From Pseudoxanthomonas japonensis (GTDB lineage Bacteria > Pseudomonadota > Gammaproteobacteria > Xanthomonadales > Xanthomonadaceae): a stretch of 64,000 nt of DNA. The stretch lies in the NCBI RefSeq assembly GCF_010093445.1, contig NZ_PDWW01000007.1, positions 1-64,000 of the forward strand, written 5' to 3'. Positions 1 to 64,000 of the stretch are shown here, one piece after another. Under the pieces are notes generated by a model. That model did not search any database. It saw only the letters and a program-made list of their open reading frames with translations, and was not told where the DNA came from. Numbering within the stretch: the first letter of the stretch is position 1; each line of letters begins with the position of its first letter. Both the position numbers and the translations under genes were made by a program.

Positions 1-58
1 CAGAGGCTTTGAAAGCATTGCTGTAGCGATGGGTGGTTCTGGGGCCTGGCTTGGGCAT
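1..58 (-). CDS. IS3-family transposase OrfA, first 19 codons (partial)
   Basis: ATG at 58 is preceded by AGGAG at 66-70 with good spacing. The 19 visible residues begin MPKPGPRTTHRYS and continue NAFKAS, which I recognise as the usual opening of the helix-turn-helix OrfA of IS3-family transposases common in Xanthomonadaceae (HRYS or HKYS followed by an FKA block). OrfA would bind the element ends; OrfB, outside the window, would carry the DDE catalytic domain. It cannot be judged from here whether the element is intact. Confidence 0.7.
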   Translation of the reverse strand, partial: MPKPGPRTTHRYSNAFKAS

Positions 59-111
59 GGGGACACTCCTGAGGGTTAGGTCGGGGTGTCCACTAAACCG
101 TAGGAACTACC
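1..111 (-). mobile_element. IS3-family insertion sequence, left end only
   Basis: Reading leftward on the minus strand, a terminal region begins near 111 and is followed by a ribosome-binding site and the start of an IS3-type OrfA, which runs off the window. An imperfect 9-bp inverted repeat (ggacactcc at 61-69, ggggtgtcc at 83-91) lies in the terminal region. The sequence matches the neighbouring attC copies from base 112 rightward and not to the left of it, so the element appears to have inserted into the stem of an integron attC site. The other end and any target duplication lie outside the window. The family call rests on the OrfA N-terminus only. Confidence 0.7.
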
Positions 112-137
112 GGTTCGGCTTGAATGAATTGTTAGGT
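112..137 (-). repeat. Truncated attC recombination site (interrupted by the IS)
   Basis: The outer box GTTAGGT (131-137) and the adjoining ggttcggcttgaatgaatt are the same as in the complete attC sites at 523-582 and 912-971. The other half of the site, including the palindromic loop, is replaced by insertion-sequence DNA. Because the folded single-stranded hairpin is what the integrase recognises, this copy should be inactive on its own. Confidence 0.75.
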
Positions 138-518
138 GCCGCCCGGCGATTGCTGCACACATGCTTGCTGCTTGACCGAGCCACTAAGGTAAGACCAGTT
201 TTTGCCGCCGTGCTCAGGAAGCTGATTGAAAGCATGCGCAGTGTAGTTGCACGCATGAGTCGACTTGGACTGGATGCAAGCGATGTAGGAGCCCGGTCGG
301 CTGGAATACCACAAGATGCTCTCGGGCGGCTGTGGGAATCCTGCCATAGCAAGCAGCTCGCGACTGACATCGGGTGGATCGGAATGAATCCAGCCCTCAC
401 CAACCATGGCATCACACTTTGCTTCTGAGGTGCCCACAGATGCAATCGAGACTCGAGTTGGTTGCGAGCTACATGCGGCTATAAAAAACAGCATAGTGAA
501 GATAGGGAAATATTTCAT
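132..518 (-). CDS. Integron cassette ORF: small predicted lipoprotein
   Basis: This is the third cassette counted from attI; it encodes 128 residues. The N-terminus is a typical lipoprotein signal: MKYFPIFTMLFFIAAC, with a lipobox ending at Cys16, so the protein is probably membrane-anchored and periplasmic or outer-membrane. The rest is polar with several Cys and Trp and no family I recognise. I chose ATG 518 over the in-frame GTG at 524 because the GTG lies inside the attC box and the signal peptide starts cleanly at the ATG. The stop codon (132-134) lies in the truncated attC, as is usual for cassette genes that fill their cassette. Base composition is clearly less GC-rich than the chromosomal genes to the right, which fits acquisition by transfer. 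Function unknown. Confidence 0.6.
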   Translation of the reverse strand: MKYFPIFTMLFFIAACSSQPTRVSIASVGTSEAKCDAMVGEGWIHSDPPDVSRELLAMAGFPQPPESILWYSSRPGSYIACIQSKSTHACNYTAHAFNQLPEHGGKNWSYLSGSVKQQACVQQSPGGT

Positions 519-522
519 AGGC

Positions 523-582
523 ACCCAACACCGGAATTAAGCCGACCCGCGAAGCGGGTTCGGCTTGAATGAACTGTTAGGT
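523..582 (-). repeat. attC recombination site, complete
   Basis: Read on the minus strand it begins ACCTAAC (576-582) and ends GTTGGGT (523-529), matching the RYYYAAC and GTTRRRY outer boxes. Between them lies a near-perfect palindrome around cccgcttcgcggg that would fold into the attC hairpin. Length is 60 bp. The body is nearly identical to the site at 912-971, which indicates a cassette array of one attC family rather than unrelated class-1 cassettes. Confidence 0.9.
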
Positions 583-589
583 GCGTACG

Positions 590-907
590 TCACCGGCCAC
601 TCTTCTGGATTCGTCGCGCCAAGCCCGACGCCTTGTAGCGAAGCTCATCAAACCGGCCGTTGAGCTCAATATGGCCTGCTTTCCAAGCGAGCTGCCCGTC
701 AATTTGCGTTTGGCCGAGTATGAGGTCGTTGAATGACCCCATCCCGCCATACGCACTGAGCAAATACTCGGCACCAGAGTAGTCAAGGTTCTCCAAGCGG
801 GACTTCGCGCGACGCATCCAAGCACTCCAGTGACGGTCGCCGTCGCTCTCCAGCAGCATGGCGAGTTCTTCGAGTGTGGTTATCAGCTCTTTGGTGGACG
901 AGTCCAT
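590..907 (-). CDS. Integron cassette ORF: hypothetical 105-residue protein
   Basis: Second cassette from attI. The product is a soluble, acidic, mostly helical protein with no signal peptide or membrane segment. A conserved-looking block LLSAYGGMGSFNDLIL occurs near residues 50-65. It resembles small uncharacterised cassette and genomic proteins with a GGMGSFNDL core, for which I know no function and am not certain of the family number. ATG at 907 was chosen over GTG 913, which overlaps the attC box. The stop is at 590, 8 bp from the next attC, so the ORF fills the cassette. Confidence 0.6.
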   Translation of the reverse strand: MDSSTKELITTLEELAMLLESDGDRHWSAWMRRAKSRLENLDYSGAEYLLSAYGGMGSFNDLILGQTQIDGQLAWKAGHIELNGRFDELRYKASGLARRIQKSGR

Positions 908-911
908 GAGC

Positions 912-971
912 ACCTAACACCGGAATTAAGCCGACCCGCGAAGCGGGTTCGGCTTGAATGAATTGTTAGAC
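912..971 (-). repeat. attC recombination site, complete
   Basis: On the minus strand it begins GTCTAAC (965-971) and ends GTTAGGT (912-918), both perfect matches to RYYYAAC and GTTRRRY. The central cccgcttcgcggg palindrome is present and the length is 60 bp. It ends the first cassette. The layout (boxes, extrahelical bases, hairpin) is that of short attC sites of the Pseudomonas/Xanthomonas type. Confidence 0.92.
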
Positions 972-1339
972 CCCGGCACGGGGCCTTTGATTGAGCCTGC
1001 CAGAAGGAACAAACCGATTAGCCCGACTAGCGGGGTAAGTGTGCTCCAGTAGATATTTCCTGGCAAAGCAATTGCAGCGAAGAATGAGGCTGCTATCCCG
1101 CCGGCAATGCAAACGGCTATACCGCCACGCTCCCATTTGGTGAGGAGAAAAAAGCGCGGGCCGGCACCGATGCGAAAGAAGGCGCCTAGAAGGCCAGCGG
1201 CACCTCCGAGGCCCAATGCAAAAAGACCTGGCTCGCGCAGCCCAACAACTAGCAGGACGACAACAAAAGGTCCAAGTAGCAGCGTGCAACTAACGGCGAC
1301 TGCAGCGAGTGCGAGCCGGGTCGGTTTGCGATCTATCAT
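926..1339 (-). CDS. Integron cassette ORF: small polytopic membrane protein
   Basis: First cassette, next to attI. The 137 residues contain about four hydrophobic segments (roughly residues 7-30, 33-55, 65-90 and 98-118), so it is an inner-membrane protein. I recognise no family. The last dozen residues (NNSFKPNPLRGSA) are translated from the attC site itself, a tail seen in many cassette-encoded proteins of this group. ATG 1339 was chosen; a GTG at 1372 is in frame but overlaps the attI/attC crossover box. A promoter candidate at 1406-1434 would drive it. Confidence 0.6.
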   Translation of the reverse strand: MIDRKPTRLALAAVAVSCTLLLGPFVVVLLVVGLREPGLFALGLGGAAGLLGAFFRIGAGPRFFLLTKWERGGIAVCIAGGIAASFFAAIALPGNIYWSTLTPLVGLIGLFLLAGSIKGPVPGSNNSFKPNPLRGSA

Positions 1340-1363
1340 GGTTGCGATTTTGCTGAACAAGGG

Positions 1364-1405
1364 GCCTAACACCTAGTAGACCCCATACATGGGGTGATAA
1401 CGCCG
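1364..1405 (-). other. attI recombination site region with crossover box
   Basis: The box GTTAGGC (minus strand, 1364-1370) marks the junction between the first cassette and the integron platform. To its right lies a palindrome, ACCCCAT-AC-ATGGGGT (1380-1395), and a GTGATAACG motif (1394-1402) that recurs at 1554-1562. In integrons attI is a double-stranded site that binds several integrase monomers. The exact limits of attI cannot be fixed by eye. Confidence 0.6.
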
Positions 1406-1434
1406 AGTATTGAGTCTTGGCGGAGGGGCGTCAA
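1406..1434 (-). promoter_or_regulatory. Candidate cassette promoter Pc
   Basis: On the minus strand TTGACG (1429-1434) is followed after exactly 17 bp by AATACT (1406-1411), a plausible sigma-70 promoter pointing into the cassette array. Its position between intI and attI is where integron Pc promoters are commonly found. No experimental data; the -10 matches 4 of 6 consensus bases. Confidence 0.5.
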
Positions 1435-1529
1435 TCGGGGATTTCCCACGTGACATCAATGCCTTGCCTTATGGCAGCGCGTGGGGTCGGGTGCGAGGCT
1501 GGGTGCGTTATTCGCATGGATGCGGTGTC

Positions 1530-2528
1530 ATGGATTATCAGCCGAAGGATGGTGTGATAACGGGGGAAGACGGAACGTCGCGGCTGCTGGATGCGGCCGT
1601 CAGGCGGATGCGGGTAGCGCATTACAGCCTGCGTACGGAGCGGGCGTACCTGGGGTGGATAAGAAGGTTCCTGCTTGCCCATCCGCGGCGCGATCCACGC
1701 GCGCTGGGTGCGGTCCAGGTCGAGACATTCCTGACCGGGCTGGCGGTCGAGGGCCGGGTGGCGGCGAGTACGCAGAACCAGGCGCTCGCCGCGATCCTGT
1801 TCCTCTATCGCGACGTTCTCGGCGTGAAGCTCGCCTGGATGGACGACGTGGTACGGGCGAAACGGCCGCAGCGATTGCCGACGGTGCTGTCGCAGCAGGA
1901 AGTGCGGGCGCTGCTGGCGCACCTGGAAGGGCGCATGGCGGTGCTGGCGAAGTTGCTGTACGGCACCGGCATGCGGTTGATGGAGGGCGTGCGGCTGCGG
2001 GTGAAGGATGTGGACTTCGCCCGCAACGAGATCACCGTGCGCGAGGGCAAGGGTGGCAAGGACCGGCGGACGATGCTGCCGGGTTCGCTGGTGCCCATGC
2101 TGGTTGCCGAGATCGAGCGGGTGCAGGTGCTGCACCAGCAGGACCTGGCCGGTGGCGCAGGCGAGGTGTGGTTGCCGCACGCGCTGGCGCGCAAGTATCC
2201 CGCTGCGGCGCGCGAACTTGGATGGCAGTACGTGTTTCCAGCACGCACCATCAGCCTGGATCCGCGCGACGGGCGATGGCGGCGGCATCATCTGGACGAA
2301 GCGATGCTGTCGCGGGCGCTGAAGCGCGCACAGCTGGCGGCAGGCATCGCCAAGCCGGTCACCGCGCATACGCTGCGGCATTCGTTCGCCACGCACCTGA
2401 TCGAAAGTGGCTACGACATCCGCACCGTGCAGGAACTGCTCGGGCACAAGGATGTCGCCACGACGCAGATCTATACGCACGTCCTCAATCGCGGCGCGGG
2501 TGCTGTGCTCAGCCCGCTGGATCGCTGA
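1530..2528 (+). CDS. intI: Integron integrase (tyrosine recombinase)
   Basis: Site-specific recombinase that inserts and excises gene cassettes by recombining attI (double-stranded) with folded single-stranded attC. The product has 332 residues, the normal length. Catalytic residues are in place: Arg149 in [12 protein letters not shown], Lys174/Lys177 in EGKGGKDR, His280 and Arg283 in [11 protein letters not shown], His306 in LLGHKD and nucleophile Tyr315 in QIYTHV. The insert [11 protein letters not shown] followed by GWQYVFPA is the extra helix region that separates IntI from XerC/D. The frame stays open upstream to 1410, but those residues would be read from attI, so ATG 1530 is preferred. 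It is divergent from the cassettes, the normal integron layout. It ends one base before comEC. No disruption is seen, so it is probably functional. Confidence 0.93.
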
Positions 2529-2529
2529 G

Positions 2530-4917
2530 ATGGACCGCGCGAACCGGAGCGCGCCGGCGCCGATGGGCCTGGCATGCGTAGCCGCGCTGCTGGCCGGGAT
2601 GGTTGCGACGCTGTGGTCGTCTGCGTTGCCGGCGCAGGTCCTGCTGTGGGCGCTGCTCGTCCTGGGGCTGGCCGCATGGCGCGTGCCGTCGCGTGCACGG
2701 TGGATCGGTGCGGGCCTTGCGGGCGTGACATGGGCGGGATTGCACGCCACATGGAGCCTGGGCGCGCAGTTGCCGGTGGCGTGGGAAGGACGTGAAGTCA
2801 CGGTCACCGGCCGCGTCGTCGGCCTGCCCGAACCGCAGGCGCGCCGCACCCGCTTCCTGTTCCGTGTCGACGACGAGGGGCGACAACCGGCGCCGCTTCA
2901 GGGTCGCTTGCTGAGGCTGGCGTGGTACGACGAGTTCGGTGCCACCGAGCCGGGACCGAGAACGCAGCTGGGAGCCGGCGAGCGGTGGCGCTTGCGTGTC
3001 CGCGTAAGGGCGCCGCGCGGACTCGCCAATCCCGGCGGCGTGGATACCGAGCGCTACGCGGCGGCGCAGCGCATCAGCGCCATGGGGTATGTGCGGGATG
3101 CGGCAGTGGCCGAACGGCTGTCGCCGGCAGCGGGGATCGATGGCTGGCGCAGCCGCATGTCCGCGCGCATCGCGGACCAGGTGCCGGACCGGCATGCGCG
3201 CTTCGTGCAGGCGTTGGCGCTGGGCGATACACGAGGACTCGATGACCGGGACTGGCAGGTGCTTCGCGCCACCGGGCTGACGCACCTCATCGCGATCTCC
3301 GGCTTCCACGTCGGCATGGTCGCCGGCGCGTGTGCATTGGCGGCCGCCGGCCTGTGGTGGCTGGGGCCGGCGCTGGCCCGCCATGTTCCCCGTCCGCAGG
3401 CGGCGGGTGCCGCCGCCCTGGTCAGTGCATTGGGCTATGCCGCAGTGGCGGGATTCGCGTTGCCGACGGTGCGGACGGTACTGATGATCGCGGTGGTGGT
3501 GCTGGCACGGCTGGCGCGCCGCCACATCCGCCTGGTGGATACGCTCGCCCTCGCGATGCTGGCGGTGCTGCTCTTCGATCCCTTGTCGTTGCTGGCGGCT
3601 GGCTTCTGGTTGAGCTTCGGCGGTGTGGCGTGGCTGGCATGGTGCCTGCCGTCGTCGTTGCACTGGGCGAAGGCCTTCCTGCCTGCGCAGGGGGTCGCCA
3701 CCGTGGGGTTGCTGCCGTTCACCGCGGTGCTGTTCGGCCAGGCGTCGCTCGCGGGTCCGTTGGCGAACCTGCTGGCCATTCCGTGGTGGAGCCTGGTGGT
3801 TGTGCCGCTTTCGCTGGTGGGGACGGGTCTCGAAGCCTTGCTGCCGGGCACGGGCAGCTGGGCGTGGCGGGCGGCGTCGGGGTGCTTTGCGCCGAGCTGG
3901 CAGCTGTTCGAGCGGGTCGCGCAGCATCCCTATGCACTGTGGTGGTTGCCGGAGAGTCCGGCATGGGCACTGTGGCTGGCGCTCGCGGGCGGCTTCTGGC
4001 TGTTGCTGCCGCGTGGCGTACCCGGCAAGTCGCTTGCCTTGCTGTTGTGGTTGCCGCTGCTGTGGCCGGACCGCGAACGGCCGCGCGAAGGCGAGGTGGA
4101 ACTGGTGGTGATCGACGTGGGGCAGGGCCTGTCCGCGCTGGTGCGCACGGCCAACCATGCGCTGTTGTTCGATGCGGGGCCGGCGGTGGAAGAGGGATTC
4201 GATGCCGGCGAGCGCGCCGTGGTGCCGGCGCTGCGCGCGCTCGGTGTGCCGCGGCTGCATGCGCTGGTGGTCAGCCATGGCGACAACGACCATGCCGGTG
4301 GCGTCGAGGCGGTGCGCGCCAGCCTGCCGGTACGCACGGTCCTGGCGCCGCCTGGCAGTCCAGTGGACACGCACGCCGCCTGCATCGCCGGTGCGTCGTG
4401 GCACTGGGATGGCGTGCGCTTCCGCTTCCTGCATCCGGGCCTGCACTTTCCATACCTCGGCAATGAGGCGAGCTGCGTGCTGAAGGTGGAGACCCCGCAC
4501 GGTGGCCTGCTGCTGCCGGGGGATATCGGCGCCGTCATCGAGCGTGGGCTGGTCCATCACGACGCGGATGCGCTGCGGGCGGACGTGGTCGTGCTGCCAC
4601 ACCACGGCAGCGCGGGGTCCTCGGATCCGGCCTTTGTCGCGGCCACCTCGCCCCGATTGGTGCTGAATGCCAGTGGTGCAGGCAACCGTTTCGGTCATCC
4701 ACGCGCCGACGTCGTGGCCCGCTGGCGCCGGCGAGGGGCCGAAGTGCTGGATACGCAGTTCGGCGGTGCGCTTCGCGTGTGGCTGGGCGCGAATGGGCTG
4801 CAGGTGCGTGAACGGCGTCACGACCAGGCACGCTGGTGGGACGCCGTGCGGCGCCAGCAGGCCGGTGGGCTATCCTATCGGCTGGAAGAAGGACGGCCCG
4901 ATGCGCCGGAGGACTGA
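2530..4917 (+). CDS. comEC: DNA internalization competence protein ComEC/Rec2
   Basis: Inner-membrane channel that takes single-stranded DNA into the cytoplasm during natural transformation. The 795 residues show the full family layout: an N-terminal membrane pair plus OB-like region (about 10-200), a polytopic competence domain (about 215-510) containing TGLTHLIAISGFHVGM, and a C-terminal metallo-beta-lactamase-like nuclease domain (about 540-780). The metal motif HGDNDHAGG has His583, Asp585, Asp587 and His588, and VLPHHGSAGS follows. ATG 2530 lies one base after the intI stop (TGA 2526-2528), so the two are likely co-transcribed; an upstream extension would overlap intI. The 3' end is followed by exbB after two bases. 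Confidence 0.93.
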   Translation: MDRANRSAPAPMGLACVAALLAGMVATLWSSALPAQVLLWALLVLGLAAWRVPSRARWIGAGLAGVTWAGLHATWSLGAQLPVAWEGREVTVTGRVVGLPEPQARRTRFLFRVDDEGRQPAPLQGRLLRLAWYDEFGATEPGPRTQLGAGERWRLRVRVRAPRGLANPGGVDTERYAAAQRISAMGYVRDAAVAERLSPAAGIDGWRSRMSARIADQVPDRHARFVQALALGDTRGLDDRDWQVLRATGLTHLIAISGFHVGMVAGACALAAAGLWWLGPALARHVPRPQAAGAAALVSALGYAAVAGFALPTVRTVLMIAVVVLARLARRHIRLVDTLALAMLAVLLFDPLSLLAAGFWLSFGGVAWLAWCLPSSLHWAKAFLPAQGVATVGLLPFTAVLFGQASLAGPLANLLAIPWWSLVVVPLSLVGTGLEALLPGTGSWAWRAASGCFAPSWQLFERVAQHPYALWWLPESPAWALWLALAGGFWLLLPRGVPGKSLALLLWLPLLWPDRERPREGEVELVVIDVGQGLSALVRTANHALLFDAGPAVEEGFDAGERAVVPALRALGVPRLHALVVSHGDNDHAGGVEAVRASLPVRTVLAPPGSPVDTHAACIAGASWHWDGVRFRFLHPGLHFPYLGNEASCVLKVETPHGGLLLPGDIGAVIERGLVHHDADALRADVVVLPHHGSAGSSDPAFVAATSPRLVLNASGAGNRFGHPRADVVARWRRRGAEVLDTQFGGALRVWLGANGLQVRERRHDQARWWDAVRRQQAGGLSYRLEEGRPDAPED

Positions 4918-4919
4918 AC

Positions 4920-5585
4920 GTGCTGGAACTGGTGAAGGCCGGCGGTTGGCCGATGATCCCGCTGTTGCTACTCGGCGTGCTGGCCCTGGCCATCGTGGTG
5001 GAACGTTTCTGGTCGCTGCGCCGCAAGGAGATCCTGCCGCCCGGACTGGGCGAGGAGGTCCGCGCCTGGGCCGGCCGTGGCCAGCTGGAGCCCGCCCACA
5101 TCGAGTCCCTGCGCCGCAACTCGCCGCTGGGTGAACTGCTGGCCGCGGCGCTGGACGTCCGCAACAAGCCGCGTGACCAGATACGCGAGCGCATCGAGGA
5201 CACCGGCCGCCATGTGGTCCACCGCATGGAGAAGTTCCTCAACGCGCTGGGCAGCATCGCCTCGGCGGGCCCGTTGCTGGGCCTGCTGGGCACCGTGGTC
5301 GGCATGATCCAGATGTTCCTGGGCATCCAGGACAGTGGCGTTGGCGACGTCAACGCGCTGGCGGGCGGTATCGGCAAGGCGCTGGTGTGCGCGGCGGCCG
5401 GCATGATCGTGGCCATCCCGGCGTTGCTGTTCCATCGCTATTTCCGCGGCAAGGTCACCGGTTACGTGATGGAGATGGAGAAGGAAGCCACGGCGTTGGT
5501 CGATGCGCTGGAAGCCCGCCATCCGCGCGCCGCCGCCCGTCCGTCCGGCGCGGTCGCGCCGGCAGCGGCGCCGACCAGCGCCTGA
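4920..5585 (+). CDS. exbB: Biopolymer transport protein ExbB/TolQ (MotA family)
   Basis: Inner-membrane proton-channel subunit that, with ExbD, energises TonB-type proteins. It has 221 residues. Three membrane segments are visible: about 12-30 (PMIPLLLLGVLALAIVVERF), about 112-140 (with ASAGPLLGLLGTVVGMIQMF) and about 155-180 (with AAAGMIVAIPALLFHRYF). The start is GTG 4920, two bases after the comEC stop, with ggagga at 4908-4913. In Xanthomonadaceae this exbB-exbD pair regularly precedes msbA. It may serve a dedicated TonB-like partner or lipid A transport rather than general iron uptake; that is inference from position. Confidence 0.9.
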   Translation: MLELVKAGGWPMIPLLLLGVLALAIVVERFWSLRRKEILPPGLGEEVRAWAGRGQLEPAHIESLRRNSPLGELLAAALDVRNKPRDQIRERIEDTGRHVVHRMEKFLNALGSIASAGPLLGLLGTVVGMIQMFLGIQDSGVGDVNALAGGIGKALVCAAAGMIVAIPALLFHRYFRGKVTGYVMEMEKEATALVDALEARHPRAAARPSGAVAPAAAPTSA

Positions 5586-5594
5586 GGCCGGCGC

Positions 5595-6017
5595 ATGCGC
5601 ATCCGCGACGACCGTTCGCAGGAAGAACCCGAGATCAACCTGGTGCCGTTGATCGACGTGATCCTGGTGCTGATCATCTTCTTCGTCATCACCACCACCT
5701 TCGATGCGCGCTCGATGCTGCAGCTGCAGCTGCCGAGCGCGGCCGGCGAACCGGTGGCCGCGCAGGTGAAGGCGCTCAGCGTGCTGGTCAATGCGGATGG
5801 GCGCTACTTCGTCGACGAGCATGAAGTGCTCCGCCCCGACATCGACGCGCTGAAGCAGACCCTGCAGCAGGTCGCCGGCAGCGACCGCAGCCGGCCGGTG
5901 CTGCTGCGCGCCGATGCACGCACGCCGCACCAGGCGGTGGTCACGGCGCTGGATGCGCTGGGCCAGCTGGGCTTCCGCAAGGTCAACATCGCCACCGCGC
6001 CGGAGGCGCAGAAGTGA
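5595..6017 (+). CDS. exbD: Biopolymer transport protein ExbD/TolR
   Basis: Partner of ExbB in the proton-driven motor. It has 140 residues: a short cytoplasmic N-terminus, one membrane helix (about 16-38) starting NLVPLIDVILVLIIFF with the functional Asp21 in the membrane, and a periplasmic domain (about 60-135). The start follows the exbB stop by 9 bases. The stop overlaps the GTG start of msbA by four bases, which suggests translational coupling. Confidence 0.92.
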   Translation: MRIRDDRSQEEPEINLVPLIDVILVLIIFFVITTTFDARSMLQLQLPSAAGEPVAAQVKALSVLVNADGRYFVDEHEVLRPDIDALKQTLQQVAGSDRSRPVLLRADARTPHQAVVTALDALGQLGFRKVNIATAPEAQK

Positions 6018-7762
6018 CCGCGACGGATTCGCCCTGGCAGGTCTACAAGCGGTTGCTCGGCTTCGCCAGGGCGTATCGCGGGCTGCTGGCGCTGGCAGCG
6101 CTGGGCGCCCTGCTGGAGGCGGCCGCGGGGAGCGGGTTCCTGGTGCTGATGAGCCCGATCACCAACAACCTGGTGACGCCGCAGGACATCAACCAGTGGA
6201 TGCCCCTGGCGATCATCGGCCTGTTCGTCGTCCGCGGCATCGCGGGTTACATCACCGACATGAGCATGGGCAAGGCGGCGCGCAGCATCTCGCGCGACCT
6301 GCGGGTGAAAGTGCTGGCGAAATACCTGCGCCTGCCGGGTCAGCGCTTCGACAGTGAACCGGTTCCGTCGATGCTGGTTCGCCTCGGCTCCGACAGCGAT
6401 CAGGTGTCGCAGGCCGCGATCGACGCCATGAAGGTGATGGTCCAGCAATCGCTCCAGGTGATCGGCGCCCTGGGTGTCATGCTCTGGTACAGCTGGCAGG
6501 TGACGCTGACCATCCTGGTGCTGGCACCGCCGCTGGCGTGGGTCATGGACAAGGTCGCCAAGCGCTACCGCCGCATCAGCCACCGCATCCAGGAAAGCGC
6601 CGGCCACATGCTGCAGGCCGCCGACCAGACGCTGTCCAACCAGCAGGAAGTGAAGGTCTACGGGGCCCAGTCGGTCGAGATGGCCCGCTATTCCTCGTTG
6701 GCCAACACCAACCTCAGCCTGTCGATGAAGGTGGAATCGACCCGCGCCATTTCGTCGGCCACGGTGCAGTTGATGGGGGCGACGGGGCTGGCGGCGCTGT
6801 TGTTCATTGCCGGCCGGGAAGCGATGGCGGGCAGACTGACCGCCGGCGATTTCGTCTCGCTGATGACCTCGATGATGGCCATCATCCCCGCGCTCAAGCA
6901 GCTGACCAACGTGCAGAACATGCTGCAGCGGGGCGTCGCGTCCGCGCAGCGCTTGTTCTCGGTGCTCGATGCCGACGACGAGAAGGACGCGGGTACGCGA
7001 CCGCTGGACCGCGCACAGGGCCTGCTGGAATTCCGCGACATCACCACGCGCTATCCGGGCCAGAGCCGGCCCGCGCTGGAAGGCATCAGCTTCACCGCGC
7101 GCCCCGGTACCGTCACCGCCATCGTCGGTCGCTCCGGCAGCGGCAAGTCCACGCTGATCAAGCTGATCCCGCGCTTCTACGAGGCCGAGTCCGGCAGCAT
7201 CCTCCTAGACGGCCATCCGCTGCAGGACTATCGCCTGGCCGACCTGCGCCGGCAGATCGCGCTGGTGGGGCAGCAGGTGATGCTCTTCGACGGCACCGTC
7301 GCCGCCAACGTCGCCTACGGCGAGCTGCAGGGCGCGGATGCCGCGACGATGGATGACGCCGTGCGTGGCGCCAACGCGATGGAATTCGTGCAGGAGCTGC
7401 CGGAGGGCATGCAGGCGCCGATCGGCAACAAGGGCGGGCGCCTGTCGGGCGGCCAGCGCCAGCGCCTGGCGATCGCGCGCGCGATGCTGAAGGACGCACC
7501 GATCCTGATACTGGACGAAGCCACCGCCGCGCTCGACAACGAATCCGAACGCCTGGTGCAGAACGCGCTGCAGAGGCTGATGCCCGACCGCACCACGCTG
7601 GTCATCGCGCATCGCCTGTCGACCATCGAGCATGCCGACCAGGTGCTGGTGCTGGACCAGGGCCGGTTGGTGGAGCAGGGCACGCATGCCGAACTGCTCG
7701 CACGCGGCGGCCTGTATGCCCACCTCTACCAGATGCAGTTCCGCGAGGGCGAGGCGGGGTGA
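6014..7762 (+). CDS. msbA: Lipid A export ATP-binding/permease protein MsbA
   Basis: ABC exporter that flips lipid A-core across the inner membrane. It has 582 residues, the usual length: six membrane helices (about 15-310) and a C-terminal nucleotide-binding domain. Walker [10 protein letters not shown] is at 372-380, the signature LSGGQ at 477-481 and Walker B ILILDE at 497-502, with the H-loop in IAHRLST. GTG start at 6014 overlaps exbD; the stop overlaps lpxK. The lpxK and kdsB neighbours (lipid A and KDO synthesis) confirm the envelope role. Confidence 0.95.
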
Positions 7763-8775
7763 GCCGCCGCACGATGCCCCAGCCGCCGGACTACTGGTTC
7801 GGCGATGGTCCGGTGCCGTGGTGGGCGCGGGCGCTCTCGACGATCTATGCCGGCCTGATCGCGCTGCGCGTGCGCCTGTACCGCATCGGCCTGCTGCGCG
7901 GTCACCGCATCGGTGTGCCCGTGATCGTCGTGGGCAATGTCACGGCCGGCGGCACCGGCAAGACGCCGCTGACCATCGCCCTGGTCGAACGCTTGCGCGC
8001 GGCTGGCTTCAAGCCGGGCGTGGCCAGCCGCGGCTACGGGCGCACCGGCGAAGGAGAGGCGCGCTGGGTGGACGCCGCGACGCCTCCAGCCGAGGGTGGC
8101 GACGAACCCGTGCTCATCGCCCGCCACACCGGCACCCGCGTGCGCGTGGACCGCGACCGTGTCGCGGCGGCGAAGGCGCTGGTGGCGGCCGGGTGCGATG
8201 TGGTCATCTGCGACGACGGGCTGCAGCACTACCGGCTGCGGCGCGACGTGGAGATCGAAGTGATCGATGGCACGCGCCGCTACGGCAACGGTCGGCTGAT
8301 GCCGGCCGGCCCGTTGCGCGAGCCGGCGTCCCGCGCGGCGGCATGCGACTTCCGCGTGGTCAACCTGCCGGACGCGGACGGTGTCGCGCAGTTCGGCGAA
8401 TGGCCCATGCACCTGCAGGCCGACGATGCGCTGCCGTTGCGCGGCGGCCGGCCGAAGCCGTTGTCGGCGTTCGCGGGCCAGCGCGTGCATGCGGTTGCCG
8501 GCATCGGCAATCCGGCCCGCTTTTTCGGCATGCTGCGCCAGCACGGGCTCGGTGTCGTGCCGCACGCGTTCGCGGACCACCACGACTATCGCGCCGAGGA
8601 TTTTGCGTTCGGCAGCGAGCTGCCGGTGCTGATGACCGAGAAGGACGCGGTGAAGTGCGCCGCGTTCGCCAACGCGTGGTTCTACAGCGTGCCGGTCGCG
8701 GCAAAACTGCCCGAAGCGTTCTGGATCGCCCTGCTGGAGAAGCTCGGGTCGTCCACGAACGCCGTTGCGAAGTAG
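7759..8775 (+). CDS. lpxK: Tetraacyldisaccharide 4'-kinase
   Basis: Phosphorylates the 4' position of the lipid A disaccharide precursor to give lipid IVA, at the inner face of the inner membrane. It has 338 residues, with a hydrophobic N-terminal helix (about 22-45) and a P-loop [11 protein letters not shown] at 59-69. DDGLQHYRL in the middle and TEKDAVKC near the end are family motifs. The start is GTG 7759, overlapping the msbA stop by four bases; ATG 7774 is an alternative that loses five residues. Confidence 0.93.
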
Positions 8776-8806
8776 TACCCACTCTCCGACCCGGATACGG
8801 ATCCCG

Positions 8807-9568
8807 ATGACCGATTTCATCGTCGCCATTCCCGCCCGTTATGCCGCCTCCCGCCTGCCGGGCAAGCCGCTGCGGCTGCTCGGCGGCACGCCGCTGGTCG
8901 TACACGTCGCCCGGCGTGCCCTCGCGGCGGGCGCCCGCGAGGTCTGGGTGGCCACCGACGACGCGCGCATCGTCGACGCCTTGCAGGACAGCGGGGTGCG
9001 CGTGGCGATGACCTCCGAGCGGCATGCCTCTGGCAGCGACCGCCTCGCCGAGTGCGCCGACATCGCCGGCTGGACCGATGATGCGCTGGTGGTGAACCTG
9101 CAGGGCGACGAGCCGTTCGCGCCGCCCGCCGGCATCCGTGCCGTCGCCGACACGCTGGCCGCCAGTGGGGCGGAGATGGCGACACTGGCGGTGCCGGTGG
9201 ACGACGCGGCCACCCTGTTCGATCCCAATGCGGTCAAGCTGGTGCGCGCGGTCAATGGCGACGCGCTGTACTTCAGTCGTGCGCCCATTCCGTGGCACCG
9301 CGATGCGTTCGCGCAGTCGCGCGACACGCTGCCGCCCGGGCAGTGGCTGCGGCATATCGGCATCTATGCTTACCGCGCCGGTTTCCTGCGCCGTTTCTCC
9401 ACGATGCCGCCAGGCCGGCTGGAACAGGTGGAATCGCTCGAGCAGTTGCGGGTGCTGGAAGCCGGCCATCGCATCGCCGTGGCGATGACGCCGGAACCCT
9501 TTCCGCCGGGCGTCGACACGCCTGAAGACCTCGCGCGCGCCGAGGCCATCCTGCAGGCACGCGCGTGA
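8807..9568 (+). CDS. kdsB: 3-deoxy-manno-octulosonate cytidylyltransferase
   Basis: Activates KDO as CMP-KDO for the lipopolysaccharide inner core; cytoplasmic. It has 253 residues. The N-terminal nucleotide-binding motif [15 protein letters not shown] (about 6-20) and the block [10 protein letters not shown], with the metal-binding Asp, are clear; [10 protein letters not shown] is the family's substrate loop. ATG 8807 is chosen because it gives the family's standard N-terminus (FIVAIPARY). The stop overlaps the next gene by four bases. Confidence 0.95.
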
Positions 9569-10029
9569 ACCTGCTGGTCGTCTGCCTCGGCAACATCTGC
9601 CGCTCGCCGATGGCGGAAGGTGCGCTGCGCGCACGCCTGGCCACTTCGCCGCTGGCCGGTCGTGTGCGCGTCGATTCTGCGGGAACCGGTGGCTGGCATG
9701 CGGGCGAACCGCCGGACCGTCGCGCCATCGCCTGTGCCCGCGGCCATGGCGTGGACATCAGCGGACAGCGCGCACGTCAGCTGTCCGCGCGCGACTTCGA
9801 GGCGTTCGACTGGATCCTGTGCGCCGACCGCGGCAACGTCCGCGACGTCATGCGCGTGGCGCCGACGGTGCCGGGCGCGCGCGTCGCCCTGCTGCTGGAA
9901 TGGGCCGGCATCGACGCGGCGGGGGAGGTGCCGGACCCTTACACGGGCGGGCCGGAGGACTTCGAGCAGGTGTGGCGACTGGTCGATTCCGCGGCACAGG
10001 CGGTCGTGGCCAGACTCGCCGTGAACTGA
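9565..10029 (+). CDS. Low-molecular-weight protein-tyrosine phosphatase
   Basis: Cytoplasmic phosphatase for phosphotyrosine, 154 residues. The active-site loop is CLGNICRS at 7-14, with Cys7 as nucleophile and Arg13 for phosphate binding. The general-acid Asp is in VPDPYTGG near the C-terminus. Members of this family often control tyrosine kinases of polysaccharide export, but no such kinase is visible here. Its place after kdsB, with a four-base overlap, is typical of Xanthomonadaceae. The substrate is unknown. Confidence 0.9.
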
Positions 10030-10051
10030 GACTGCGGCATAATCAAGGACG

Positions 10052-11476
10052 ATGACCGACATGACCCTGGCTCCCGAACTGCCGCGTGGCCTGCAGTGGC
10101 TGAACGCGCCATCGACCTCGCTGCACGAGCAGCGCGGACGCATCGTCGCGCTGGCCTTCGTCAACAGCGCCTCGGCCTGGTGCGCCCAGCGGCTGAACGA
10201 CCTGGCCGTGCTGCAGGCCCGCTATCTGGGTCGCCTGCAGGCGCTGGCCGTGCATGTGCCGCGCTTCGACAGCGAGCGCGACCCGCAGGCCGCGCTCAAG
10301 CGGCTGCGTCGCCATGGATTGTCGCTGCCGCTCGTGCATGACGGCGACTGGGTCGCCTGGCAGCGTTTCGGCGTGGAGTCCTGGCCGACCGTCCTGCTGA
10401 TCGACGGCGAGGGCCACGTCCGGCACCGTGCCGTGGGGGCGGAGGGACTGGCGGATCTGGAACGCCAGGTAGCGCGGCTTTGCGATGGTCTGCAGGTACC
10501 GCCGGACGACGACTTCCGTCCCTTCCGCGAGACCCGTCCGGAGCCGCGGATGCCGTTGTGCTTCCCGACCGGCCTGGTCGCCACGCCCGACCGCCTGTTT
10601 GTGGCCGACAGCGGCCATCACCGCGTACTGGAGTGCAACCACCATGGCCGGGTGATCCGGCAGTTCGGCATGGGCACCCCGGACTTCGCCGACGGCGAGT
10701 TGAACCATGCCGCTTTCCGCCGCCCACAGGGGCTGGCGCTGGTGCGCGAATCGCTCTACGTGGCCGATACCGGCAACCATGCCTTGCGACGCATCAACCT
10801 GCCGACCAGCACCGTCGACACGCTGTGCGGCAACGGCCGCGCGGGCGAACCGACGGAAGGCGTTGTCACCGCACCACGCGACGTGGCGCTGCACCAGCCG
10901 CAGGCGATCGTGGTGAACAACAACCAGATCTTCATGGCGATGGCGGGCGACAACCGGATCTGGAGCTACGACCTGGGAACGCGCGAGATCCGCGCACGCG
11001 CGGGCTCCGGGCAGCTCGACGTCCGGGACGGAAGCGGCCCGATGGCGGCGTTCGCGCAGCCGGCCAGCCTCACGGCCGCACTGCAGACCCTGTACGTGTG
11101 CGATGCCGTGGGTTCGGCCGTGCGGTCGCTGCAGTTGCGCGGCGACACGGTGCAGACGCTGCTCGGGCAGGGCGCCTGGAGTTTCGGCGACGAGGACGGA
11201 CCACGCGACCGTGCCCGGCTGCAGCATCCGCAGGCGCTGGCATCGAGCCCCGATTCGCCGGTCATGTGGATTGCCGACAGTGGCAACGGCACGCTGCGCA
11301 CGCTGCGGCTGGGCGGCGGCGAACTGGCCACCATCGCGTTGCCGCGGCGCCTGCAGGGTCCGGCCGGCCTGTCCGTGGCGGCGGGCGCGGTGTGGATCGC
11401 CGAGACCGACGCCCATGCGGTGCTGCGCTACGATATCGCCACCGGCGAACTGAGCCACGTTCCGATCGACGAATGA
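10052..11476 (+). CDS. Thioredoxin-like and NHL-repeat protein (NHLRC2-like)
   Basis: The product has 474 residues: an N-terminal thioredoxin-like fold (about 15-150; ESWPTVLLIDGEGHV carries the cis-proline) followed by NHL beta-propeller repeats (about 165-470; recurring blocks such as LFVADSGHHRVLECN and LYVADTGNHALRRI). The thioredoxin active site is degenerate: WCAQR at 43-47 has Cys44 but Arg in place of the second Cys, so a normal dithiol reaction is unlikely. No signal peptide. The layout matches NHLRC2-type proteins, whose bacterial role is not defined. Its stop overlaps the uvrC start by four bases, hinting at co-translation. Confidence 0.8.
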   Translation: MTDMTLAPELPRGLQWLNAPSTSLHEQRGRIVALAFVNSASAWCAQRLNDLAVLQARYLGRLQALAVHVPRFDSERDPQAALKRLRRHGLSLPLVHDGDWVAWQRFGVESWPTVLLIDGEGHVRHRAVGAEGLADLERQVARLCDGLQVPPDDDFRPFRETRPEPRMPLCFPTGLVATPDRLFVADSGHHRVLECNHHGRVIRQFGMGTPDFADGELNHAAFRRPQGLALVRESLYVADTGNHALRRINLPTSTVDTLCGNGRAGEPTEGVVTAPRDVALHQPQAIVVNNNQIFMAMAGDNRIWSYDLGTREIRARAGSGQLDVRDGSGPMAAFAQPASLTAALQTLYVCDAVGSAVRSLQLRGDTVQTLLGQGAWSFGDEDGPRDRARLQHPQALASSPDSPVMWIADSGNGTLRTLRLGGGELATIALPRRLQGPAGLSVAAGAVWIAETDAHAVLRYDIATGELSHVPIDE

Positions 11477-13320
11477 GCGGCAGTCCCCAGGCGGAATTCG
11501 ACGGCAAGGCGTTCGCGGCCGGCCTGAGCACCGCGCCAGGCGTGTACCGCATGTACGCGGCCGATGACGCGCTGCTCTACGTCGGCAAGGCCGGCGCGCT
11601 GCGCAAGCGCGTGGCCAGCTACTTCAACAGCTCGCCCAAGTCGCCGCGCATCCTGTCGATGCTGTCCCAGGTCGTGCGGATGGACGTCACCGTCACCCGT
11701 ACCGAAGCCGAAGCGCTGCTGCTGGAAAACCAGCTGATCAAGTCGCTGACGCCGCGCTACAACGTGCTGCTGCGCGACGACAAGAGCTATCCCTACGTCC
11801 TGCTCACGCGCGAGGAATGGCCCCGGATCGGCTTCCATCGCGGCGCGCGCGCGTTGCCAGGGCGTTACTTCGGTCCCTATCCCAGCGCCGGTGCGGTCCG
11901 CGAGACGTTGAACCTGATGCAGAAGCTGTTCCGCATCCGCAATTGCGAGGACAGCGTGTTCCGCAACCGCTCGCGGCCCTGCCTGCAGTACCAGATCGGC
12001 CGCTGCAGCGCGCCGTGCGTGGGACTGGTGCCGGAAGCGGATTATGCCGAGGCGGCGCGCCGCGCGACGCTGTTCCTCGATGGTCGCAGCGACGAGCTGA
12101 CGCGCGAGCTGGGCAGTGCGATGGAGCAGGCCAGCGCAAACCTGGAATTCGAACAGGCCGCGCGGCTGCGCGATCTGGTCGCATCGATCCGCAGCTTGCA
12201 GGCGCGCCAGTACGTGGACGGCCACGCCGCCGACCTCGACGTGCTGGCCTGCGCCATGCAGGGCAGCCAGGCCTGCGTGCTGCTGCTCGCCTTCCGCGAC
12301 GGCCGCAACCTGGGCACGCGCACCTTCTTCCCGAAGACCAATGGCGAGGATTCGGCGGACGAAGTCCTCGGCGCCTTCGTGTCGCAGTACTACGCCGAAC
12401 AGCCGGCACCGCAGGAAATCGTCCTCGATCGCGAGATTCCCGAGGCGGAGCTGATCGAGCACGCATTGGCGGCCGCGGCGGGGCGCAAGGTGCAGCTGAA
12501 ATGGAACGTCCGCAGCGAGCGCGCGGGTTACCTGGACCTGGCCAAACGCAACGCCGAGATCGCGCTGGTGACCGAGCTCGGCAGCCGCAACGCGCAGACC
12601 GCACGCAGCGAGGCGCTGAAGGAGCTGCTGGGCCTGCCGGAGGTGGCCAAACGCATCGAGTGCTTCGACATCAGCCATACGATGGGCGAAGCGACCGTGG
12701 CGTCCTGCGTCGTGTTCGATGCCAATGGCGCGGTGCGTTCGCAATACCGTCGCTACAACATCACGGGGATCACGCCGGGCGACGATTTCGCCGCCATGCA
12801 CCAGGCCATCGAGCGGCGGTTCCGGCGCGCGGTGGAAGAGGGCGGCGTGCTGCCCGATGTGCTGCTGATCGACGGTGGCGCGGGGCAGCTCGCGCAGGCG
12901 CAGGCCGCCCTGGCCGACCTGGGCGTGGACGGCGTCACGCTGGTGGGCGTGGCCAAGGGCGTGGAGCGCCGCGCCGGGCACGAGGCGCTGGTGCTGCCCG
13001 ATGGGCGCGAACTGCGCCCGGGTGCGGCGTCGCCGGCGCTGCAGCTGATCCAGCAGGTGCGCGACGAAGCGCACCGGTTCGCGATCACCGGCCATCGCGG
13101 CAAGCGGCAGAAGGCGCGCATGACCAGCAAGCTGGAGGATATCCCCGGCATCGGACCGCGCCGGCGTGCGAGCCTGCTCAAGCATTTCGGCGGACTGGCG
13201 GGGCTGAAGGCGGCCGGCGCCGACGAGATCGCCCGCGTCGACGGCGTGAACGCCGCACTGGCCGAGCGAATCTACGCTAACCTGCACGGGCTGCCGTCCC
13301 CCGAGGCAGGAAAAGAGTAA
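11473..13320 (+). CDS. uvrC: Excinuclease ABC subunit C
   Basis: Makes both incisions in nucleotide excision repair. It has 615 residues, matching the family. Domains in order: GIY-YIG nuclease (about 18-95, beginning GVYRMYAADDALLYVGKAG), the Cys-containing region (RSRPCLQYQIGRCSAPC), UVR domain for UvrB binding (about 208-243), RNase-H-like endonuclease core (about 390-540; ECFDISHTMGE, DVLLIDGGAGQL), and C-terminal helix-hairpin-helix pair (IPGIGPRRRASLLKHF). ATG 11473 overlaps the preceding stop; a longer open frame upstream is a shadow of the NHL gene. pgsA follows after 7 bp. Confidence 0.96.
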   Translation: MSGSPQAEFDGKAFAAGLSTAPGVYRMYAADDALLYVGKAGALRKRVASYFNSSPKSPRILSMLSQVVRMDVTVTRTEAEALLLENQLIKSLTPRYNVLLRDDKSYPYVLLTREEWPRIGFHRGARALPGRYFGPYPSAGAVRETLNLMQKLFRIRNCEDSVFRNRSRPCLQYQIGRCSAPCVGLVPEADYAEAARRATLFLDGRSDELTRELGSAMEQASANLEFEQAARLRDLVASIRSLQARQYVDGHAADLDVLACAMQGSQACVLLLAFRDGRNLGTRTFFPKTNGEDSADEVLGAFVSQYYAEQPAPQEIVLDREIPEAELIEHALAAAAGRKVQLKWNVRSERAGYLDLAKRNAEIALVTELGSRNAQTARSEALKELLGLPEVAKRIECFDISHTMGEATVASCVVFDANGAVRSQYRRYNITGITPGDDFAAMHQAIERRFRRAVEEGGVLPDVLLIDGGAGQLAQAQAALADLGVDGVTLVGVAKGVERRAGHEALVLPDGRELRPGAASPALQLIQQVRDEAHRFAITGHRGKRQKARMTSKLEDIPGIGPRRRASLLKHFGGLAGLKAAGADEIARVDGVNAALAERIYANLHGLPSPEAGKE

Positions 13321-13327
13321 GCCTGCG

Positions 13328-14041
<714 letters not shown>

Positions 14042-14070
14042 GTTTTTCGTCCTGAGAGGGACGGTCCACC

Positions 14071-14092
14071 AAACCCCGTTCGCGGGGTTTTG
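14071..14092 (+). terminator. Rho-independent terminator after tRNA-Gly copy 1
   Basis: A hairpin aaaccccg-ttcg-cggggttt followed by a T-rich run lies 30 bp after the tRNA. It would end the first tRNA transcript before tRNA-Cys, although read-through is possible because no clear separate promoter for tRNA-Cys was found. Confidence 0.75.
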
Positions 14093-14150
14093 TGTTGTAG
14101 GGCGCCTTGAAAACGTGCCTTGATTGCGCCAGTCTGGCGCGGTCGCCATC

Positions 14151-14224
14151 GGCCTGGTGGCAGAGTGGTTATGCAGCGGACTGCAAATCCGCGTACGCCG
14201 GTTCAATTCCGACCCAGGCCTCCA
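14151..14224 (+). tRNA. tRNA-Cys (GCA)
   Basis: Complete 74-nt cloverleaf with encoded CCA: acceptor GGCCTGG pairs with CCAGGCC, and anticodon GCA lies at 14183-14185 in loop ctgcaaa. The order pgsA, tRNA-Gly, tRNA-Cys, tRNA-Leu equals the pgsA-glyW-cysT-leuZ order of Escherichia coli. Confidence 0.97.
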
Positions 14225-14253
14225 GAACCAGAAGGACCGCAAGGGACTTCAAT

Positions 14254-14329
<76 letters not shown>

Positions 14330-14351
14330 TACAGGCTCCTCGTGAGCACGC

Positions 14352-14377
14352 ACGAAGCCCCGCATGCGGGGCTTCGT
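14352..14377 (+). terminator. Terminator-like hairpin after tRNA-Gly copy 2
   Basis: acgaagccccgc and gcggggcttcgt form a strong stem with a two-base centre. The downstream T-tract is poor (cgttcc), so it may be a processing or attenuation hairpin rather than a strong terminator; tRNA-Leu 66 bp further on shows no convincing promoter of its own. Confidence 0.55.
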
Positions 14378-14442
14378 CGTTCCTGTGGCCCGGCAACGCC
14401 GCCGCTTTCCAAGACGGCGGCGCTGAGGCAGGCTATCCACGG

Positions 14443-14529
14443 GCCCGGATGGCGAAACTGGTAGACGCATCGGACTTAAAATCCGCCGGCCGCAAGGCCA
14501 TGCCGGTTCGATTCCGGCTCCGGGCACCA
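14443..14529 (+). tRNA. tRNA-Leu (TAA)
   Basis: Complete 87-nt class II tRNA with a long variable arm and encoded CCA. Acceptor GCCCGGA pairs with TCCGGGC; anticodon TAA is at 14477-14479 in loop cttaaaa. It equals leuZ of the Escherichia coli glyW-cysT-leuZ cluster by position. Confidence 0.97.
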
Positions 14530-14545
14530 CCGCGTCGTCGTTGCC

Positions 14546-14692
14546 TCAGCGCTGACGCTTCTTCTCTTCCTCGCGCACCTTGCGGCGCACGAACAGCGCG
14601 ACGAAGACGCTGATCCCCACCATGACGATGCTGCCGCCGATGGCGAGCCAGCCGACGGGCTCCATGAAGATCTCGCGCAGGATCGGATGCAT
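14546..14692 (-). CDS. Small single-span membrane protein, 48 residues
   Basis: ATG at 14692 has a GGGGAG ribosome-binding site eight or so bases upstream on the minus strand. The protein has one clear membrane helix (about residues 13-35, GWLAIGGSIVMVGISVFVAL) and a strongly basic, charged C-terminus (RRKVREEEKKRQR), so the C-terminus is probably cytoplasmic. It resembles small proteobacterial proteins annotated DUF3149, but I am not certain of that family. It is convergent with the tRNA cluster. Function unknown; too short for most gene finders. Confidence 0.65.
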   Translation of the reverse strand: MHPILREIFMEPVGWLAIGGSIVMVGISVFVALFVRRKVREEEKKRQR

Positions 14693-14836
14693 GACGTGTT
14701 CTCCCCGGTTGTGGTGGCGCCAACGTCGCATCGCCCGCCTGCGTGGGCATTGATCCGGATCAACCCTGGGTGTCCGCTGCGGCATGCCGTCGCAGGGCAT
14801 GGCATAGAATCATCGCTGGCCCACGGGAGACTGCCG

Positions 14837-16459
14837 ATGCAGCGTTACCTCGCCTATGCCGCCAGCATCGTGCTGGCCCTCGTCTCGTTGTCGCTGGCGT
14901 CGACATGGCCGGCCGCGTGGTGGGGCGTCGCCGTCTTCGGTGCGCTGGCGCTGCTCGGTACGTGGGACGTGCTGCAGACGCGAAGCACGCTGCGCCGCAA
15001 CTATCCGGTACTGGCGCATTTCCGCTATGGGCTGGAGTCGGTCGGTCCGGAGATCCGCCAGTACTTCATCGAAGGCGACACGGCCGAAGTTCCGTTTTCG
15101 CGCCAGCAGCGCGCGCTGGTCTACCAGCGGGCGAAAGGCGTCAGCGACGTCGTGCCGTTCGGCAGCCAGCAGGACGTCTATGGCGTGGACTACGAGTGGA
15201 TCAACCATTCGATGGCGCCTTCGAGCGTGGACTCGCACGACTTCCGCGTGGTGATCGGCGCGGGCACCGCGCAACCGTATTCGGCGAGCGTGTTCAACAT
15301 CTCGGCGATGAGTTTCGGTTCGCTGTCGGCGAATGCAGTTCGCGCGTTGAACGAGGGGGCGCGGCGCGGCAACTTCTACCACGACACCGGCGAGGGTTCG
15401 ATTTCGCCGTATCACCGCGAAAAGGGCGGGGACCTGGTCTGGGAAATCGGCTCGGGCTACTTCGGATGCCGCGACGAGCGAGGGCGCTTCAGCGAGGAGC
15501 GCTTCATCGAGAACGCGCACTCGCCGCAGGTGAAGATGATCGAGGTGAAACTGTCGCAGGGCGCCAAGCCCGGCCACGGTGGCGTGCTGCCGGCCGCCAA
15601 GGTCAGCGCCGAGATTTCGGCGACGCGCGGCGTACCGATGGGGCACGACTGCGTGTCGCCGGCGAAGCACTCGGCGTTCTCCACGCCGGTCGAACTGCTG
15701 CAGTTCGTCGCCCGGCTGCGCGAGCTGTCGGGCGGCAAGCCGACCGGCTTCAAGCTGGCGATCGGGCACCCATGGGAATGGTTCGGCATCGCCAAGGCCA
15801 TGCACGAAACCGGGCTGCTGCCGGATTTCATCGTCGTGGACGGGGCCGAAGGCGGCACGGGCGCCGCGCCGGCCGAGTTCATCGACCACGTCGGCGTGCC
15901 GATGCACGAGGCGCTGCTGCTGGTCCACAACACGCTGGTCGGCCTGGACCTGCGCGACCGCATCCGGATCGGCGCCGCCGGCAGGATCATCAGCGGATTC
16001 GACATCGCCCGCACGATGGCGATGGGTGCGGACTGGTGCAATGCCGGCCGCGGCTTCATGTTCGCGCTGGGCTGCATCCAGGCGCAGAGCTGCCACAACG
16101 ACCGCTGCCCGACCGGCGTCGCCACCCAGGACCCGACGCGCTGGAAGCACCTGGACGTGCCCGACAAGTCGGTGCGCGTGCAGCAGTTCCACGACAACAC
16201 GCTCAAGGCCCTGCGCGACATGCTGTGCGCGGCGGGGCTGGAGCATCCCCAGCAGCTGGGGCCGGAGCACATCCTGCGGCGGGGGTCGCCGATCGAGGGG
16301 AGGGCGCTGGCCGCGCTGTACAAGTACCTGGAGCCCGGCGAATTGCTGGATCGGGTGCCGACGCATGCGGTGTTCCGCGACTTCTGGCCGGATGCGCGCA
16401 GCGACGCATTCGCGCCGCCACGCCGGGTCAGCGCCCTCTGTGATACCAAGGACCGGTGA
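14837..16459 (+). CDS. Membrane-anchored FMN-binding glutamate synthase-like protein
   Basis: The 540 residues comprise two N-terminal membrane helices (about 4-22 and 26-44) and an FMN-binding alpha/beta-barrel domain of the glutamate synthase type (about 140-500). Visible family features: SFGSLSANAVRALNEGA, GAKPGHGGVLP, VVDGAEGGTGAAP, and the cluster-binding Cys-x5-Cys-x4-Cys (CIQAQSCHNDRC) followed by PTGVATQ, as for the [3Fe-4S] site of GltB. It lacks the glutaminase domain, so it cannot be the assimilatory large subunit; its substrate is unknown. ATG 14837 has cgggaga upstream. It stands alone between tRNA genes. Confidence 0.85.
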   Translation: MQRYLAYAASIVLALVSLSLASTWPAAWWGVAVFGALALLGTWDVLQTRSTLRRNYPVLAHFRYGLESVGPEIRQYFIEGDTAEVPFSRQQRALVYQRAKGVSDVVPFGSQQDVYGVDYEWINHSMAPSSVDSHDFRVVIGAGTAQPYSASVFNISAMSFGSLSANAVRALNEGARRGNFYHDTGEGSISPYHREKGGDLVWEIGSGYFGCRDERGRFSEERFIENAHSPQVKMIEVKLSQGAKPGHGGVLPAAKVSAEISATRGVPMGHDCVSPAKHSAFSTPVELLQFVARLRELSGGKPTGFKLAIGHPWEWFGIAKAMHETGLLPDFIVVDGAEGGTGAAPAEFIDHVGVPMHEALLLVHNTLVGLDLRDRIRIGAAGRIISGFDIARTMAMGADWCNAGRGFMFALGCIQAQSCHNDRCPTGVATQDPTRWKHLDVPDKSVRVQQFHDNTLKALRDMLCAAGLEHPQQLGPEHILRRGSPIEGRALAALYKYLEPGELLDRVPTHAVFRDFWPDARSDAFAPPRRVSALCDTKDR

Positions 16460-16471
16460 CCGGCGGACGCG

Positions 16472-16501
16472 TTGACCCGCCCCCCGGTCCGCGGCTATCA
16501 T
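16472..16501 (+). promoter_or_regulatory. Sigma-70 promoter of tRNA-Val
   Basis: TTGACC (16472-16477) and TATCAT (16496-16501) are spaced by 18 bp, about 18 bases before the tRNA gene. Confidence 0.7.
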
Positions 16502-16519
16502 TCGCGCCCCGATGATTTC

Positions 16520-16594
16520 GGGCGGTTAGCTCAGCGGTAGAGCACTGCTTTCACACGGCAGGGGTCACAAGTTCGAAACTTGTACCGCCCACCA
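16520..16594 (+). tRNA. tRNA-Val (CAC)
   Basis: Complete 75-nt cloverleaf with CCA: acceptor GGGCGGT pairs with ACCGCCC (one G-T pair); anticodon CAC at 16552-16554 in loop ttcacac. It reads GUG, a codon used heavily in this GC-rich sequence. Confidence 0.96.
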
Positions 16595-16603
16595 GTTCCA
16601 GCG

Positions 16604-16632
16604 AAAAGCCCGGCCTTTGGCCGGGCTTTTTC
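16604..16632 (+). terminator. Rho-independent terminator of tRNA-Val
   Basis: aaaagcccggcc-ttt-ggccgggctttttc: a 12-bp stem with a T-tract, ten bases after the tRNA. Confidence 0.9.
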
Positions 16633-16874
16633 GTGTCCGCTCCCGGCGCTTTCCGCGGGGCGCGGCGACCACGTCCGGCAGATGCGTGGAACGTGCGCAT
16701 AAGTGCTTGTTTCCCCGGCTGAAACGGTCGGTCTGGCGCGTCCGCTGTGATACACTCCACAGGTTGCAGAACCCGCCGGAATCCCCGCCTGTCGCTGCCT
16801 CGCCGGCCTACGCCGGCTAGGCCCGTTTTGGCCGCGATTCAGGCCCGAGACAACCTGAGAAACACGGAACCCGA

Positions 16875-19565
<2,691 letters not shown>

Positions 19566-19658
19566 CCGTCGATTCACATGAAAGCGCGCGCGGTTTGACC
19601 GCGCCGCTTTCATCCCTGCGTTCTATACTGCCGGTACGACCACGGCAGGGAACGGCAC

Positions 19659-22600
19659 ATGGGATCGGCAAGTCGCAACACCCGCAACGCGCGCAGCCAA
19701 TGGATGCGCGCGTTTTTTATTGGCCTGATGGCAGCGACGGCGCTCGCCGGCTGCAAGCGCAACGAATCCGGGCAGCTGCCCGAGGCCAGCGGCGAGCCGA
19801 TCAAGGCGCAAGCCGCCAAGGTGGAAGGTTTCGCCCTGGTGGGCGCCTATCCCGACCAGCATGACGGCGACCTCGCCATCGCGCTGGAATTCAGCCGGCC
19901 ACTGGTCAGCTCGCAGGACTTCGACACGCTGCTGGTGGTGAAGGATGCCAACGGCGCCGCGGTGAAGGGCAGCTGGGTACTGGACGACAAGGGCCTCATC
20001 CTGCGCTTCCCGTCAGTGGAAGCGGCCAAGGATTACGAGGTCACCCTGAAAGCCGGGCTGTCCGCCGCCGACGGCACGCGCCTGGGCAGGGACGACACGC
20101 ACAAGGTGCATACGGGTGAACTCGACCCGGCGGTGGGCTTCGCCTCGCAGGGCAGCGTGCTGCCGGCGCGCGAGAGCCGCGGCCTGCCGGTGGTGTCGAT
20201 CAACGTGCCGGAAGTGGACGTGGAGTTCCTGCGCGTCACCGAGAAGCAGTTGCCGAAGTTCTTCGCCGAGTACCAGCGCGGCGGTCGCCGCGGCAGCTGG
20301 GATCTCGACAGCGAGTACGGCGACAGCACGCCGCTGGGCAAGCTGGCCGAACCCGTCTACCTCAACCGCTTCGTGCTGGGCGGCAAGCCCAACGAGCGCG
20401 TACTGACCTACCTTCCGATCCAGGACATCCGCGAGTTGCAGGATCCCGGCCTGTACTTCGCCGTGATGAAGCGTACCGGCAAGTTCGCCGGCGAGTTCGA
20501 GACCGCCTTCTTCACCGTCAGCGACATCGGCCTGCATACCCGGGCTTACAAGGACAAGCTGTTCGTCCACACCGCGTCGCTGCGGGACGGCTCGGCCACC
20601 GGCAGCGTCGAACTGAAGGTGCTCGACGCCCGTGGCGAAGCCATCCTGGCCGGCAAGACCGACGGCAACGGCAATGCGCTGCTGAACTACACGCTGGACG
20701 CCGGCCACGTACTGGTCGCCACGCGCGGCAAGGACGTGTCGATGCTGCCGTTCAACCAGCCGGCGCTCGACCTGTCCGAGTTCGCCGTCGCCGGCCGAGA
20801 GCAGGCGTGGTTCGACGTGTTCGCCTGGTCGGGCCGCGACCTGTACCGCCCCGGCGAGACGGTGCGTATCTCCGCACTGCTGCGCGACAACGACGGCAAG
20901 CCGGTACCGGCGCAGAAGCAGGGCGGCGGCCAGCCGGTGTTCCTGCGCCTGAAGCAGCCCGACGGCAAGGTCTTCCGCGAGACACGCCTGCAGCCGGGCG
21001 CGCAGGGCTATTTCAGCTTCGAGCAGGCGATCCCGGTGGAAGCGCCGACGGGTCGTTGGCAGGTGGAGTTCCGCACCGATCCGGCCAGCAAGGAAGCGGT
21101 GCAGGGCATGACGCTGCGCATCGAGGAGTTCCTGCCCGAGCGCATGAAGCTGGACCTGGACGCGTCGCCGGTGCTGAAGCCGGGCCAGCCGCTCAAGCTG
21201 AAGGCGACGGCGGCCTACCTGTACGGTGCGCCGGCCAGCGGCAACCGCTTCACCGCCAAGCTCGCGGTGGCGGTGGAACAGCACCCGCTGGAGCAGTTGC
21301 CGGGCTACTTCTTCGGCGACCCGACGATGGAACTGCCGAAGGAAGCCAAGGACGTCATCGACACCACGCTGGCCGACAACGGCGTGCTGGAAGAGGACAT
21401 CGCGCTGCCCGCGGAAGCCAAGCCGCGCAGCCCGATCGCCGCCATCGTCTCCGGCAGCGTCTACGAGACCGGCGGCCGTACGGTCAATCGCACGCTCAAG
21501 CGCGTGCTGTGGCCGGCCGACGCGCTGGTCGGCATCCGTCCGCTGTTCGACGACAAGGACGGCGCCGATGCCAACGCGAACGCAGGCTTCGAAGTCGTGC
21601 GCATGGATGCCGCCGGCACGCCGCAACCCGGCAAGGGCCTGAAGGCCACGCTGGTGCGCGAACTGCGCGACTACCACTGGAACCATTCCGATGATGGCGG
21701 CTGGGACTACGACTTCACCCGCCGTTTCGAGAACAAGGACACGCGCACGCTGGATGTCGGCACGGGCGCGTCGAAGATCGACTTCCCGGTGGAGTGGGGC
21801 GAGTACCGGCTGGACGTGTTCGATCCGGCCACCGGCCTGACCACGCGCTATCCGTTCCGCGCCGGCTGGAGCTGGGACGACCAGAACCGCGGGCTGGATG
21901 CGCGTCCCGACAAGGTCAAGCTGGCGCTGGACAGGACGGGCTACAAGGCGGGCGACACGCTGAAGGTCACCGTCACCCCGCCGCATGCCGGCAAGGGCCT
22001 GCTGATGGTCGAGAGCGACCGCATGCTGTACGTGCAGGCGATCGACGCCAAGCCGGGCAGCACGTTCTCGATTCCGGTCACCAAGGACTGGGAGCGCCAC
22101 GACGTCTACGTCACCGCGCTGGTGTTCCGCGGCGGTTCGGCGCCCAGCAAGATCACGCCGGCGCGCGCGGTCGGCGTGGCGCACGTGCCGATGGATCGCC
22201 GCGACCGCCGCGTTGCCGTCGGCCTGTCGGTGCCGAAGCAGATGCGCCCCGAACAGAACCTGCCGGTCACGGTCAGCGTGCCGGAACTCGCAGGCCAGAC
22301 CGCGCACGTCACCGTGTCGGCGGTGGACGTGGGCATCCTCAACATCACCCGCTTCCCGGTGCCGGACGCCAACGCGCAGTTCTTTGCGCAGCGTCGGCTG
22401 GGCGTGGACGCCTACGACATCTACGGTCGGGTGATCGAAAGCTTCGAAGGCGGCAGCGCCAAGATGCGCTTCGGCGGCGACATGGCGCTGTCGGCCCTGC
22501 CGCAGGCGAAGCGGCCGACCTCGCGCGTGCAGACGGTGGACCTGTTCTCCGGACCGGTGAAGCTGGACGGCAAGGGCAATGCGCGCGTCGCGCTGAAGGT

Positions 22601-24599
22601 GCCGGACTTCAACGGCACGCTGCGCGTCTCGGCGCTGGTCTATTCCGACACGCGCTACGGCAACCGCGACCGCGAAACCGTGGTGCGCGCGCCGATCGTG
22701 GCCGAAGCCAGTCTGCCGCGCGTGCTGGCGCCGGGCGACAGGAGCACGGTGACGCTGGACGTGCAGAACTTCACCGGCAAGGCCGGTGCGTTCAAGGTAC
22801 TGGTGAATGGCGAAGGTCCGCTCAACATCGGCGAAGGCAGCAAGAGCGCCGACCTGTCGGTGGACGCGAAGCGCACGCTGACGTTCCCGATCACCGCGGG
22901 CGAGGGCTACACCACGGCGCAGGTGCGCGTGCGGGTGGAAGGCAACGGCTTCAAGGTCGACCGTCGCTACGACGTGCCGGTGCGCGCCGGCTGGCCCGCG
23001 GTCCTGCGCTCGCGCACGCAGGTGCTGGACAGCCTGGTGCCGGTGGAGATGGGCGCGGGCTTCGCCGACGGACTGATGCCAGGCTCGGTGACGGCGCGCA
23101 TGACCGTCTCCGCGCTGCCGCCGATTCCGTTCGCCAGTGCGCTGAAGGGCGCGCTGGAGTATCCGTACGGCTGCGCCGAGCAGACCACCAGCAAGGGCTA
23201 CGCCGCGCTGGAACTGGACGACGCCACGGCCAAGCTGCTCGGCATCGACGGGCTGGAAGTGAAGAAGCGGCGCGAACGCATGGAAGGCGCCTTCGGACGG
23301 CTGGCGTCGATGCAGGTGGCGAACGGCCACTTCTCGATGTGGGGCAACGACGACTACATCAATCCGGGCCTGACGCCGTACATCGCCGAGTTCCTGCTGG
23401 ACGCGCGCGAAGGCGGTTTCGCCGTGCCGGAGGCGGTGCTGCAGAAGGCCCTGACCCGGTTGAACGAGGATCTGCTCGCCGGTGGTGCGCAGTTCTACGG
23501 CTATGATCGCCGCGACCACCTCAAGTTCGCCAACCAGGCCTACGCCGGCTACGTGCTCGCACGCGTCAACCGTGCCCCGCTGGGCACGCTGCGCGCGCTG
23601 TACGACAACGAGCGCGGCAAGACGCTCACCGGTCTGCCGCTGGTGCACCTGGGCATCGCGCTGTCGCTGCAGGGCGACAAGGCGCGCGGCGCGAAGGCGA
23701 TCGCGGAGGGGTTCGCCAAGACCGGCGACCGTCCGGAGTATCTCGGCGACTACGGCACACGCCTGCGCGATGACGCACTGATGATCGCGCTGGTGCACGA
23801 GCGCAAGCTGGCCAAGCCGGAATACGACCGCCGTGCGATCTCGCTGGGTCGCGAGCTGGATGCCCGCCGCAACAGCGGCTGGATGTGGCTGAGCACGCAG
23901 GAGCAGGTGGCGCTGGCGCGCCTGGGCAAGGCGCTGATGGTCGACCAGAAGAAGCTGGTGTCCGGCCAGTGGAGCATCGGTGGCGATGCCGAAACGATTG
24001 CGCCGGTCCGTCTGTTCGGCCGCAGCGTCGACCACGCGGCGCTCGCGCGTGGCCTGCGCTTCACGCCGGAAGGTTCGCCGCCGTTGTACGCGTCGCTGGA
24101 CGTCGCCGGCATCCCGCGCAGCGCGCCGGCACCGGACGATCGCCAGATCGGCATCGAGCGTCGCTACTACACGACCGACGGGCAGGAATGGAAGGGCGGC
24201 ACGCTGAAGGAAGGCGAGGCATTGATCGTACGCGTCGGCATCACCGCCAACGTCGCGATTCCGGATGCGCTGTTCACCGACCTGCTGCCGGCCGGCCTGG
24301 AGATCGAGAACTTCAACCTCGGCGACGCCAAGCAATGGGCGGAGGTCGTGGTCGATGGCATCTCGATCAGCGACCGCGGCAGCGCGGCGGACGTCAAGCA
24401 CGAGGAGTTCCGCGACGACCGTTATGTCGCCGCGCTGAAGCTGGATCGCCGCAACACGGCCAAGCTGTTCTACCTGGTCCGCGCAGTGACGCCGGGCACG
24501 TACACCGTTCCGCCGTCGCTGGTGGAGGACATGTACCGTCCGGACATCCGCGGCGTCGGCAGGGCCTCGCCGGCGACGATCACGGTGGTGCAGCCATAA
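19659..24599 (+). CDS. Alpha-2-macroglobulin family lipoprotein
   Basis: Large periplasmic protease trap, 1646 residues, in the size range of bacterial type-I family members (YfhM class). N-terminal lipoprotein signal: hydrophobic stretch then LAGC near residues 30-32. Macroglobulin-like domains fill the first two thirds. The thioester motif is intact in GALEYPYGCAEQTTSKG (Cys1172, Gln1175), so it should be able to capture attacking proteases covalently. It is followed by pbpC, the partner gene in many proteobacteria; the pair is thought to guard and repair the wall when the outer membrane is breached. ATG 19659 has cagggaa upstream; a second ATG at codon 16 would also give a usable signal. 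Confidence 0.92.
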   Translation: MGSASRNTRNARSQWMRAFFIGLMAATALAGCKRNESGQLPEASGEPIKAQAAKVEGFALVGAYPDQHDGDLAIALEFSRPLVSSQDFDTLLVVKDANGAAVKGSWVLDDKGLILRFPSVEAAKDYEVTLKAGLSAADGTRLGRDDTHKVHTGELDPAVGFASQGSVLPARESRGLPVVSINVPEVDVEFLRVTEKQLPKFFAEYQRGGRRGSWDLDSEYGDSTPLGKLAEPVYLNRFVLGGKPNERVLTYLPIQDIRELQDPGLYFAVMKRTGKFAGEFETAFFTVSDIGLHTRAYKDKLFVHTASLRDGSATGSVELKVLDARGEAILAGKTDGNGNALLNYTLDAGHVLVATRGKDVSMLPFNQPALDLSEFAVAGREQAWFDVFAWSGRDLYRPGETVRISALLRDNDGKPVPAQKQGGGQPVFLRLKQPDGKVFRETRLQPGAQGYFSFEQAIPVEAPTGRWQVEFRTDPASKEAVQGMTLRIEEFLPERMKLDLDASPVLKPGQPLKLKATAAYLYGAPASGNRFTAKLAVAVEQHPLEQLPGYFFGDPTMELPKEAKDVIDTTLADNGVLEEDIALPAEAKPRSPIAAIVSGSVYETGGRTVNRTLKRVLWPADALVGIRPLFDDKDGADANANAGFEVVRMDAAGTPQPGKGLKATLVRELRDYHWNHSDDGGWDYDFTRRFENKDTRTLDVGTGASKIDFPVEWGEYRLDVFDPATGLTTRYPFRAGWSWDDQNRGLDARPDKVKLALDRTGYKAGDTLKVTVTPPHAGKGLLMVESDRMLYVQAIDAKPGSTFSIPVTKDWERHDVYVTALVFRGGSAPSKITPARAVGVAHVPMDRRDRRVAVGLSVPKQMRPEQNLPVTVSVPELAGQTAHVTVSAVDVGILNITRFPVPDANAQFFAQRRLGVDAYDIYGRVIESFEGGSAKMRFGGDMALSALPQAKRPTSRVQTVDLFSGPVKLDGKGNARVALKVPDFNGTLRVSALVYSDTRYGNRDRETVVRAPIVAEASLPRVLAPGDRSTVTLDVQNFTGKAGAFKVLVNGEGPLNIGEGSKSADLSVDAKRTLTFPITAGEGYTTAQVRVRVEGNGFKVDRRYDVPVRAGWPAVLRSRTQVLDSLVPVEMGAGFADGLMPGSVTARMTVSALPPIPFASALKGALEYPYGCAEQTTSKGYAALELDDATAKLLGIDGLEVKKRRERMEGAFGRLASMQVANGHFSMWGNDDYINPGLTPYIAEFLLDAREGGFAVPEAVLQKALTRLNEDLLAGGAQFYGYDRRDHLKFANQAYAGYVLARVNRAPLGTLRALYDNERGKTLTGLPLVHLGIALSLQGDKARGAKAIAEGFAKTGDRPEYLGDYGTRLRDDALMIALVHERKLAKPEYDRRAISLGRELDARRNSGWMWLSTQEQVALARLGKALMVDQKKLVSGQWSIGGDAETIAPVRLFGRSVDHAALARGLRFTPEGSPPLYASLDVAGIPRSAPAPDDRQIGIERRYYTTDGQEWKGGTLKEGEALIVRVGITANVAIPDALFTDLLPAGLEIENFNLGDAKQWAEVVVDGISISDRGSAADVKHEEFRDDRYVAALKLDRRNTAKLFYLVRAVTPGTYTVPPSLVEDMYRPDIRGVGRASPATITVVQP

Positions 24600-24617
24600 C
24601 GTGTCTGACCCATTGCC

Positions 24618-24718
24618 GTCATCCCGGCGCACGCCGGGATCCATCTTGATGCCACGAGTCGTGAGTAAGCGCGTGGAGCAAGAGCAGCATGGATTCCAGC
24701 GTGCGCTGGAATGACGGC
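24618..24718. repeat. REP-like inverted repeat pair
   Basis: gtcatcccggcg-cacgccgggatccat (24618-24644) and atggattccagcg-tgcgctggaatgac (24689-24718) are two imperfect hairpins of the same family in opposite orientation, 44 bp apart, in the gap between the macroglobulin gene and pbpC. A further degenerate pair follows at 24746-24798 (cgtcatcccggc and gccggaatccagg). This is the arrangement of REP doublets. Confidence 0.75.
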
Positions 24719-24861
24719 GACTGGCGGGGCTGCGGGCTCCCTGAACGTCATCCCGGCGGTTCTCAACAGCCGAATGGCTGGTCAAGCCGGAATCCAGGTT
24801 GATCTTCAGTGATCCACGCCGTGATGGGGCAACCAGGAAGAGACGACATGGATGACCCGCC

Positions 24862-27249
24862 ATGCGGCGGTTGAGTCGCTTCTTCAGCGCGCGCTGGAAT
24901 GACGGGCAGCGTGCCCGCCGCTGGCTGTCCTGGCTGCGGTGGTCGACGGTGGCCGTACTGGTTGCGGTATTGGTGCTCGACCTCGCATTCCCGCCCCCGC
25001 TGCCGAAAACCCGCGACACCAGCACGCTGGTCGTCGCGCGCGACGGCACGCCGCTACGCGCCTTCGCCGACCGCGACGGCGTCTGGCGTTATCCCGCTAC
25101 CCCGGACACGGTATCGCCGCTCTACCTGCAGGCGTTGCTGAACTACGAGGACCGCTGGTTCTGGCAGCACCCCGGCGTCAATCCGTGGGCCTTGCTGCGC
25201 GCCGCCGGCCAGTTCGTCCGCCATGGTCGAGTGGTGTCCGGCGGCTCCACGCTGACCATGCAGGTCGCACGCATGCTGGACCGCCACTCGCGCACGCCGT
25301 GGGGCAAGGCCAAGCAGATGCTGCGCGCGGTGCAGCTGGAAGCGCACCTGTCCAAGCGCGAGATCCTGACGCTTTACCTGGAGCGCGCCCCGTTCGGCGG
25401 CACCATCGAAGGCGTGGATGCGGCCAGTTGGGCCTACCTCGGCAAGCCGGCCTCGCGCCTGTCGCATGCCGAGGCCGCGCTGCTGGCAGTACTGCCGCAA
25501 TCGCCCAGCCGGCTGCGCCCGGATCGCCATCCCGATGCGGCCCGCGTCGCACGCGACAAGGTGCTGCAGCGCATGGCCGACCTCGGCGTCTGGTCGAAGG
25601 CCGAGGTCGACGATGCCCGCATCGAGCCCGTCGTCGCACGCAGCCTGCAGGCGCCGATGAGTGCGGCGCTGCTGGCCGAACGCCTGAGACGCCAGCAGCC
25701 GCGTGCCTCACGCATCGCCTCGACCATCGACGCCAGCCTGCAGCGGACGCTGGAGGAGCGCGTGCAAGGCTACTTTTCCACGCTGCCGGCGCGTACATCC
25801 GCCGCATTGCTGGTGGTCGACAACGCCACGATGGAAGCGCGCGCCTACGTCGGCTCGGTGGCGTTCGGCGATCGCGAACGCCTGGGGCATGTCGACATGG
25901 TGCAGGCATGGCGCTCGCCGGGATCGACGCTGAAGCCGTTCCTGTACGGACTGGCGCTGGACGACGGCCTGATCCATTCCGAGAGCTTGCTGATCGATGC
26001 GCCGCAGTCGTTCGGCGGTTACCGCCCGGGCAACTTCGACGCCGCTTTCAACGGTCCGGTCAGCGCCGCCGACGCGCTGCGGCTGTCGCTCAACGTGCCG
26101 GCGGTGGACCTGCTGGACCGCGTCGGTCCGGCGCGTTTCTCCGCACGGCTGGCGAACAACGGCCTGGTGTTGCGCTATCCGCGCGGCGCGCAGCCGAACC
26201 TGTCGCTGATCCTCGGCGGCACCGGCGCGCGCCTCGAGGATCTGGTGGGCGCCTACGCGGGCTTGAACCGCAGCGGACTGTCGGGCCGCGTGCGCTACAC
26301 CGCGCAGGCCCCGGCATCCGACCGTCGCCTGCTCTCGCCCGGTGCCGCGTGGATCATCCGCGAGGTGCTGGAAGCGCATCCGCGTCCCGGATACGGCAGC
26401 GGCGTGCTCGATACCGGCAGCCGTCCGCGCGTGGCCTGGAAGACCGGCACGAGCTACGGCTTCCGCGACGCGTGGGCGCTCGGCAGCACGCGCCGCTACA
26501 CGGTCGGCGTATGGGTGGGCCGGCCCGACGGCACGCCGCTGCCCGGCCAGTACGGCGCGGTCACCGCGCTGCCGTTGATGTTCGAAGTGATCGACAGCCT
26601 GCCGCGCGCGCAGGGCGATGCGGGTCCGCTGCCGCCGCCCGCCGGCGTGGCCGAACAGGCGATCTGCTGGCCGTTGGGAACGCTGGCGGAAGCCGAACCG
26701 CCGGCGCTGTGCCAGCGCAAGCGCGATGCCTGGACGCTGGGCGGCAACGTGCCGCCGACGTTCGCCGAGCGCGACGCACGCTTGTGGAACGCCGGCCGTG
26801 AGCGCTTTGAGATCGATGCGCGGACCGGCCTGCGCCTGTCGGGCGAGTGCACGCAGGCGCACGAAGCACGCAGTACGGAGATCGCACGCTGGCCGGCGCT
26901 CGCATCGCCCTGGTTGCCGCAGCGCGAACGTGCGGCATCGCGCCTGCCGCCACTCTCCCCGGATTGCCAACCCGACGGCCGCGATGCTGCCGAGGAACTG
27001 CGCATCGACGGTCTCAACGATCTCACCACGCTGGCCCGCGCCCCCGGCAGCGAGCACGGCGTGCGCCTGCAACTGCGTGCGCTGGGCACCGACACACGCG
27101 TGCAGTGGCTGCTGGACGGGCGCTGGATCGCGGAGACGCGCGGCGCGCAGGCGTTCCAGCAGGAGTTCGCGGAGGCCGGCGAGCACCAGCTGACCGCACT
27201 TGCCGACAGTGGCGCGTGGGCGAGGGTGCGTTTCACCGTGTTGCGGTAG
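24862..27249 (+). CDS. pbpC: Penicillin-binding protein 1C (peptidoglycan glycosyltransferase/transpeptidase)
   Basis: Bifunctional wall-synthesis enzyme, 795 residues. Membrane anchor about 28-47; glycosyltransferase domain about 60-225 with catalytic Glu96 in NYEDRWFWQHPGVN and GGSTLTMQVARM; transpeptidase domain with Ser355-x-x-Lys358 (GSTLKPF) and Lys527-Thr-Gly-Thr (KTGTSYGFRD); C-terminal BiPBP_C domain about 705-795. The N-terminal residues FFSARWNDGQ are coded by sequence that matches half of the REP repeat upstream (24885-24906), so either the repeat reached into the gene or the true start is later. Pairing with the macroglobulin gene is conserved in proteobacteria. Confidence 0.93.
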   Translation: MRRLSRFFSARWNDGQRARRWLSWLRWSTVAVLVAVLVLDLAFPPPLPKTRDTSTLVVARDGTPLRAFADRDGVWRYPATPDTVSPLYLQALLNYEDRWFWQHPGVNPWALLRAAGQFVRHGRVVSGGSTLTMQVARMLDRHSRTPWGKAKQMLRAVQLEAHLSKREILTLYLERAPFGGTIEGVDAASWAYLGKPASRLSHAEAALLAVLPQSPSRLRPDRHPDAARVARDKVLQRMADLGVWSKAEVDDARIEPVVARSLQAPMSAALLAERLRRQQPRASRIASTIDASLQRTLEERVQGYFSTLPARTSAALLVVDNATMEARAYVGSVAFGDRERLGHVDMVQAWRSPGSTLKPFLYGLALDDGLIHSESLLIDAPQSFGGYRPGNFDAAFNGPVSAADALRLSLNVPAVDLLDRVGPARFSARLANNGLVLRYPRGAQPNLSLILGGTGARLEDLVGAYAGLNRSGLSGRVRYTAQAPASDRRLLSPGAAWIIREVLEAHPRPGYGSGVLDTGSRPRVAWKTGTSYGFRDAWALGSTRRYTVGVWVGRPDGTPLPGQYGAVTALPLMFEVIDSLPRAQGDAGPLPPPAGVAEQAICWPLGTLAEAEPPALCQRKRDAWTLGGNVPPTFAERDARLWNAGRERFEIDARTGLRLSGECTQAHEARSTEIARWPALASPWLPQRERAASRLPPLSPDCQPDGRDAAEELRIDGLNDLTTLARAPGSEHGVRLQLRALGTDTRVQWLLDGRWIAETRGAQAFQQEFAEAGEHQLTALADSGAWARVRFTVLR

Positions 27250-27274
27250 CTAAGGCGACGCGGTCCGTGAACTT

Positions 27275-27348
27275 TGTAGGAGCGGGCCATGCCCGCGATG
27301 CTTTTCCGTGGAATGTAGAAAGGCATCGCGCCCGAGGGCGCTCCTACA
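27275..27348. repeat. Inverted repeat, tgtaggagcgggccatgcc family
   Basis: tgtaggagcgggcc... at 27275 is answered by ...gggcgctcctaca ending at 27348, with inner sub-palindromes gcgggccatgcccgc and gcgcccgagggcgc. It lies between the convergent ends of pbpC and the peroxiredoxin gene and may also act as a bidirectional terminator. Confidence 0.75.
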
Positions 27349-27367
27349 GGATGCGAGACGCGTCGCC

Positions 27368-27847
27368 TCAGCCCAGCTGTTCCAGCACGTGTTCCGCACC
27401 CGACACCTTGTACTCGCCCGGTGCTTCGACGAACACGTGCTTCACCACGCCGTCTTCCGCATACAGCGCGAAGCGCTTGGCGCGCACGCCCATGCCATAG
27501 GCGCTGGCGTCCATCTCCAGGCCCAGCGCCTTGGCCAGGTCGGCGTTGCCGTCGGCCAGCATCTGCAGGCCGTCCGGCACGTGCTGGGTCTTGCCCCAGG
27601 CCTGCATCACGAACGGGTCGTTGACCGACACGCAGAAGACCTCGATGCCGCGGCTGCGGAAGTCGTCGAAATGCTGCACGTAGCTGGGCAGGTGCTTCTC
27701 CGAGCAGGTCGGGGTGAAGGCGCCGGGGACGGCGAACAGCACGACCTTGCGGCCGTCGAACAGGGTGGTGGTATCGACCGTCTCCACGCCCTCGCGGATG
27801 CGCTTGAGGGTCACTTCGGGAATGCGCTCGCCGACCTGGATGCTCAT
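27368..27847 (-). CDS. Peroxiredoxin, Prx5 type
   Basis: Thiol peroxidase that reduces hydrogen peroxide and alkyl hydroperoxides; 159 residues, cytoplasmic. The peroxidatic Cys48 is in VPGAFTPTCSEKHLP, the hallmark of the Prx5 group, and a second Cys lies in EVFCVSVNDPF. The reductant (glutathione/glutaredoxin in many relatives) cannot be read from the sequence. The gene is divergent from hsp20. Confidence 0.93.
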   Translation of the reverse strand: MSIQVGERIPEVTLKRIREGVETVDTTTLFDGRKVVLFAVPGAFTPTCSEKHLPSYVQHFDDFRSRGIEVFCVSVNDPFVMQAWGKTQHVPDGLQMLADGNADLAKALGLEMDASAYGMGVRAKRFALYAEDGVVKHVFVEAPGEYKVSGAEHVLEQLG

Positions 27848-27914
27848 GGGATTGCCTTGTCTGGATGGAAACTGAATCCAGTGTAGCGCGGCCGTGTGGG
27901 GATGCCGTCACGGC

Positions 27915-27943
27915 CTTGAAACCGCTGGGCGTGCGCCTATTTT
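27915..27943 (+). promoter_or_regulatory. Candidate sigma-32 (heat-shock) promoter of hsp20
   Basis: CTTGAAA (27915-27921) matches the sigma-32 -35 element perfectly. CCTATTTT (27936-27943), 14 bp further, is a partial match to its -10 element CCCCATNT. It lies about 50 bases before the Hsp20 start codon. Confidence 0.5.
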
Positions 27944-27994
27944 TCCGGCCATCGGCGCCGCCGTGGTGGCGCCCCTTTCCGAGGAGACACCGAT

Positions 27995-28438
27995 ATGAGC
28001 ATCGTGCAGTACAACCCCTGGGGCAACGCCCGCGGCCTGCAGGACGAGATCAAGCAGGTCTTCGACCGCTTCCTGGGCGAAGCCGACGCCGACCAGTCCA
28101 ATGTCGTGACCAGCCAGTGGGCCCCTCGCGTCGACATCCGCGAGGATGCCGACCGGTTCGTGATCCTGGCCGACATCCCCGGCGTGGATCCGAAGGACAT
28201 CGAGATCCACATGGACAAGGGCATCCTGACCCTGCGCGGCGAACGCGCCGCCGAGAAGAAGGACGACGCCACCCGCTTCTCGCGCGTGGAGCGCGTCTAC
28301 GGCACGTTCTACCGCCGCTTCTCGCTGCCGGACAGCGCCAATCCCGACGGCATCACCGCCAGCGGCAGGCACGGCGTGCTGCAGATCGACATTCCGAAAA
28401 AGCCGGAAACCACGCCACGCCGCATCCAGGTGCAGTAA
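27995..28438 (+). CDS. Small heat-shock protein Hsp20
   Basis: ATP-independent holdase chaperone, 147 residues. The alpha-crystallin domain (about 40-135) is complete, with VDIREDADRFVILADIPGV at its start and GILTLRGER and HGVLQIDIPK as strand motifs. The N-terminus YNPWG and the C-terminal RRIQVQ (an IXV-like tail) fit oligomer contacts. A gaggag ribosome site is at 27981-27986. It precedes the DnaJ-like cbpA gene, giving a small chaperone cluster. Confidence 0.94.
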   Translation: MSIVQYNPWGNARGLQDEIKQVFDRFLGEADADQSNVVTSQWAPRVDIREDADRFVILADIPGVDPKDIEIHMDKGILTLRGERAAEKKDDATRFSRVERVYGTFYRRFSLPDSANPDGITASGRHGVLQIDIPKKPETTPRRIQVQ

Positions 28439-28571
28439 TCCCGCCGTCGGCGCCTGCCGGAGCACGGCAGGCCCACGGGGGTAGCGATAGAATCGGCCCG
28501 TGGCGCCCGCGTCGCGGGCCGTTCTTTTTCCGATGCCGGGCATGCGCGCGGCATCCGTCTGCGGAGATTCC

Positions 28572-29459
28572 ATGCAGTTCAAGGACTACTACGCGGTGCT
28601 GGGCGTGGAACCCGGCGCCGGCGATGCGGAGATCAAGACCGCCTACCGCCGGTTGGCGCGCAAATACCATCCCGACGTCAGCAAGGAGGCCGGCGCCGAA
28701 GAGCAGTTCAAGGCCGTCAACGAGGCCTACGAGGCCTTGCGCGACCCGCAGAAGCGCGCGGCCTACGACCAGTTGCGCGCACGCGGCTACCGGCCGGGCG
28801 AGGAATTCCGGCCGCCCCCGGATTTCGGGCGTGGCGGCCCCGGCGCGCAGGATTTCGACTACGAGGAAATCTTCGGTGGCGCGGGCGGCGGCAGCGGCGG
28901 TTTCAGCGACTTCTTCGAGGGCCTGTTCGGCCGGCGCGCGCGCGCGGAGCAGGGCGCGCCGCGTGGGCCGCAACCGTCGCGCGACTCGCGCGCCAAGCTG
29001 GCCGTGCCGCTGCAGGCCGTATACGACGGCGGCAGCGTGCGGGTGAACGTCAACGGCAAGCAGCTGGACGTGAAGGTTCCGAAAGGCGTCAAGCCCGGGC
29101 AGGTCATCCGGCTTGCCGGGCAGGGCACCCAGGGCGGCAACCTGTTGCTGGAGGTGGAATACGCACCGCACCCGCAGTTCGAGGTGGACGGCCGCAACAT
29201 CATCCATGTGCTGGCATTGACACCCTGGCAGGCCGCGCTCGGTGCAACGCTCAGCGTGCCCACGCTCGGCGGTGCGGTGGAGCTGAAGATCCCCGCCGAT
29301 TCGGACTCCGGCCGCAAGCTGCGGCTGCGGGGCCGCGGCCTGCCGGGCACGCCGGCGGGTGACCAGATCGTGGAACTGGAGGTCACCGCGCCGCGCGCGG
29401 AGACAGACGAGCAGCGCGAGGCCTACGCCGCGTTGGCCAACGCTTTCGGCCAGGCCTGA
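28572..29459 (+). CDS. cbpA: Curved-DNA-binding protein CbpA (DnaJ family)
   Basis: Co-chaperone of DnaK that in Escherichia coli also binds curved DNA. It has 295 residues: J-domain 1-70 with His33-Pro34-Asp35 in KYHPDV, a Gly/Phe-rich linker (about 75-125, GGAGGGSGGFSDFFEG), and two C-terminal beta domains (about 140-290). There is no Cys-rich zinc finger, so it is the CbpA rather than the DnaJ class. ATG 28572 is chosen; a longer frame would add 24 unrelated residues. It probably works with the Hsp20 upstream. Confidence 0.92.
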   Translation: MQFKDYYAVLGVEPGAGDAEIKTAYRRLARKYHPDVSKEAGAEEQFKAVNEAYEALRDPQKRAAYDQLRARGYRPGEEFRPPPDFGRGGPGAQDFDYEEIFGGAGGGSGGFSDFFEGLFGRRARAEQGAPRGPQPSRDSRAKLAVPLQAVYDGGSVRVNVNGKQLDVKVPKGVKPGQVIRLAGQGTQGGNLLLEVEYAPHPQFEVDGRNIIHVLALTPWQAALGATLSVPTLGGAVELKIPADSDSGRKLRLRGRGLPGTPAGDQIVELEVTAPRAETDEQREAYAALANAFGQA

Positions 29460-29477
29460 GGCGATACATGATCCCGT

Positions 29478-29553
29478 TGTAGGGGCGGGCCATGCCCGCG
29501 ATGTCTTTTTGCACATGCCTTCAGGAGCATCGCGGGCATGGCCCGCTCCTGCA
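29478..29553. repeat. Inverted repeat, tgtagg-gcgggccatgcc family (copy 2)
   Basis: tgtaggggcgggccatgcccgcgatg and catcgcgggcatggcccgctcctgca pair almost fully over 26 bases with a 24-bp spacer. It is a second copy of the family at 27275-27348. A partial third arm (gcgggatggcccgctcctg) follows near 29568-29586. Confidence 0.85.
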
Positions 29554-29597
29554 GGCCGGGATGGTTGCGGGATGGCCCGCTCCTGTGGTCTCCGAAG

Positions 29598-29618
29598 GAT
29601 GGCGAAAAATTCGCCATC
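29598..29618. promoter_or_regulatory. 9-bp inverted repeat gatggcgaa-aaa-ttcgccatc
   Basis: Perfect 9-bp arms with an AAA centre, in the gap after cbpA. A perfect 12-bp palindrome gcctcatgaggc follows at 29629-29640. Either could be a protein-binding site or transcript hairpin; no regulator is assigned. Confidence 0.5.
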
Positions 29619-29655
29619 GATCTTGACAGCCTCATGAGGCAAGGCCGCCGCGGGG

Positions 29656-29701
29656 TTATCCACAGTTTCATGCACGTGTCATCCACATCCGCTGTGGAAA
29701 A
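29656..29701 (+). promoter_or_regulatory. Cluster of three DnaA-box-like sequences
   Basis: TTATCCACA (29656-29664) is a perfect DnaA box. TCATCCACA (29679-29687) differs by one base. TGTGGAAAA (29693-29701) is TTTTCCACA on the minus strand, which fits the relaxed consensus TTWTNCACA. All three lie within 46 bp in a non-coding gap. Confidence 0.55.
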
Positions 29702-29738
29702 CCCAGCTCCCGGCCGCGCATTTCCCGATGCCTGAAAG

Positions 29739-29766
29739 CACCACGCCACCCTAAGGTGGCGTGGTG
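29739..29766 (-). terminator. Terminator hairpin of the M3 peptidase gene
   Basis: caccacgccacc-ctaa-ggtggcgtggtg, a perfect 12-bp stem 30 bp after the stop codon of the minus-strand peptidase gene. The T-tract on that strand is short (ctttc). Confidence 0.65.
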
Positions 29767-29795
29767 GACTCGTTGCGACGGGTTCGTCGCGTCGA

Positions 29796-31985
29796 TCAGC
29801 GGGTCGACGTGGCGGCAGGCGCCGCCGTCTCCGGCGCGGTCAGGCCACGCTTCTCCAGCAGCGGCTCGATCTTCGGGTCGTGGCCGGCGAAATCGCGGAA
29901 CAGCTTCATCGCGTCCTGGCTGCCGCCCTGCGACAGCAGCGTCTTGCGGAAGTGGTCGCCGTTCTCGCGCTTCAGGCCACCATTCTGCTTGAACCACTCC
30001 ACGCTGTTGGCGTCCAGCACTTCCGACCAGATGTAGGCGTAGTAGCCAGCCGAGTAGCCGCCCATGATGTGGCTGAAGTACGGCGTCTTGTAGCGCGGCG
30101 GCACCGGCGCGTAGTTGATGCCGTCGGCAGCCAGCGCAGCGGCTTCGAACTTCATCACGCCGTCGGCGGCGGGCACCTGGTCGGCGGTGATCTGGTGCCA
30201 GCGCTGGTCCAGCATCGCGGCGCCCAGGTACTCGGTGGTCTTGAAGCCTTCGTTGAACTTGGAGGCGGCGATCACCTTGTCCAGCAGCGCCTGCGGCAGC
30301 GGCTCGCCGGTCTTGTAGTGCTTGGCGTAGTTGGCCAGGATCGACGGCCAGTCGGCCCACATCTCGTTGACCTGCGACGGATATTCCACGAAGTCGCGCG
30401 GAACGCTGGTGCCGCTGAAGTAGGGGTACTTCACGTCGGAGAACATGCCGTGCAGCGCATGGCCGAACTCGTGGAAGGTGGTGGTCACTTCATCCCACGT
30501 CATCAGCGTCGGCTCGCCGGCCGGCGGCTTGGGCACGTTGAGGTGGTTGGCGACGACCGGCTTGTCGCCGCTCAGGCCCGACTGCGACACGTAGGAGTTC
30601 ATCCACGCGCCACCGCGCTTGGAGTCGCGCGCGTACGGATCGAAGATGAAGATCGCCAGTTGCGACCCGTCGGCGTTGAACACGTCGTAGGTCCACGTAT
30701 CGGCGTGGTACTTCGGCAGGTCGGTGCGTTCCTTGAACGTCAGGCCGTACAGCTGGGTGGCGGCGAAGAACACGCCGTTCTCCAGCACGTTCTTCATCTC
30801 GAAGTAGGGCTTGAGCTGCGACTCGTCGAAGTTGTACTTCGCCGCGCGTACCTTCTCGGTGTAGAACGCCCAGTCCCACGGCTCCAGCTGGAACGTCGGC
30901 TGGCCTTTGGCCTTCTGCTCCTGGTCGATCATCGCCTGCAGGTCGGCGGCTTCGCGCTTGGCGTTGGCCACGGCGGCCGGCGCCAGCTTGCCGAGCATCG
31001 CGTTGACGGCTTCCGGCGTACGCGCGGTCTGGTCTTCCAGGCCGTAGGCGGCGTGGTTCGGGTAACCCAGCAGCTTCGCGCGGTCGGCGCGCAGCTTCAT
31101 GATGCGCGAGACCAGGGCGGTGGTGTCGAACTCGCCGCCGCGGCTGCCGCGTGCGACCGAGGCTTCATGCAGGCGCTGGCGCAGCGCGCGGTTGGTCAGC
31201 TGCGACTCCGGCGGCTGGCCGGTGGTGTTGAGCAGGGTCAGCACGTACTTGCCGTCCAGGCCGCGCTTCTTGGCGGCTTCGGCGGCGGTGGCGATCTGGC
31301 CCGGGGTAAAGCCGTCGAGCTGCTTGACGTCATCGACGACGACGGCCGACGCGTTGACTTCCTTCAGCACGAAGTCGCTGAACTGGGTGCCCAGCGATGC
31401 GAGTTCGGCGTTCATCGTCTTCAGCGTGGCCTTGTCGGCGTCGTTGAGGTTGGCGCCGGAGCGGACGAAGCTGGTGTGGTAGCGCTCGATCAGGCGCACG
31501 CCCTGCGCGTCCAGGCCCAGGTCGTTGCGCTTGTCGAACAGCGTCTTGATGCGGGCGAACAGCTTCGGGTTCAGGCTGATGGCATCGCCGTGCGCAGCGA
31601 ACTTGGCGGAGTAGTCCGCACGCAGCTTGTTGCGCGCGTCGTTGGTGTCGGTGCCGACCAGGTTGAAGAACACCGTGGTCGCGCGGTCAAGCACCTGGCC
31701 GGATTTCTCCAGCGCGATGATGGTGTTGTCAAAGGTCGGCGCGGCGGCGTTGTTGGCGATGGCGTCGATCTCCTTCAGCTGCTCGGCCATGCCGGCGTCG
31801 AAGGCGGGGGCGAAATCGCTGTCCTTGATCTTGTCGAACTGCGGGTAGTGCAGCGGCAGCGGGCTTTCGGCGAAGAAGGGATTGGCGGTCTGGGCCGTCT
31901 GGGTGGCCGGCGTGGCGGCCTGGCTGTAGGCGGGCATGGCGAGTCCGAGGGTCGCGGCAAGCGCGATGGCAAGGCGGGTGGTCAT
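29796..31985 (-). CDS. dcp: Secreted M3-family peptidyl-dipeptidase (Dcp-like)
   Basis: Zinc metallopeptidase that releases dipeptides from the C-terminus of peptides. It has 729 residues with a Sec signal (about 1-23, ending SQA), so this form is periplasmic, unlike the cytoplasmic Escherichia coli Dcp. The zinc motif FHEFGHALH holds His505, Glu506 and His509; the third ligand region is EYPSQVNEMW about 25 residues later. A C-terminal substrate-binding block HIMGGYSAGYYAYIW is conserved in the family. The C-terminal tail is Ala/Pro-rich. Confidence 0.92.
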   Translation of the reverse strand: MTTRLAIALAATLGLAMPAYSQAATPATQTAQTANPFFAESPLPLHYPQFDKIKDSDFAPAFDAGMAEQLKEIDAIANNAAAPTFDNTIIALEKSGQVLDRATTVFFNLVGTDTNDARNKLRADYSAKFAAHGDAISLNPKLFARIKTLFDKRNDLGLDAQGVRLIERYHTSFVRSGANLNDADKATLKTMNAELASLGTQFSDFVLKEVNASAVVVDDVKQLDGFTPGQIATAAEAAKKRGLDGKYVLTLLNTTGQPPESQLTNRALRQRLHEASVARGSRGGEFDTTALVSRIMKLRADRAKLLGYPNHAAYGLEDQTARTPEAVNAMLGKLAPAAVANAKREAADLQAMIDQEQKAKGQPTFQLEPWDWAFYTEKVRAAKYNFDESQLKPYFEMKNVLENGVFFAATQLYGLTFKERTDLPKYHADTWTYDVFNADGSQLAIFIFDPYARDSKRGGAWMNSYVSQSGLSGDKPVVANHLNVPKPPAGEPTLMTWDEVTTTFHEFGHALHGMFSDVKYPYFSGTSVPRDFVEYPSQVNEMWADWPSILANYAKHYKTGEPLPQALLDKVIAASKFNEGFKTTEYLGAAMLDQRWHQITADQVPAADGVMKFEAAALAADGINYAPVPPRYKTPYFSHIMGGYSAGYYAYIWSEVLDANSVEWFKQNGGLKRENGDHFRKTLLSQGGSQDAMKLFRDFAGHDPKIEPLLEKRGLTAPETAAPAATSTR

Positions 31986-32131
31986 GGGGCGCTACGTCCT
32001 TACAAAGGTGGATTCCCAAGGGTAACCCAAGGGAGAAACACCGGACCCATGACGAAAGGCATGGGCGATGGCGCTCGGTAGCGCCCCGGGCTGCGGCAGA
32101 ATGGCGCCCACGCCATCTGCCGGAGAGTCCT

Positions 32132-34165
32132 GTGAAGCCTATCCTTGCGTTCTGCTGCGCGTTGTTGCTGGCCCCGTCGGCGCTGGCCGCCGAGACCCTG
32201 AAGTACGTCGCGCTGGTGGACGGCGGCAAGCAGGCCGGCGAGCAGACGGTCACCGTGGGCGATGACGGCACCACGCACGTGGATTTCATCTTCAAGGACA
32301 ACGGGCGCGGGCCGGAGCTGAAGGAGGAATTCCGGCTGCGGGCGGACGGTACCTTCGAGCGCTACCAGGTGAAGGGCGCCTCGACGTTCGGTGCGCCGGT
32401 GGACGAGACGTTCACCCGGGACGGCGACACCGGCACGTGGAAGAGCACCTCCGACAGCGGCACGCACACCTTCACCGGCACCGCCCTCTACACGCCGCTG
32501 GGAGGGACGCCCGCCGCGACGTCGGTGGCGCTGGCCGCACTGGCCAAACAGCCCGACGGCAAACTGCCGCTGGTCCCGAGCGGCACGCTGACTCAGCGCA
32601 CCGTCGCGTCGATGGACATCGCCAGTGGCGGGAAAACGCAGACCGTCGACCTGCTGGCGCTGACCGGCATCGGCTTCACGCCCAGCTTCGTCTGGGTGAC
32701 GCGCGGCGCCGAGCCGCGCCTGTTCGCCTACATCTATCCGGGCTTCCTGCAGTTGATCGAAGACGGCTGGCAGGGCAGCGCCAACGCGCTGGAAGCGCGG
32801 CAGAAGACGGCCGAGCGAGAGGCGCTGGTCGCATTGCAGCAGCGCCTGGCGCATCCGTTGCCGGGGACCACGCTGATCCGCAATGCGCGTGTGTTCGACA
32901 GCGAGAAGGCCGTGCTGGGCACGGCGCAGGATGTCGTGGTGCGCGATGGCAGGATCCTGTCCGTTTCGCCGGTCGGCCTGTCGAGGGTCGCCGCAGACAA
33001 CGTGGTCGATGCCGGCAACCGTGTGCTGCTGCCGGGGCTGTACGACATGCATGTGCACGCCGGCAGCTGGGAAGGCGGGCTGCACCTGGCCGCGGGCGTG
33101 ACCAGCGCGCGCGACATGGGCAACGACAACGCCACGCTGCAGCAGCTGATGGCGGAAGAGAAGGACGGCACGCTGATGCATCCGCGGGTGATTCCTGCGG
33201 GCTACATCGAAGGGCAGAGTCCGCATTCCTCGCAGGGCGGTTTCGTGGTGAAGGACCTGGCGGGCGCGAAGCAGGCGATCGACTGGTACGTCGAGCACGG
33301 CTATCCGCAGATCAAGATCTACAACTCCTTCCCCAAGGAGATCCTGAGCGACACCACCGCCTATGCCCACCAGCGCGGCATCCGCGTCAGTGGCCACGTA
33401 CCGGCGTTCCTGCGCGCGCAGGACGTGGTGGAGCAGGGCTACGACGAGATCCAGCACATCAACCAGGTAATGCTCAACTTCTTCGTCACCCCGGAGACCG
33501 ACACGCGTACGCTTGCGCGCTTCTATCTGGTGGCGGACAAGACCGACGCACTGGACTTCGACAGCAAGCCGGTGCAGGACTTCATCGCGCTGCTGGCGGA
33601 GAAGCGGATCGTCATCGATCCGACGCTGGCGACGTTCGAGTTCATCCACCAGCGCGAAGGCCAGCTGTCGCCGATCGTCGCCGATGTCGCCGACCACCTG
33701 CCGCCGGATGTGCAGCGCGGCCGCCGCGCGGCGGAAATGGATATCCCAGACGACGCCACCGGCGCGCGCTACAAGCGCAGCTTCGACAAGCTGGTCGAGT
33801 TCACCGGTCGCCTGTACCGTGCCGGCGTGCCGCTGGTGGCGGGCACCGACGAACTGCCGGGCTTCACGCTGCAACGGGAGCTGGAACTGTACGTGCAGGC
33901 AGGGTTGACGCCGTCGCAGGCCCTGCAGGTCGCGACCTGGAATGGCGCCACGTACACCCGCACGCTGGACGACGCCGGTTCCATCGTGCCCGGCAAGCGC
34001 GCGGACCTGGTGCTGGTGGATGGCGATCCGACCACGGACATCGCCGACATCCGCAAGCTGGCGCTGGTCATCAAGGGCGGTCGGGCGTATTACCCGGCGG
34101 AGATCCACGAAGCGCTGGGGATCGTGCCGTTCGCCCCGGCGCTGAGGGTGCGACCCGCGCGTTGA
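32132..34165 (+). CDS. Secreted amidohydrolase-family protein
   Basis: The product has 677 residues. A signal peptide (about 1-20, ending ALAAE) is followed by a beta-rich domain of about 230 residues and then an amidohydrolase barrel (about 255-665). The metal motif is His307-x-His309 in GLYDMHVHAG; further candidates are the Lys/Tyr region QIKIYNSFPKE, the His in RVSGHVPAF, and the Asp in VAGTDELPG. This matches secreted imidazolonepropionase- or prolidase-like members common in Xanthomonadaceae; the substrate is not known. The start is GTG 32132. Confidence 0.82.
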   Translation: MKPILAFCCALLLAPSALAAETLKYVALVDGGKQAGEQTVTVGDDGTTHVDFIFKDNGRGPELKEEFRLRADGTFERYQVKGASTFGAPVDETFTRDGDTGTWKSTSDSGTHTFTGTALYTPLGGTPAATSVALAALAKQPDGKLPLVPSGTLTQRTVASMDIASGGKTQTVDLLALTGIGFTPSFVWVTRGAEPRLFAYIYPGFLQLIEDGWQGSANALEARQKTAEREALVALQQRLAHPLPGTTLIRNARVFDSEKAVLGTAQDVVVRDGRILSVSPVGLSRVAADNVVDAGNRVLLPGLYDMHVHAGSWEGGLHLAAGVTSARDMGNDNATLQQLMAEEKDGTLMHPRVIPAGYIEGQSPHSSQGGFVVKDLAGAKQAIDWYVEHGYPQIKIYNSFPKEILSDTTAYAHQRGIRVSGHVPAFLRAQDVVEQGYDEIQHINQVMLNFFVTPETDTRTLARFYLVADKTDALDFDSKPVQDFIALLAEKRIVIDPTLATFEFIHQREGQLSPIVADVADHLPPDVQRGRRAAEMDIPDDATGARYKRSFDKLVEFTGRLYRAGVPLVAGTDELPGFTLQRELELYVQAGLTPSQALQVATWNGATYTRTLDDAGSIVPGKRADLVLVDGDPTTDIADIRKLALVIKGGRAYYPAEIHEALGIVPFAPALRVRPAR

Positions 34166-34174
34166 GATTGGTGT

Positions 34175-34316
34175 TGTAGGAGCGACGTAAGTCGCGACCG
34201 TAGAGCTCGGTTTACGAGGGAACTAGAGGGTTGACCCGTAACGCGTCAGGTGGAGTCGCCTGCGTGGAGGGTTCTGGTTGTCGTGGTGTGCGGTCGCGAC
34301 TTACGTCGCTCCTACA
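34175..34316. repeat. Perfect 26-bp inverted repeat, tgtaggagcgacg family
   Basis: The arms 34175-34200 and 34291-34316 are exact reverse complements over 26 bases, with a 90-bp spacer that has no gene. Each arm contains its own short palindrome (cgacgtaagtcg). The same arm occurs at 59887-60039 and 60726-60790. It looks like a REPIN, two REP units in inverted order. Confidence 0.85.
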
Positions 34317-34327
34317 GAAGGGCGCGA

Positions 34328-34924
34328 TTACGCCAAGATCTCGTAGCGCCGCCATATCCACGACAGTTCGTACAGCAGCGCCGCCACGGCGAACATGCCG
34401 TGGTAGCGGGGATTTCGCGTGGCGACGGCAACCAGGCTGGCGAGCACGAACACCGTGTTGCGGACCCAGTACTCCGGTCCGAGCTGCTGCACGTAAGCCG
34501 TCCCCTTGATCAGCGTGTCGCCGACGTCGACCACGAACATCAGCGCGAGCAGGCCGAAGAACCAGCGCCGCCGTCCGTAGTAGTACTCGCGGTAGCCGAC
34601 GCCCTCGGCCAGCGATTCGGGGAACACCAGTGCGCACAGCAGGTACAGCAGCAATGCGTAGAGGGTGACGTACAGGTAGAGGTTGAAGCTCCAGTACGCC
34701 TGGTGCGACAGGCTGAACTGCCACCACCAGAAATGCAGCAGGTAGACGAACATGAAGCCGGCCCAGAGCAGGTGCACCGCGTATACCGCGTGCGCGCGAG
34801 GACGCTCGATGATGCGCGCCGCATGGCGCAGCAGGTGGGTCAGGCCCAGGCCCACGACCATCCCCAGCAGGATGCGGACGTGGATGTAGAGGTTGGCGTG
34901 GCTGGCGGAATCGGCGGCGTGCAT
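34328..34924 (-). CDS. Polytopic membrane protein of unknown function
   Basis: The 198 residues form about five or six membrane helices (roughly residues 15-32, 47-68, 73-98, 112-132, 143-158 and 165-185), with aromatic-rich ends (FWWWQFSLSH). I recognise no family with confidence. ATG 34924 is preferred to the long upstream extension, which would run antisense to the glutathione peroxidase gene. Confidence 0.7.
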   Translation of the reverse strand: MHAADSASHANLYIHVRILLGMVVGLGLTHLLRHAARIIERPRAHAVYAVHLLWAGFMFVYLLHFWWWQFSLSHQAYWSFNLYLYVTLYALLLYLLCALVFPESLAEGVGYREYYYGRRRWFFGLLALMFVVDVGDTLIKGTAYVQQLGPEYWVRNTVFVLASLVAVATRNPRYHGMFAVAALLYELSWIWRRYEILA

Positions 34925-35050
34925 GGCGGCGTCCGTGGACCGGTACCCGCGCCACGTTAGCCGATCGTCAGCTGCCTGCCCATCTCGCCGTGACGAGCCT
35001 TGCCCTGTCGGCGCCGTCGGTGTCTGATAGCGCCTTTCCGGGAGCGCCTG

Positions 35051-35533
35051 ATGACCACTGCCTACGACTTCTCCGCCCAGGACCTCGACGGTCGCGAACG
35101 TTCGCTGTCCGAGTACCAGGGCAAGGCCCTGTTGATCGTCAACGTGGCGTCCAAGTGCGGCTTCACGCCGCAGTACACCGGACTGGAGGCGTTGTGGCGC
35201 GAGTTCGGCCCGCAGGGCCTGGTCGTGCTGGGCTTCCCCTGCGACCAGTTCGGCCACCAGGAGCCCGGCGACGAAGCCGAGATCCGCAACTTCTGCTCAC
35301 TCAACTACGACGTGACGTTCCCGATGTTCGCCAAGATCGACGTCAACGGCAACGACGCGCACCCGCTGTGGAAGTGGTTGAAGCAGGAGAAGAGCGGGTT
35401 GCTCGGCATCGGCGCGATCAAGTGGAACTTCAGCAAGTTCCTCGTCGGCCGCGACGGCAAGGTGACCAAGCGCTATGCGCCCACGGATACGCCCGAGTCG
35501 CTGGCGGGCGACATCCGCGCTGCGCTGGCCTGA
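35051..35533 (+). CDS. Glutathione peroxidase
   Basis: Reduces peroxides with thiol reductants; cytoplasmic, 160 residues. The peroxidatic Cys36 is in NVASKCGFTPQY (selenocysteine in some animal enzymes). The second family block GFPCDQFGHQEPG and the Trp/Asn pair in IKWNFSKFL complete the catalytic tetrad. ATG 35051 gives the standard N-terminus. Confidence 0.94.
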   Translation: MTTAYDFSAQDLDGRERSLSEYQGKALLIVNVASKCGFTPQYTGLEALWREFGPQGLVVLGFPCDQFGHQEPGDEAEIRNFCSLNYDVTFPMFAKIDVNGNDAHPLWKWLKQEKSGLLGIGAIKWNFSKFLVGRDGKVTKRYAPTDTPESLAGDIRAALA

Positions 35534-35543
35534 TCGCGACGGC

Positions 35544-35939
35544 ATGGATGACCTGGATACCCGTCCGTTCCACATCGCGTTCGGCACCACGGACTACGGC
35601 CTGCGCGCCTGGGTGACCGGGACCAACGGCACGCTGGAGACCACGCTGGCGTACTGGCGGGCGATAGCCGAAGAGGTTCGCAGGCTCTCGCCATCCGGCC
35701 TGTTGGTGGTCGACGACATGGACGGCTTGCCGCCGCCCCCCGAGCAGCTGCTGCAGTTCGTGCAGGCCATGCGGGGGCAGGGCATGGAAGCGGTGCGCAT
35801 CGCGTACGTCGAAAAGCACGCAGAGCAGATTCCCGACGTGGAATTCGCCGGCTTGCTGGCCAACGAGAACGGTTTCGATGCCCGCGTTTTTCCGGATGAA
35901 GACGCCGCCGTCCGCTGGCTGCGCTACGGCGAGCGCTGA
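35544..35939 (+). CDS. Hypothetical protein, STAS/SpoIIAA-like fold suspected
   Basis: Soluble protein of 131 residues, starting 10 bp after the glutathione peroxidase gene. Blocks RPFHIAFGTTDYGLRAW and SGLLVVDDMDGLPPPPEQL followed by helix and strand alternation recall small SpoIIAA-like or STAS proteins, but I cannot assign it firmly. Its 3' end overlaps the end of the convergent hydrolase gene by 16 bp. Confidence 0.65.
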   Translation: MDDLDTRPFHIAFGTTDYGLRAWVTGTNGTLETTLAYWRAIAEEVRRLSPSGLLVVDDMDGLPPPPEQLLQFVQAMRGQGMEAVRIAYVEKHAEQIPDVEFAGLLANENGFDARVFPDEDAAVRWLRYGER

Positions 35940-36697
35940 GCGTCCAGGCGCGCAGGACCCGCGGCCGTGAGCAGGCGTTGGGCGAGCGGCGACCAGACCT
36001 TCCACGCATGGCCGCCTTCCACCACGACGACGTGGTCTTCCGGCAGCAATCCTGCCAGCGGCGGCATCGCGCCCGCCAGACGGTCGCTGGCACCGTAGCC
36101 CAGCCAGACCGAGCGCGTGCGCGCCGGCGCGTGGCGCCAGCCTTGCAGGTGGCGCCACAGTTCGCGCTGGTAGTTGCCTGCATCCACCTCGGCGGGCACC
36201 GGCCCCGCATCCCATTGCGCGAGTCCGCGCGTGCGGATGTCGTCCACCAGCGCGCGATCGCCCAGGTACGGGGCAAGCAGCACGAGCCCATCGGCATCGC
36301 CGGGATACGCACGGTCGTACATCAGCGTGCCCATGCCGCCCATGGAGGCTCCCATCAGCCACACCTCGCGATAACCGCGGGCACGCGCCGGCACGATCAC
36401 TTCGTCATGCAGCCGCTGCGGAGCGCGTCCCTGCATGTAGTAACCAAAGCCGAGCCCGGCAAGTACGACATCGGCGTCGGGCCACGCGGCCTGGATGGCC
36501 GGCGCGATGCCGCTCTCGCGCAGCGCCTGCACGTCGTCGCCCCGGCCAGGCAGCACCACCACGAGCCGTGTTGGCGCCTCGGCCGAGGGTACAAGCGCCT
36601 GCGGGATGGGTGCCTGCGGGTTGACCGCCGGCAGGCAGCCCGCCAGGGCAAGGGAGAGCGCCACCAGAACTCCGGAACACCGCCAGCCTGCTTGCAT
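35924..36697 (-). CDS. Alpha/beta-hydrolase-fold lipoprotein
   Basis: The 257 residues carry a lipoprotein signal ending LALAGC (Cys21). The hydrolase nucleophile elbow is GASMGG with Ser118, and a C-terminal His lies in VEGGHAWKVWSP, as expected for the catalytic triad; the acid is probably in the GYGASDRLAG region. The substrate is unknown; it resembles small esterases. Convergent with the upstream hypothetical gene. Confidence 0.78.
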   Translation of the reverse strand: MQAGWRCSGVLVALSLALAGCLPAVNPQAPIPQALVPSAEAPTRLVVVLPGRGDDVQALRESGIAPAIQAAWPDADVVLAGLGFGYYMQGRAPQRLHDEVIVPARARGYREVWLMGASMGGMGTLMYDRAYPGDADGLVLLAPYLGDRALVDDIRTRGLAQWDAGPVPAEVDAGNYQRELWRHLQGWRHAPARTRSVWLGYGASDRLAGAMPPLAGLLPEDHVVVVEGGHAWKVWSPLAQRLLTAAGPARLDAQRSP

Positions 36698-36766
36698 CGC
36701 ATCCTCTCCGTGCGTGGAGGCGGCGAGCCTAGCATCGCCAACGCGCGAGGGAAGCGTGGACGCGCG

Positions 36767-37309
36767 TCAGGGGCTGCGCGGCGGCGCGCGGCCCTGCAGG
36801 GCTTCTTCGGGCAACAGGGCGATCAGTTCCCTGGCGAAGGATTCCAGCACCGCTTCGGAATAGCCGCGGTGCGTGCGGACGATCAGGCCGTCCTGTCCGA
36901 TGATGAACATGTTGGGCAGTGCGGTGACGCCGTAGCGGTCGGTGACCACGCCACGGATGTCGTGGACGAAGGTGAGGTCCAGGTCCTTGTTGGCGCGCAG
37001 CACGCTGAGGTAGTCCTCACGCGACTCCTTCATGTTGATCGCGATGACTTCCAGATGCTCGCGGCCGACCAGCTTCTGGACGTGCCCGAGCATCGGCAGT
37101 TCGCGCCGGCAGGGTCCGCACCACGACGCCCAGAACGTCACGACGACGACCTTGCCCTTCAGGGCATCGAGGTCGACGGCGTTGCCCTTGCGATCCTTCA
37201 TGGCGATGGGCGGAGGCACGTCGCCGATGCCGGGTTGTTTGACGGCGTCGCCCGCGTACGCGCAAGGCGTCAGGGCCAGCAGTGCGGCCAGCAGCAGATT
37301 CCGGATCAC
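36767..37309 (-). CDS. Periplasmic thioredoxin-like (TlpA/ResA) protein
   Basis: The 180 residues have a signal peptide (about 1-19) and a thioredoxin fold with redox centre Cys64-Gly-Pro-Cys67 (FWASWCGPCRRELP) and cis-Pro in GVTALPNMF. This is the TlpA/ResA class that keeps periplasmic thiols reduced, for example in cytochrome c maturation; no cytochrome genes are nearby. GTG 37309 with a GGGGAGGA ribosome site is preferred to a 16-residue longer start. Confidence 0.88.
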   Translation of the reverse strand: MIRNLLLAALLALTPCAYAGDAVKQPGIGDVPPPIAMKDRKGNAVDLDALKGKVVVVTFWASWCGPCRRELPMLGHVQKLVGREHLEVIAINMKESREDYLSVLRANKDLDLTFVHDIRGVVTDRYGVTALPNMFIIGQDGLIVRTHRGYSEAVLESFARELIALLPEEALQGRAPPRSP

Positions 37310-37423
37310 GGAGTGTCCTCCCCAGGACGTCGTGCGGGCAGCGTAGCACCGTTGCATCGCCCGTGTCCGCGCACGGCCCGACCCGGCGTTCTAGGGGGCA
37401 GGTGGGCACGAGGTACGGGCTGC

Positions 37424-38485
37424 ATGGCATTGCGACATGGAGGATGGATGGCAGCGTTGCTGGCTGCCTGTATCGGCTGCTGTGGCGCCGTCCGCGCGGC
37501 GCCCTTGAGGCTGGCGGTCGTCGGCGATTCCGACAGTCATGCCTACCATGACGGCACGCGATTCACCGGCAAGGATGGGCGACGTGGCGGTGACTTCCAC
37601 GAGACGACCTGGCAATGGACCGAGTGGCTGCAACGCCTACGCGGCGGCGAAGTGGATCAGGGACCCTGGGGACGCTATGGCAGCCGACGGATCGTTGCGC
37701 TGATCGAGGAGGCGGTGGGCAGGCCTGGACGTATTCCGGAGAAGGAAGATTTCGCCTACAACTTCGCGGTGTCCGGTGCGGTCTGCAACGACCTGATGAA
37801 CGTGCAGAAGCAGATGCCGCGGCTGGTGCGGTTGATGGACGAAGCGCCAACGGCGTGGCGCGGGGGCGTGGTGGTGGTCCGCATCGGCGTCAACAGTTTC
37901 GGCCAGAGCGACAGCCTGGAGCGGCTCGCCGCCAACAGCGATGCCGGCGTTCTCGCGGAGATCGATCGCTGCATCGCCGATGTGCGCGATGCGGTGGCCT
38001 ACCTGCACCGGTACCATCCGGATACCCGCGTGGTGCTGGTCGGGATATTCAACAACGCGAACGTGGGCGACAACATCCAGCGATGGCAGTCGCCGCGCGA
38101 ACAGGCGCGCATTGCCCGCGCACTGGATCGCTACGACGCTGCATTGAAGGCGATGGCGGCCGACCCGCGTATCGCCTTCTTCGATGACCGCGCGTGGTTC
38201 GCCGCCCTGTGGGGAAGCCGTACCGCGGAGGGCCGACCCGCATACCGCCCCATCAGCGTCGATGGGCGCCTGGTGGTCACCAATACGCAGGGCGATGCAC
38301 CGTGCCACGCCGTCCTGGCCGACGGGCACGCGGGCACGGTCTGGAACGCGCTATGGGCAAAGGCGCTCGTGCACGTGCTGAATCAGCGCTTCGATGCGGG
38401 CATCCCGCCCATCACCCGTGCGGAGCTCACGCCGTCGGGGAACTTCCGCAAGCAGCCCGGCAGGGAGGACTGCGCGGCGCCGTGA
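37424..38485 (+). CDS. Secreted SGNH/GDSL-like hydrolase
   Basis: The 353 residues begin with a signal peptide (about 1-26, ending VRA). Block I is VVGDSDSHAY with Ser36; block III-like FAVSGAVCNDL and block V-like LADGHAGTVW supply the other SGNH residues. Members of this fold act as esterases or on acetylated polysaccharide; the substrate is not evident. ATG 37424 is chosen, with ATG 37448 possible. A much longer frame upstream is antisense to two real genes and was ignored. Confidence 0.75.
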   Translation: MALRHGGWMAALLAACIGCCGAVRAAPLRLAVVGDSDSHAYHDGTRFTGKDGRRGGDFHETTWQWTEWLQRLRGGEVDQGPWGRYGSRRIVALIEEAVGRPGRIPEKEDFAYNFAVSGAVCNDLMNVQKQMPRLVRLMDEAPTAWRGGVVVVRIGVNSFGQSDSLERLAANSDAGVLAEIDRCIADVRDAVAYLHRYHPDTRVVLVGIFNNANVGDNIQRWQSPREQARIARALDRYDAALKAMAADPRIAFFDDRAWFAALWGSRTAEGRPAYRPISVDGRLVVTNTQGDAPCHAVLADGHAGTVWNALWAKALVHVLNQRFDAGIPPITRAELTPSGNFRKQPGREDCAAP

Positions 38486-38504
38486 CGCCGGGGGCGACTC
38501 GCCG

Positions 38505-39284
38505 TCACTTCTCGACGAATGCCCGCTCGAACACGTACTGGCCTGCCGTGCCGATGCGCGGCGCGGCGGTGAAGCCGCGGCCGTCCAGCAGTTCGCGGAA
38601 ATCGGCCAGCATCTGCGGGCTGCCGCAGATCATCGCGCGGTCGTGCTCCGGATCCAGCGGTTCGACGCCCAGGCTGTCCATCATCGCGCCGCTGGCCATC
38701 AGGTCGGTCAGGCGACCCTGGTGGACGAAGTCTTCGCGGCTCACCGCCGGGTAGTACAGCAACTTCTCGCGGATGGTCTCGCCGAGGAACTCGTGCTGGG
38801 GCAGTTCCTTCTCGAAGTAGTCGCGGTAGGCGAGGTCTTCGGCATGGCGCACGCCGTGGGTCAGGATGACCTTGTCGAAGCGCTCGTACGTTTCCGGGTC
38901 CTTGATCACCGACAGCCACGGCGCCAGGCCAGTGCCGGTGCCCAGCAGGTAGAGGTTGCGGCCGGGGTGCAGGTCGCTGATCAGCAGCGTGCCGGTGGGC
39001 TTGCGCCCGATCAGCACGGTATCGCCGGGCCGGATGTGCTGCAGGCGCGACGTCAGCGGCCCGTTCTGCACCTTGATGCTGAAGAACTCGAGCTGTTCTT
39101 CCCAGTTGGCGCTGGCGATGGAATAGGCGCGCAGCAACGGCTTGCCATCGACTTCCAGCCCGATCATCACGAACTGGCCGTTCTCGAAGCGGAAACCGTC
39201 GTCGCGGGTGGTGGTGAAGCTGAAGTAGGCGTCCGTCCAGTGACGGACGTCGAGCACCGTCTCGGTGCCGAACGCAGAGGACAT
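38505..39284 (-). CDS. fpr: Ferredoxin--NADP+ reductase
   Basis: FAD flavoenzyme that exchanges electrons between NADPH and ferredoxin or flavodoxin; 259 residues. FAD-binding RAYSIAS and the NADP-binding GTGTGLAPWLSVI are clear. The C-terminus ends FVEK, the short tail of the bacterial Fpr subclass. ATG 39284 was chosen by the family N-terminus; no strong ribosome site precedes it, so a start at 39317 remains possible. Confidence 0.92.
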   Translation of the reverse strand: MSSAFGTETVLDVRHWTDAYFSFTTTRDDGFRFENGQFVMIGLEVDGKPLLRAYSIASANWEEQLEFFSIKVQNGPLTSRLQHIRPGDTVLIGRKPTGTLLISDLHPGRNLYLLGTGTGLAPWLSVIKDPETYERFDKVILTHGVRHAEDLAYRDYFEKELPQHEFLGETIREKLLYYPAVSREDFVHQGRLTDLMASGAMMDSLGVEPLDPEHDRAMICGSPQMLADFRELLDGRGFTAAPRIGTAGQYVFERAFVEK

Positions 39285-39352
39285 GGGGGAATGGGGGCGA
39301 TTGAAGCGACGCGTCATTGTAGCCGACAGGCCGGGCGCGGCCTTGATCGTAC

Positions 39353-40465
39353 TCAATCGGGAGCGTCCGGGTCGGGCACCTGTTCGCCCCGCTGATGGAA
39401 GCAGAGTTGTTCGACCATGCGCCGCATGGGGGGCGCCGTCAGCAGGAGATCGATGGGTAGGTCCCACTGAGCGTGGTCGAAGGTCCAGCGCAGCAGGCGC
39501 TTGAAGGCGAAGCCCGGCACCGGTGGCGTAAGTGGCGCGTTCGATGTCTCGCGGCCGGACAGGCGGGCGGCCAGCATGCGGCCGATGGCCGCCCCATGGC
39601 GCAGGCCCGAATGGATGCCGCCCGCCGTCAGTGGAGACACCATGCCGGCGGCGTCACCGACCAAGGCCACGCCATCGGCCTGCATGGGCGCCACCGGACC
39701 GCCGCACGGAATGAGGCCGGCGCGGACGCTGTCCGGTCGCCGCGCGGCATCAAGCCCGGTCATGGTGGCGACATGCGCGAGGAAGCCGGCCATGTCCGGC
39801 GCCTGCTTGCTGCCGGACCGATAGCGCCTCGCCAGACCCGCCTGCACCCCGGTCGGCGTCTGCGCGACCCAGCCCAGATAGCCCGGTGCGAAGCGCTTGC
39901 TGATGAAGCAGTGCAGGGCATCGGGTTCGCGCAGCGCCATGCCGTCGAATTCGTACTCCACGCCATGCAGGAACTGCGTCACCTGTCCGAGGCCGAGACG
40001 CTGCGCGACCCGGGATCGCGCTCCGTCGGCACCGACCAGAACGCGCGTATGGCCTACGCCGTCCACGTGCCAACCCGTCGCTGTGCGCGTGGCGTTCCTG
40101 AAGGCCTGTCCCCGGCGCAGTTCGACGCCGCAGGTCTCCACGTGCTCGCCCATCCCACGCATCAGCGCAGGCGTATCGGTGGTGTAGAAACGGTAACCGT
40201 CTGCGCCCAGTCGCACGCTGCGCAGATTCGGCGCGTACAGCCGGACATGGGGAACGGCGCGGAGCAGGGAGGGCGGCAAGCCCGCCAGCAGCGGCGCGTC
40301 GCAGGCCTCCTGGACCAGGATGCCGGTGGTGTGCATGCGCTCGCCGAGATCCTGCTTGCGGTCGATCACGCAGACACGAAGACCCCGGGTGGCGAGTTCA
40401 TGCGCGCAGGCGAGGCCGGCGAATCCGGCACCGACCACGATCACGTCATAGCGGTCGTCCTGCAT
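39353..40465 (-). CDS. FAD-dependent oxidoreductase, geranylgeranyl reductase-like
   Basis: The 370 residues have an N-terminal dinucleotide-binding site VIVVGAGFAGLACAHELA (Gly12, Gly14, Gly17), the mid motif VLVGADGARS, and the second FAD motif GVALVGDAAGMVSPLTAGGI. This is the FAD-dependent monooxygenase/geranylgeranyl reductase superfamily. The substrate is unknown; it may act on isoprenoid or pigment precursors. Confidence 0.8.
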   Translation of the reverse strand: MQDDRYDVIVVGAGFAGLACAHELATRGLRVCVIDRKQDLGERMHTTGILVQEACDAPLLAGLPPSLLRAVPHVRLYAPNLRSVRLGADGYRFYTTDTPALMRGMGEHVETCGVELRRGQAFRNATRTATGWHVDGVGHTRVLVGADGARSRVAQRLGLGQVTQFLHGVEYEFDGMALREPDALHCFISKRFAPGYLGWVAQTPTGVQAGLARRYRSGSKQAPDMAGFLAHVATMTGLDAARRPDSVRAGLIPCGGPVAPMQADGVALVGDAAGMVSPLTAGGIHSGLRHGAAIGRMLAARLSGRETSNAPLTPPVPGFAFKRLLRWTFDHAQWDLPIDLLLTAPPMRRMVEQLCFHQRGEQVPDPDAPD

Positions 40466-40570
40466 CGTCCGGCATGCGCTCCATCAGGGGATGGCGGGCA
40501 GCGTGCCGACGGCGCGGGGAGTCGCGATGAAGTCACCATGAAGTCAACGGTGATCCATCTCCGGAAAGAG

Positions 40571-40593
40571 AGAAGGCGCCCGTGGGCGCCTTC
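40571..40593 (-). terminator. Hairpin after rluB
   Basis: gaaggcgcc-cgtg-ggcgccttc, 9-bp perfect stem just past the rluB stop, with a T/C-rich tract on the minus strand. Confidence 0.65.
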
Positions 40594-40601
40594 CGTGTCG
40601 C

Positions 40602-42287
40602 TCAGCCGTGGCCACCACCGCGGGGGCCGCGTTGTCCGCCGCCACCGGGCCTGCCGCCGCCGCCCGTACGACCGCCGGGACCTCGGCCACCGGCAGGACG
40701 GCCACCGGGGCCAGGACGCGGTCCGGCCTGCTGCGGACGATTGCCGCCACCGCCGGGCCGTCCCTGCGGACGCGGGCCGCGCGGCTGCTGGCCATAGGGA
40801 TTGAAACCGGGATTGGCGTGGTCGGACGGGAAGCTCGGCGCGCTGGCGGGATGGCCGTACGGACGCGCCGCGCGCTGCGGCTTGCCGGCGCCCTGGCCGC
40901 CACGCGGCCCACGCTCGGCGCCGAAGCCGCCAGGACCGCGCTCGTTGCCGAAGCGATCGCCACCGAACCCCCCCTGGCCGCCACCGGGGCCGCGCTTGCC
41001 CGCGCCGCCGCCGCCGGGCTTGCCACCGGCACCCGGACGTCCGCCCGGCTTGCCGCCGTAGGGCTTCTTCGGGCCGCCGGGACCGGCGTTGCGATGGCCG
41101 GCCGGACCGGTGTCCACGCCCTCCGGCACGTACCAGCTGCGGAACGCGGCCGGATTGCCCTCGGGCAACGGCTTCGGACCCTTGGGCGTGCGCTGCTTGA
41201 ACGGGCGCTGCGACTGCTTCGCCGCCTGCTCGCCGCTGACGGTCAGGCCGCCGTGCGGCTTCCTGCCGCGACCGCCACGGCCGCGGTCTTCGCGCACGTG
41301 GTCGAAGCGGCGCAGCTCGCGGCCTTCGTCGGCGCTGTTGTGGCCGTTGACGTAGGCGCTGCCGCTGCGGCCGCCCCCCACGTGCACGGTCGACTTGGCG
41401 GCCTTGCGCTGGCCGATCACCGGCTGCAGCGTCAGGGCGGCCGGCGTACCGTCTTCCAGGCCCAGGTCCTTGCGCAGCGCATCGACCTGCGCGTCCGGCA
41501 GTTCCTGCGTCTGGCCGCGCAGCAACGGCTGCGGCAGGCTGACCTTGCCGTAGCGCACGCGCTTCAGGCGGCTGACCTGGCAGCCCTGCGATTCCCACAG
41601 GCGGCGCACTTCGCGGTTGCGGCCTTCCTTGACTACCACGCGGAACCAGTCGTGCGAATCGGTGCCGCCGATGCGCTCGATCTCGTCGAACTTGGCCGGG
41701 CCATCGTCCAGCGCCACGCCGCGGCGCAGGCGGTCGACGACGTTGTCCGGCACGCTTTCCTGGCCTTCCGGTGCGCGCACGCGCACGACGTACTCGCGCT
41801 CGACTTCGTAGGACGGATGCATCATCGCGTTGGCGAGTTCGCCGTCGGTGGTCAGCACCAGCAGGCCGGTGGTGTTGATGTCCAGGCGGCCGATGGCGAT
41901 CCAGCGTGCGCCCTTCAGGGCCGGCAGCGCTTCGAAGATCGTCGGGCGGCCTTCGGGGTCTTCGCGGGTGGTGACTTCGCCTTCCGGCTTGTTGTAGATC
42001 AGCACGCGCGACGGTTCGGTCAGCGCGCTGGCGACGAAGGTCTTGCCGTCCAGCTCGACGCGGTCGCCGCCCTTGACCGACATGCCGGTCTGCGCGACTT
42101 CACCGTTGACCTTCACCAGGCCGTCGGCGATGCGCTGTTCCAGCGCGCGGCGCGAGCCCAGGCCGGCCTGCGCCAGCACCTTGTGCAGGCGCTCTTCCAG
42201 GCGATTGGCATCCGGCGCTTCGGCGCCTTCGCCGCGTTTCAGCGACAGCTTGCCCAGGGAGGTTTTCTTCGGGGGGGTGTTGCTCAT
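40602..42287 (-). CDS. rluB: Ribosomal large subunit pseudouridine synthase B, with long Gly/Arg-rich tail
   Basis: Converts a 23S rRNA uridine to pseudouridine (U2605 in Escherichia coli). It has 561 residues. S4 RNA-binding domain about 30-77; synthase domain about 93-240 with catalytic Asp136 in GRLDINTTGLL. The core ends near 285; the remaining ~275 residues are basic and low-complexity, dominated by Gly, Arg, Pro and Lys (for example GGKPGGRPGAGGKPGGGG), about double the length of typical RluB. The tail probably adds RNA binding. The start overlaps the scpB stop by four bases. Confidence 0.93.
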   Translation of the reverse strand: MSNTPPKKTSLGKLSLKRGEGAEAPDANRLEERLHKVLAQAGLGSRRALEQRIADGLVKVNGEVAQTGMSVKGGDRVELDGKTFVASALTEPSRVLIYNKPEGEVTTREDPEGRPTIFEALPALKGARWIAIGRLDINTTGLLVLTTDGELANAMMHPSYEVEREYVVRVRAPEGQESVPDNVVDRLRRGVALDDGPAKFDEIERIGGTDSHDWFRVVVKEGRNREVRRLWESQGCQVSRLKRVRYGKVSLPQPLLRGQTQELPDAQVDALRKDLGLEDGTPAALTLQPVIGQRKAAKSTVHVGGGRSGSAYVNGHNSADEGRELRRFDHVREDRGRGGRGRKPHGGLTVSGEQAAKQSQRPFKQRTPKGPKPLPEGNPAAFRSWYVPEGVDTGPAGHRNAGPGGPKKPYGGKPGGRPGAGGKPGGGGAGKRGPGGGQGGFGGDRFGNERGPGGFGAERGPRGGQGAGKPQRAARPYGHPASAPSFPSDHANPGFNPYGQQPRGPRPQGRPGGGGNRPQQAGPRPGPGGRPAGGRGPGGRTGGGGRPGGGGQRGPRGGGHG

Positions 42288-43141
42288 TGTTTCTGCTCCG
42301 ACGGTGCCCGGTTTTCCTCGTCGGAAGCAGCGGCGTCGTCATCTTCGGGTTGAGGTTCATCGTGATCGCCGGCCTCGTCGCCGGTGTCATCGGATGCGGT
42401 GTCTTCGTCGGCATCGTCCGATGCCGCGGTGTGGTGCTGTTCGTCGTCCGTGTCGCCGTCGTGGTCCGCGACGGGCGTGCTTTCATCCGGAGTGCTTTCG
42501 TCAGGCGTGCTTTCGCCAAGTTCGCTCTCTTCCTGCCCCGCGTCGACGGCATCGCCGCTGGCGATGCTGACCGGCAGCGGTGCGCCGTCCAGCGGCAGCT
42601 GCGGTTCCAGTTCGCCGATGTCCTTGAGTTCGGACAGCGGCGGCAATTCGTCCAGACGCTTCAGACCGAAATAGTCGAGGAAACCTTTGGTGGTGCCGAA
42701 CAGCGCCGGCTTGCCCGGCACGTCGCGGTGGCCGACCACGCGGATCCACTCGCGCTCTTCCAGCGCCTGGATGATGTTGCTGCTGACCGCCACGCCGCGG
42801 ACCTGTTCGATCTCGCCGCGGGTGATCGGCTGGCGGTAGGCGATCAGGGCCAGCGTTTCCAGCGTGGCACGGGTGTACTTGGTCTTGCGCTCGGTCCAGA
42901 GGCGGGCGACCCAGGCGTGCACGTCGGCCTTGACCTGGTAGCGGTAGCCGGAGGCGACCTCGACCAGTTCCACGCCGCGGTCGGCGCAGGCCTCGGTGAG
43001 CTGTTGCAGGGCGGCCTCGACGCTGCCTTCAGGCGCGGGCTCGTCCTCGGGGAACAGGCCATGCAGCTGCGCCAGCGTCAGTGGCTGGGTGGCGGCCAGC
43101 AGGGCGGCCTCCACGATGCGGTTGATGAGCGATTGATCCAT
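42284..43141 (-). CDS. scpB: Segregation and condensation protein B
   Basis: Subunit of the SMC-ScpAB condensin. It has 285 residues. Two winged-helix domains fill about 1-185 (ALIAYRQPITRGEIEQVRGV is the family signature). The C-terminal ~90 residues are very acidic and low-complexity (repeat STPDESTPDESTPV, then Asp/Glu runs). ATG 43141 is chosen. scpA ends 48 bp upstream of this start, and rluB overlaps downstream, the conserved scpA-scpB-rluB order. Confidence 0.93.
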   Translation of the reverse strand: MDQSLINRIVEAALLAATQPLTLAQLHGLFPEDEPAPEGSVEAALQQLTEACADRGVELVEVASGYRYQVKADVHAWVARLWTERKTKYTRATLETLALIAYRQPITRGEIEQVRGVAVSSNIIQALEEREWIRVVGHRDVPGKPALFGTTKGFLDYFGLKRLDELPPLSELKDIGELEPQLPLDGAPLPVSIASGDAVDAGQEESELGESTPDESTPDESTPVADHDGDTDDEQHHTAASDDADEDTASDDTGDEAGDHDEPQPEDDDAAASDEENRAPSEQKQ

Positions 43142-43188
43142 GCGGTCCTGTCGTTCGGAAAGGCGGCGGGCGGTGTGGCCCGGCCGCG

Positions 43189-44094
43189 TCACGGGCTGTC
43201 GTTGGCGGCGTCGCTGTCGTCGAACTCGCTGGAGAACTGCAGCGGTTCGTTGGTGTTGTTCAGCGCCAGCGACTTGATGTAGATCGGGGCGAGCGGGGCT
43301 TCCTGCACGATGTCAAGCAGTTGCTCCTTGGCCAGTTCCAGCATGGCCAGGAAGGTCACCAGCACGCCGAGCTTGCCTTCCTCGGGCGTGAACATGCTCT
43401 CGAAACGGTGGAACCTGCCGTCCTCCAGCCGCGTCAGCACGTCGCCCATGCGCTGGCGCACGCTCAAGGCCTCGCGCTTGATCGCGTGGCCGGTGAACAG
43501 CTCGGCGCGCTTGAGCACGTCGTGCAACGCCAGCAGCATCTCCTTCAACTCGACCGGCGGCGGCAGCTTGACCGAGGCGCGGTCCGGCACATCGGCGCTC
43601 ACCGGCGTGGTGTCGCGGTCCTGGCGGGGCAGGGCGTCCAGGTCTTCGGCCGCCTGCTTGAAGCGTTCGTATTCCTGCAGGCGGCGCACCAGCTCGGCGC
43701 GAGGATCGCCTTCCTCGCCTTCCTCGCTGACCGGCCGCGGCAGCAGCATGCGCGACTTGATCTCGGCCAGGATGGCGGCCATCAGCAGGTACTCGGCGGC
43801 CAGTTCGAACCGCAGCTCCTGCATCACATTGATGTAGTCCACGTACTGCCGGGTGATCTCGGCGACGGGGATGTCCAGGATGTCCAGGTTCTGCCGGCGG
43901 ATCAGGTACAGCAGCAGGTCCAACGGGCCTTCGAACGCGTCGAGGATGACTTCCAGCGCGTCCGGCGGGATGTACAGGTCCTGCGGGATCTGCAGCACCG
44001 GCTGGCCATGCACCACCGCCAGCGGCATTTCCTGCTGCTGCGGATGCGTGGACGGGGTTTGTGGGTTCGCGTCGGACGCGAGTTCTGGGCTCAT
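43189..44094 (-). CDS. scpA: Segregation and condensation protein A (kleisin)
   Basis: Kleisin that closes the SMC ring, 301 residues. N-terminal Smc-binding region about 62-140 with the family block DAFEGPLDLLLYLIRRQNLD and ELAAEYLLMAAILAEIKSRMLLP; C-terminal winged helix about 220-290. The first 50 residues are variable. ATG 44094 was chosen; ATG 44028 is an alternative. Confidence 0.93.
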   Translation of the reverse strand: MSPELASDANPQTPSTHPQQQEMPLAVVHGQPVLQIPQDLYIPPDALEVILDAFEGPLDLLLYLIRRQNLDILDIPVAEITRQYVDYINVMQELRFELAAEYLLMAAILAEIKSRMLLPRPVSEEGEEGDPRAELVRRLQEYERFKQAAEDLDALPRQDRDTTPVSADVPDRASVKLPPPVELKEMLLALHDVLKRAELFTGHAIKREALSVRQRMGDVLTRLEDGRFHRFESMFTPEEGKLGVLVTFLAMLELAKEQLLDIVQEAPLAPIYIKSLALNNTNEPLQFSSEFDDSDAANDSP

Positions 44095-44470
44095 CAAGAA
44101 ACAGCCATCGTGCGGATCACCATGCGGGCCTGCGCACGGCAGGACGGCGCGGCACCGGCATTGCACCAACCAAGATCATCATGCGTCGCAGGGCGAACGC
44201 TTCCCTTACAGCAACCAGCAAAGCACACCGCAGGGATGCGGCGGCGGACAGCGAGAGGTCGTCGGGCGCGGGCGGGTGGGGGCAGCGAATCGAACGTCCC
44301 GGTGATCCCTCGATGGGGCAGGGAGGTCGGCGTGGCCGGGTCTTCCCCTGGACGGGCCGCTGCTTCCGGCCGTGCAATGGAGGACAGGGTAAGCCCTGAC
44401 CCATACGGTGTCCAGCGCCGGATGGCGGGACCGCCCGTACAATTCAGACTTCGCCTGCGGAGTGAACACC
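44095..44470. other. Gap between scpA and the YciI gene
   Basis: Divergent intergenic region of 376 bp. I see no convincing gene. A TACAAT at 44438-44443 is a possible -10 element for the YciI-BolA unit, without a recognisable -35 element. Nothing else stands out. Confidence 0.4.
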
Positions 44471-44770
44471 ATGTGGTATGCCATTGAAGGCCATGACGGC
44501 CCCGACGTCCTGGCCCAGCGACTGGCCGCACGCCCTGAGCATCTGGCGCGGTTGACCGCCCTCCGCGACGACGGCCGGCTGCTGTTGGCCGGGCCGTGTC
44601 CGGCGATCGATGCGGAGGACCCGGGTCCGGCCGGCTTCAGCGGCAGTATCGTGATCGCCGAATTCGACTCCCTGGAGGACGCGCGCGCCTGGGCCGACGC
44701 CGACCCGTACGTGGCGGCCGGGGTCTATGCCCGGGTCGACGTGCGCCCGTTCCGCAAGGTCCTGCCGTGA
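44471..44770 (+). CDS. YciI family protein
   Basis: Small (99 residues) ferredoxin-like-fold protein, [20 protein letters not shown] at the start and [20 protein letters not shown] in the middle, typical of the YciI family. These are suspected enzymes of unknown reaction. The stop overlaps the bolA GTG start by four bases, so the two are coupled. Confidence 0.88.
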
Positions 44771-45036
44771 GCCGCGTCGAACGCATCCGGGCGGCGCTGG
44801 AATCCGCCCTGCAGCCGGTTTCCCTGGACGTGCTGGACGACAGCCATAAACACGCCGGGCACGAAGGCGCCCGCGACGGGCGCGGCCATTTCACCGTCCG
44901 GATCACCAGTGAGGCGTTCGCAGGCAAGGCGCCGCTGGCCCGTCACCGTGCGGTCTATGCAGCGCTGGGCGACATGATGCAGACCGACATCCACGCGCTC
45001 GCCATCGAAGCCCGCACGCCCGACGAAGCGCGCTGA
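44767..45036 (+). CDS. bolA: BolA family protein
   Basis: The 89-residue protein has the BolA fold: [38 protein letters not shown], and [14 protein letters not shown] with [11 protein letters not shown] at the end. BolA proteins act with monothiol glutaredoxins in iron-sulfur handling or as stress regulators. The His in GHF and the later His residues could bind a cluster. GTG start 44767. Confidence 0.92.
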
Positions 45037-45077
45037 GCATGCGTCTGCCATCTGGCAGCGCCGCATGCAGGCTGGGC

Positions 45078-45091
45078 TGAAAACGTTTACA
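45078..45091. promoter_or_regulatory. LacI-type operator upstream of bglX
   Basis: TGAAAACGTTTACA, 33 bp before the bglX ATG. It fits the shared consensus TGWAAWCGNTTACA of the four sites in this locus, with the central CG typical of LacI-family operators. Confidence 0.75.
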
Positions 45092-45123
45092 TTCGCCCCC
45101 TTTCGTTACGCCGGGAGGGCGCC

Positions 45124-47388
45124 ATGAACCGGGAAGTCCCCACTGTTCCGCCACGACCGCTGCTGGTCGGCATGATCGCTGTCCTGCTGGCGGCACCGGC
45201 CGCCGCCAAGCCGCCGGTCTACGCGACGCCGGCCGAAAAAGCCTTCGTCGACGCCCTGATGGCGAAGATGACGGTCGAAGAGAAGCTCGGCCAGCTGAAC
45301 CAGCCGGCCGGGGTGGGCAACAACACCGGCCCGGCGGCCATGACGGGCAACGAGGACCAGATCCGCAAGGGCGAGATCGGCACCTATCTGGGTACCCAGG
45401 GCGCGGTGCTGACCTGCCGCCTGCAGCGGATCGCGGTGGAGCAGTCCCGGCTGGGCATCCCGCTGATGTTCGGCTACGACGTGATCCACGGCCACCGCAC
45501 CGTCTTCCCGGTGCCGCTGGGCGAGTCCGCCAGCTTCGATCCGGTCGAAGTGCAGCATGCCGCCCGTGTCGCGGCGATCGAGGCCTCGGCGCACGGCATC
45601 CACTGGACGTACGCGCCGATGGTCGACATCGCGCGTGATCCGCGCTGGGGTCGCGTGGTGGAAGGCGCGGGCGAAGATCCCTATCTGGGATCGGTACTCG
45701 CGGCGGCGCGCGTGCGCGGCTTCCAGGGCGACGACCTGCGCAAGCCGGACGCGGTGCTGGCCACGGCCAAGCATTTCGTCGCGTACGGCGCGGCCGAGGG
45801 CGGCCGCGATTACGACGTGGCCGACATTTCCGAACGCAGCCTGCACGAGGTCTATCTGCCGCCGTTCAAGGCCGCGGTCGATGCCGGCGCGCAATCGATC
45901 ATGGCCGCGTTCAACGAGATCGCCGGCGTGCCCATGCACGCGCACCGGCCGCTGATCGAGGATCTGCTGCGCAAGGAATGGGGCTGGGATGGCCTGCTGG
46001 TCAGCGACTACACCGGTGTGATGGAACTGATGCCGCACGGCATCGCCGCCGACCGCAAGCAGGCGGGGGCACTCGGCCTGCGTGCCGGCGTCGACGTCGA
46101 CATGGTCAGCCAGATCTACGTGAAGGACCTGCCGGCCGAAGTGAAGGCGGGCCGCGTGCCCATGGCGCAGGTGGATGCCTCCGTGCGTCGCGTACTGAAT
46201 GCCAAGTACCGGCTGGGCCTGTTCGAGAATCCGTACCGTTCCTGCACCGACGATGGCGCCCACGAGCGCGCCATGACGCTGACGCCGCAACACCGCGCCG
46301 ACGCACGCCGGATGGCGCAGAAGTCGCTCGTGCTGCTGGAGAACGACAACGACGTGCTGCCGCTGTCGAAGTCGGTGCGCACGCTGGCGGTGATCGGCCC
46401 GCTCGCCGACCATCGCCGCGCGATGCTCGGCAACTGGGCGGTGGCCGGGCGCGAAGAGGACGCGGTGACGCCGATCGAGGGCCTGAAGGCCGCGCTGGGT
46501 GACGGTACGCGGCTGGTGATCGCGAAGGGTGCCGACATCGACAGCCAGGACACCTCCGGTTTCGCGCAGGCCGTTGCGGCGGCGAAGCAGGCCGATGCGG
46601 TGGTGATGTTCCTCGGCGAACACCCGGACATGAGCGCGGAAGCGAACAACCGCACCTCGCTGGACCTGCCCGGCGTGCAGGAGCAACTCGCACTGGCGGT
46701 CGCCGCGACCGGCAAGCCGGTGGTGGCCGTGCTGTTGAACGGACGCCCGCTGTCGATCGGTGGCCTGAAGGGCAAGGTGCCGGCGATCCTCGAAGCCTGG
46801 TTCCCCGGCGTCGAGGGCGGCCACGCGATCACCGACGTGCTGTTCGGCGACGTCAATCCGTCGGCCAAGCTGCCGGTGACGTTCCCGCACAACGTCGGCC
46901 AGGTGCCGATCTACTACGCGCACAAGAACACCGGCCGTCCGCCGAGCGAGCAGGAGAAGTACACCAGCAAGTACCTCGACGTGCCGTGGACGCCGCTGTA
47001 CGCCTTCGGCCACGGACTCAGCTACACGACGTTCCGCTACGACGCGCCGGTCGTGGCGAAGAAGACGCTGGCGCCTTCCGCCCTGCAGCAGCAGGTGAGC
47101 GTGCGCGTCACGAACACCGGCAAGCGGGAGGGCGTCGAGGTGGTGCAACTGTATGTGCGGGACGATGTCGCCACCGTCACCCGTCCGGTGAAGCAGTTGC
47201 GCGGCTTCCAGCGCCTGGCGCTGGCGCCTGGCGAATCGAAGACGGTCACGTTCGACCTCGGCTTCGAGGATCTGGCGATGTACGACGACCGCATGCAGCG
47301 GGTGGTGGAGCCCGGCACGTTCACCGTGTATGTCGGCGGCAGTTCCGACCGCACGCGTGAGGTCGCTTTCGAGGTCGCCGCCCAATAG
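45124..47388 (+). CDS. bglX: Periplasmic beta-glucosidase, glycoside hydrolase family 3
   Basis: Hydrolyses terminal beta-glucosyl residues of oligosaccharides; 754 residues, close to Escherichia coli BglX. Signal peptide about 1-28 (APAAAK); GH3 N-terminal barrel about 40-365 with RDPRWGRVVEGAGEDPYLG and the nucleophile Asp295 in LLVSDYTGVMELM; GH3 C-terminal domain about 400-620 (IEAWFPGVEGGHAITDVLFG); fibronectin-III-like domain about 665-740. The operator at 45078-45091 puts it under the LacI regulator encoded next. GH3 enzymes of this group include sophorose-active members, which fits the GH144-like gene downstream. Confidence 0.92.
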   Translation: MNREVPTVPPRPLLVGMIAVLLAAPAAAKPPVYATPAEKAFVDALMAKMTVEEKLGQLNQPAGVGNNTGPAAMTGNEDQIRKGEIGTYLGTQGAVLTCRLQRIAVEQSRLGIPLMFGYDVIHGHRTVFPVPLGESASFDPVEVQHAARVAAIEASAHGIHWTYAPMVDIARDPRWGRVVEGAGEDPYLGSVLAAARVRGFQGDDLRKPDAVLATAKHFVAYGAAEGGRDYDVADISERSLHEVYLPPFKAAVDAGAQSIMAAFNEIAGVPMHAHRPLIEDLLRKEWGWDGLLVSDYTGVMELMPHGIAADRKQAGALGLRAGVDVDMVSQIYVKDLPAEVKAGRVPMAQVDASVRRVLNAKYRLGLFENPYRSCTDDGAHERAMTLTPQHRADARRMAQKSLVLLENDNDVLPLSKSVRTLAVIGPLADHRRAMLGNWAVAGREEDAVTPIEGLKAALGDGTRLVIAKGADIDSQDTSGFAQAVAAAKQADAVVMFLGEHPDMSAEANNRTSLDLPGVQEQLALAVAATGKPVVAVLLNGRPLSIGGLKGKVPAILEAWFPGVEGGHAITDVLFGDVNPSAKLPVTFPHNVGQVPIYYAHKNTGRPPSEQEKYTSKYLDVPWTPLYAFGHGLSYTTFRYDAPVVAKKTLAPSALQQQVSVRVTNTGKREGVEVVQLYVRDDVATVTRPVKQLRGFQRLALAPGESKTVTFDLGFEDLAMYDDRMQRVVEPGTFTVYVGGSSDRTREVAFEVAAQ

Positions 47389-47432
47389 AGGCATGCGTCG
47401 CGGTTGGCATGCGTTTGCTGCAATGCAAAATA

Positions 47433-47460
47433 CTTGCGGATACCTTCGAGTGTCCGCAAG
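47433..47460. other. Hairpin between bglX and the lacI-type gene
   Basis: cttgcgga and tccgcaag form perfect 8-bp arms around a 12-base loop. It lies 45 bp after bglX; without a T-tract it is at best a weak terminator or RNA stabiliser. Confidence 0.45.
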
Positions 47461-47515
47461 TGCATGAATTCGTGAGGGTTTAAGTGTCGAATAACGCGGG
47501 CTTTACACGTTTCCG

Positions 47516-47529
47516 TGAAAACGGTTACA
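47516..47529. promoter_or_regulatory. LacI-type operator upstream of the regulator gene
   Basis: TGAAAACGGTTACA, 44 bp before the regulator's start codon, suggesting autoregulation. Same consensus as the other three sites. Confidence 0.75.
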
Positions 47530-47572
47530 GTCCGCGCCACTCAAGGCTGTCATCACCGCGGAGGGGCGGGGA

Positions 47573-48613
47573 ATGGCGCGAACCTCGGTCACCATCAAGG
47601 ATGTCGCACGCGAGGCGCGGGTTTCCGTCGCCACCGTGTCGCGTGCCTTGAACGGCCACGAGAACGTCGCCGAATCCGTCCGCCAGCAGGTCCTGGCCAC
47701 CGCCGACCGCCTCCGCTACCAGCCCCACGCCGCCGCGCGCAGCCTGAGCAGCCGCCGCACCCAGACCATCGGCGTGGTGTTGCCCGACCTGTACGGCGAA
47801 TTCTTTTCCGAACTGATCCGCGGCATCGACCAGGTGGCCCGTGCACGGCGCCAGCACCTGCTGGTGTCCAGCTACCACGGTCATCCGGAAGAACAGGGCG
47901 AAGCCCTGCGCGCGATGCGCGGCCGGGTGGATGGCCTGCTGGTGCTGTCGCCGTACAGCGACCGTCCCGGCTTCCTGGTCGACAACCTGCCATCGTCGCT
48001 GCCGGTCGTACTGATCAATACCGATGTACAGGACGCGTCGTATCCCGCGTTGACCATCGACAACTATGGCGCGGCCGTCGCGATGGTCGAACACCTGGCG
48101 GCGTCCGGTCACCAGCGCATCGCCTTCATCGGCGGCCCGGAAGGCAACTTCGACGCGCGCGAACGCCTGCGCGGTTATCGCGATGCGATGGCGCGCTTCG
48201 TGCCGGGCACGTCGCCGCAGGAATTTGCCGGCGATTTCAGCGAATCCTCAGGCTACGAAGCCGGCAAGCGCATCGCGCAATCGGCGGAGAAGCCGCAGGC
48301 GGTCTTCGCCGCCAACGACATGACGGCATTGGGATGCCTGTACGCCTTCAACGAAGCCGGTGTGCGCGTTCCGCAGGACGTCGCGCTGGCCGGCTTCGAC
48401 GACATCCCGCTCGCGCGTTTTGTTCACCCGACCTTGACCACGATGCGGGTCAGTATTGCCGAACTCGGTGGACAGGCGATGGGCCGGTTGCTGGACGCGA
48501 TCGACTCCGATGGAGCGCGCGTTGCGCCGTCGGCGATGCTGGTTCCCGAATTGATCGTCAGGGCGTCGAGTGTGGGAGAGGGCCGGCACACGGAAAAACA
48601 GGCAAAGGCGTGA
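47573..48613 (+). CDS. LacI-family transcriptional regulator of the glucan locus
   Basis: The 346 residues have a helix-turn-helix (about 7-27, VTIKDVAREARVSVATVSRAL) with the hinge helix PHAAARSLSSRRT, then a periplasmic-binding-protein-like sensor domain (about 63-335; IGVVLPDLYGEFFSELIRGI, LAGFDDIPLARFVHPTLTTM). It probably represses the four nearby transcription units and is released by a di- or oligosaccharide made from the substrate glucan. ATG 47573 follows ggagggg. The gene lies between two of its own predicted target genes. Confidence 0.93.
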   Translation: MARTSVTIKDVAREARVSVATVSRALNGHENVAESVRQQVLATADRLRYQPHAAARSLSSRRTQTIGVVLPDLYGEFFSELIRGIDQVARARRQHLLVSSYHGHPEEQGEALRAMRGRVDGLLVLSPYSDRPGFLVDNLPSSLPVVLINTDVQDASYPALTIDNYGAAVAMVEHLAASGHQRIAFIGGPEGNFDARERLRGYRDAMARFVPGTSPQEFAGDFSESSGYEAGKRIAQSAEKPQAVFAANDMTALGCLYAFNEAGVRVPQDVALAGFDDIPLARFVHPTLTTMRVSIAELGGQAMGRLLDAIDSDGARVAPSAMLVPELIVRASSVGEGRHTEKQAKA

Positions 48614-48625
48614 CCGCTTTTTTTT
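48604..48625 (+). terminator. Rho-independent terminator at the end of the lacI-type gene
   Basis: aaaggcg-tgac-cgctttt with a run of eight T; the stop codon TGA (48611-48613) is in the loop. It separates the regulator from the TonB receptor transcript. Confidence 0.65.
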
Positions 48626-48634
48626 GGGCGGCGA

Positions 48635-48648
48635 TGTAATCGATTACA
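48635..48648. promoter_or_regulatory. LacI-type operator upstream of the TonB receptor
   Basis: TGTAATCGATTACA, a perfect 14-bp palindrome, 50 bp before the receptor ATG. It is the most symmetrical of the four sites. Confidence 0.82.
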
Positions 48649-48697
48649 AGCGGCACCAAGCCGACAAGCAACACATCCATCTTTGGAGGGAGAGCCA

Positions 48698-51600
48698 ATG
48701 AAACAGCGCAACCGCACCATGTTCCGTCCCAATCGCAAGTTACTGTCATGCGCCCTGGCCAGCTGCCTGGCCATGGCCGCACCGCACGTGATGGCGCAGT
48801 CCACGTCCGCCACGCTGCGAGGCGCGGTGACCGCCGATTCCACCGTCACCGTGACCAACGTGGATACCGGCCTCACCCGCACCACGAAGGCGGCCAACGG
48901 CAACTACAACATCGGTGGCCTGCCGCCGGGTACGTACCGGATCGAAGTGAATGCCGGCGGACAGACCAGCAGCCGCGCGGTGACGCTGGCCGTGGGCCAG
49001 ACCGCTACGTTGAACCTGCAGGAAGCGCCGCCGGTGTCCGCGCCGACCGGCGATGCGACCACGCTAGATACCGTGCGCGTGACCGCGCCGTTGCTGGTGG
49101 AAACGAAGACGTCCGAGATTTCCACCTATGTTTCGAACAAGCAGATTGAAGCGCTGCCACAGAACTCGCGTAACTTTCTCGCGTTTGCGGATATCGTGCC
49201 GGGTGTGACCTTCAACACCGGTGCGGATGGTTCCACGTCCTTGCGCAGCGGATCCCAACTGTCGGCTGGCGTCAATGTGTTCATTGATGGCGTGGGCCAG
49301 AAGGACTATGTCCTCAAGGGTGGTGTAACGGGGCAAGACTCGAGTCGCGGCAATCCATTTCCCCAGATGGCCATTGGTGAGTACAAGGTCATTACTTCCA
49401 ACTACAAGGCGGAGTACGACCAGCTGAGCAGCGCGGCGGTGACCGCAGTGACAAAGTCTGGTACGAACGATTTCTCGGGCAGTTTCTTCTGGGACAGGAC
49501 TGGTTCGGATTGGCGGAAGCCGACCCCCGCTGAAACGCCGAATGCGTCTAACCCCAACCGGCGAAAGGTCCGCTCGAAAGAAGAACAGTACGGTGTTTCC
49601 TTCGGTGGCCCTCTGATAAAAGATCAGGCGCATTTCTTCATTGCGTATGAAGCGAAGGAGTACAACTCCCCAAGGACCATCACACCTGGGCGGCAGTTTG
49701 CGATCGGGGATCTACCTCCAGAGTTCAGAGACGTTGCTTCGACACCGACCTCTGCTCCGTTCAAGGAGGATCTCTATTTCGGCAAGATCGATTGGGCAAT
49801 CGGCGAGTCGCATCTGCTTGAGCTGACGTTGAAGCGGCGCGAGGAAGACGAGCTGACGAGTGTCGGTGGTGCCACGGTCAACGTTCCTTCCTACGGAACC
49901 TTGAAGACGGGTGAGGAAACCCGCGTCGACTTGCGCTACCAGTTCACCAGCCAGAATTGGCTCAATGATGCACATGTCACCTTTGAAGACACCAATTTTG
50001 CGCCTCGTCCGGCCTCGCTTGAGAATGGCTACCGTCTTTTCGTGCCGCGCAGGGGGCAGGAGACAAACAACAATCCAGACATGGAAGAAGTGCTGAACCT
50101 CGGTGGTGGTGGTGATTTCCAGAACAAGGGGCAGAAGGGTTACGGATTCCAGAACGACCTGACGTTCTACGGTTGGGAGGATCACACCATAAAGATGGGT
50201 ATCAAGTACAAGGCGATCGACATCAGTGCCTTCGAACAGTCGCCCTTTTCTCCGCAGTTCCGGTACGACGTGACACGTAGTACGACGATCCCCTACTACG
50301 TGCAGTTCACGGCGCCAGGCAATGGCAACCCGACCACGGTCAATTCGAACAGCAAGCAGTTCGGCATCTACATCCAGGACGATTGGGATGTGACCGAGAA
50401 ATTGCAGCTCAACCTCGGCCTACGTTGGGACTACGAAGTTACGCCCAGCTACGAAGACCACGTGACCCCAGAGACACTGGTTACGCGCCTGCGAGCTTAT
50501 CCGGGTGTAAACAATCCAAATGTCGACTATGACATTAATGACTACATCAGTACGGGGAGCAACCGAGACTCTTTCAAGGATGGATGGGCGCCTAGGCTCG
50601 GATTCTCTTACGATCTGGGAGGTGATGCACGCCACGTGATCTTCGGTGGCGCGGGGCGCTCATACAATCGTAACCAGTTCGACTATCTGTCTTACGAGCA
50701 GTATCGCCTTGCGTTCCAGCGCTATGAGTTCTACTTCAATACACCCGGTCACGACTGCAATGCTGCGCCGGTAAGGACGCCATGCATCCCGTTTGATCCG
50801 AGCTTGTTGAATGCGGACGCACTCACCGCGCTTATCGTGCCGGGTACCAACTTTGGATCTGAGGTGTTTCTGCTGAACAATGAGCTGAAGACACCCTATT
50901 CAGACCAATTCAGCTTGGGTATGCGAAACGTCTTCGGCATGTTCGGTCATGACTGGAATTCCTCGGTCACGCTTATGCACGTTATGAGCCATGATGGGAT
51001 TCTGTTCTCGATCGGTAATCGTCGCCCCGATGGCAGTTTCTATCCGCCTGGTGTCCAGTTTGGTAACTCTCCCGGCGCGGACCTTCCTGGTTATTCGAGG
51101 TTTTTCATTGGTGACAATGCTGTAGAGACGCGACTGAATTCGGTACTGGTCTCGCTCGACAAGCCCTATACGGCAGAGTCCCCTTGGTCAGTGAGCTTTG
51201 CCTACACGTACAGCGATGCCAAGGAAAATCGTGAGGGATCCGACATCTTCACGTTCGACTACCCCAATCTGGACAACGTTGGCTTCATCGGCGCGCGCGG
51301 CGTCCCCCGGCACAAGCTCGTTGCCACAGGTATCGCTGACTTCTGGGGTCTGACCTTCTCTGGCAAGCTGACACTCACCAGCCCTCCTGGCAACACGGGC
51401 CTCAACTGCTTCCAAGGCGTGGACCCGGGTGCATGCAATGTGGTTGGACGGTTCGAGAGCTACTACTTCGATGACCAAGACTTCCGTCAGTTGGATCTTG
51501 CTGTTCAGAAGCAGTGGGACACAGGTGGCGGTATCAAGTTCCGAGTGCGCGGCGACGTACTGAACGTCACCAACGAAGTCAATTACTCGGACTTCGGAAA

Positions 51601-51709
51601 CTTCATTGGTGTAGGTGGCGTGCTGAATCCGGACTTCGGTCGCCGGACGGGTGAAGGCATTACTGGGCCCACCCGCACATTCAAGTTGTCTTTCGGCTTC
51701 GACTGGTAA
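48698..51709 (+). CDS. TonB-dependent receptor (Oar-like, with carboxypeptidase-regulatory-like N-terminus)
   Basis: Outer-membrane active transporter, 1003 residues. Signal peptide about 1-33 (ending VMAQ); a carboxypeptidase-regulatory-like beta-sandwich about 38-110 (TVTNVDTGLTRTTKAANGN, GLPPGTYRIEV); TonB-box-like TLDTVRVTAP about 122-131; plug domain about 135-260 (RNFLAFADIVPGV); barrel to the C-terminal FGFDW. The terminal Trp/aromatic is normal for barrel assembly. ggaggg precedes ATG 48698. It should import the glucan oligosaccharide handled by the adjacent enzymes. From about 49110 onward the DNA is visibly less GC-rich than its neighbours while the first 400 bp are normal, suggesting that the plug and barrel part was exchanged by recombination. 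Confidence 0.92.
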   Translation: MKQRNRTMFRPNRKLLSCALASCLAMAAPHVMAQSTSATLRGAVTADSTVTVTNVDTGLTRTTKAANGNYNIGGLPPGTYRIEVNAGGQTSSRAVTLAVGQTATLNLQEAPPVSAPTGDATTLDTVRVTAPLLVETKTSEISTYVSNKQIEALPQNSRNFLAFADIVPGVTFNTGADGSTSLRSGSQLSAGVNVFIDGVGQKDYVLKGGVTGQDSSRGNPFPQMAIGEYKVITSNYKAEYDQLSSAAVTAVTKSGTNDFSGSFFWDRTGSDWRKPTPAETPNASNPNRRKVRSKEEQYGVSFGGPLIKDQAHFFIAYEAKEYNSPRTITPGRQFAIGDLPPEFRDVASTPTSAPFKEDLYFGKIDWAIGESHLLELTLKRREEDELTSVGGATVNVPSYGTLKTGEETRVDLRYQFTSQNWLNDAHVTFEDTNFAPRPASLENGYRLFVPRRGQETNNNPDMEEVLNLGGGGDFQNKGQKGYGFQNDLTFYGWEDHTIKMGIKYKAIDISAFEQSPFSPQFRYDVTRSTTIPYYVQFTAPGNGNPTTVNSNSKQFGIYIQDDWDVTEKLQLNLGLRWDYEVTPSYEDHVTPETLVTRLRAYPGVNNPNVDYDINDYISTGSNRDSFKDGWAPRLGFSYDLGGDARHVIFGGAGRSYNRNQFDYLSYEQYRLAFQRYEFYFNTPGHDCNAAPVRTPCIPFDPSLLNADALTALIVPGTNFGSEVFLLNNELKTPYSDQFSLGMRNVFGMFGHDWNSSVTLMHVMSHDGILFSIGNRRPDGSFYPPGVQFGNSPGADLPGYSRFFIGDNAVETRLNSVLVSLDKPYTAESPWSVSFAYTYSDAKENREGSDIFTFDYPNLDNVGFIGARGVPRHKLVATGIADFWGLTFSGKLTLTSPPGNTGLNCFQGVDPGACNVVGRFESYYFDDQDFRQLDLAVQKQWDTGGGIKFRVRGDVLNVTNEVNYSDFGNFIGVGGVLNPDFGRRTGEGITGPTRTFKLSFGFDW

Positions 51710-51721
51710 TACACACCCGCC

Positions 51722-51751
51722 CTCATGCGGCGCCTTCGGGCGCCGCATGAG
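51722..51751 (+). terminator. Terminator after the TonB receptor
   Basis: A perfect 13-bp stem, ctcatgcggcgcc and ggcgccgcatgag, with a ttcg tetraloop, followed by cggcgggtttgttt. Very stable. Confidence 0.85.
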
Positions 51752-51775
51752 CGGCGGGTTTGTTTGGTGCAGTTC

Positions 51776-51789
51776 TGTAATCGGTTACA
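51776..51789. promoter_or_regulatory. LacI-type operator upstream of the GH144-ABC operon
   Basis: TGTAATCGGTTACA, 14 bp before the TTG start of the GH144-like gene. Same consensus as the other three sites. Confidence 0.78.
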
Positions 51790-51802
51790 ACAGGAAAACG
51801 TT

Positions 51803-53443
51803 TTGAACAAGATCACCCCGGCCCCGCGCGCGTACTGGTTTATCGGCGTTGCGCTGACTCTGTTGATCGCCGGTTGCCAGAAGGCGCCGGAAGAGAAAGC
51901 GGCACCTGTCGCCTCTAAACCCGCGGCACCTGCCGTCGCCGCCAAGCCGGAGCCGCCGGTGAAGCCGGAACTGCCCCCGCTGTTCCGCGACATCGAACGC
52001 CGCACGTTCCAGTTCTTCTGGGATACCACCAACGAAACGAACGGCATGACGCCGGACCGCTATCCCTCGCGTCCGTTCGCCAGCATCGCCTCCATCGGTT
52101 ATGCGCTCACCGCGTATCCCATCGGCATCGAAAACGGCTGGGTCAGCCGCACGCAGGCGGTCGACCGCACGCTGACCACGCTGAAGTTCCTGCGCGACAT
52201 CCCGCAGGGCCCGCAGAAGGAAGGCAAGGGCGGCCACAAAGGCTTCTACTACCACTTCCTCGACATGAACACCGGGCAGCGCTTCAACACCTGGGTGGAA
52301 CTGTCCAGCGTGGACACGTCGCTGTTGCTGATGGGCGTGCTGTTCGCCCAGTCGTACTACGACCGCGACGATCCGCGCGAGCGGGAGATCCGCTGGATCG
52401 CCGACACCATCTACAAGCGCGTCGACTGGACCTTCCTGCAGCAGAACAAGCCGCTGATCTCGATGGGCTGGTTCCCCGAGAGCGGCACCATCCCGCACGA
52501 CTGGAAAGGCTACAACGAAGCCATGATGGTCTACATCCTGGCGATGGCTTCGCCGACGCATCCCGTGGGCCAGGACGCGTGGGAAGTCTGGACCCGCAGC
52601 TACAGCGAGTTGTGGGGCGTGTTCCAGGGACAGGAATACCTGACCTTCGCGCCGCACTTCGGCCACCAGTACAGCCACGTCTGGATCGACTTCCGCGGCA
52701 TCCAGGACGCGTATATGCGCGAACGCGGCATGGACTATTTCGAGAATAGCCGTCGTGCCACGTACGCGCAGCGCGCCTACGCGACCGAGAATCCGATGAA
52801 GTGGAAGGACTACGGCGAGAACGTGTGGGGCCTGACCGCCTCCGACGGCCCGCAGCAGACCCTGCAGGAGTACCGCGGCGAACAGCGCCCGTTCCGCCAC
52901 TACTCCGCGCGCGGTGCCGGCTTCCGCGAGAACTTCGACGACGGCACCATCGCGCCGACCGCGGCCATCGCGTCGCTGCCGTTCGCGCCGGAGATCGTCA
53001 TTCCCGCGACGGAAGAGATGCACCGCCGCTATGGCGACTACCTGTACTCGAGCTACGGCTTCCTCGATTCGTTCAATCCCAGCTTCGACTACGACATTCC
53101 GCTGAAGACCGGCCGCATCGTGCCGGGCAAGGGCTGGGTGGCCAGCGACTACATCGGTATCGACCAGGGCCCGATCCTGGCGATGATCGCGAACTACCGG
53201 AACGACTTCGTCTGGAGCGTGATGAAGAAGAATCCGTACATCCGCGATGGCCTGAAGAAGGCCGGCTTCCAGGGCGGTTGGCTGGATGCCAAGGCGGGGC
53301 AGTCGTCTTCCGCGGGCAATGCGACCGCGCCCACCGCGCCTCCGGATCTCGATGCCGCCGCTGCGCGCGCGCTGGGTACCGCGGAGTCGCGCGCCAACCA
53401 GGCTTCGCAGCCCGAGGCGACGCGACCGCAGCAGCCCGAGTAA
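51803..53443 (+). CDS. GH144-like lipoprotein (putative endo-beta-1,2-glucanase; Glycoamylase domain)
   Basis: The 546 residues start with a lipoprotein signal (LTLLIAGC, Cys25) and an Ala/Pro/Lys linker (to about 55), then an (alpha/alpha)6 barrel of the Pfam Glycoamylase type (about 55-500). Visible features: RRTFQFFWDTTNETNGM, DRYPSRPFASIASIGYALTA, GFYYHFLDMNTG, FPESGTIPHDWKGYNEAMM and SHVWIDFRGIQD. Characterised members of this fold are GH144 endo-beta-1,2-glucanases, so cleavage of beta-1,2-glucan is the best guess. The start is TTG 51803 with cagga upstream; no ATG fits. The C-terminal ~45 residues are a low-complexity Ala/Gln tail. First gene of the operon through 59738. Confidence 0.82.
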   Translation: MNKITPAPRAYWFIGVALTLLIAGCQKAPEEKAAPVASKPAAPAVAAKPEPPVKPELPPLFRDIERRTFQFFWDTTNETNGMTPDRYPSRPFASIASIGYALTAYPIGIENGWVSRTQAVDRTLTTLKFLRDIPQGPQKEGKGGHKGFYYHFLDMNTGQRFNTWVELSSVDTSLLLMGVLFAQSYYDRDDPREREIRWIADTIYKRVDWTFLQQNKPLISMGWFPESGTIPHDWKGYNEAMMVYILAMASPTHPVGQDAWEVWTRSYSELWGVFQGQEYLTFAPHFGHQYSHVWIDFRGIQDAYMRERGMDYFENSRRATYAQRAYATENPMKWKDYGENVWGLTASDGPQQTLQEYRGEQRPFRHYSARGAGFRENFDDGTIAPTAAIASLPFAPEIVIPATEEMHRRYGDYLYSSYGFLDSFNPSFDYDIPLKTGRIVPGKGWVASDYIGIDQGPILAMIANYRNDFVWSVMKKNPYIRDGLKKAGFQGGWLDAKAGQSSSAGNATAPTAPPDLDAAAARALGTAESRANQASQPEATRPQQPE

Positions 53444-53524
53444 GCTGTCCGCATGGATCGGCGTGCGCCAGCAAGGGTCTCTCCGGCACGCATCAGGGTC
53501 TTCTCCGGTGGAAGGAGGGCCCTG

Positions 53525-54808
53525 GTGCGCTGCTGTTTCCTTGCGACCCTGATCCTCGCGCTTGCGCTCGTGGCGGGCTGCGCGCGCACGCAGGACGAAC
53601 GCACCGTGGTGCGGTTCTGGGTAATGGGCTACGAAGGCGAGATCGTCGCGAAGCTGTTGCCCGAGTTCGAGCGCCAGCATCCCGGCATCCGCGTGGACCT
53701 GCAGATCGTGCCGTGGCTGTCCGCGCACGAGAAGCTGCTGACCGCCTTCGCGGGCGAGTCGCTGCCCGACGTCAGCCCGATCGGGAACACGTGGATTCCC
53801 GAGTTCGCAGCCCTCGGCGCGCTCGAACCGCTGGACGACGAGATCGCGGCCACGCCGGGCTTCGACCCGGCGGATTTTTTCCCCGGCGTGTGGGACACCG
53901 GCGTGATCGAGGGCCGCACCTACGCAGTGCCGTGGTACGTCGAAACGCGCCTGCCGTTCTACCGCCGCGACATGCTCGCGAAGGCCGGCGTGAAGACGTT
54001 GCCGGTCAGCTGGGACGAATGGCGGGTCGCGATGCGCGAGGTGAAGCGCGTCGCGGGGCAGGGCAACTATTCGATCCTGCTGCCGCTCAACGAATTCGAA
54101 CCGCTGCTCAGCCTGGCCATCCAGCAGCCCGAGCCGCTGCTGCGCGACGATGGGCGCTACGGCAATTTCCGCAGCGAAGGCTTCCGGCGGTCGTTGGGCT
54201 TCTACAAGGAAATGTTCGACCAGCAGTGGGCGCCGGTTGTCACCAACAACCAGATCTCCAATGTGTGGGATGAGTTCGGCAAGGGTTTCTACTCGTTCTA
54301 TATCTCCGGTCCCTGGAACATCGCCAAGTTCAAGGAACGCCTGCCGGCCGCACAGCAGAAGGACTGGATGACCATGCCGCTGCCCGGCCCGGGCGGCCCC
54401 GGTGCTTCGCTGGCCAACGGCACCAGCTTCGTGGTGTTCAAGGACTCGCCGAACAAGGACGCCGCCTGGACACTGATCGCTTGGCTCTCGTCGCCTGCCG
54501 TGCAGACCGAATTCCATTCGCTGACCGGTGACCTGCCGCCGCGACGCTCGCCGTGGCAGACGCCCGCGCTGGCGAACGATCCGTATGCCAAGGCATTCCG
54601 CGAGCAGTTGGAACGCGCGGTCTCCACGCCGAAGGTGCCGGAGTGGGAGCGCATCGCCACCGAAATGCGGCTGGTCGGCGAGCAGGTCGCCAATGGCCGG
54701 CTGACGGTCGACCAGGCGGCCGAGGAACTCGACCGGCGCGCCGACCGCATCCTCGAGAAGCGCCGCTGGATGCTGGATCACGCTGCCAAGCCGGGAGCCG
54801 GGCCGTGA
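53525..54808 (+). CDS. ABC sugar-transport substrate-binding lipoprotein
   Basis: Extracellular solute-binding protein family 1, 427 residues. GTG 53525 with a strong aaggaggg ribosome site gives a clean lipoprotein signal MRCCFLATLILALALVAGC (Cys19); an ATG at 53453 would add 24 residues before it. Domain features: VVRFWVMGYEGEIVAKLLPE, NTWIPEFAALGAL, GRTYAVPWYVETRLPFYRRD, and GTSFVVFKDSPNKDAAWTLI. It binds oligosaccharide in the periplasm and hands it to the two permeases. Stop overlaps the next gene by four bases. Confidence 0.9.
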   Translation: MRCCFLATLILALALVAGCARTQDERTVVRFWVMGYEGEIVAKLLPEFERQHPGIRVDLQIVPWLSAHEKLLTAFAGESLPDVSPIGNTWIPEFAALGALEPLDDEIAATPGFDPADFFPGVWDTGVIEGRTYAVPWYVETRLPFYRRDMLAKAGVKTLPVSWDEWRVAMREVKRVAGQGNYSILLPLNEFEPLLSLAIQQPEPLLRDDGRYGNFRSEGFRRSLGFYKEMFDQQWAPVVTNNQISNVWDEFGKGFYSFYISGPWNIAKFKERLPAAQQKDWMTMPLPGPGGPGASLANGTSFVVFKDSPNKDAAWTLIAWLSSPAVQTEFHSLTGDLPPRRSPWQTPALANDPYAKAFREQLERAVSTPKVPEWERIATEMRLVGEQVANGRLTVDQAAEELDRRADRILEKRRWMLDHAAKPGAGP

Positions 54809-55689
54809 GGTCGACGCATACGCTCGCCGGCTGGCTGTTCGCCGCGCCCGCGCTGACGGTCATCGTGGTGTTCTTCGGACTGCCCGTGCTGGCCGCGCTG
54901 GCGCTGAGCCTCACCGATTTCGACATCTACGCGCTGGCCGACATCGGCAACCTGCGTTTCGTCGGCTTCGACAACTACATCGGACTGCTGCAGAACCCGA
55001 TGTTCTGGAAGTCGCTGGGCAACACGGTGTACTTCGTCGTGGTCGGCGTGCCGCTGTCGGTGGCGCTGTCGCTGGGCGCAGCGCTGCTGCTGCACTCGAA
55101 GCTCGGCCGCTTCAAGGGTTTCTTCCGCACCGCGTTCTTCGCGCCGGTGGTGACGACGGTCGTTGCGGTCGCGGTGATCTGGCGCTACCTGTTCCACACC
55201 AAGTACGGCCTGGTGAACTGGGGCCTGTCGTGGGTGGGCATCGATCCGGTCGACTGGCTGGGCGATCCCACCTGGGCCATGCCGACCATCATCCTGTTCG
55301 CGGTGTGGAAGAACTTCGGCTACAACATGATCATCTTCCTGGCCGGCCTGCAGAGCATTCCGGAAGACCTGTACGAGGCCGCGCGCATCGACGGTGCTTC
55401 GCGCTGGGCGCAGTTCCGCCACGTCACCCTGCCGCAGCTGGGGCCGGTACTGCTGCTGGTCGGCATCCTCACGATGGCCGGCTATTTCCAGCTGTTCGCT
55501 GAGCCCTACGTGATGACGCAGGGCGGCCCGCTCGAGAGCACCAAGAGCGTGCTGTACCTGATGTACGAAGAAGGCTTCAAATGGTGGAACCTCGGTAACG
55601 CGTCCGCGGTGGCCTTCCTGCTGTTCCTGCTGATGACGGTCGTGACCAGCGGCCTGCTGTGGTTCGCGCGCAAGCGGGGCGTGGAATGA
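54805..55689 (+). CDS. ABC sugar permease, MalF-type
   Basis: The 294-residue inner-membrane permease has about six helices. The cytoplasmic EAA loop that contacts the ATPase is clear: YEAARIDGASRWAQFRHVTL. GTG 54805 overlaps the binding-protein gene, and its stop overlaps the next permease, so these genes are translationally coupled. Confidence 0.92.
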   Translation: MRSTHTLAGWLFAAPALTVIVVFFGLPVLAALALSLTDFDIYALADIGNLRFVGFDNYIGLLQNPMFWKSLGNTVYFVVVGVPLSVALSLGAALLLHSKLGRFKGFFRTAFFAPVVTTVVAVAVIWRYLFHTKYGLVNWGLSWVGIDPVDWLGDPTWAMPTIILFAVWKNFGYNMIIFLAGLQSIPEDLYEAARIDGASRWAQFRHVTLPQLGPVLLLVGILTMAGYFQLFAEPYVMTQGGPLESTKSVLYLMYEEGFKWWNLGNASAVAFLLFLLMTVVTSGLLWFARKRGVE

Positions 55690-56507
55690 ACCAGCGTCTC
55701 GCCGCCATCGTCGTCAATGCGCTGCTGGTCGCGCTCGCCGTGGTCAGCCTGGGGCCGCTGCTGTGGATGCTGTCGGTGTCCTTCATGCAGACCGGCGAGG
55801 CCGGCCACTTTCCGCCGCCGCTGCTGCCGTCCGCGCCCACTCTGGACAACTACCGCGAGCTGTTCGTGCGCGCCGGCATGGGCCGCTACCTGGCCAACAG
55901 CTTCATCGTCTCGACCAGCGTCATGCTGCTGTCGCTGCTGTTCAACACCATGGCCGGCTACGCCTTCGCCAAGCTGCGCTTCAAGGGCCGCGACCGCACC
56001 TTCCGCGCCCTGCTGGCGGCGCTGGTGATCCCGGCACAGGTGGCGATGATGCCGCTGTTCCTGCTGCTCAAGCAGATGGGCCTGGTGAACACCTATGCGG
56101 GTGCCATCGTGCCGGGCATGGCGGCGATCTTCGGCATCTTCCTGGTGCGCCAGTACGCACGCTCGATCCCGGACGAACTGCTCGAGGCCGCGCGCATCGA
56201 CGGCGCCAGCGAGGCGCGCATCTTCTTCCAGATCGTGCTGCCGGGCCTGAAGCCGATCCTGGTGACGCTGGCGATCTTCAGCTTCCTCGGCGCATGGAAC
56301 GATTTCATGTGGCCGCTGATCGTGTTGAGCGACGACAGCCTGCAGACCCTGCCGGTCGCACTGGCGGGCCTGTCGCGCGAACACGTGATGGACTACGAAC
56401 TGATGATGGCCGGCTCGGTCGTCACCATCCTGCCGGTGCTGCTGCTGTTCCTCGTGCTGCAGCGCTACTACATCCAGGGCCTGTTGCTGGGCAGCGTCAA
56501 AGGCTGA
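55686..56507 (+). CDS. ABC sugar permease, MalG-type
   Basis: Partner permease, 273 residues, with about six helices and an EAA loop LEAARIDGASEARIFFQIVL. ATG 55686. No ATP-binding subunit follows; the pair must use an ATPase encoded elsewhere, as many sugar ABC systems do with a shared MsmK/UgpC-type protein. Confidence 0.92.
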   Translation: MNQRLAAIVVNALLVALAVVSLGPLLWMLSVSFMQTGEAGHFPPPLLPSAPTLDNYRELFVRAGMGRYLANSFIVSTSVMLLSLLFNTMAGYAFAKLRFKGRDRTFRALLAALVIPAQVAMMPLFLLLKQMGLVNTYAGAIVPGMAAIFGIFLVRQYARSIPDELLEAARIDGASEARIFFQIVLPGLKPILVTLAIFSFLGAWNDFMWPLIVLSDDSLQTLPVALAGLSREHVMDYELMMAGSVVTILPVLLLFLVLQRYYIQGLLLGSVKG

Positions 56508-56540
56508 CCCGGAGCGGGTCATCGTGGAGCTCGAATCGTC

Positions 56541-59500
56541 ATGAACATCGAACCGTCATTCCCGCGCAGGCGGGAACCCAGCGACATTGCCTCCCGCAAG
56601 GCTGCACTGGCCTGCGGCGCCCTGCTTGCGTACGCCACGTCCGCGTTCGCCGCACAGGACGGCGTCCGTGTCCTCGACGGCTTCGATGACCCCACCATCT
56701 GGCGCGTGGTCACCTCCAATCAGGTCAGCGGCGCGTTGCGCCAGGTCGATGGCGTGGACGGCAAGGCGATGTGCCTGGACTACGATTTCAACGGGGTGTC
56801 CGGCCATGCCGGTATCCAGCGCGACCTGCCGATGGCGTATCCGGCGAACTACCAGTTCGGTTTCCAGCTGCGCGGCGACTCGCCCCGCAACGACCTGCAG
56901 TTCAAGGTGATCGACGCCAGCGGCGACAACGTGTGGTGGGTCAACCGGCCGAAGTACGAATACCCGACCGCGTGGACGCCGGTGCGCTACAAGCAGCGCC
57001 ACATCGACAAGGCGTGGGGGCCGGACCCGGATCGCGTCTTGCGCAGAAGCACGAAGCTTGAGTTCACCGTCTACAACAACGCGGGCGGCAAAGGCTCGGT
57101 CTGCTTCGACCAGCTCACGTTCCAGCCGTTGCCGGTCGACGACGGCACGCCGCTGACGGGCAAGGCGAGTGCGTCCGTTGCGTTCCCGGCCGGCGCCGCG
57201 GCCTTGGCTATCGACGGCAAGGCGGATACGGCATGGTCCGCCGACCTGCACGGCGACAAGGATCCGCAACTGACGCTGGACCTGGGCAAGCCGCGCGAGT
57301 TCGGCGGCCTGGTGCTGCGCTGGAAGCCGGAGCAGCATGCGTCGGATTACCTGGTACAGCTGTCCGACGATGGCGTGCGCTGGCGCGATGCACGCACGGT
57401 GGTCGATGGCAATGGCGGCAACGACTATCTCGCGCTGCCGGAATCGGAAGCGCGCTATGTGCGGCTGACCATCGGCGATGGTCCCGGACGTTCGTTCGCG
57501 CTGGCCGAGCTGGAAGTGAAGCCGCTGGCCTTCGCCGCGCACCCCAACGACCTGATCAAGGCGATGGCGGCGGAGTCGCCGAAGGGCTGGTTCCCGCGCG
57601 GCTTCAGTGGCGAACAGCCGTACTGGACCATCGTCGGCCTCGACGGCGGCCGCGAGCAGGGCCTGATCGGCGAAGACGGCGCCATCGAGATCGCCAAGGG
57701 CGGCGTCAGTGTCGAACCGTTCGTGCAGGTCGATGGGCGCTGGATCGGCTGGTCGGACGTGCAGGCAACGCAGTCGCTGCAGGACCGTTATCTGCCGATG
57801 CCGACCGTCGCATGGAAACACCCCGACTTTGCGCTGACGACCACCGCGTTCGCAGCGGGCAGGCCCGGCGACTCGCGCGTCGTCGCGCGCCATCGGCTGA
57901 CCAACACCGGCAAGACGCCGCGCGAGTACGTGCTGGCGCTGGCCGTGCAGCCCTGGCAGGTCAATCCGCCCAGCCAGTTCCTCAATACCACCGGCGGTTT
58001 CAGTCCGATCAACGATCTGGCGGTGCGCGATGGGGTGGTCAGCGTGAACGGCCGCGCCAGCCTGCGCTTCGCCACGCCCGATGCGGCGCTGGCGTCGCGC
58101 TTCGACGAGGGCCTGATACGCGAGCGCTTGGCGACGATGGGCGACACCGTCGACGGGACAGCCGTGCAGGTGGCTGGCGAGTCGACCGGACTCGCCTCCG
58201 CCGCCGTGTTGTACCGGATCACGCTGGCGGCCGGCGAAAGCCGCGACATCGACTGGGTGGCGCCGCTGGAAGGCGCGCTGCCGGCGAAGATCGACGCCGC
58301 GCGCGACCAGCAGGCCACCGCGGCGATGTGGCGCGGTAAGCTCGGCGAGATGAAGCTGCAGGTGCCCGTCGAAGGGCAGCCGGTCGCCGATACCTTGCGC
58401 ACGGCGCTCGCGCACATGCTGATCTCGCGCATCGGCCCGCGCCTGCAGCCGGGCACGCGGTCGTACTCGCGCAGCTGGATCCGCGACGGCGCGATGATCT
58501 CCGAAGGCCTGCTGCGCCTCGGGCGCCCCGAGGTCGTCAAGGAGTACGTCGAGTGGTACGCCCCATACCAGTTCAAGAACGGCAAGGTGCCGTGCTGTGT
58601 CGACGACCGCGGCAGCGATCCCGTGCCCGAAAACGACAGCCATGGCGAGCTGATCTTCAATGTCGCCGAGTACTACCGTTATACCGGCGACAAGGCCTTC
58701 CTGAGGAGGATGTGGCCGCACGTGCAGGGCGCCTTCGCCTACATGGAAGAGCTGCGCCTGAGCGAGCGCACCGAAGCCAACCGCGCGGTCAACGCCGCGT
58801 TCTACGGCATGATGCCGGCGTCGATCAGCCACGAAGGCTATTCGGCCAAGCCGATGCATTCGTACTGGGACAACTTCTGGGCGCTGCGCGGCTACAAGGA
58901 TGCGGTCGAGGTCGCCGATGCGCTCGGGCAGACGGCGGAATCGAAGCGCATGGCCGCCTCGCGCGACGAGTTCCGCGACGACCTCTACGCCTCGCTGCAG
59001 GCGGCGACGAAGCTGCACGGCATCGCCTATCTGCCCGGTGCGGCGGAGATCGGCGACTTCGATCCCACCTCGACGACCATCGCGCTGGCGCCGGGCGGCG
59101 AGCAGGGCAAGCTGCCGGCGGACCTGTTGCACGGCACCTTCGAGCGCTACTGGACCGAGTTCGTGCAGCGCCGCGACGGCCAGCGCGAGTGGAAGGACTA
59201 CACACCGTACGAATGGCGCAACGTGGCGGCGTTCGTGCGCCTCGGTTGGCGCGAGCGTGCGTGGGACGTGCTCGATTTCTTCTTCAAGGACCGCGCGCCG
59301 CAGCCCTGGAACCAGTGGGCGGAAGTGGTCTCGCGCACGCCGCGCACGCCGTTCTTCGTCGGTGACCTGCCGCATGCCTGGGTAGCGTCGGACTTCGTCC
59401 GCTCGGCGCTGGACATGTTCGCGTACTCGCGCGAACTCGACGACAGTCTGGTGCTGGCCGCTGGCGTTCCGGCGACGTGGCTGGACGGCGAGGGCATCGC

Positions 59501-59738
59501 CATCGATGGGCTGCGTACGCCGAACGGCGTGTTGGGGTATTCGCTGCGCAAGACCGGTGGCGAGGTCGTGCTGGAAGCGAAGGCGGGTTTGAAGTTGCCG
59601 CCCGGTGGTCTGGTGTTGCCGTGGCCATACAAGGATGCGCCGGGCGAGACGCGCATCAACGGCAAGCCGGCGCAGTGGACGAACGGCGAGCTGCGCATCA
59701 CCACGCTGCCGGCGAAGGTTAGTATCCGCACGCGCTGA
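56541..59738 (+). CDS. Discoidin-domain plus (alpha/alpha)6-barrel protein, putative new glycoside hydrolase
   Basis: The 1065-residue secreted protein appears to have a signal peptide (about 18-37, ending TSAFA). Then a beta-sandwich (about 38-200; VLDGFDDPTIWRV), an F5/8 type C discoidin domain (about 205-330; WSADLHGDKDPQLTLDLGKP, YVRLTIGDGPG), a beta-supersandwich-like region (about 345-590), and an all-helical barrel (about 600-1000) with SYSRSWIRDGAMISEGLLRLG, DDRGSDPVPENDSHGELIFN, and FVGDLPHAWVASDFVRS. The RSWIRDGA block with acidic partners resembles six-hairpin glycosidases, but I cannot place it in a numbered GH family. It ends the GH144-ABC operon. The first codons coincide with a REP element (56553-56583) that encodes SFPRRREPS, so the true start is uncertain. 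Confidence 0.75.
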   Translation: MNIEPSFPRRREPSDIASRKAALACGALLAYATSAFAAQDGVRVLDGFDDPTIWRVVTSNQVSGALRQVDGVDGKAMCLDYDFNGVSGHAGIQRDLPMAYPANYQFGFQLRGDSPRNDLQFKVIDASGDNVWWVNRPKYEYPTAWTPVRYKQRHIDKAWGPDPDRVLRRSTKLEFTVYNNAGGKGSVCFDQLTFQPLPVDDGTPLTGKASASVAFPAGAAALAIDGKADTAWSADLHGDKDPQLTLDLGKPREFGGLVLRWKPEQHASDYLVQLSDDGVRWRDARTVVDGNGGNDYLALPESEARYVRLTIGDGPGRSFALAELEVKPLAFAAHPNDLIKAMAAESPKGWFPRGFSGEQPYWTIVGLDGGREQGLIGEDGAIEIAKGGVSVEPFVQVDGRWIGWSDVQATQSLQDRYLPMPTVAWKHPDFALTTTAFAAGRPGDSRVVARHRLTNTGKTPREYVLALAVQPWQVNPPSQFLNTTGGFSPINDLAVRDGVVSVNGRASLRFATPDAALASRFDEGLIRERLATMGDTVDGTAVQVAGESTGLASAAVLYRITLAAGESRDIDWVAPLEGALPAKIDAARDQQATAAMWRGKLGEMKLQVPVEGQPVADTLRTALAHMLISRIGPRLQPGTRSYSRSWIRDGAMISEGLLRLGRPEVVKEYVEWYAPYQFKNGKVPCCVDDRGSDPVPENDSHGELIFNVAEYYRYTGDKAFLRRMWPHVQGAFAYMEELRLSERTEANRAVNAAFYGMMPASISHEGYSAKPMHSYWDNFWALRGYKDAVEVADALGQTAESKRMAASRDEFRDDLYASLQAATKLHGIAYLPGAAEIGDFDPTSTTIALAPGGEQGKLPADLLHGTFERYWTEFVQRRDGQREWKDYTPYEWRNVAAFVRLGWRERAWDVLDFFFKDRAPQPWNQWAEVVSRTPRTPFFVGDLPHAWVASDFVRSALDMFAYSRELDDSLVLAAGVPATWLDGEGIAIDGLRTPNGVLGYSLRKTGGEVVLEAKAGLKLPPGGLVLPWPYKDAPGETRINGKPAQWTNGELRITTLPAKVSIRTR
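56553..56583. repeat. REP-like palindrome at the 5' end of a gene
   Basis: ccgtcattcccgcg-caggcgggaacccagcg, the classical REP core (gtcattcccgcg and cgcgggaaccca arms), lies within codons 5-14 of the 1065-residue protein's open frame. Confidence 0.8.
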
Positions 59739-59744
59739 CCGCTG

Positions 59745-59827
59745 CGTAGAGCGGAGCTTGCTCCGCTGCTTCCATGACAGGGATCGCGTATGCGCTACTT
59801 CATGAGCCGAGCAAGCTCGGCTCTACG
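59745..59827. repeat. Inverted repeat, cgtagagc-ggagc-ttgctc family
   Basis: cgtagagcggagcttgctccgct (from 59745) and gagccgagcaagctcggctctacg (to 59827) are mutually inverted, each with an inner palindrome (gagc-ttgc-tc type). It lies right after the 1065-residue gene and may act in transcript ending. Confidence 0.75.
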
Positions 59828-59886
59828 TCGCGTCGCGGGGCGGAAACGACGAAGCCTAGCGCTGGACCTGATGTGGCGTGATCCAG

Positions 59887-60039
59887 TGTAGGAGCGACGT
59901 GAGTCGCGACCGTAGAACCTCAGCGTCCTGCAGTCCGGCAGTAGCAGAACGAGCACGATGCCATGATCGGCAGCAACTCTGCCGTGCCTCAACACTAGGG
60001 CGCATCACTTGCGCGGTCGCGACAGACGTCGCTCCTACA
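59887..60039. repeat. Inverted repeat, tgtaggagcgacg family (copy 2)
   Basis: Arms 59887-59912 and 60014-60039 pair over 24 of 26 bases. Same arm as at 34175-34316. Between the arms is about 100 bp without a gene. Together with the repeat at 59745-59827 it fills the 309-bp gap between the operon and eda. Confidence 0.85.
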
Positions 60040-60047
60040 GGAGAGAG

Positions 60048-60704
60048 TTAGCCGCGCACCCGCTGCACGATGCCCGCCGCCTTGGCCGAGCTCTCGGTGA
60101 CCTTGTCCCACTCGCCGTTGTCGAGCCAGCCCTTCGGCACCATCCAGGAGCCGCCGATGCAGACGACGTTGGGCTGCGACAGGTAGTCGGCCGCAGTCTC
60201 TTCGGTGATGCCACCGGTGGGGCAGATCTTCAGCTCCGACATCGGACCGGCCAGGCCCTTGAGCATCGCCAGGCCGCCGACGGCGGTGGCGGGGAACAGC
60301 TTGCAGACTCGGAAGCCGCGCGCCATCAGCGCGAGCAGTTCGGTCGGCGTGGCGGCGCCCGGTACCACCGGAATGTCGGCAGCGGCCAGCGCGTCGGCGA
60401 GTGCCGGCGGCGTGCCGGGTGTGACCAGGAAGTCGGCGCCCGCATCGATGGACTGCTTCATCTGCTCGGTGGTCAGCACCGTGCCAGCACCGATCACGAT
60501 GTCCGGCAGTTCCTTCTTCAGCATCGCCAGCGCGTCCATCGCCACCGGCGTGCGCAGCGTCAGCTCGATCGCCGGCAGGCCGCCTTTCAACAGCGCCTCG
60601 GACACCTTGCGCGCTTCATCCAGCGTGTGCACGGTGACGACCGGCAGGATGCCGGCGGCGCGGAGGAGGGATTCGGCTTTCTGCTGGCGGGCTTCGATGG
60701 TCAT
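60048..60704 (-). CDS. eda: 2-keto-3-deoxy-6-phosphogluconate aldolase
   Basis: Entner-Doudoroff step 2: cleaves KDPG to pyruvate and glyceraldehyde-3-phosphate; cytoplasmic, 218 residues. The Schiff-base Lys135 is in FRVCKLFPATAVGG, the catalytic Glu47 in LPAIELTLRTP, and the phosphate loop in ICPTGGI. A REP-like repeat separates it from edd; the two are co-oriented and probably form one unit with glk. Confidence 0.95.
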   Translation of the reverse strand: MTIEARQQKAESLLRAAGILPVVTVHTLDEARKVSEALLKGGLPAIELTLRTPVAMDALAMLKKELPDIVIGAGTVLTTEQMKQSIDAGADFLVTPGTPPALADALAAADIPVVPGAATPTELLALMARGFRVCKLFPATAVGGLAMLKGLAGPMSELKICPTGGITEETAADYLSQPNVVCIGGSWMVPKGWLDNGEWDKVTESSAKAAGIVQRVRG

Positions 60705-60725
60705 GGGAGCAATCGGAATTCGTGT

Positions 60726-60790
60726 TGTGGGAGCGACGTGAGTCGCGATCGATGTCAGGTGGAAGCTTCGCGACTTACGTCGCTCCCACA
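60726..60790. repeat. Inverted repeat, tgt(a/g)ggagcgacg family (copy 3)
   Basis: tgtgggagcgacgtgagtcgcga and tcgcgacttacgtcgctccca at 60726-60790, arms about 23 bases, spacer about 18. It sits in the 117-bp gap between edd and eda. Confidence 0.85.
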
Positions 60791-60821
60791 GGAGGGAGGT
60801 CCGAGCAGGTCTGCATCCAGA

Positions 60822-62732
60822 TTACGCATCCTTCGCCTCATGCGGCGCCTCGGCCGCATGCGCGGCGTCGCCCAGTTCGTACTCGGCATCGTATTCCCAG
60901 GTGCCGTCGTGGTACGGCAGGCCGCAGGAGATCGACATCGCACCGCGGTCGGCGGGCGTCACCACGTCGCGGCTCACCGCGAACAGGTTGCGGCCCAGGT
61001 CCAGCGCGGCGGGTGAGGTGTTCGGCGCGATTTCTCGCGCCGCCCACTCGGCCGCATCGACCAGCGCTTCCAGCGTGCCGGCTTCCGCGTCGAGACGGAT
61101 GAGGTCGCCTTCGCGCAGCTTCGCCAGCGGGCCGCCGCGTGCGGCTTCCGGCGTCAGGTGGATGGCAGCGGGAATCTTGCCGGATGCACCGGACAGTCGG
61201 CCGTCGGTCACCAGCGCCACGCGGCGGCCCTGGTTCTGCAGCAGGCCGAGCAGGGGGGCGAGTGAATGCAGCTCCGGCATGCCGTTCGCACGCGGTCCCT
61301 GGTAGCGCACGACGGCGACGAAGTCGTGCGGCAGCGCACCGGCGGCATGCAGCTTGTTGAGCGCGCGCGGATCGTCGACGACGACGGCGGGCGCTTCGAT
61401 GAAGCGGTATTCCGGCTTCACCGCCGAGGTCTTGATCAGCGAACGGCCGAGGTTGCCACGCAGCAGGCGAAGGCCGCCCTGTGCTTCGAACGCGCGCGAC
61501 ACCGGACGCGCGACGTCTTCGTCGGCGCTCTGGCCGATACCGGGCGCATAGGCGAGCTTGCCGTCCTGCAGGCGCGGCTCTTCGCAGAACGCGCGCAGGC
61601 CGCCGGGTACGATCGTGGTGATGTCGTGCATCAGCCCCGCATCGAGCAACTCACGGAACACGAACTGCGTGCCGCCGGCCGCGGCGAAGCGGTTCACGTC
61701 GGCCTCGCCGTTCGGATACACGCGTGCGAGCAACGGCACGGTCTGCGACAGCAGGTCCATGTCGTCCCAGGTCAGCACGATGCCGGCCGAGCGTGCCACC
61801 GCGATCCAGTGGATGGTGTGGTTGGTCGAACCGCCGGTGGCCATCAGCGCGGCCATCGCGTTGACGATGGCGCGCTCGTCGATCAGGCGACCGATCGGCC
61901 GGTAGTCGTCGCCGAGCGCGGTGATGGCGAGGGCACGTTCGGCGGCGGCGCGTGTCAGCACATCGCGCAGCGGCTGGTCGGGGTTGACGAACGACGTGCC
62001 CGGCAGCTGCAGGCCCATCGCTTCCAGCAGCACCTGGTTGGAATTGGCGGTGCCGTAGAACGTGCAGGTGCCGGCCGCGTGGTAACTCGCGGCCTCGGCT
62101 TCCAGCAGTTCCTCGCGGGTGGCTTCGCCGGCGGCGTAGCGTTCGCGTACCGCGGCCTTTTCCTTGTTCGGAATGCCGGGCGTCATCGGGCCGGCCGGCA
62201 CGAACACCGCCGGCAGGTGGCCGAACGCCAGTGCACCCATCAGCAGGCCGGGCACGATCTTGTCGCAGACGCCGAGGTACAGCGCGGCGTCGAACATGTC
62301 GTGGCTCAGCGAGATCGCCGTGGCCTGCGCGATGACGTCGCGCGAGAACAGCGACAACTCCATGCCCGGGCGGCCCTGCGTCACGCCGTCGCACATCGCC
62401 GGCACGCCGCCGGCGACCTGCGCGGTGGCGCCGAGATCGCGCGCGACCTGGCGGATGATCTCCGGGTAATGCTCGAACGGCTGGTGCGCCGACAGCATGT
62501 CGTTGTACGCGTTGATGATGCCGAGATTGGGCGTGACGTCGGCGCGCAGCCGGCCCTTGTCGGTCGGACCGCACGCGGCGAAGGCGTGAGCGAGATTGCC
62601 GCAGCTCAGGCGCGAGCGCTGCGGACCGTCGCGGTGGACGGCGTCGACGCCATCGAGGTAGGCGCGGCGCAACGGGGCGCTGCGCTGGCGGATGCGTTCG
62701 GTGACTTCCTGGATGCGGGGGTGCAGGCTCAT
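60822..62732 (-). CDS. edd: Phosphogluconate dehydratase
   Basis: Entner-Doudoroff step 1: 6-phosphogluconate to KDPG, with a [4Fe-4S] cluster. It has 636 residues, slightly above Escherichia coli Edd (603). Family motifs include PNLGIINAYNDMLSAHQP, GGVPAMCDGVTQGRPGMELS (cluster Cys), GTCTFYGTANSNQVLLEAMG, ATGGSTNHTIH and VTDGRLSGASGKIPAAIH. The C-terminal ~20 residues (ELGDAAHAAEAPHEAKDA) are an acidic, Ala-rich extension. The 233 bp to glk hold no gene I can support. Confidence 0.95.
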   Translation of the reverse strand: MSLHPRIQEVTERIRQRSAPLRRAYLDGVDAVHRDGPQRSRLSCGNLAHAFAACGPTDKGRLRADVTPNLGIINAYNDMLSAHQPFEHYPEIIRQVARDLGATAQVAGGVPAMCDGVTQGRPGMELSLFSRDVIAQATAISLSHDMFDAALYLGVCDKIVPGLLMGALAFGHLPAVFVPAGPMTPGIPNKEKAAVRERYAAGEATREELLEAEAASYHAAGTCTFYGTANSNQVLLEAMGLQLPGTSFVNPDQPLRDVLTRAAAERALAITALGDDYRPIGRLIDERAIVNAMAALMATGGSTNHTIHWIAVARSAGIVLTWDDMDLLSQTVPLLARVYPNGEADVNRFAAAGGTQFVFRELLDAGLMHDITTIVPGGLRAFCEEPRLQDGKLAYAPGIGQSADEDVARPVSRAFEAQGGLRLLRGNLGRSLIKTSAVKPEYRFIEAPAVVVDDPRALNKLHAAGALPHDFVAVVRYQGPRANGMPELHSLAPLLGLLQNQGRRVALVTDGRLSGASGKIPAAIHLTPEAARGGPLAKLREGDLIRLDAEAGTLEALVDAAEWAAREIAPNTSPAALDLGRNLFAVSRDVVTPADRGAMSISCGLPYHDGTWEYDAEYELGDAAHAAEAPHEAKDA

Positions 62733-62965
62733 GGGCGTAGGGCTAGGCTGCAGACGCTGTCATTCTGCATGGCGTGGCGATGGGAGCCGTGATGCGCGGT
62801 CTTCCTGCAACTCCAGCGCGTGGAGGGGAAGGGCGGTGAACGACGGCGACGGCATGATGCTTTCTACTGCTTTTGCGGCAGGCGCGAAAGCGACCAAAGC
62901 CAGACCAGTCAACGGCTTGCGACGCTTCGTGTGTTGCGTTGCAGCGCGTATCTGCGCAAAAAACA

Positions 62966-63973
62966 CTAGGCGTGCGCGGCGCTTTTCGGTCCGAACCGTT
63001 CGACCGCGTACGCCGCCGCACCGAGCAGGCCGGGACGCGGATGCATGTTCGCCAACGTCGGCACGCGTCCCATCGCGGGCGAAAAGCGGCCCTTGTGTTC
63101 GAAGCGCTGTCGGAAGCCCGAATGCTGCAGCGAGGTCAGCAGTTTCGGCACCAGTCCGCCGGTGAGGAACACGCCATCCCAGGCGCCGGTGGTGAGCACC
63201 AGGTCGCCGGCGATCGCGCCGAACACCGCGCAGAACACGTCCAGCGTGCGCACGCAGCGCGGATCGCCGGCGGCGGCGCGCGCGGTGACGTCCTTCGGTT
63301 CGATCGGGCCGCCCGGATCCTCGCCGGCGATCTCGCTGAGCGCGCGGTACAGGTTCACCAGGCCGGGGCCGCAGATCAGGCGCTCGTTGGAGACGCGGCC
63401 GAACTGCGACGACAGGATGTCGAGGATGCGGATTTCTTCCGGCGTACCGGGCGGAAAGCTCACGTGGCCGCCTTCGGTTTCCAGCGGATACGCACGGCCG
63501 TCGCGGATGATCAGCGCGGCCACGCCCAGGCCCGTGCCCGGGCCGATGACGGCGTACGTACGCGATTCGCTGAGCGGCGCGGGGCGCCACTGCGCACCGC
63601 CGATCGCCACGACATCCTTCGGCGTCAGCAGCGACACCGCCATCGCCTGCGCGGCGAAGTCGTTGACCAGCTTCAGGCCCTGGAATCCCAGCGCCTGCCG
63701 CGTGCGGTTCACCGAAATGACCCACGGGTGGTTGGTGATGCGCGCTTCGTCGCCATCGACGCGGCCGGCGACGGCGAACACGCCGTTCTGCGCCGTCGCG
63801 CCGGTTTCATCCAGGTAGTGCTGTGCGGCGTCCGCGAGCGACGGGAAATCGGCGACCACGAACTCGCGCACGCTGTCGTCCAGCAGCGGCACGGCGGCGG
63901 ACGTATCGGCCAGCGCGAAGCGCGCATTGGTGCCGCCGATGTCGGCGAGAAGGACGCGATCGGCGTTGCTCAT
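62966..63973 (-). CDS. glk: Glucokinase
   Basis: ATP-dependent phosphorylation of glucose, 335 residues, the ROK-unrelated Glk family. ATP/phosphate site DIGGTNARFAL (about 10-20), glucose site FAVAGRVDGDEARITNHPW and KLVNDFAAQAMAV, and GPGTGLGVA. With edd and eda it takes free glucose into the Entner-Doudoroff pathway after conversion to 6-phosphogluconate by enzymes encoded elsewhere. Only 27 bp lie upstream in the window, so its promoter cannot be judged. Confidence 0.94.
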   Translation of the reverse strand: MSNADRVLLADIGGTNARFALADTSAAVPLLDDSVREFVVADFPSLADAAQHYLDETGATAQNGVFAVAGRVDGDEARITNHPWVISVNRTRQALGFQGLKLVNDFAAQAMAVSLLTPKDVVAIGGAQWRPAPLSESRTYAVIGPGTGLGVAALIIRDGRAYPLETEGGHVSFPPGTPEEIRILDILSSQFGRVSNERLICGPGLVNLYRALSEIAGEDPGGPIEPKDVTARAAAGDPRCVRTLDVFCAVFGAIAGDLVLTTGAWDGVFLTGGLVPKLLTSLQHSGFRQRFEHKGRFSPAMGRVPTLANMHPRPGLLGAAAYAVERFGPKSAAHA

Positions 63974-64000
63974 GCGGCGGACATCCTGTCCGGTGCGGGC

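Follow-up and report, generated by a model that had tools for sequence, protein, structure and literature searches.

The locus at 45124-59738 of the window (the whole 64,000-nucleotide stretch of DNA that was analysed) very probably represents a LacI-controlled regulon for the uptake and digestion of bacterial β-1,2-glucan, as judged from its sequence. All eight genes named in the original prediction are present on the + strand and in the order given there, and the start it proposed, 45078, coincides with the first nucleotide of a LacI operator. Its attribution to the genus Xanthomonas did not hold, as the nearest named relatives are Pseudoxanthomonas. The features are as follows, with operators taken from a pattern scan:

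45078..45091, + strand: LacI operator TGAAAACGTTTACA, before the GH3 gene
45124..47388, + strand: GH3 β-glucosidase of the BglX type with a signal peptide of the Sec kind, identified by eye (Pfam domains GH3 N, GH3 C and Fn3-like)
47516..47529, + strand: LacI operator TGAAAACGGTTACA, before lacI
47573..48613, + strand: LacI-family repressor (Pfam PF00356, PF13377)
48635..48648, no strand assigned: LacI operator TGTAATCGATTACA, a perfect palindrome, before the receptor gene
48698..51709, + strand: Oar-like TonB-dependent outer-membrane receptor, CarboxypepD_reg extension and β-barrel (PF13620, PF25183, PF00593)
51776..51789, no strand assigned: LacI operator TGTAATCGGTTACA, before the GH144 operon
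51803..53443, + strand: GH144 lipoprotein, predicted endo-β-1,2-glucanase, XcSGL/XCC2207 orthologue (PF10091; 8xul, 899 bits)
53453..54808, + strand: ABC substrate-binding lipoprotein (SBP), orthologue of X. citri 3UOR "MalE" and relative of the sophorooligosaccharide binder Lin1841 (sequence match)
54805..55689, + strand: ABC permease 1, beginning with a GTG that overlaps the stop codon of the SBP gene (PF00528)
55686..56507, + strand: ABC permease 2, beginning with an ATG that overlaps the stop codon of permease 1 (PF00528)
56541..59738, + strand: GH15L, 1065 aa, predicted six-hairpin glycosidase, exported and carrying a CBM32-like domain (profile searches, co-conservation)
60822..62732, - strand: edd, phosphogluconate dehydratase, an Entner-Doudoroff neighbour (TIGR01196, 917 bits, above cut-off)
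62966..63973, - strand: glk, glucokinase, a neighbour (PF02685), followed by the ABC ATPase at 64422-65495

β-1,2-glucan is well supported as the likely substrate by the match of the GH144 protein to XcSGL, the match of the SBP to Lin1841 and a single operator type before the whole set, in agreement with the earlier reading. By its sequence, the lipoprotein at 51803 is a true GH144 β-1,2-glucanase. It has a TTG start and a lipobox (LIAGC, read by eye), and the profile search that had been proposed as a check matched PF10091 with 7.2e-87 and 291 bits against a curated cut-off of 27. Among PDB entries, XCC2207/8XUL scores 899 bits and the next match 209; 5gzh scores 154, 5gzk 153 and the GH194 structure 8xuk 32 bits; the protein therefore groups with GH144, by score and not by a tree, as the original prediction demanded. 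The clan-defining SGL residues E239, F286 and Y367 occur in this protein and in, respectively, 77, 76 and 77 of the 77 aligned relatives, and D171 is also present in an alignment by eye; these residues are taken from the accessible part of PMC12102758, which describes XcSGL (XCC2207, PDB 8XUL) of X. campestris as a GH144 enzyme with narrow specificity for β-1,2-glucans. XcSGL shares family and clan residues with the protein described here and is its orthologue by score. The GH144 activity itself being already in print, what is new here is the locus, its regulon and the protein of 1065 aa, none of which is mentioned in the accessible part of that paper, where the enzyme alone is characterized. 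The Xanthomonas loci examined have the same gene order as the one here. In the open-licence literature, the tags XCC2202-2206 and XCC2209-2211 led to no paper on this locus, XCC2208 led to PMC1790865 and XCC2207 to PMC12102758.

The importer points in the same direction. Only 9 bp separate the GH144 and SBP genes, which lie in one operon and stay adjacent outside the class, and the nearest characterized binder of the SBP is Lin1841 (2.3e-60; next relative GacH, 3.8e-35), whose ligands are sophorooligosaccharides (PMC12369401). The name Xac-MalE would instead point to maltose or trehalose import, and the permeases and the ATPase belong to the general UgpA/UgpE/UgpC and MalF/MalG/MalK types; the transporter half could then be a maltose/trehalose importer that merely adjoins a glucanase. 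This is highly improbable, as the binding specificity of Xac-MalE is given as "unknown" in print, the SBP matches Lin1841 better than it does any maltose binder, and the operators are common to the ATPase as well. The maltose reading was set aside on the SBP matches and the operon context, which favour sophorooligosaccharides. The lin1839-lin1841 genes of Listeria innocua (SOGP, GH3, SBP) likewise combine ABC import of sophorooligosaccharides with a GH3; as far as the accessible part of the source goes, this Gram-positive system differs in using a phosphorylase and has no GH144, GH15L or outer-membrane receptor.

LacI control of the locus, as originally proposed, is supported in that one operator type precedes the whole set, which would place it under a common repressor. 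The pattern TGWAANCGNTTACA lies before the GH3 gene, lacI, the receptor gene, the GH144 operon, the ABC ATPase gene, which is on the same contig 422 bp beyond the window end, and a second GH3 gene without a signal peptide, found elsewhere in the genome together with an MFS gene. In the window the pattern occurs at four places, giving six strand matches, whereas 100 dinucleotide shuffles gave none, and the 4.08-Mb genome holds seven distinct sites against 0 for the pattern read backward. Five of the seven are within this gene cluster, one precedes the GH3 plus MFS pair, and one precedes a DUF481 gene whose link to the regulon is not evident; the site scan gave no operator match near edd. The 80 named relatives together have 155 sites, of which 152 stand before lacI, the receptor, GH144 or the ATPase. 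Counted by gene with the exact pattern, an operator precedes lacI in 51/69, the receptor in only 13/69, GH144 in 43/77 and the ATPase in 31/44 cases, and none precedes the SBP (0/77), permease 1 (0/78), permease 2 (0/79) or GH15L (0/80). No operator match arose in Markov copies generated for 20 of these 80 loci. Eight of the 80 relatives have no operator site, two of these being short contigs. In the LacI regulon literature consulted, no description of this regulon was found, and the main text of PMC4052901 contains neither "Xanthomonas" nor "glucan".

Judged solely by gene content and shared operators, the locus has the composition of a CUT system, with a single regulator for a TonB-dependent receptor, an inner-membrane transporter and enzymes. 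The sux CUT locus of Xanthomonas similarly joins a LacI repressor and a TonB-dependent receptor to an inner-membrane transporter and a sugar enzyme but differs in being directed at sucrose, with an MFS transporter instead of an ABC importer and with an amylosucrase. The receptor here is not a canonical one of the CUT type, since the plug domain PF07715 was not matched at E 0.001. XCC2208, which is the Xanthomonas counterpart judging by its tag number, is also listed without a canonical plug (PMC1790865). Locus L199, from outside the class, gave no receptor match. These receptor findings speak against the regulon reading, as do the low operator count before the receptor gene, the DUF481 site and the relatives without a site.

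The exported GH3 scores 809 bits as the NCBIfam BglX equivalog (cut-off 666), and its PDB relatives include 5xxl and Lin1840 4zo6. The former is BT_3567 of Bacteroides thetaiotaomicron, which adjoins a GH144, a GH3/GH144 pairing as found here; no ABC importer or GH15L is known at that locus. Since its GH3 relatives cleave more than one type of linkage, this enzyme does not prove the substrate.

The last gene of the operon had been called a large unknown barrel protein. Its presence stands, and the protein is now read as a putative exported six-hairpin glycosidase in which residues 210-321 match an F5/8-C (CBM32-like) domain and a six-hairpin region is predicted. The order GH144-SBP-permease-permease-GH15L is retained in 77 of the relatives' 80 loci, the other three being interrupted by contig ends, so that GH15L follows the permeases in 77 of 77 readable relatives. 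Outside the class the order is kept in four of five loci, the fifth being cut at GH15L, and GH15L of that other class, at 41-46% identity, occupies the same operon position.

The catalytic part of GH15L barely reaches the cut-offs of known families. Among 44 members searched at E up to 1, the GH78 domain was matched in 42 (best 7.5e-7) and GDE_C in 33 (best 1.7e-5). The GDE_C score of the window protein is 19.7 or 20.5, or 21.3 with neighbours, against a cut-off of 21; the orthologues from G065 (27.6) and G157 (21.1) are above it and that from G132 (19.3) is below. PF00723 (GH15) was matched neither by GH15L nor at any other place in the genome. Among PDB profiles the glucoamylase 1lf6 matches best, with a total E of 0.0083 from three collinear pieces, none significant singly. 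Bacterial GH15 glucoamylases such as 1LF6 consist of a β-sandwich followed by a six-hairpin barrel; GH15L differs in its extra CBM32-like N-terminal part. Comparison of the catalytic part with GH15 and GDE_C by hhalign yielded no usable match, with probabilities of 1.5 and 6.0 from shallow profiles in which 5 of 12 GH15 rows were on the wrong strand. E765 and E928 are a candidate catalytic pair, and GH15L is possibly a new glycoside hydrolase family. Most likely, it is a glycosidase that removes something beyond the reach of GH144.

What it removes can be read in two ways. Tentatively, GH15L may be an exo-acting β-1,2-glucosidase on sophorooligosaccharides which replaces GH3 in most of the family. 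A GH3 is found in four of five loci without GH15L against nine of 43 sampled loci with it, window included (p 0.015, uncorrected), and in G173 and G191, both lacking GH15L, it directly follows GH144. This count left out G113, G201, G253, G002 and G004, the G201 and G253 regions having neither LacI nor receptor in view, and it scored G054, G068 and G092 as without GH3 although ScpB was not in view. Against such a replacement, GH3 and GH15L occur together in the clade of the window, the independent losses of GH15L number only about three, and the nearest families act mostly on α links.

These weak matches (amylo-α-1,6-glucosidases of GDE_C, GH78, GH95, oligosaccharide amylase), like that to glucoamylase, would suit the other reading, a doubtful one, in which GH15L is an α-1,6-glucosidase for the single α-1,6 bond of cyclic glucans made by OpgD and the locus digests the CβG-α kind completely. 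opgD is present in 105 of 135 genomes with GH15L against 10 of 112 without, and four of the five genomes in which GH144 occurs without a GH15L orthologue have neither opgD nor a cyclic glucan synthase. On the other hand, opgD is missing from 30 of the 135 genomes with GH15L, and opgD and synthase alike from 23 of them (the synthase being counted in 61 hand-picked genomes with frames of at least 2220 aa, from which G041 and G119 were dropped for shorter frames). In G049 both synthesis genes and GH144 are present yet GH15L is absent. GH144 tracks opgD equally (106/140 against 9/107; like those for GH15L, raw counts uncorrected for relatedness), and the opgD link therefore belongs to the locus and not to GH15L in particular. 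This co-occurrence only suggests recycling of the cell's own glucan. The OpgD of the host has Y in place of W76 and lacks D343 and R477, a clade-4 pattern for which anomer-inverting transglycosylation is said to be kept and the 16-ring not to be made (PMC11228985), which counts for an OpgD-linked role and, by the absence of D343 and R477, weakens the idea that the host itself makes CβG16α. It is rather unlikely that GH15L founds a new family cutting the α-1,6 bond of OpgD-made cyclic β-1,2-glucans and that the regulon is the first complete digestion pathway for α-1,6-cyclised glucans.

For the regulon as a whole, the following pathway can be proposed. The Oar-like receptor would carry the glucan or long fragments over the outer membrane, and the GH144 lipoprotein would cut it internally into sophorooligosaccharides, as is in print for XcSGL. 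GH15L and the exported GH3 may trim these in the periplasm, after which the binding lipoprotein, the two permeases and the UgpC-type ATPase would, from their families and the shared operator, import the short oligosaccharides. The second GH3, having no signal peptide, would complete the breakdown in the cytoplasm, and the glucose would then enter metabolism through the glucokinase and Entner-Doudoroff genes next to the locus. The LacI repressor would release the DNA upon binding an oligosaccharide or glucose.

Cyclic β-1,2-glucans shape the encounters of Xanthomonas and other bacteria with plants, and to our knowledge little is known of their breakdown. The locus supplies a whole candidate path for this together with its DNA switch, suggests a candidate ligand for the solved structure 3UOR, which is listed without one, and singles out one unstudied enzyme, GH15L, which accompanies GH144 even in a different class. 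If the α-1,6 reading of this enzyme were true, the regulon would be the counterpart of the OpgD that would make such glucans in the same cell.

Eight plus-strand genes make up the locus, the last of them coding for the 1065-aa protein referred to here as GH15L:

45124-47388, +, BglX-type GH3 (Pfam and NCBIfam profiles)
47573-48613, +, LacI regulator
48698-51709, +, Oar-like TonB-dependent receptor
51803-53443, +, PF10091 lipoprotein (GH144)
53453-54808, +, ABC substrate-binding lipoprotein (SBP)
54805-55689, +, permease 1
55686-56507, +, permease 2
56541-59738, +, GH15L

The last five genes, from the PF10091 lipoprotein to GH15L, look like one operon because 9 bp separate the first pair, the next two junctions overlap by 4 bp each and a gap of 33 bp precedes GH15L; edd and glk sit 3' of the locus on the minus strand. 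The transporter set of the original prediction, the SBP and two permeases, stands, but an ATPase was missed, which is present at 64422-65495 of the same contig and is the sole one over the model cut-off among 38 UgpC-model matches in the genome. Annotation of a Xanthomonas sacchari record shows the same gene series plus edd, pgl, glk, zwf and ugpC, with no CDS at the GH15L position in a gene table known to be incomplete. The 508-kb X. sacchari sequence NZ_CP010410.1, labelled plasmid, holds scpA, edd, zwf and glk as well as the glucan locus and may therefore be a chromosome piece or chromid. Elsewhere in the window, a 2.6-kb segment (13966-16594) contains tRNA genes for Gly, Cys, Gly, Leu and Val, five in all.

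The original assignment of the 51803 protein to GH144 is borne out by its top PDB match, 8xul (XcSGL, XCC2207), with 899 bits across 518 residues and a runner-up at 209 bits, and by the clan residues E239, F286 and Y367, present at identical numbers (numbering from 51803) and kept in 77/77, 76/77 and 77/77 aligned relatives, respectively. The acidic base candidate aligns to D171, which is kept in all 77 aligned relatives. Passages of PMC12102758 handle XcSGL as GH144, give beta-1,2-glucans as its narrow specificity and describe a structure obtained with the sophorooligosaccharide Sop7. Given this top match, its published specificity and the shared clan residues, the glucanase step is known in kind. 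In four genomes of genus g4 (G166, G200, G230, G241) and in G228, a GH94 frame of 778-1384 aa is no more than about 0.4 kb away from a more distant GH144 (41-48%), perhaps an oligoglucan phosphorylase arrangement.

For the SBP, phmmer ranked 3uor first in the PDB (2.2e-156), followed by Lin1841 (5ysb, 2.3e-60) and GacH (3.8e-35). At the same place in X. euvesicatoria, the SBP shares 98.5% identity with the 3UOR chain; for the 13 next loci among the matches listed (78 matched) the figure is 92-98%, and for the window SBP it is 55%. As the SBP is kin to Lin1841, whose ligands are Sop3-5 in excerpts of PMC12369401, 3UOR is probably a sophorooligosaccharide binder.

A palindrome search found LacI-like sites 5' of the GH3, receptor and GH144 genes and a looser one 5' of lacI. 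The pattern TGWAANCGNTTACA occurs at four positions of the window, giving six strand matches, with zero matches in 100 dinucleotide shuffles; it was derived from the window's own sites, and therefore the tests outside the window are the ones that count. In the whole genome it occurs at seven distinct places including these four, while the reversed pattern has 0 matches. One further site, at 64281, lies 141 bp 5' of the ABC ATPase match, and another lies 5' of a second BglX-type GH3 (first Pfam domain from residue 15) with an MFS gene behind it. The seventh (L253:6457-6470) is 40 bp 5' of a DUF481 gene without visible link to glucan use. Among 80 named relatives, at least one site is found in 72 loci, and 152 of 155 sites fall 5' of lacI, receptor, GH144 or ATPase. 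Counting a site for a gene if it lies between 300 before and 40 after the gene start, the operator accompanies lacI in 51/69, the receptor in 13/69, GH144 in 43/77 and the ATPase in 31/44, and is absent from the SBP (0/77), permease 1 (0/78), permease 2 (0/79), GH15L (0/80) and the three testable GH3 genes (0/3). From this placement across the genes of relatives, the operator would belong to the LacI of the locus.

Of 562 confirmed relatives, these are the best 80, and most belong to Pseudoxanthomonas, Luteimonas, Lysobacter, Xanthomonas and Stenotrophomonas. GH144-SBP-permease-permease-GH15L is collinear in 77 of them, the other three being cut by contig ends. Since they were picked via GH15L, the reverse test by genome survey matters: across 247 family genomes GH144 was matched in 148 and GH15L in 137, all inside the 148. 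An orthologue is present in 135 of the 137 (G001 and G015 have a paralogue alone), within 12 kb of GH144 in 132 and on other contigs in three; 5/140 genomes with a GH144 orthologue have no GH15L orthologue. In a phylum sample the profile matched 33/398 genomes, many via the F5/8-C part alone. Five loci outside the class carry GH15L at 41-46% identity: three read LacI-receptor-GH144-SBP-permease-permease-GH15L, one (L199) has the same series with the receptor match absent, and the fifth begins at GH15L; the ATPase adjoins GH15L in two of the five. A tryptophan-halogenase-family flavoprotein gene, absent from the window locus, sits between receptor and GH144 in some relatives (L042:6973-8493, L133, L134, L135, L226, L235), the family call coming from Pfam for L042 only.

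By eye, GH15L has an export signal; it also contains an F5/8-C domain, plus a six-hairpin region with weak matches to several families, mostly alpha-acting. At E up to 1, Bac_rhamnosid6H matched 42, GDE_C 33 and GH95 25 of 44 members; oligosaccharide amylase matched weakly in 12/16. The GDE_C cut-off is 21 bits; the window protein reaches 19.7 or 20.5, 21.3 with neighbours, and the orthologues of G065 (27.6) and G157 (21.1) pass while that of G132 (19.3) stays under. PF00723 (GH15) has zero matches in GH15L and across the whole genome. E765 and E928 are present in every row of a profile built from 21 catalytic parts, four of them from relatives at 21-23% identity in other families of the class; D649, E697, D699, D777, D942 and H945 are kept as well. 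The top PDB match of this profile is glucoamylase 1lf6, with a total E of 0.0083 over three collinear pieces that are each non-significant on their own. E438 and E636 are catalytic in that enzyme, and by ungapped offset E765 lies at most a few residues from E438. E765 is a candidate acid and E928 a candidate base. Other families of the class have proteins of some 750 aa that are 21-23% like GH15L, lack an evident signal peptide and keep both Glu (L200:5163-7400, L202:6185-8530, L203:3537-5831, L204:5481-7730); in L202 and L203 they adjoin an apparent glycosyltransferase. A GH15L paralogue at 31-38% (L030:8857-11985, L032:7996-11154, L072:15434-18601, L074:15455-18637, L226:495-3503) adjoins the GH144 locus in G082 as well as in two genomes of Luteimonas; by eye, no sugar locus is evident in its neighbourhoods in L030, L031 and L032.

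Two readings remain of what GH15L may cut. It may be an alpha-1,6 cutter, as its mostly alpha-acting kin and its strong co-occurrence with opgD suggest (105/135 genomes with GH15L versus 10/112 without), although these counts treat related genomes as separate and GH144 is equally tied to opgD (106/140 versus 9/107). Cyclic glucan synthase follows more weakly (46/135 versus 15/112). Both synthesis genes are missing in four of the five GH144 genomes without GH15L, but G049 has both and lacks GH15L, and 23 genomes with GH15L have neither. The host has one cyclic glucan synthase (2950 aa) and one OpgD, which carries Y at W76, T at D343 and Y at R477 and in whose short loop segment GW was not found. 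Judging by these residues, this OpgD is of the clade-4 pattern, which in sections of PMC11228985 is thought to retain transglycosylation yet make no 16-ring. Alternatively, GH15L may be an exo-beta-1,2 cutter: a GH3 lies in 4/5 loci without GH15L versus 9/43 with it, which suggests that the two are able to replace each other, although the window clade retains both.

The assignment of beta-1,2-glucan as substrate, put forward in the original prediction, is sound. While the GH144 enzyme was known before, the locus as a whole adds a new variant to the TBDR sugar loci, and its component that merits work is GH15L.
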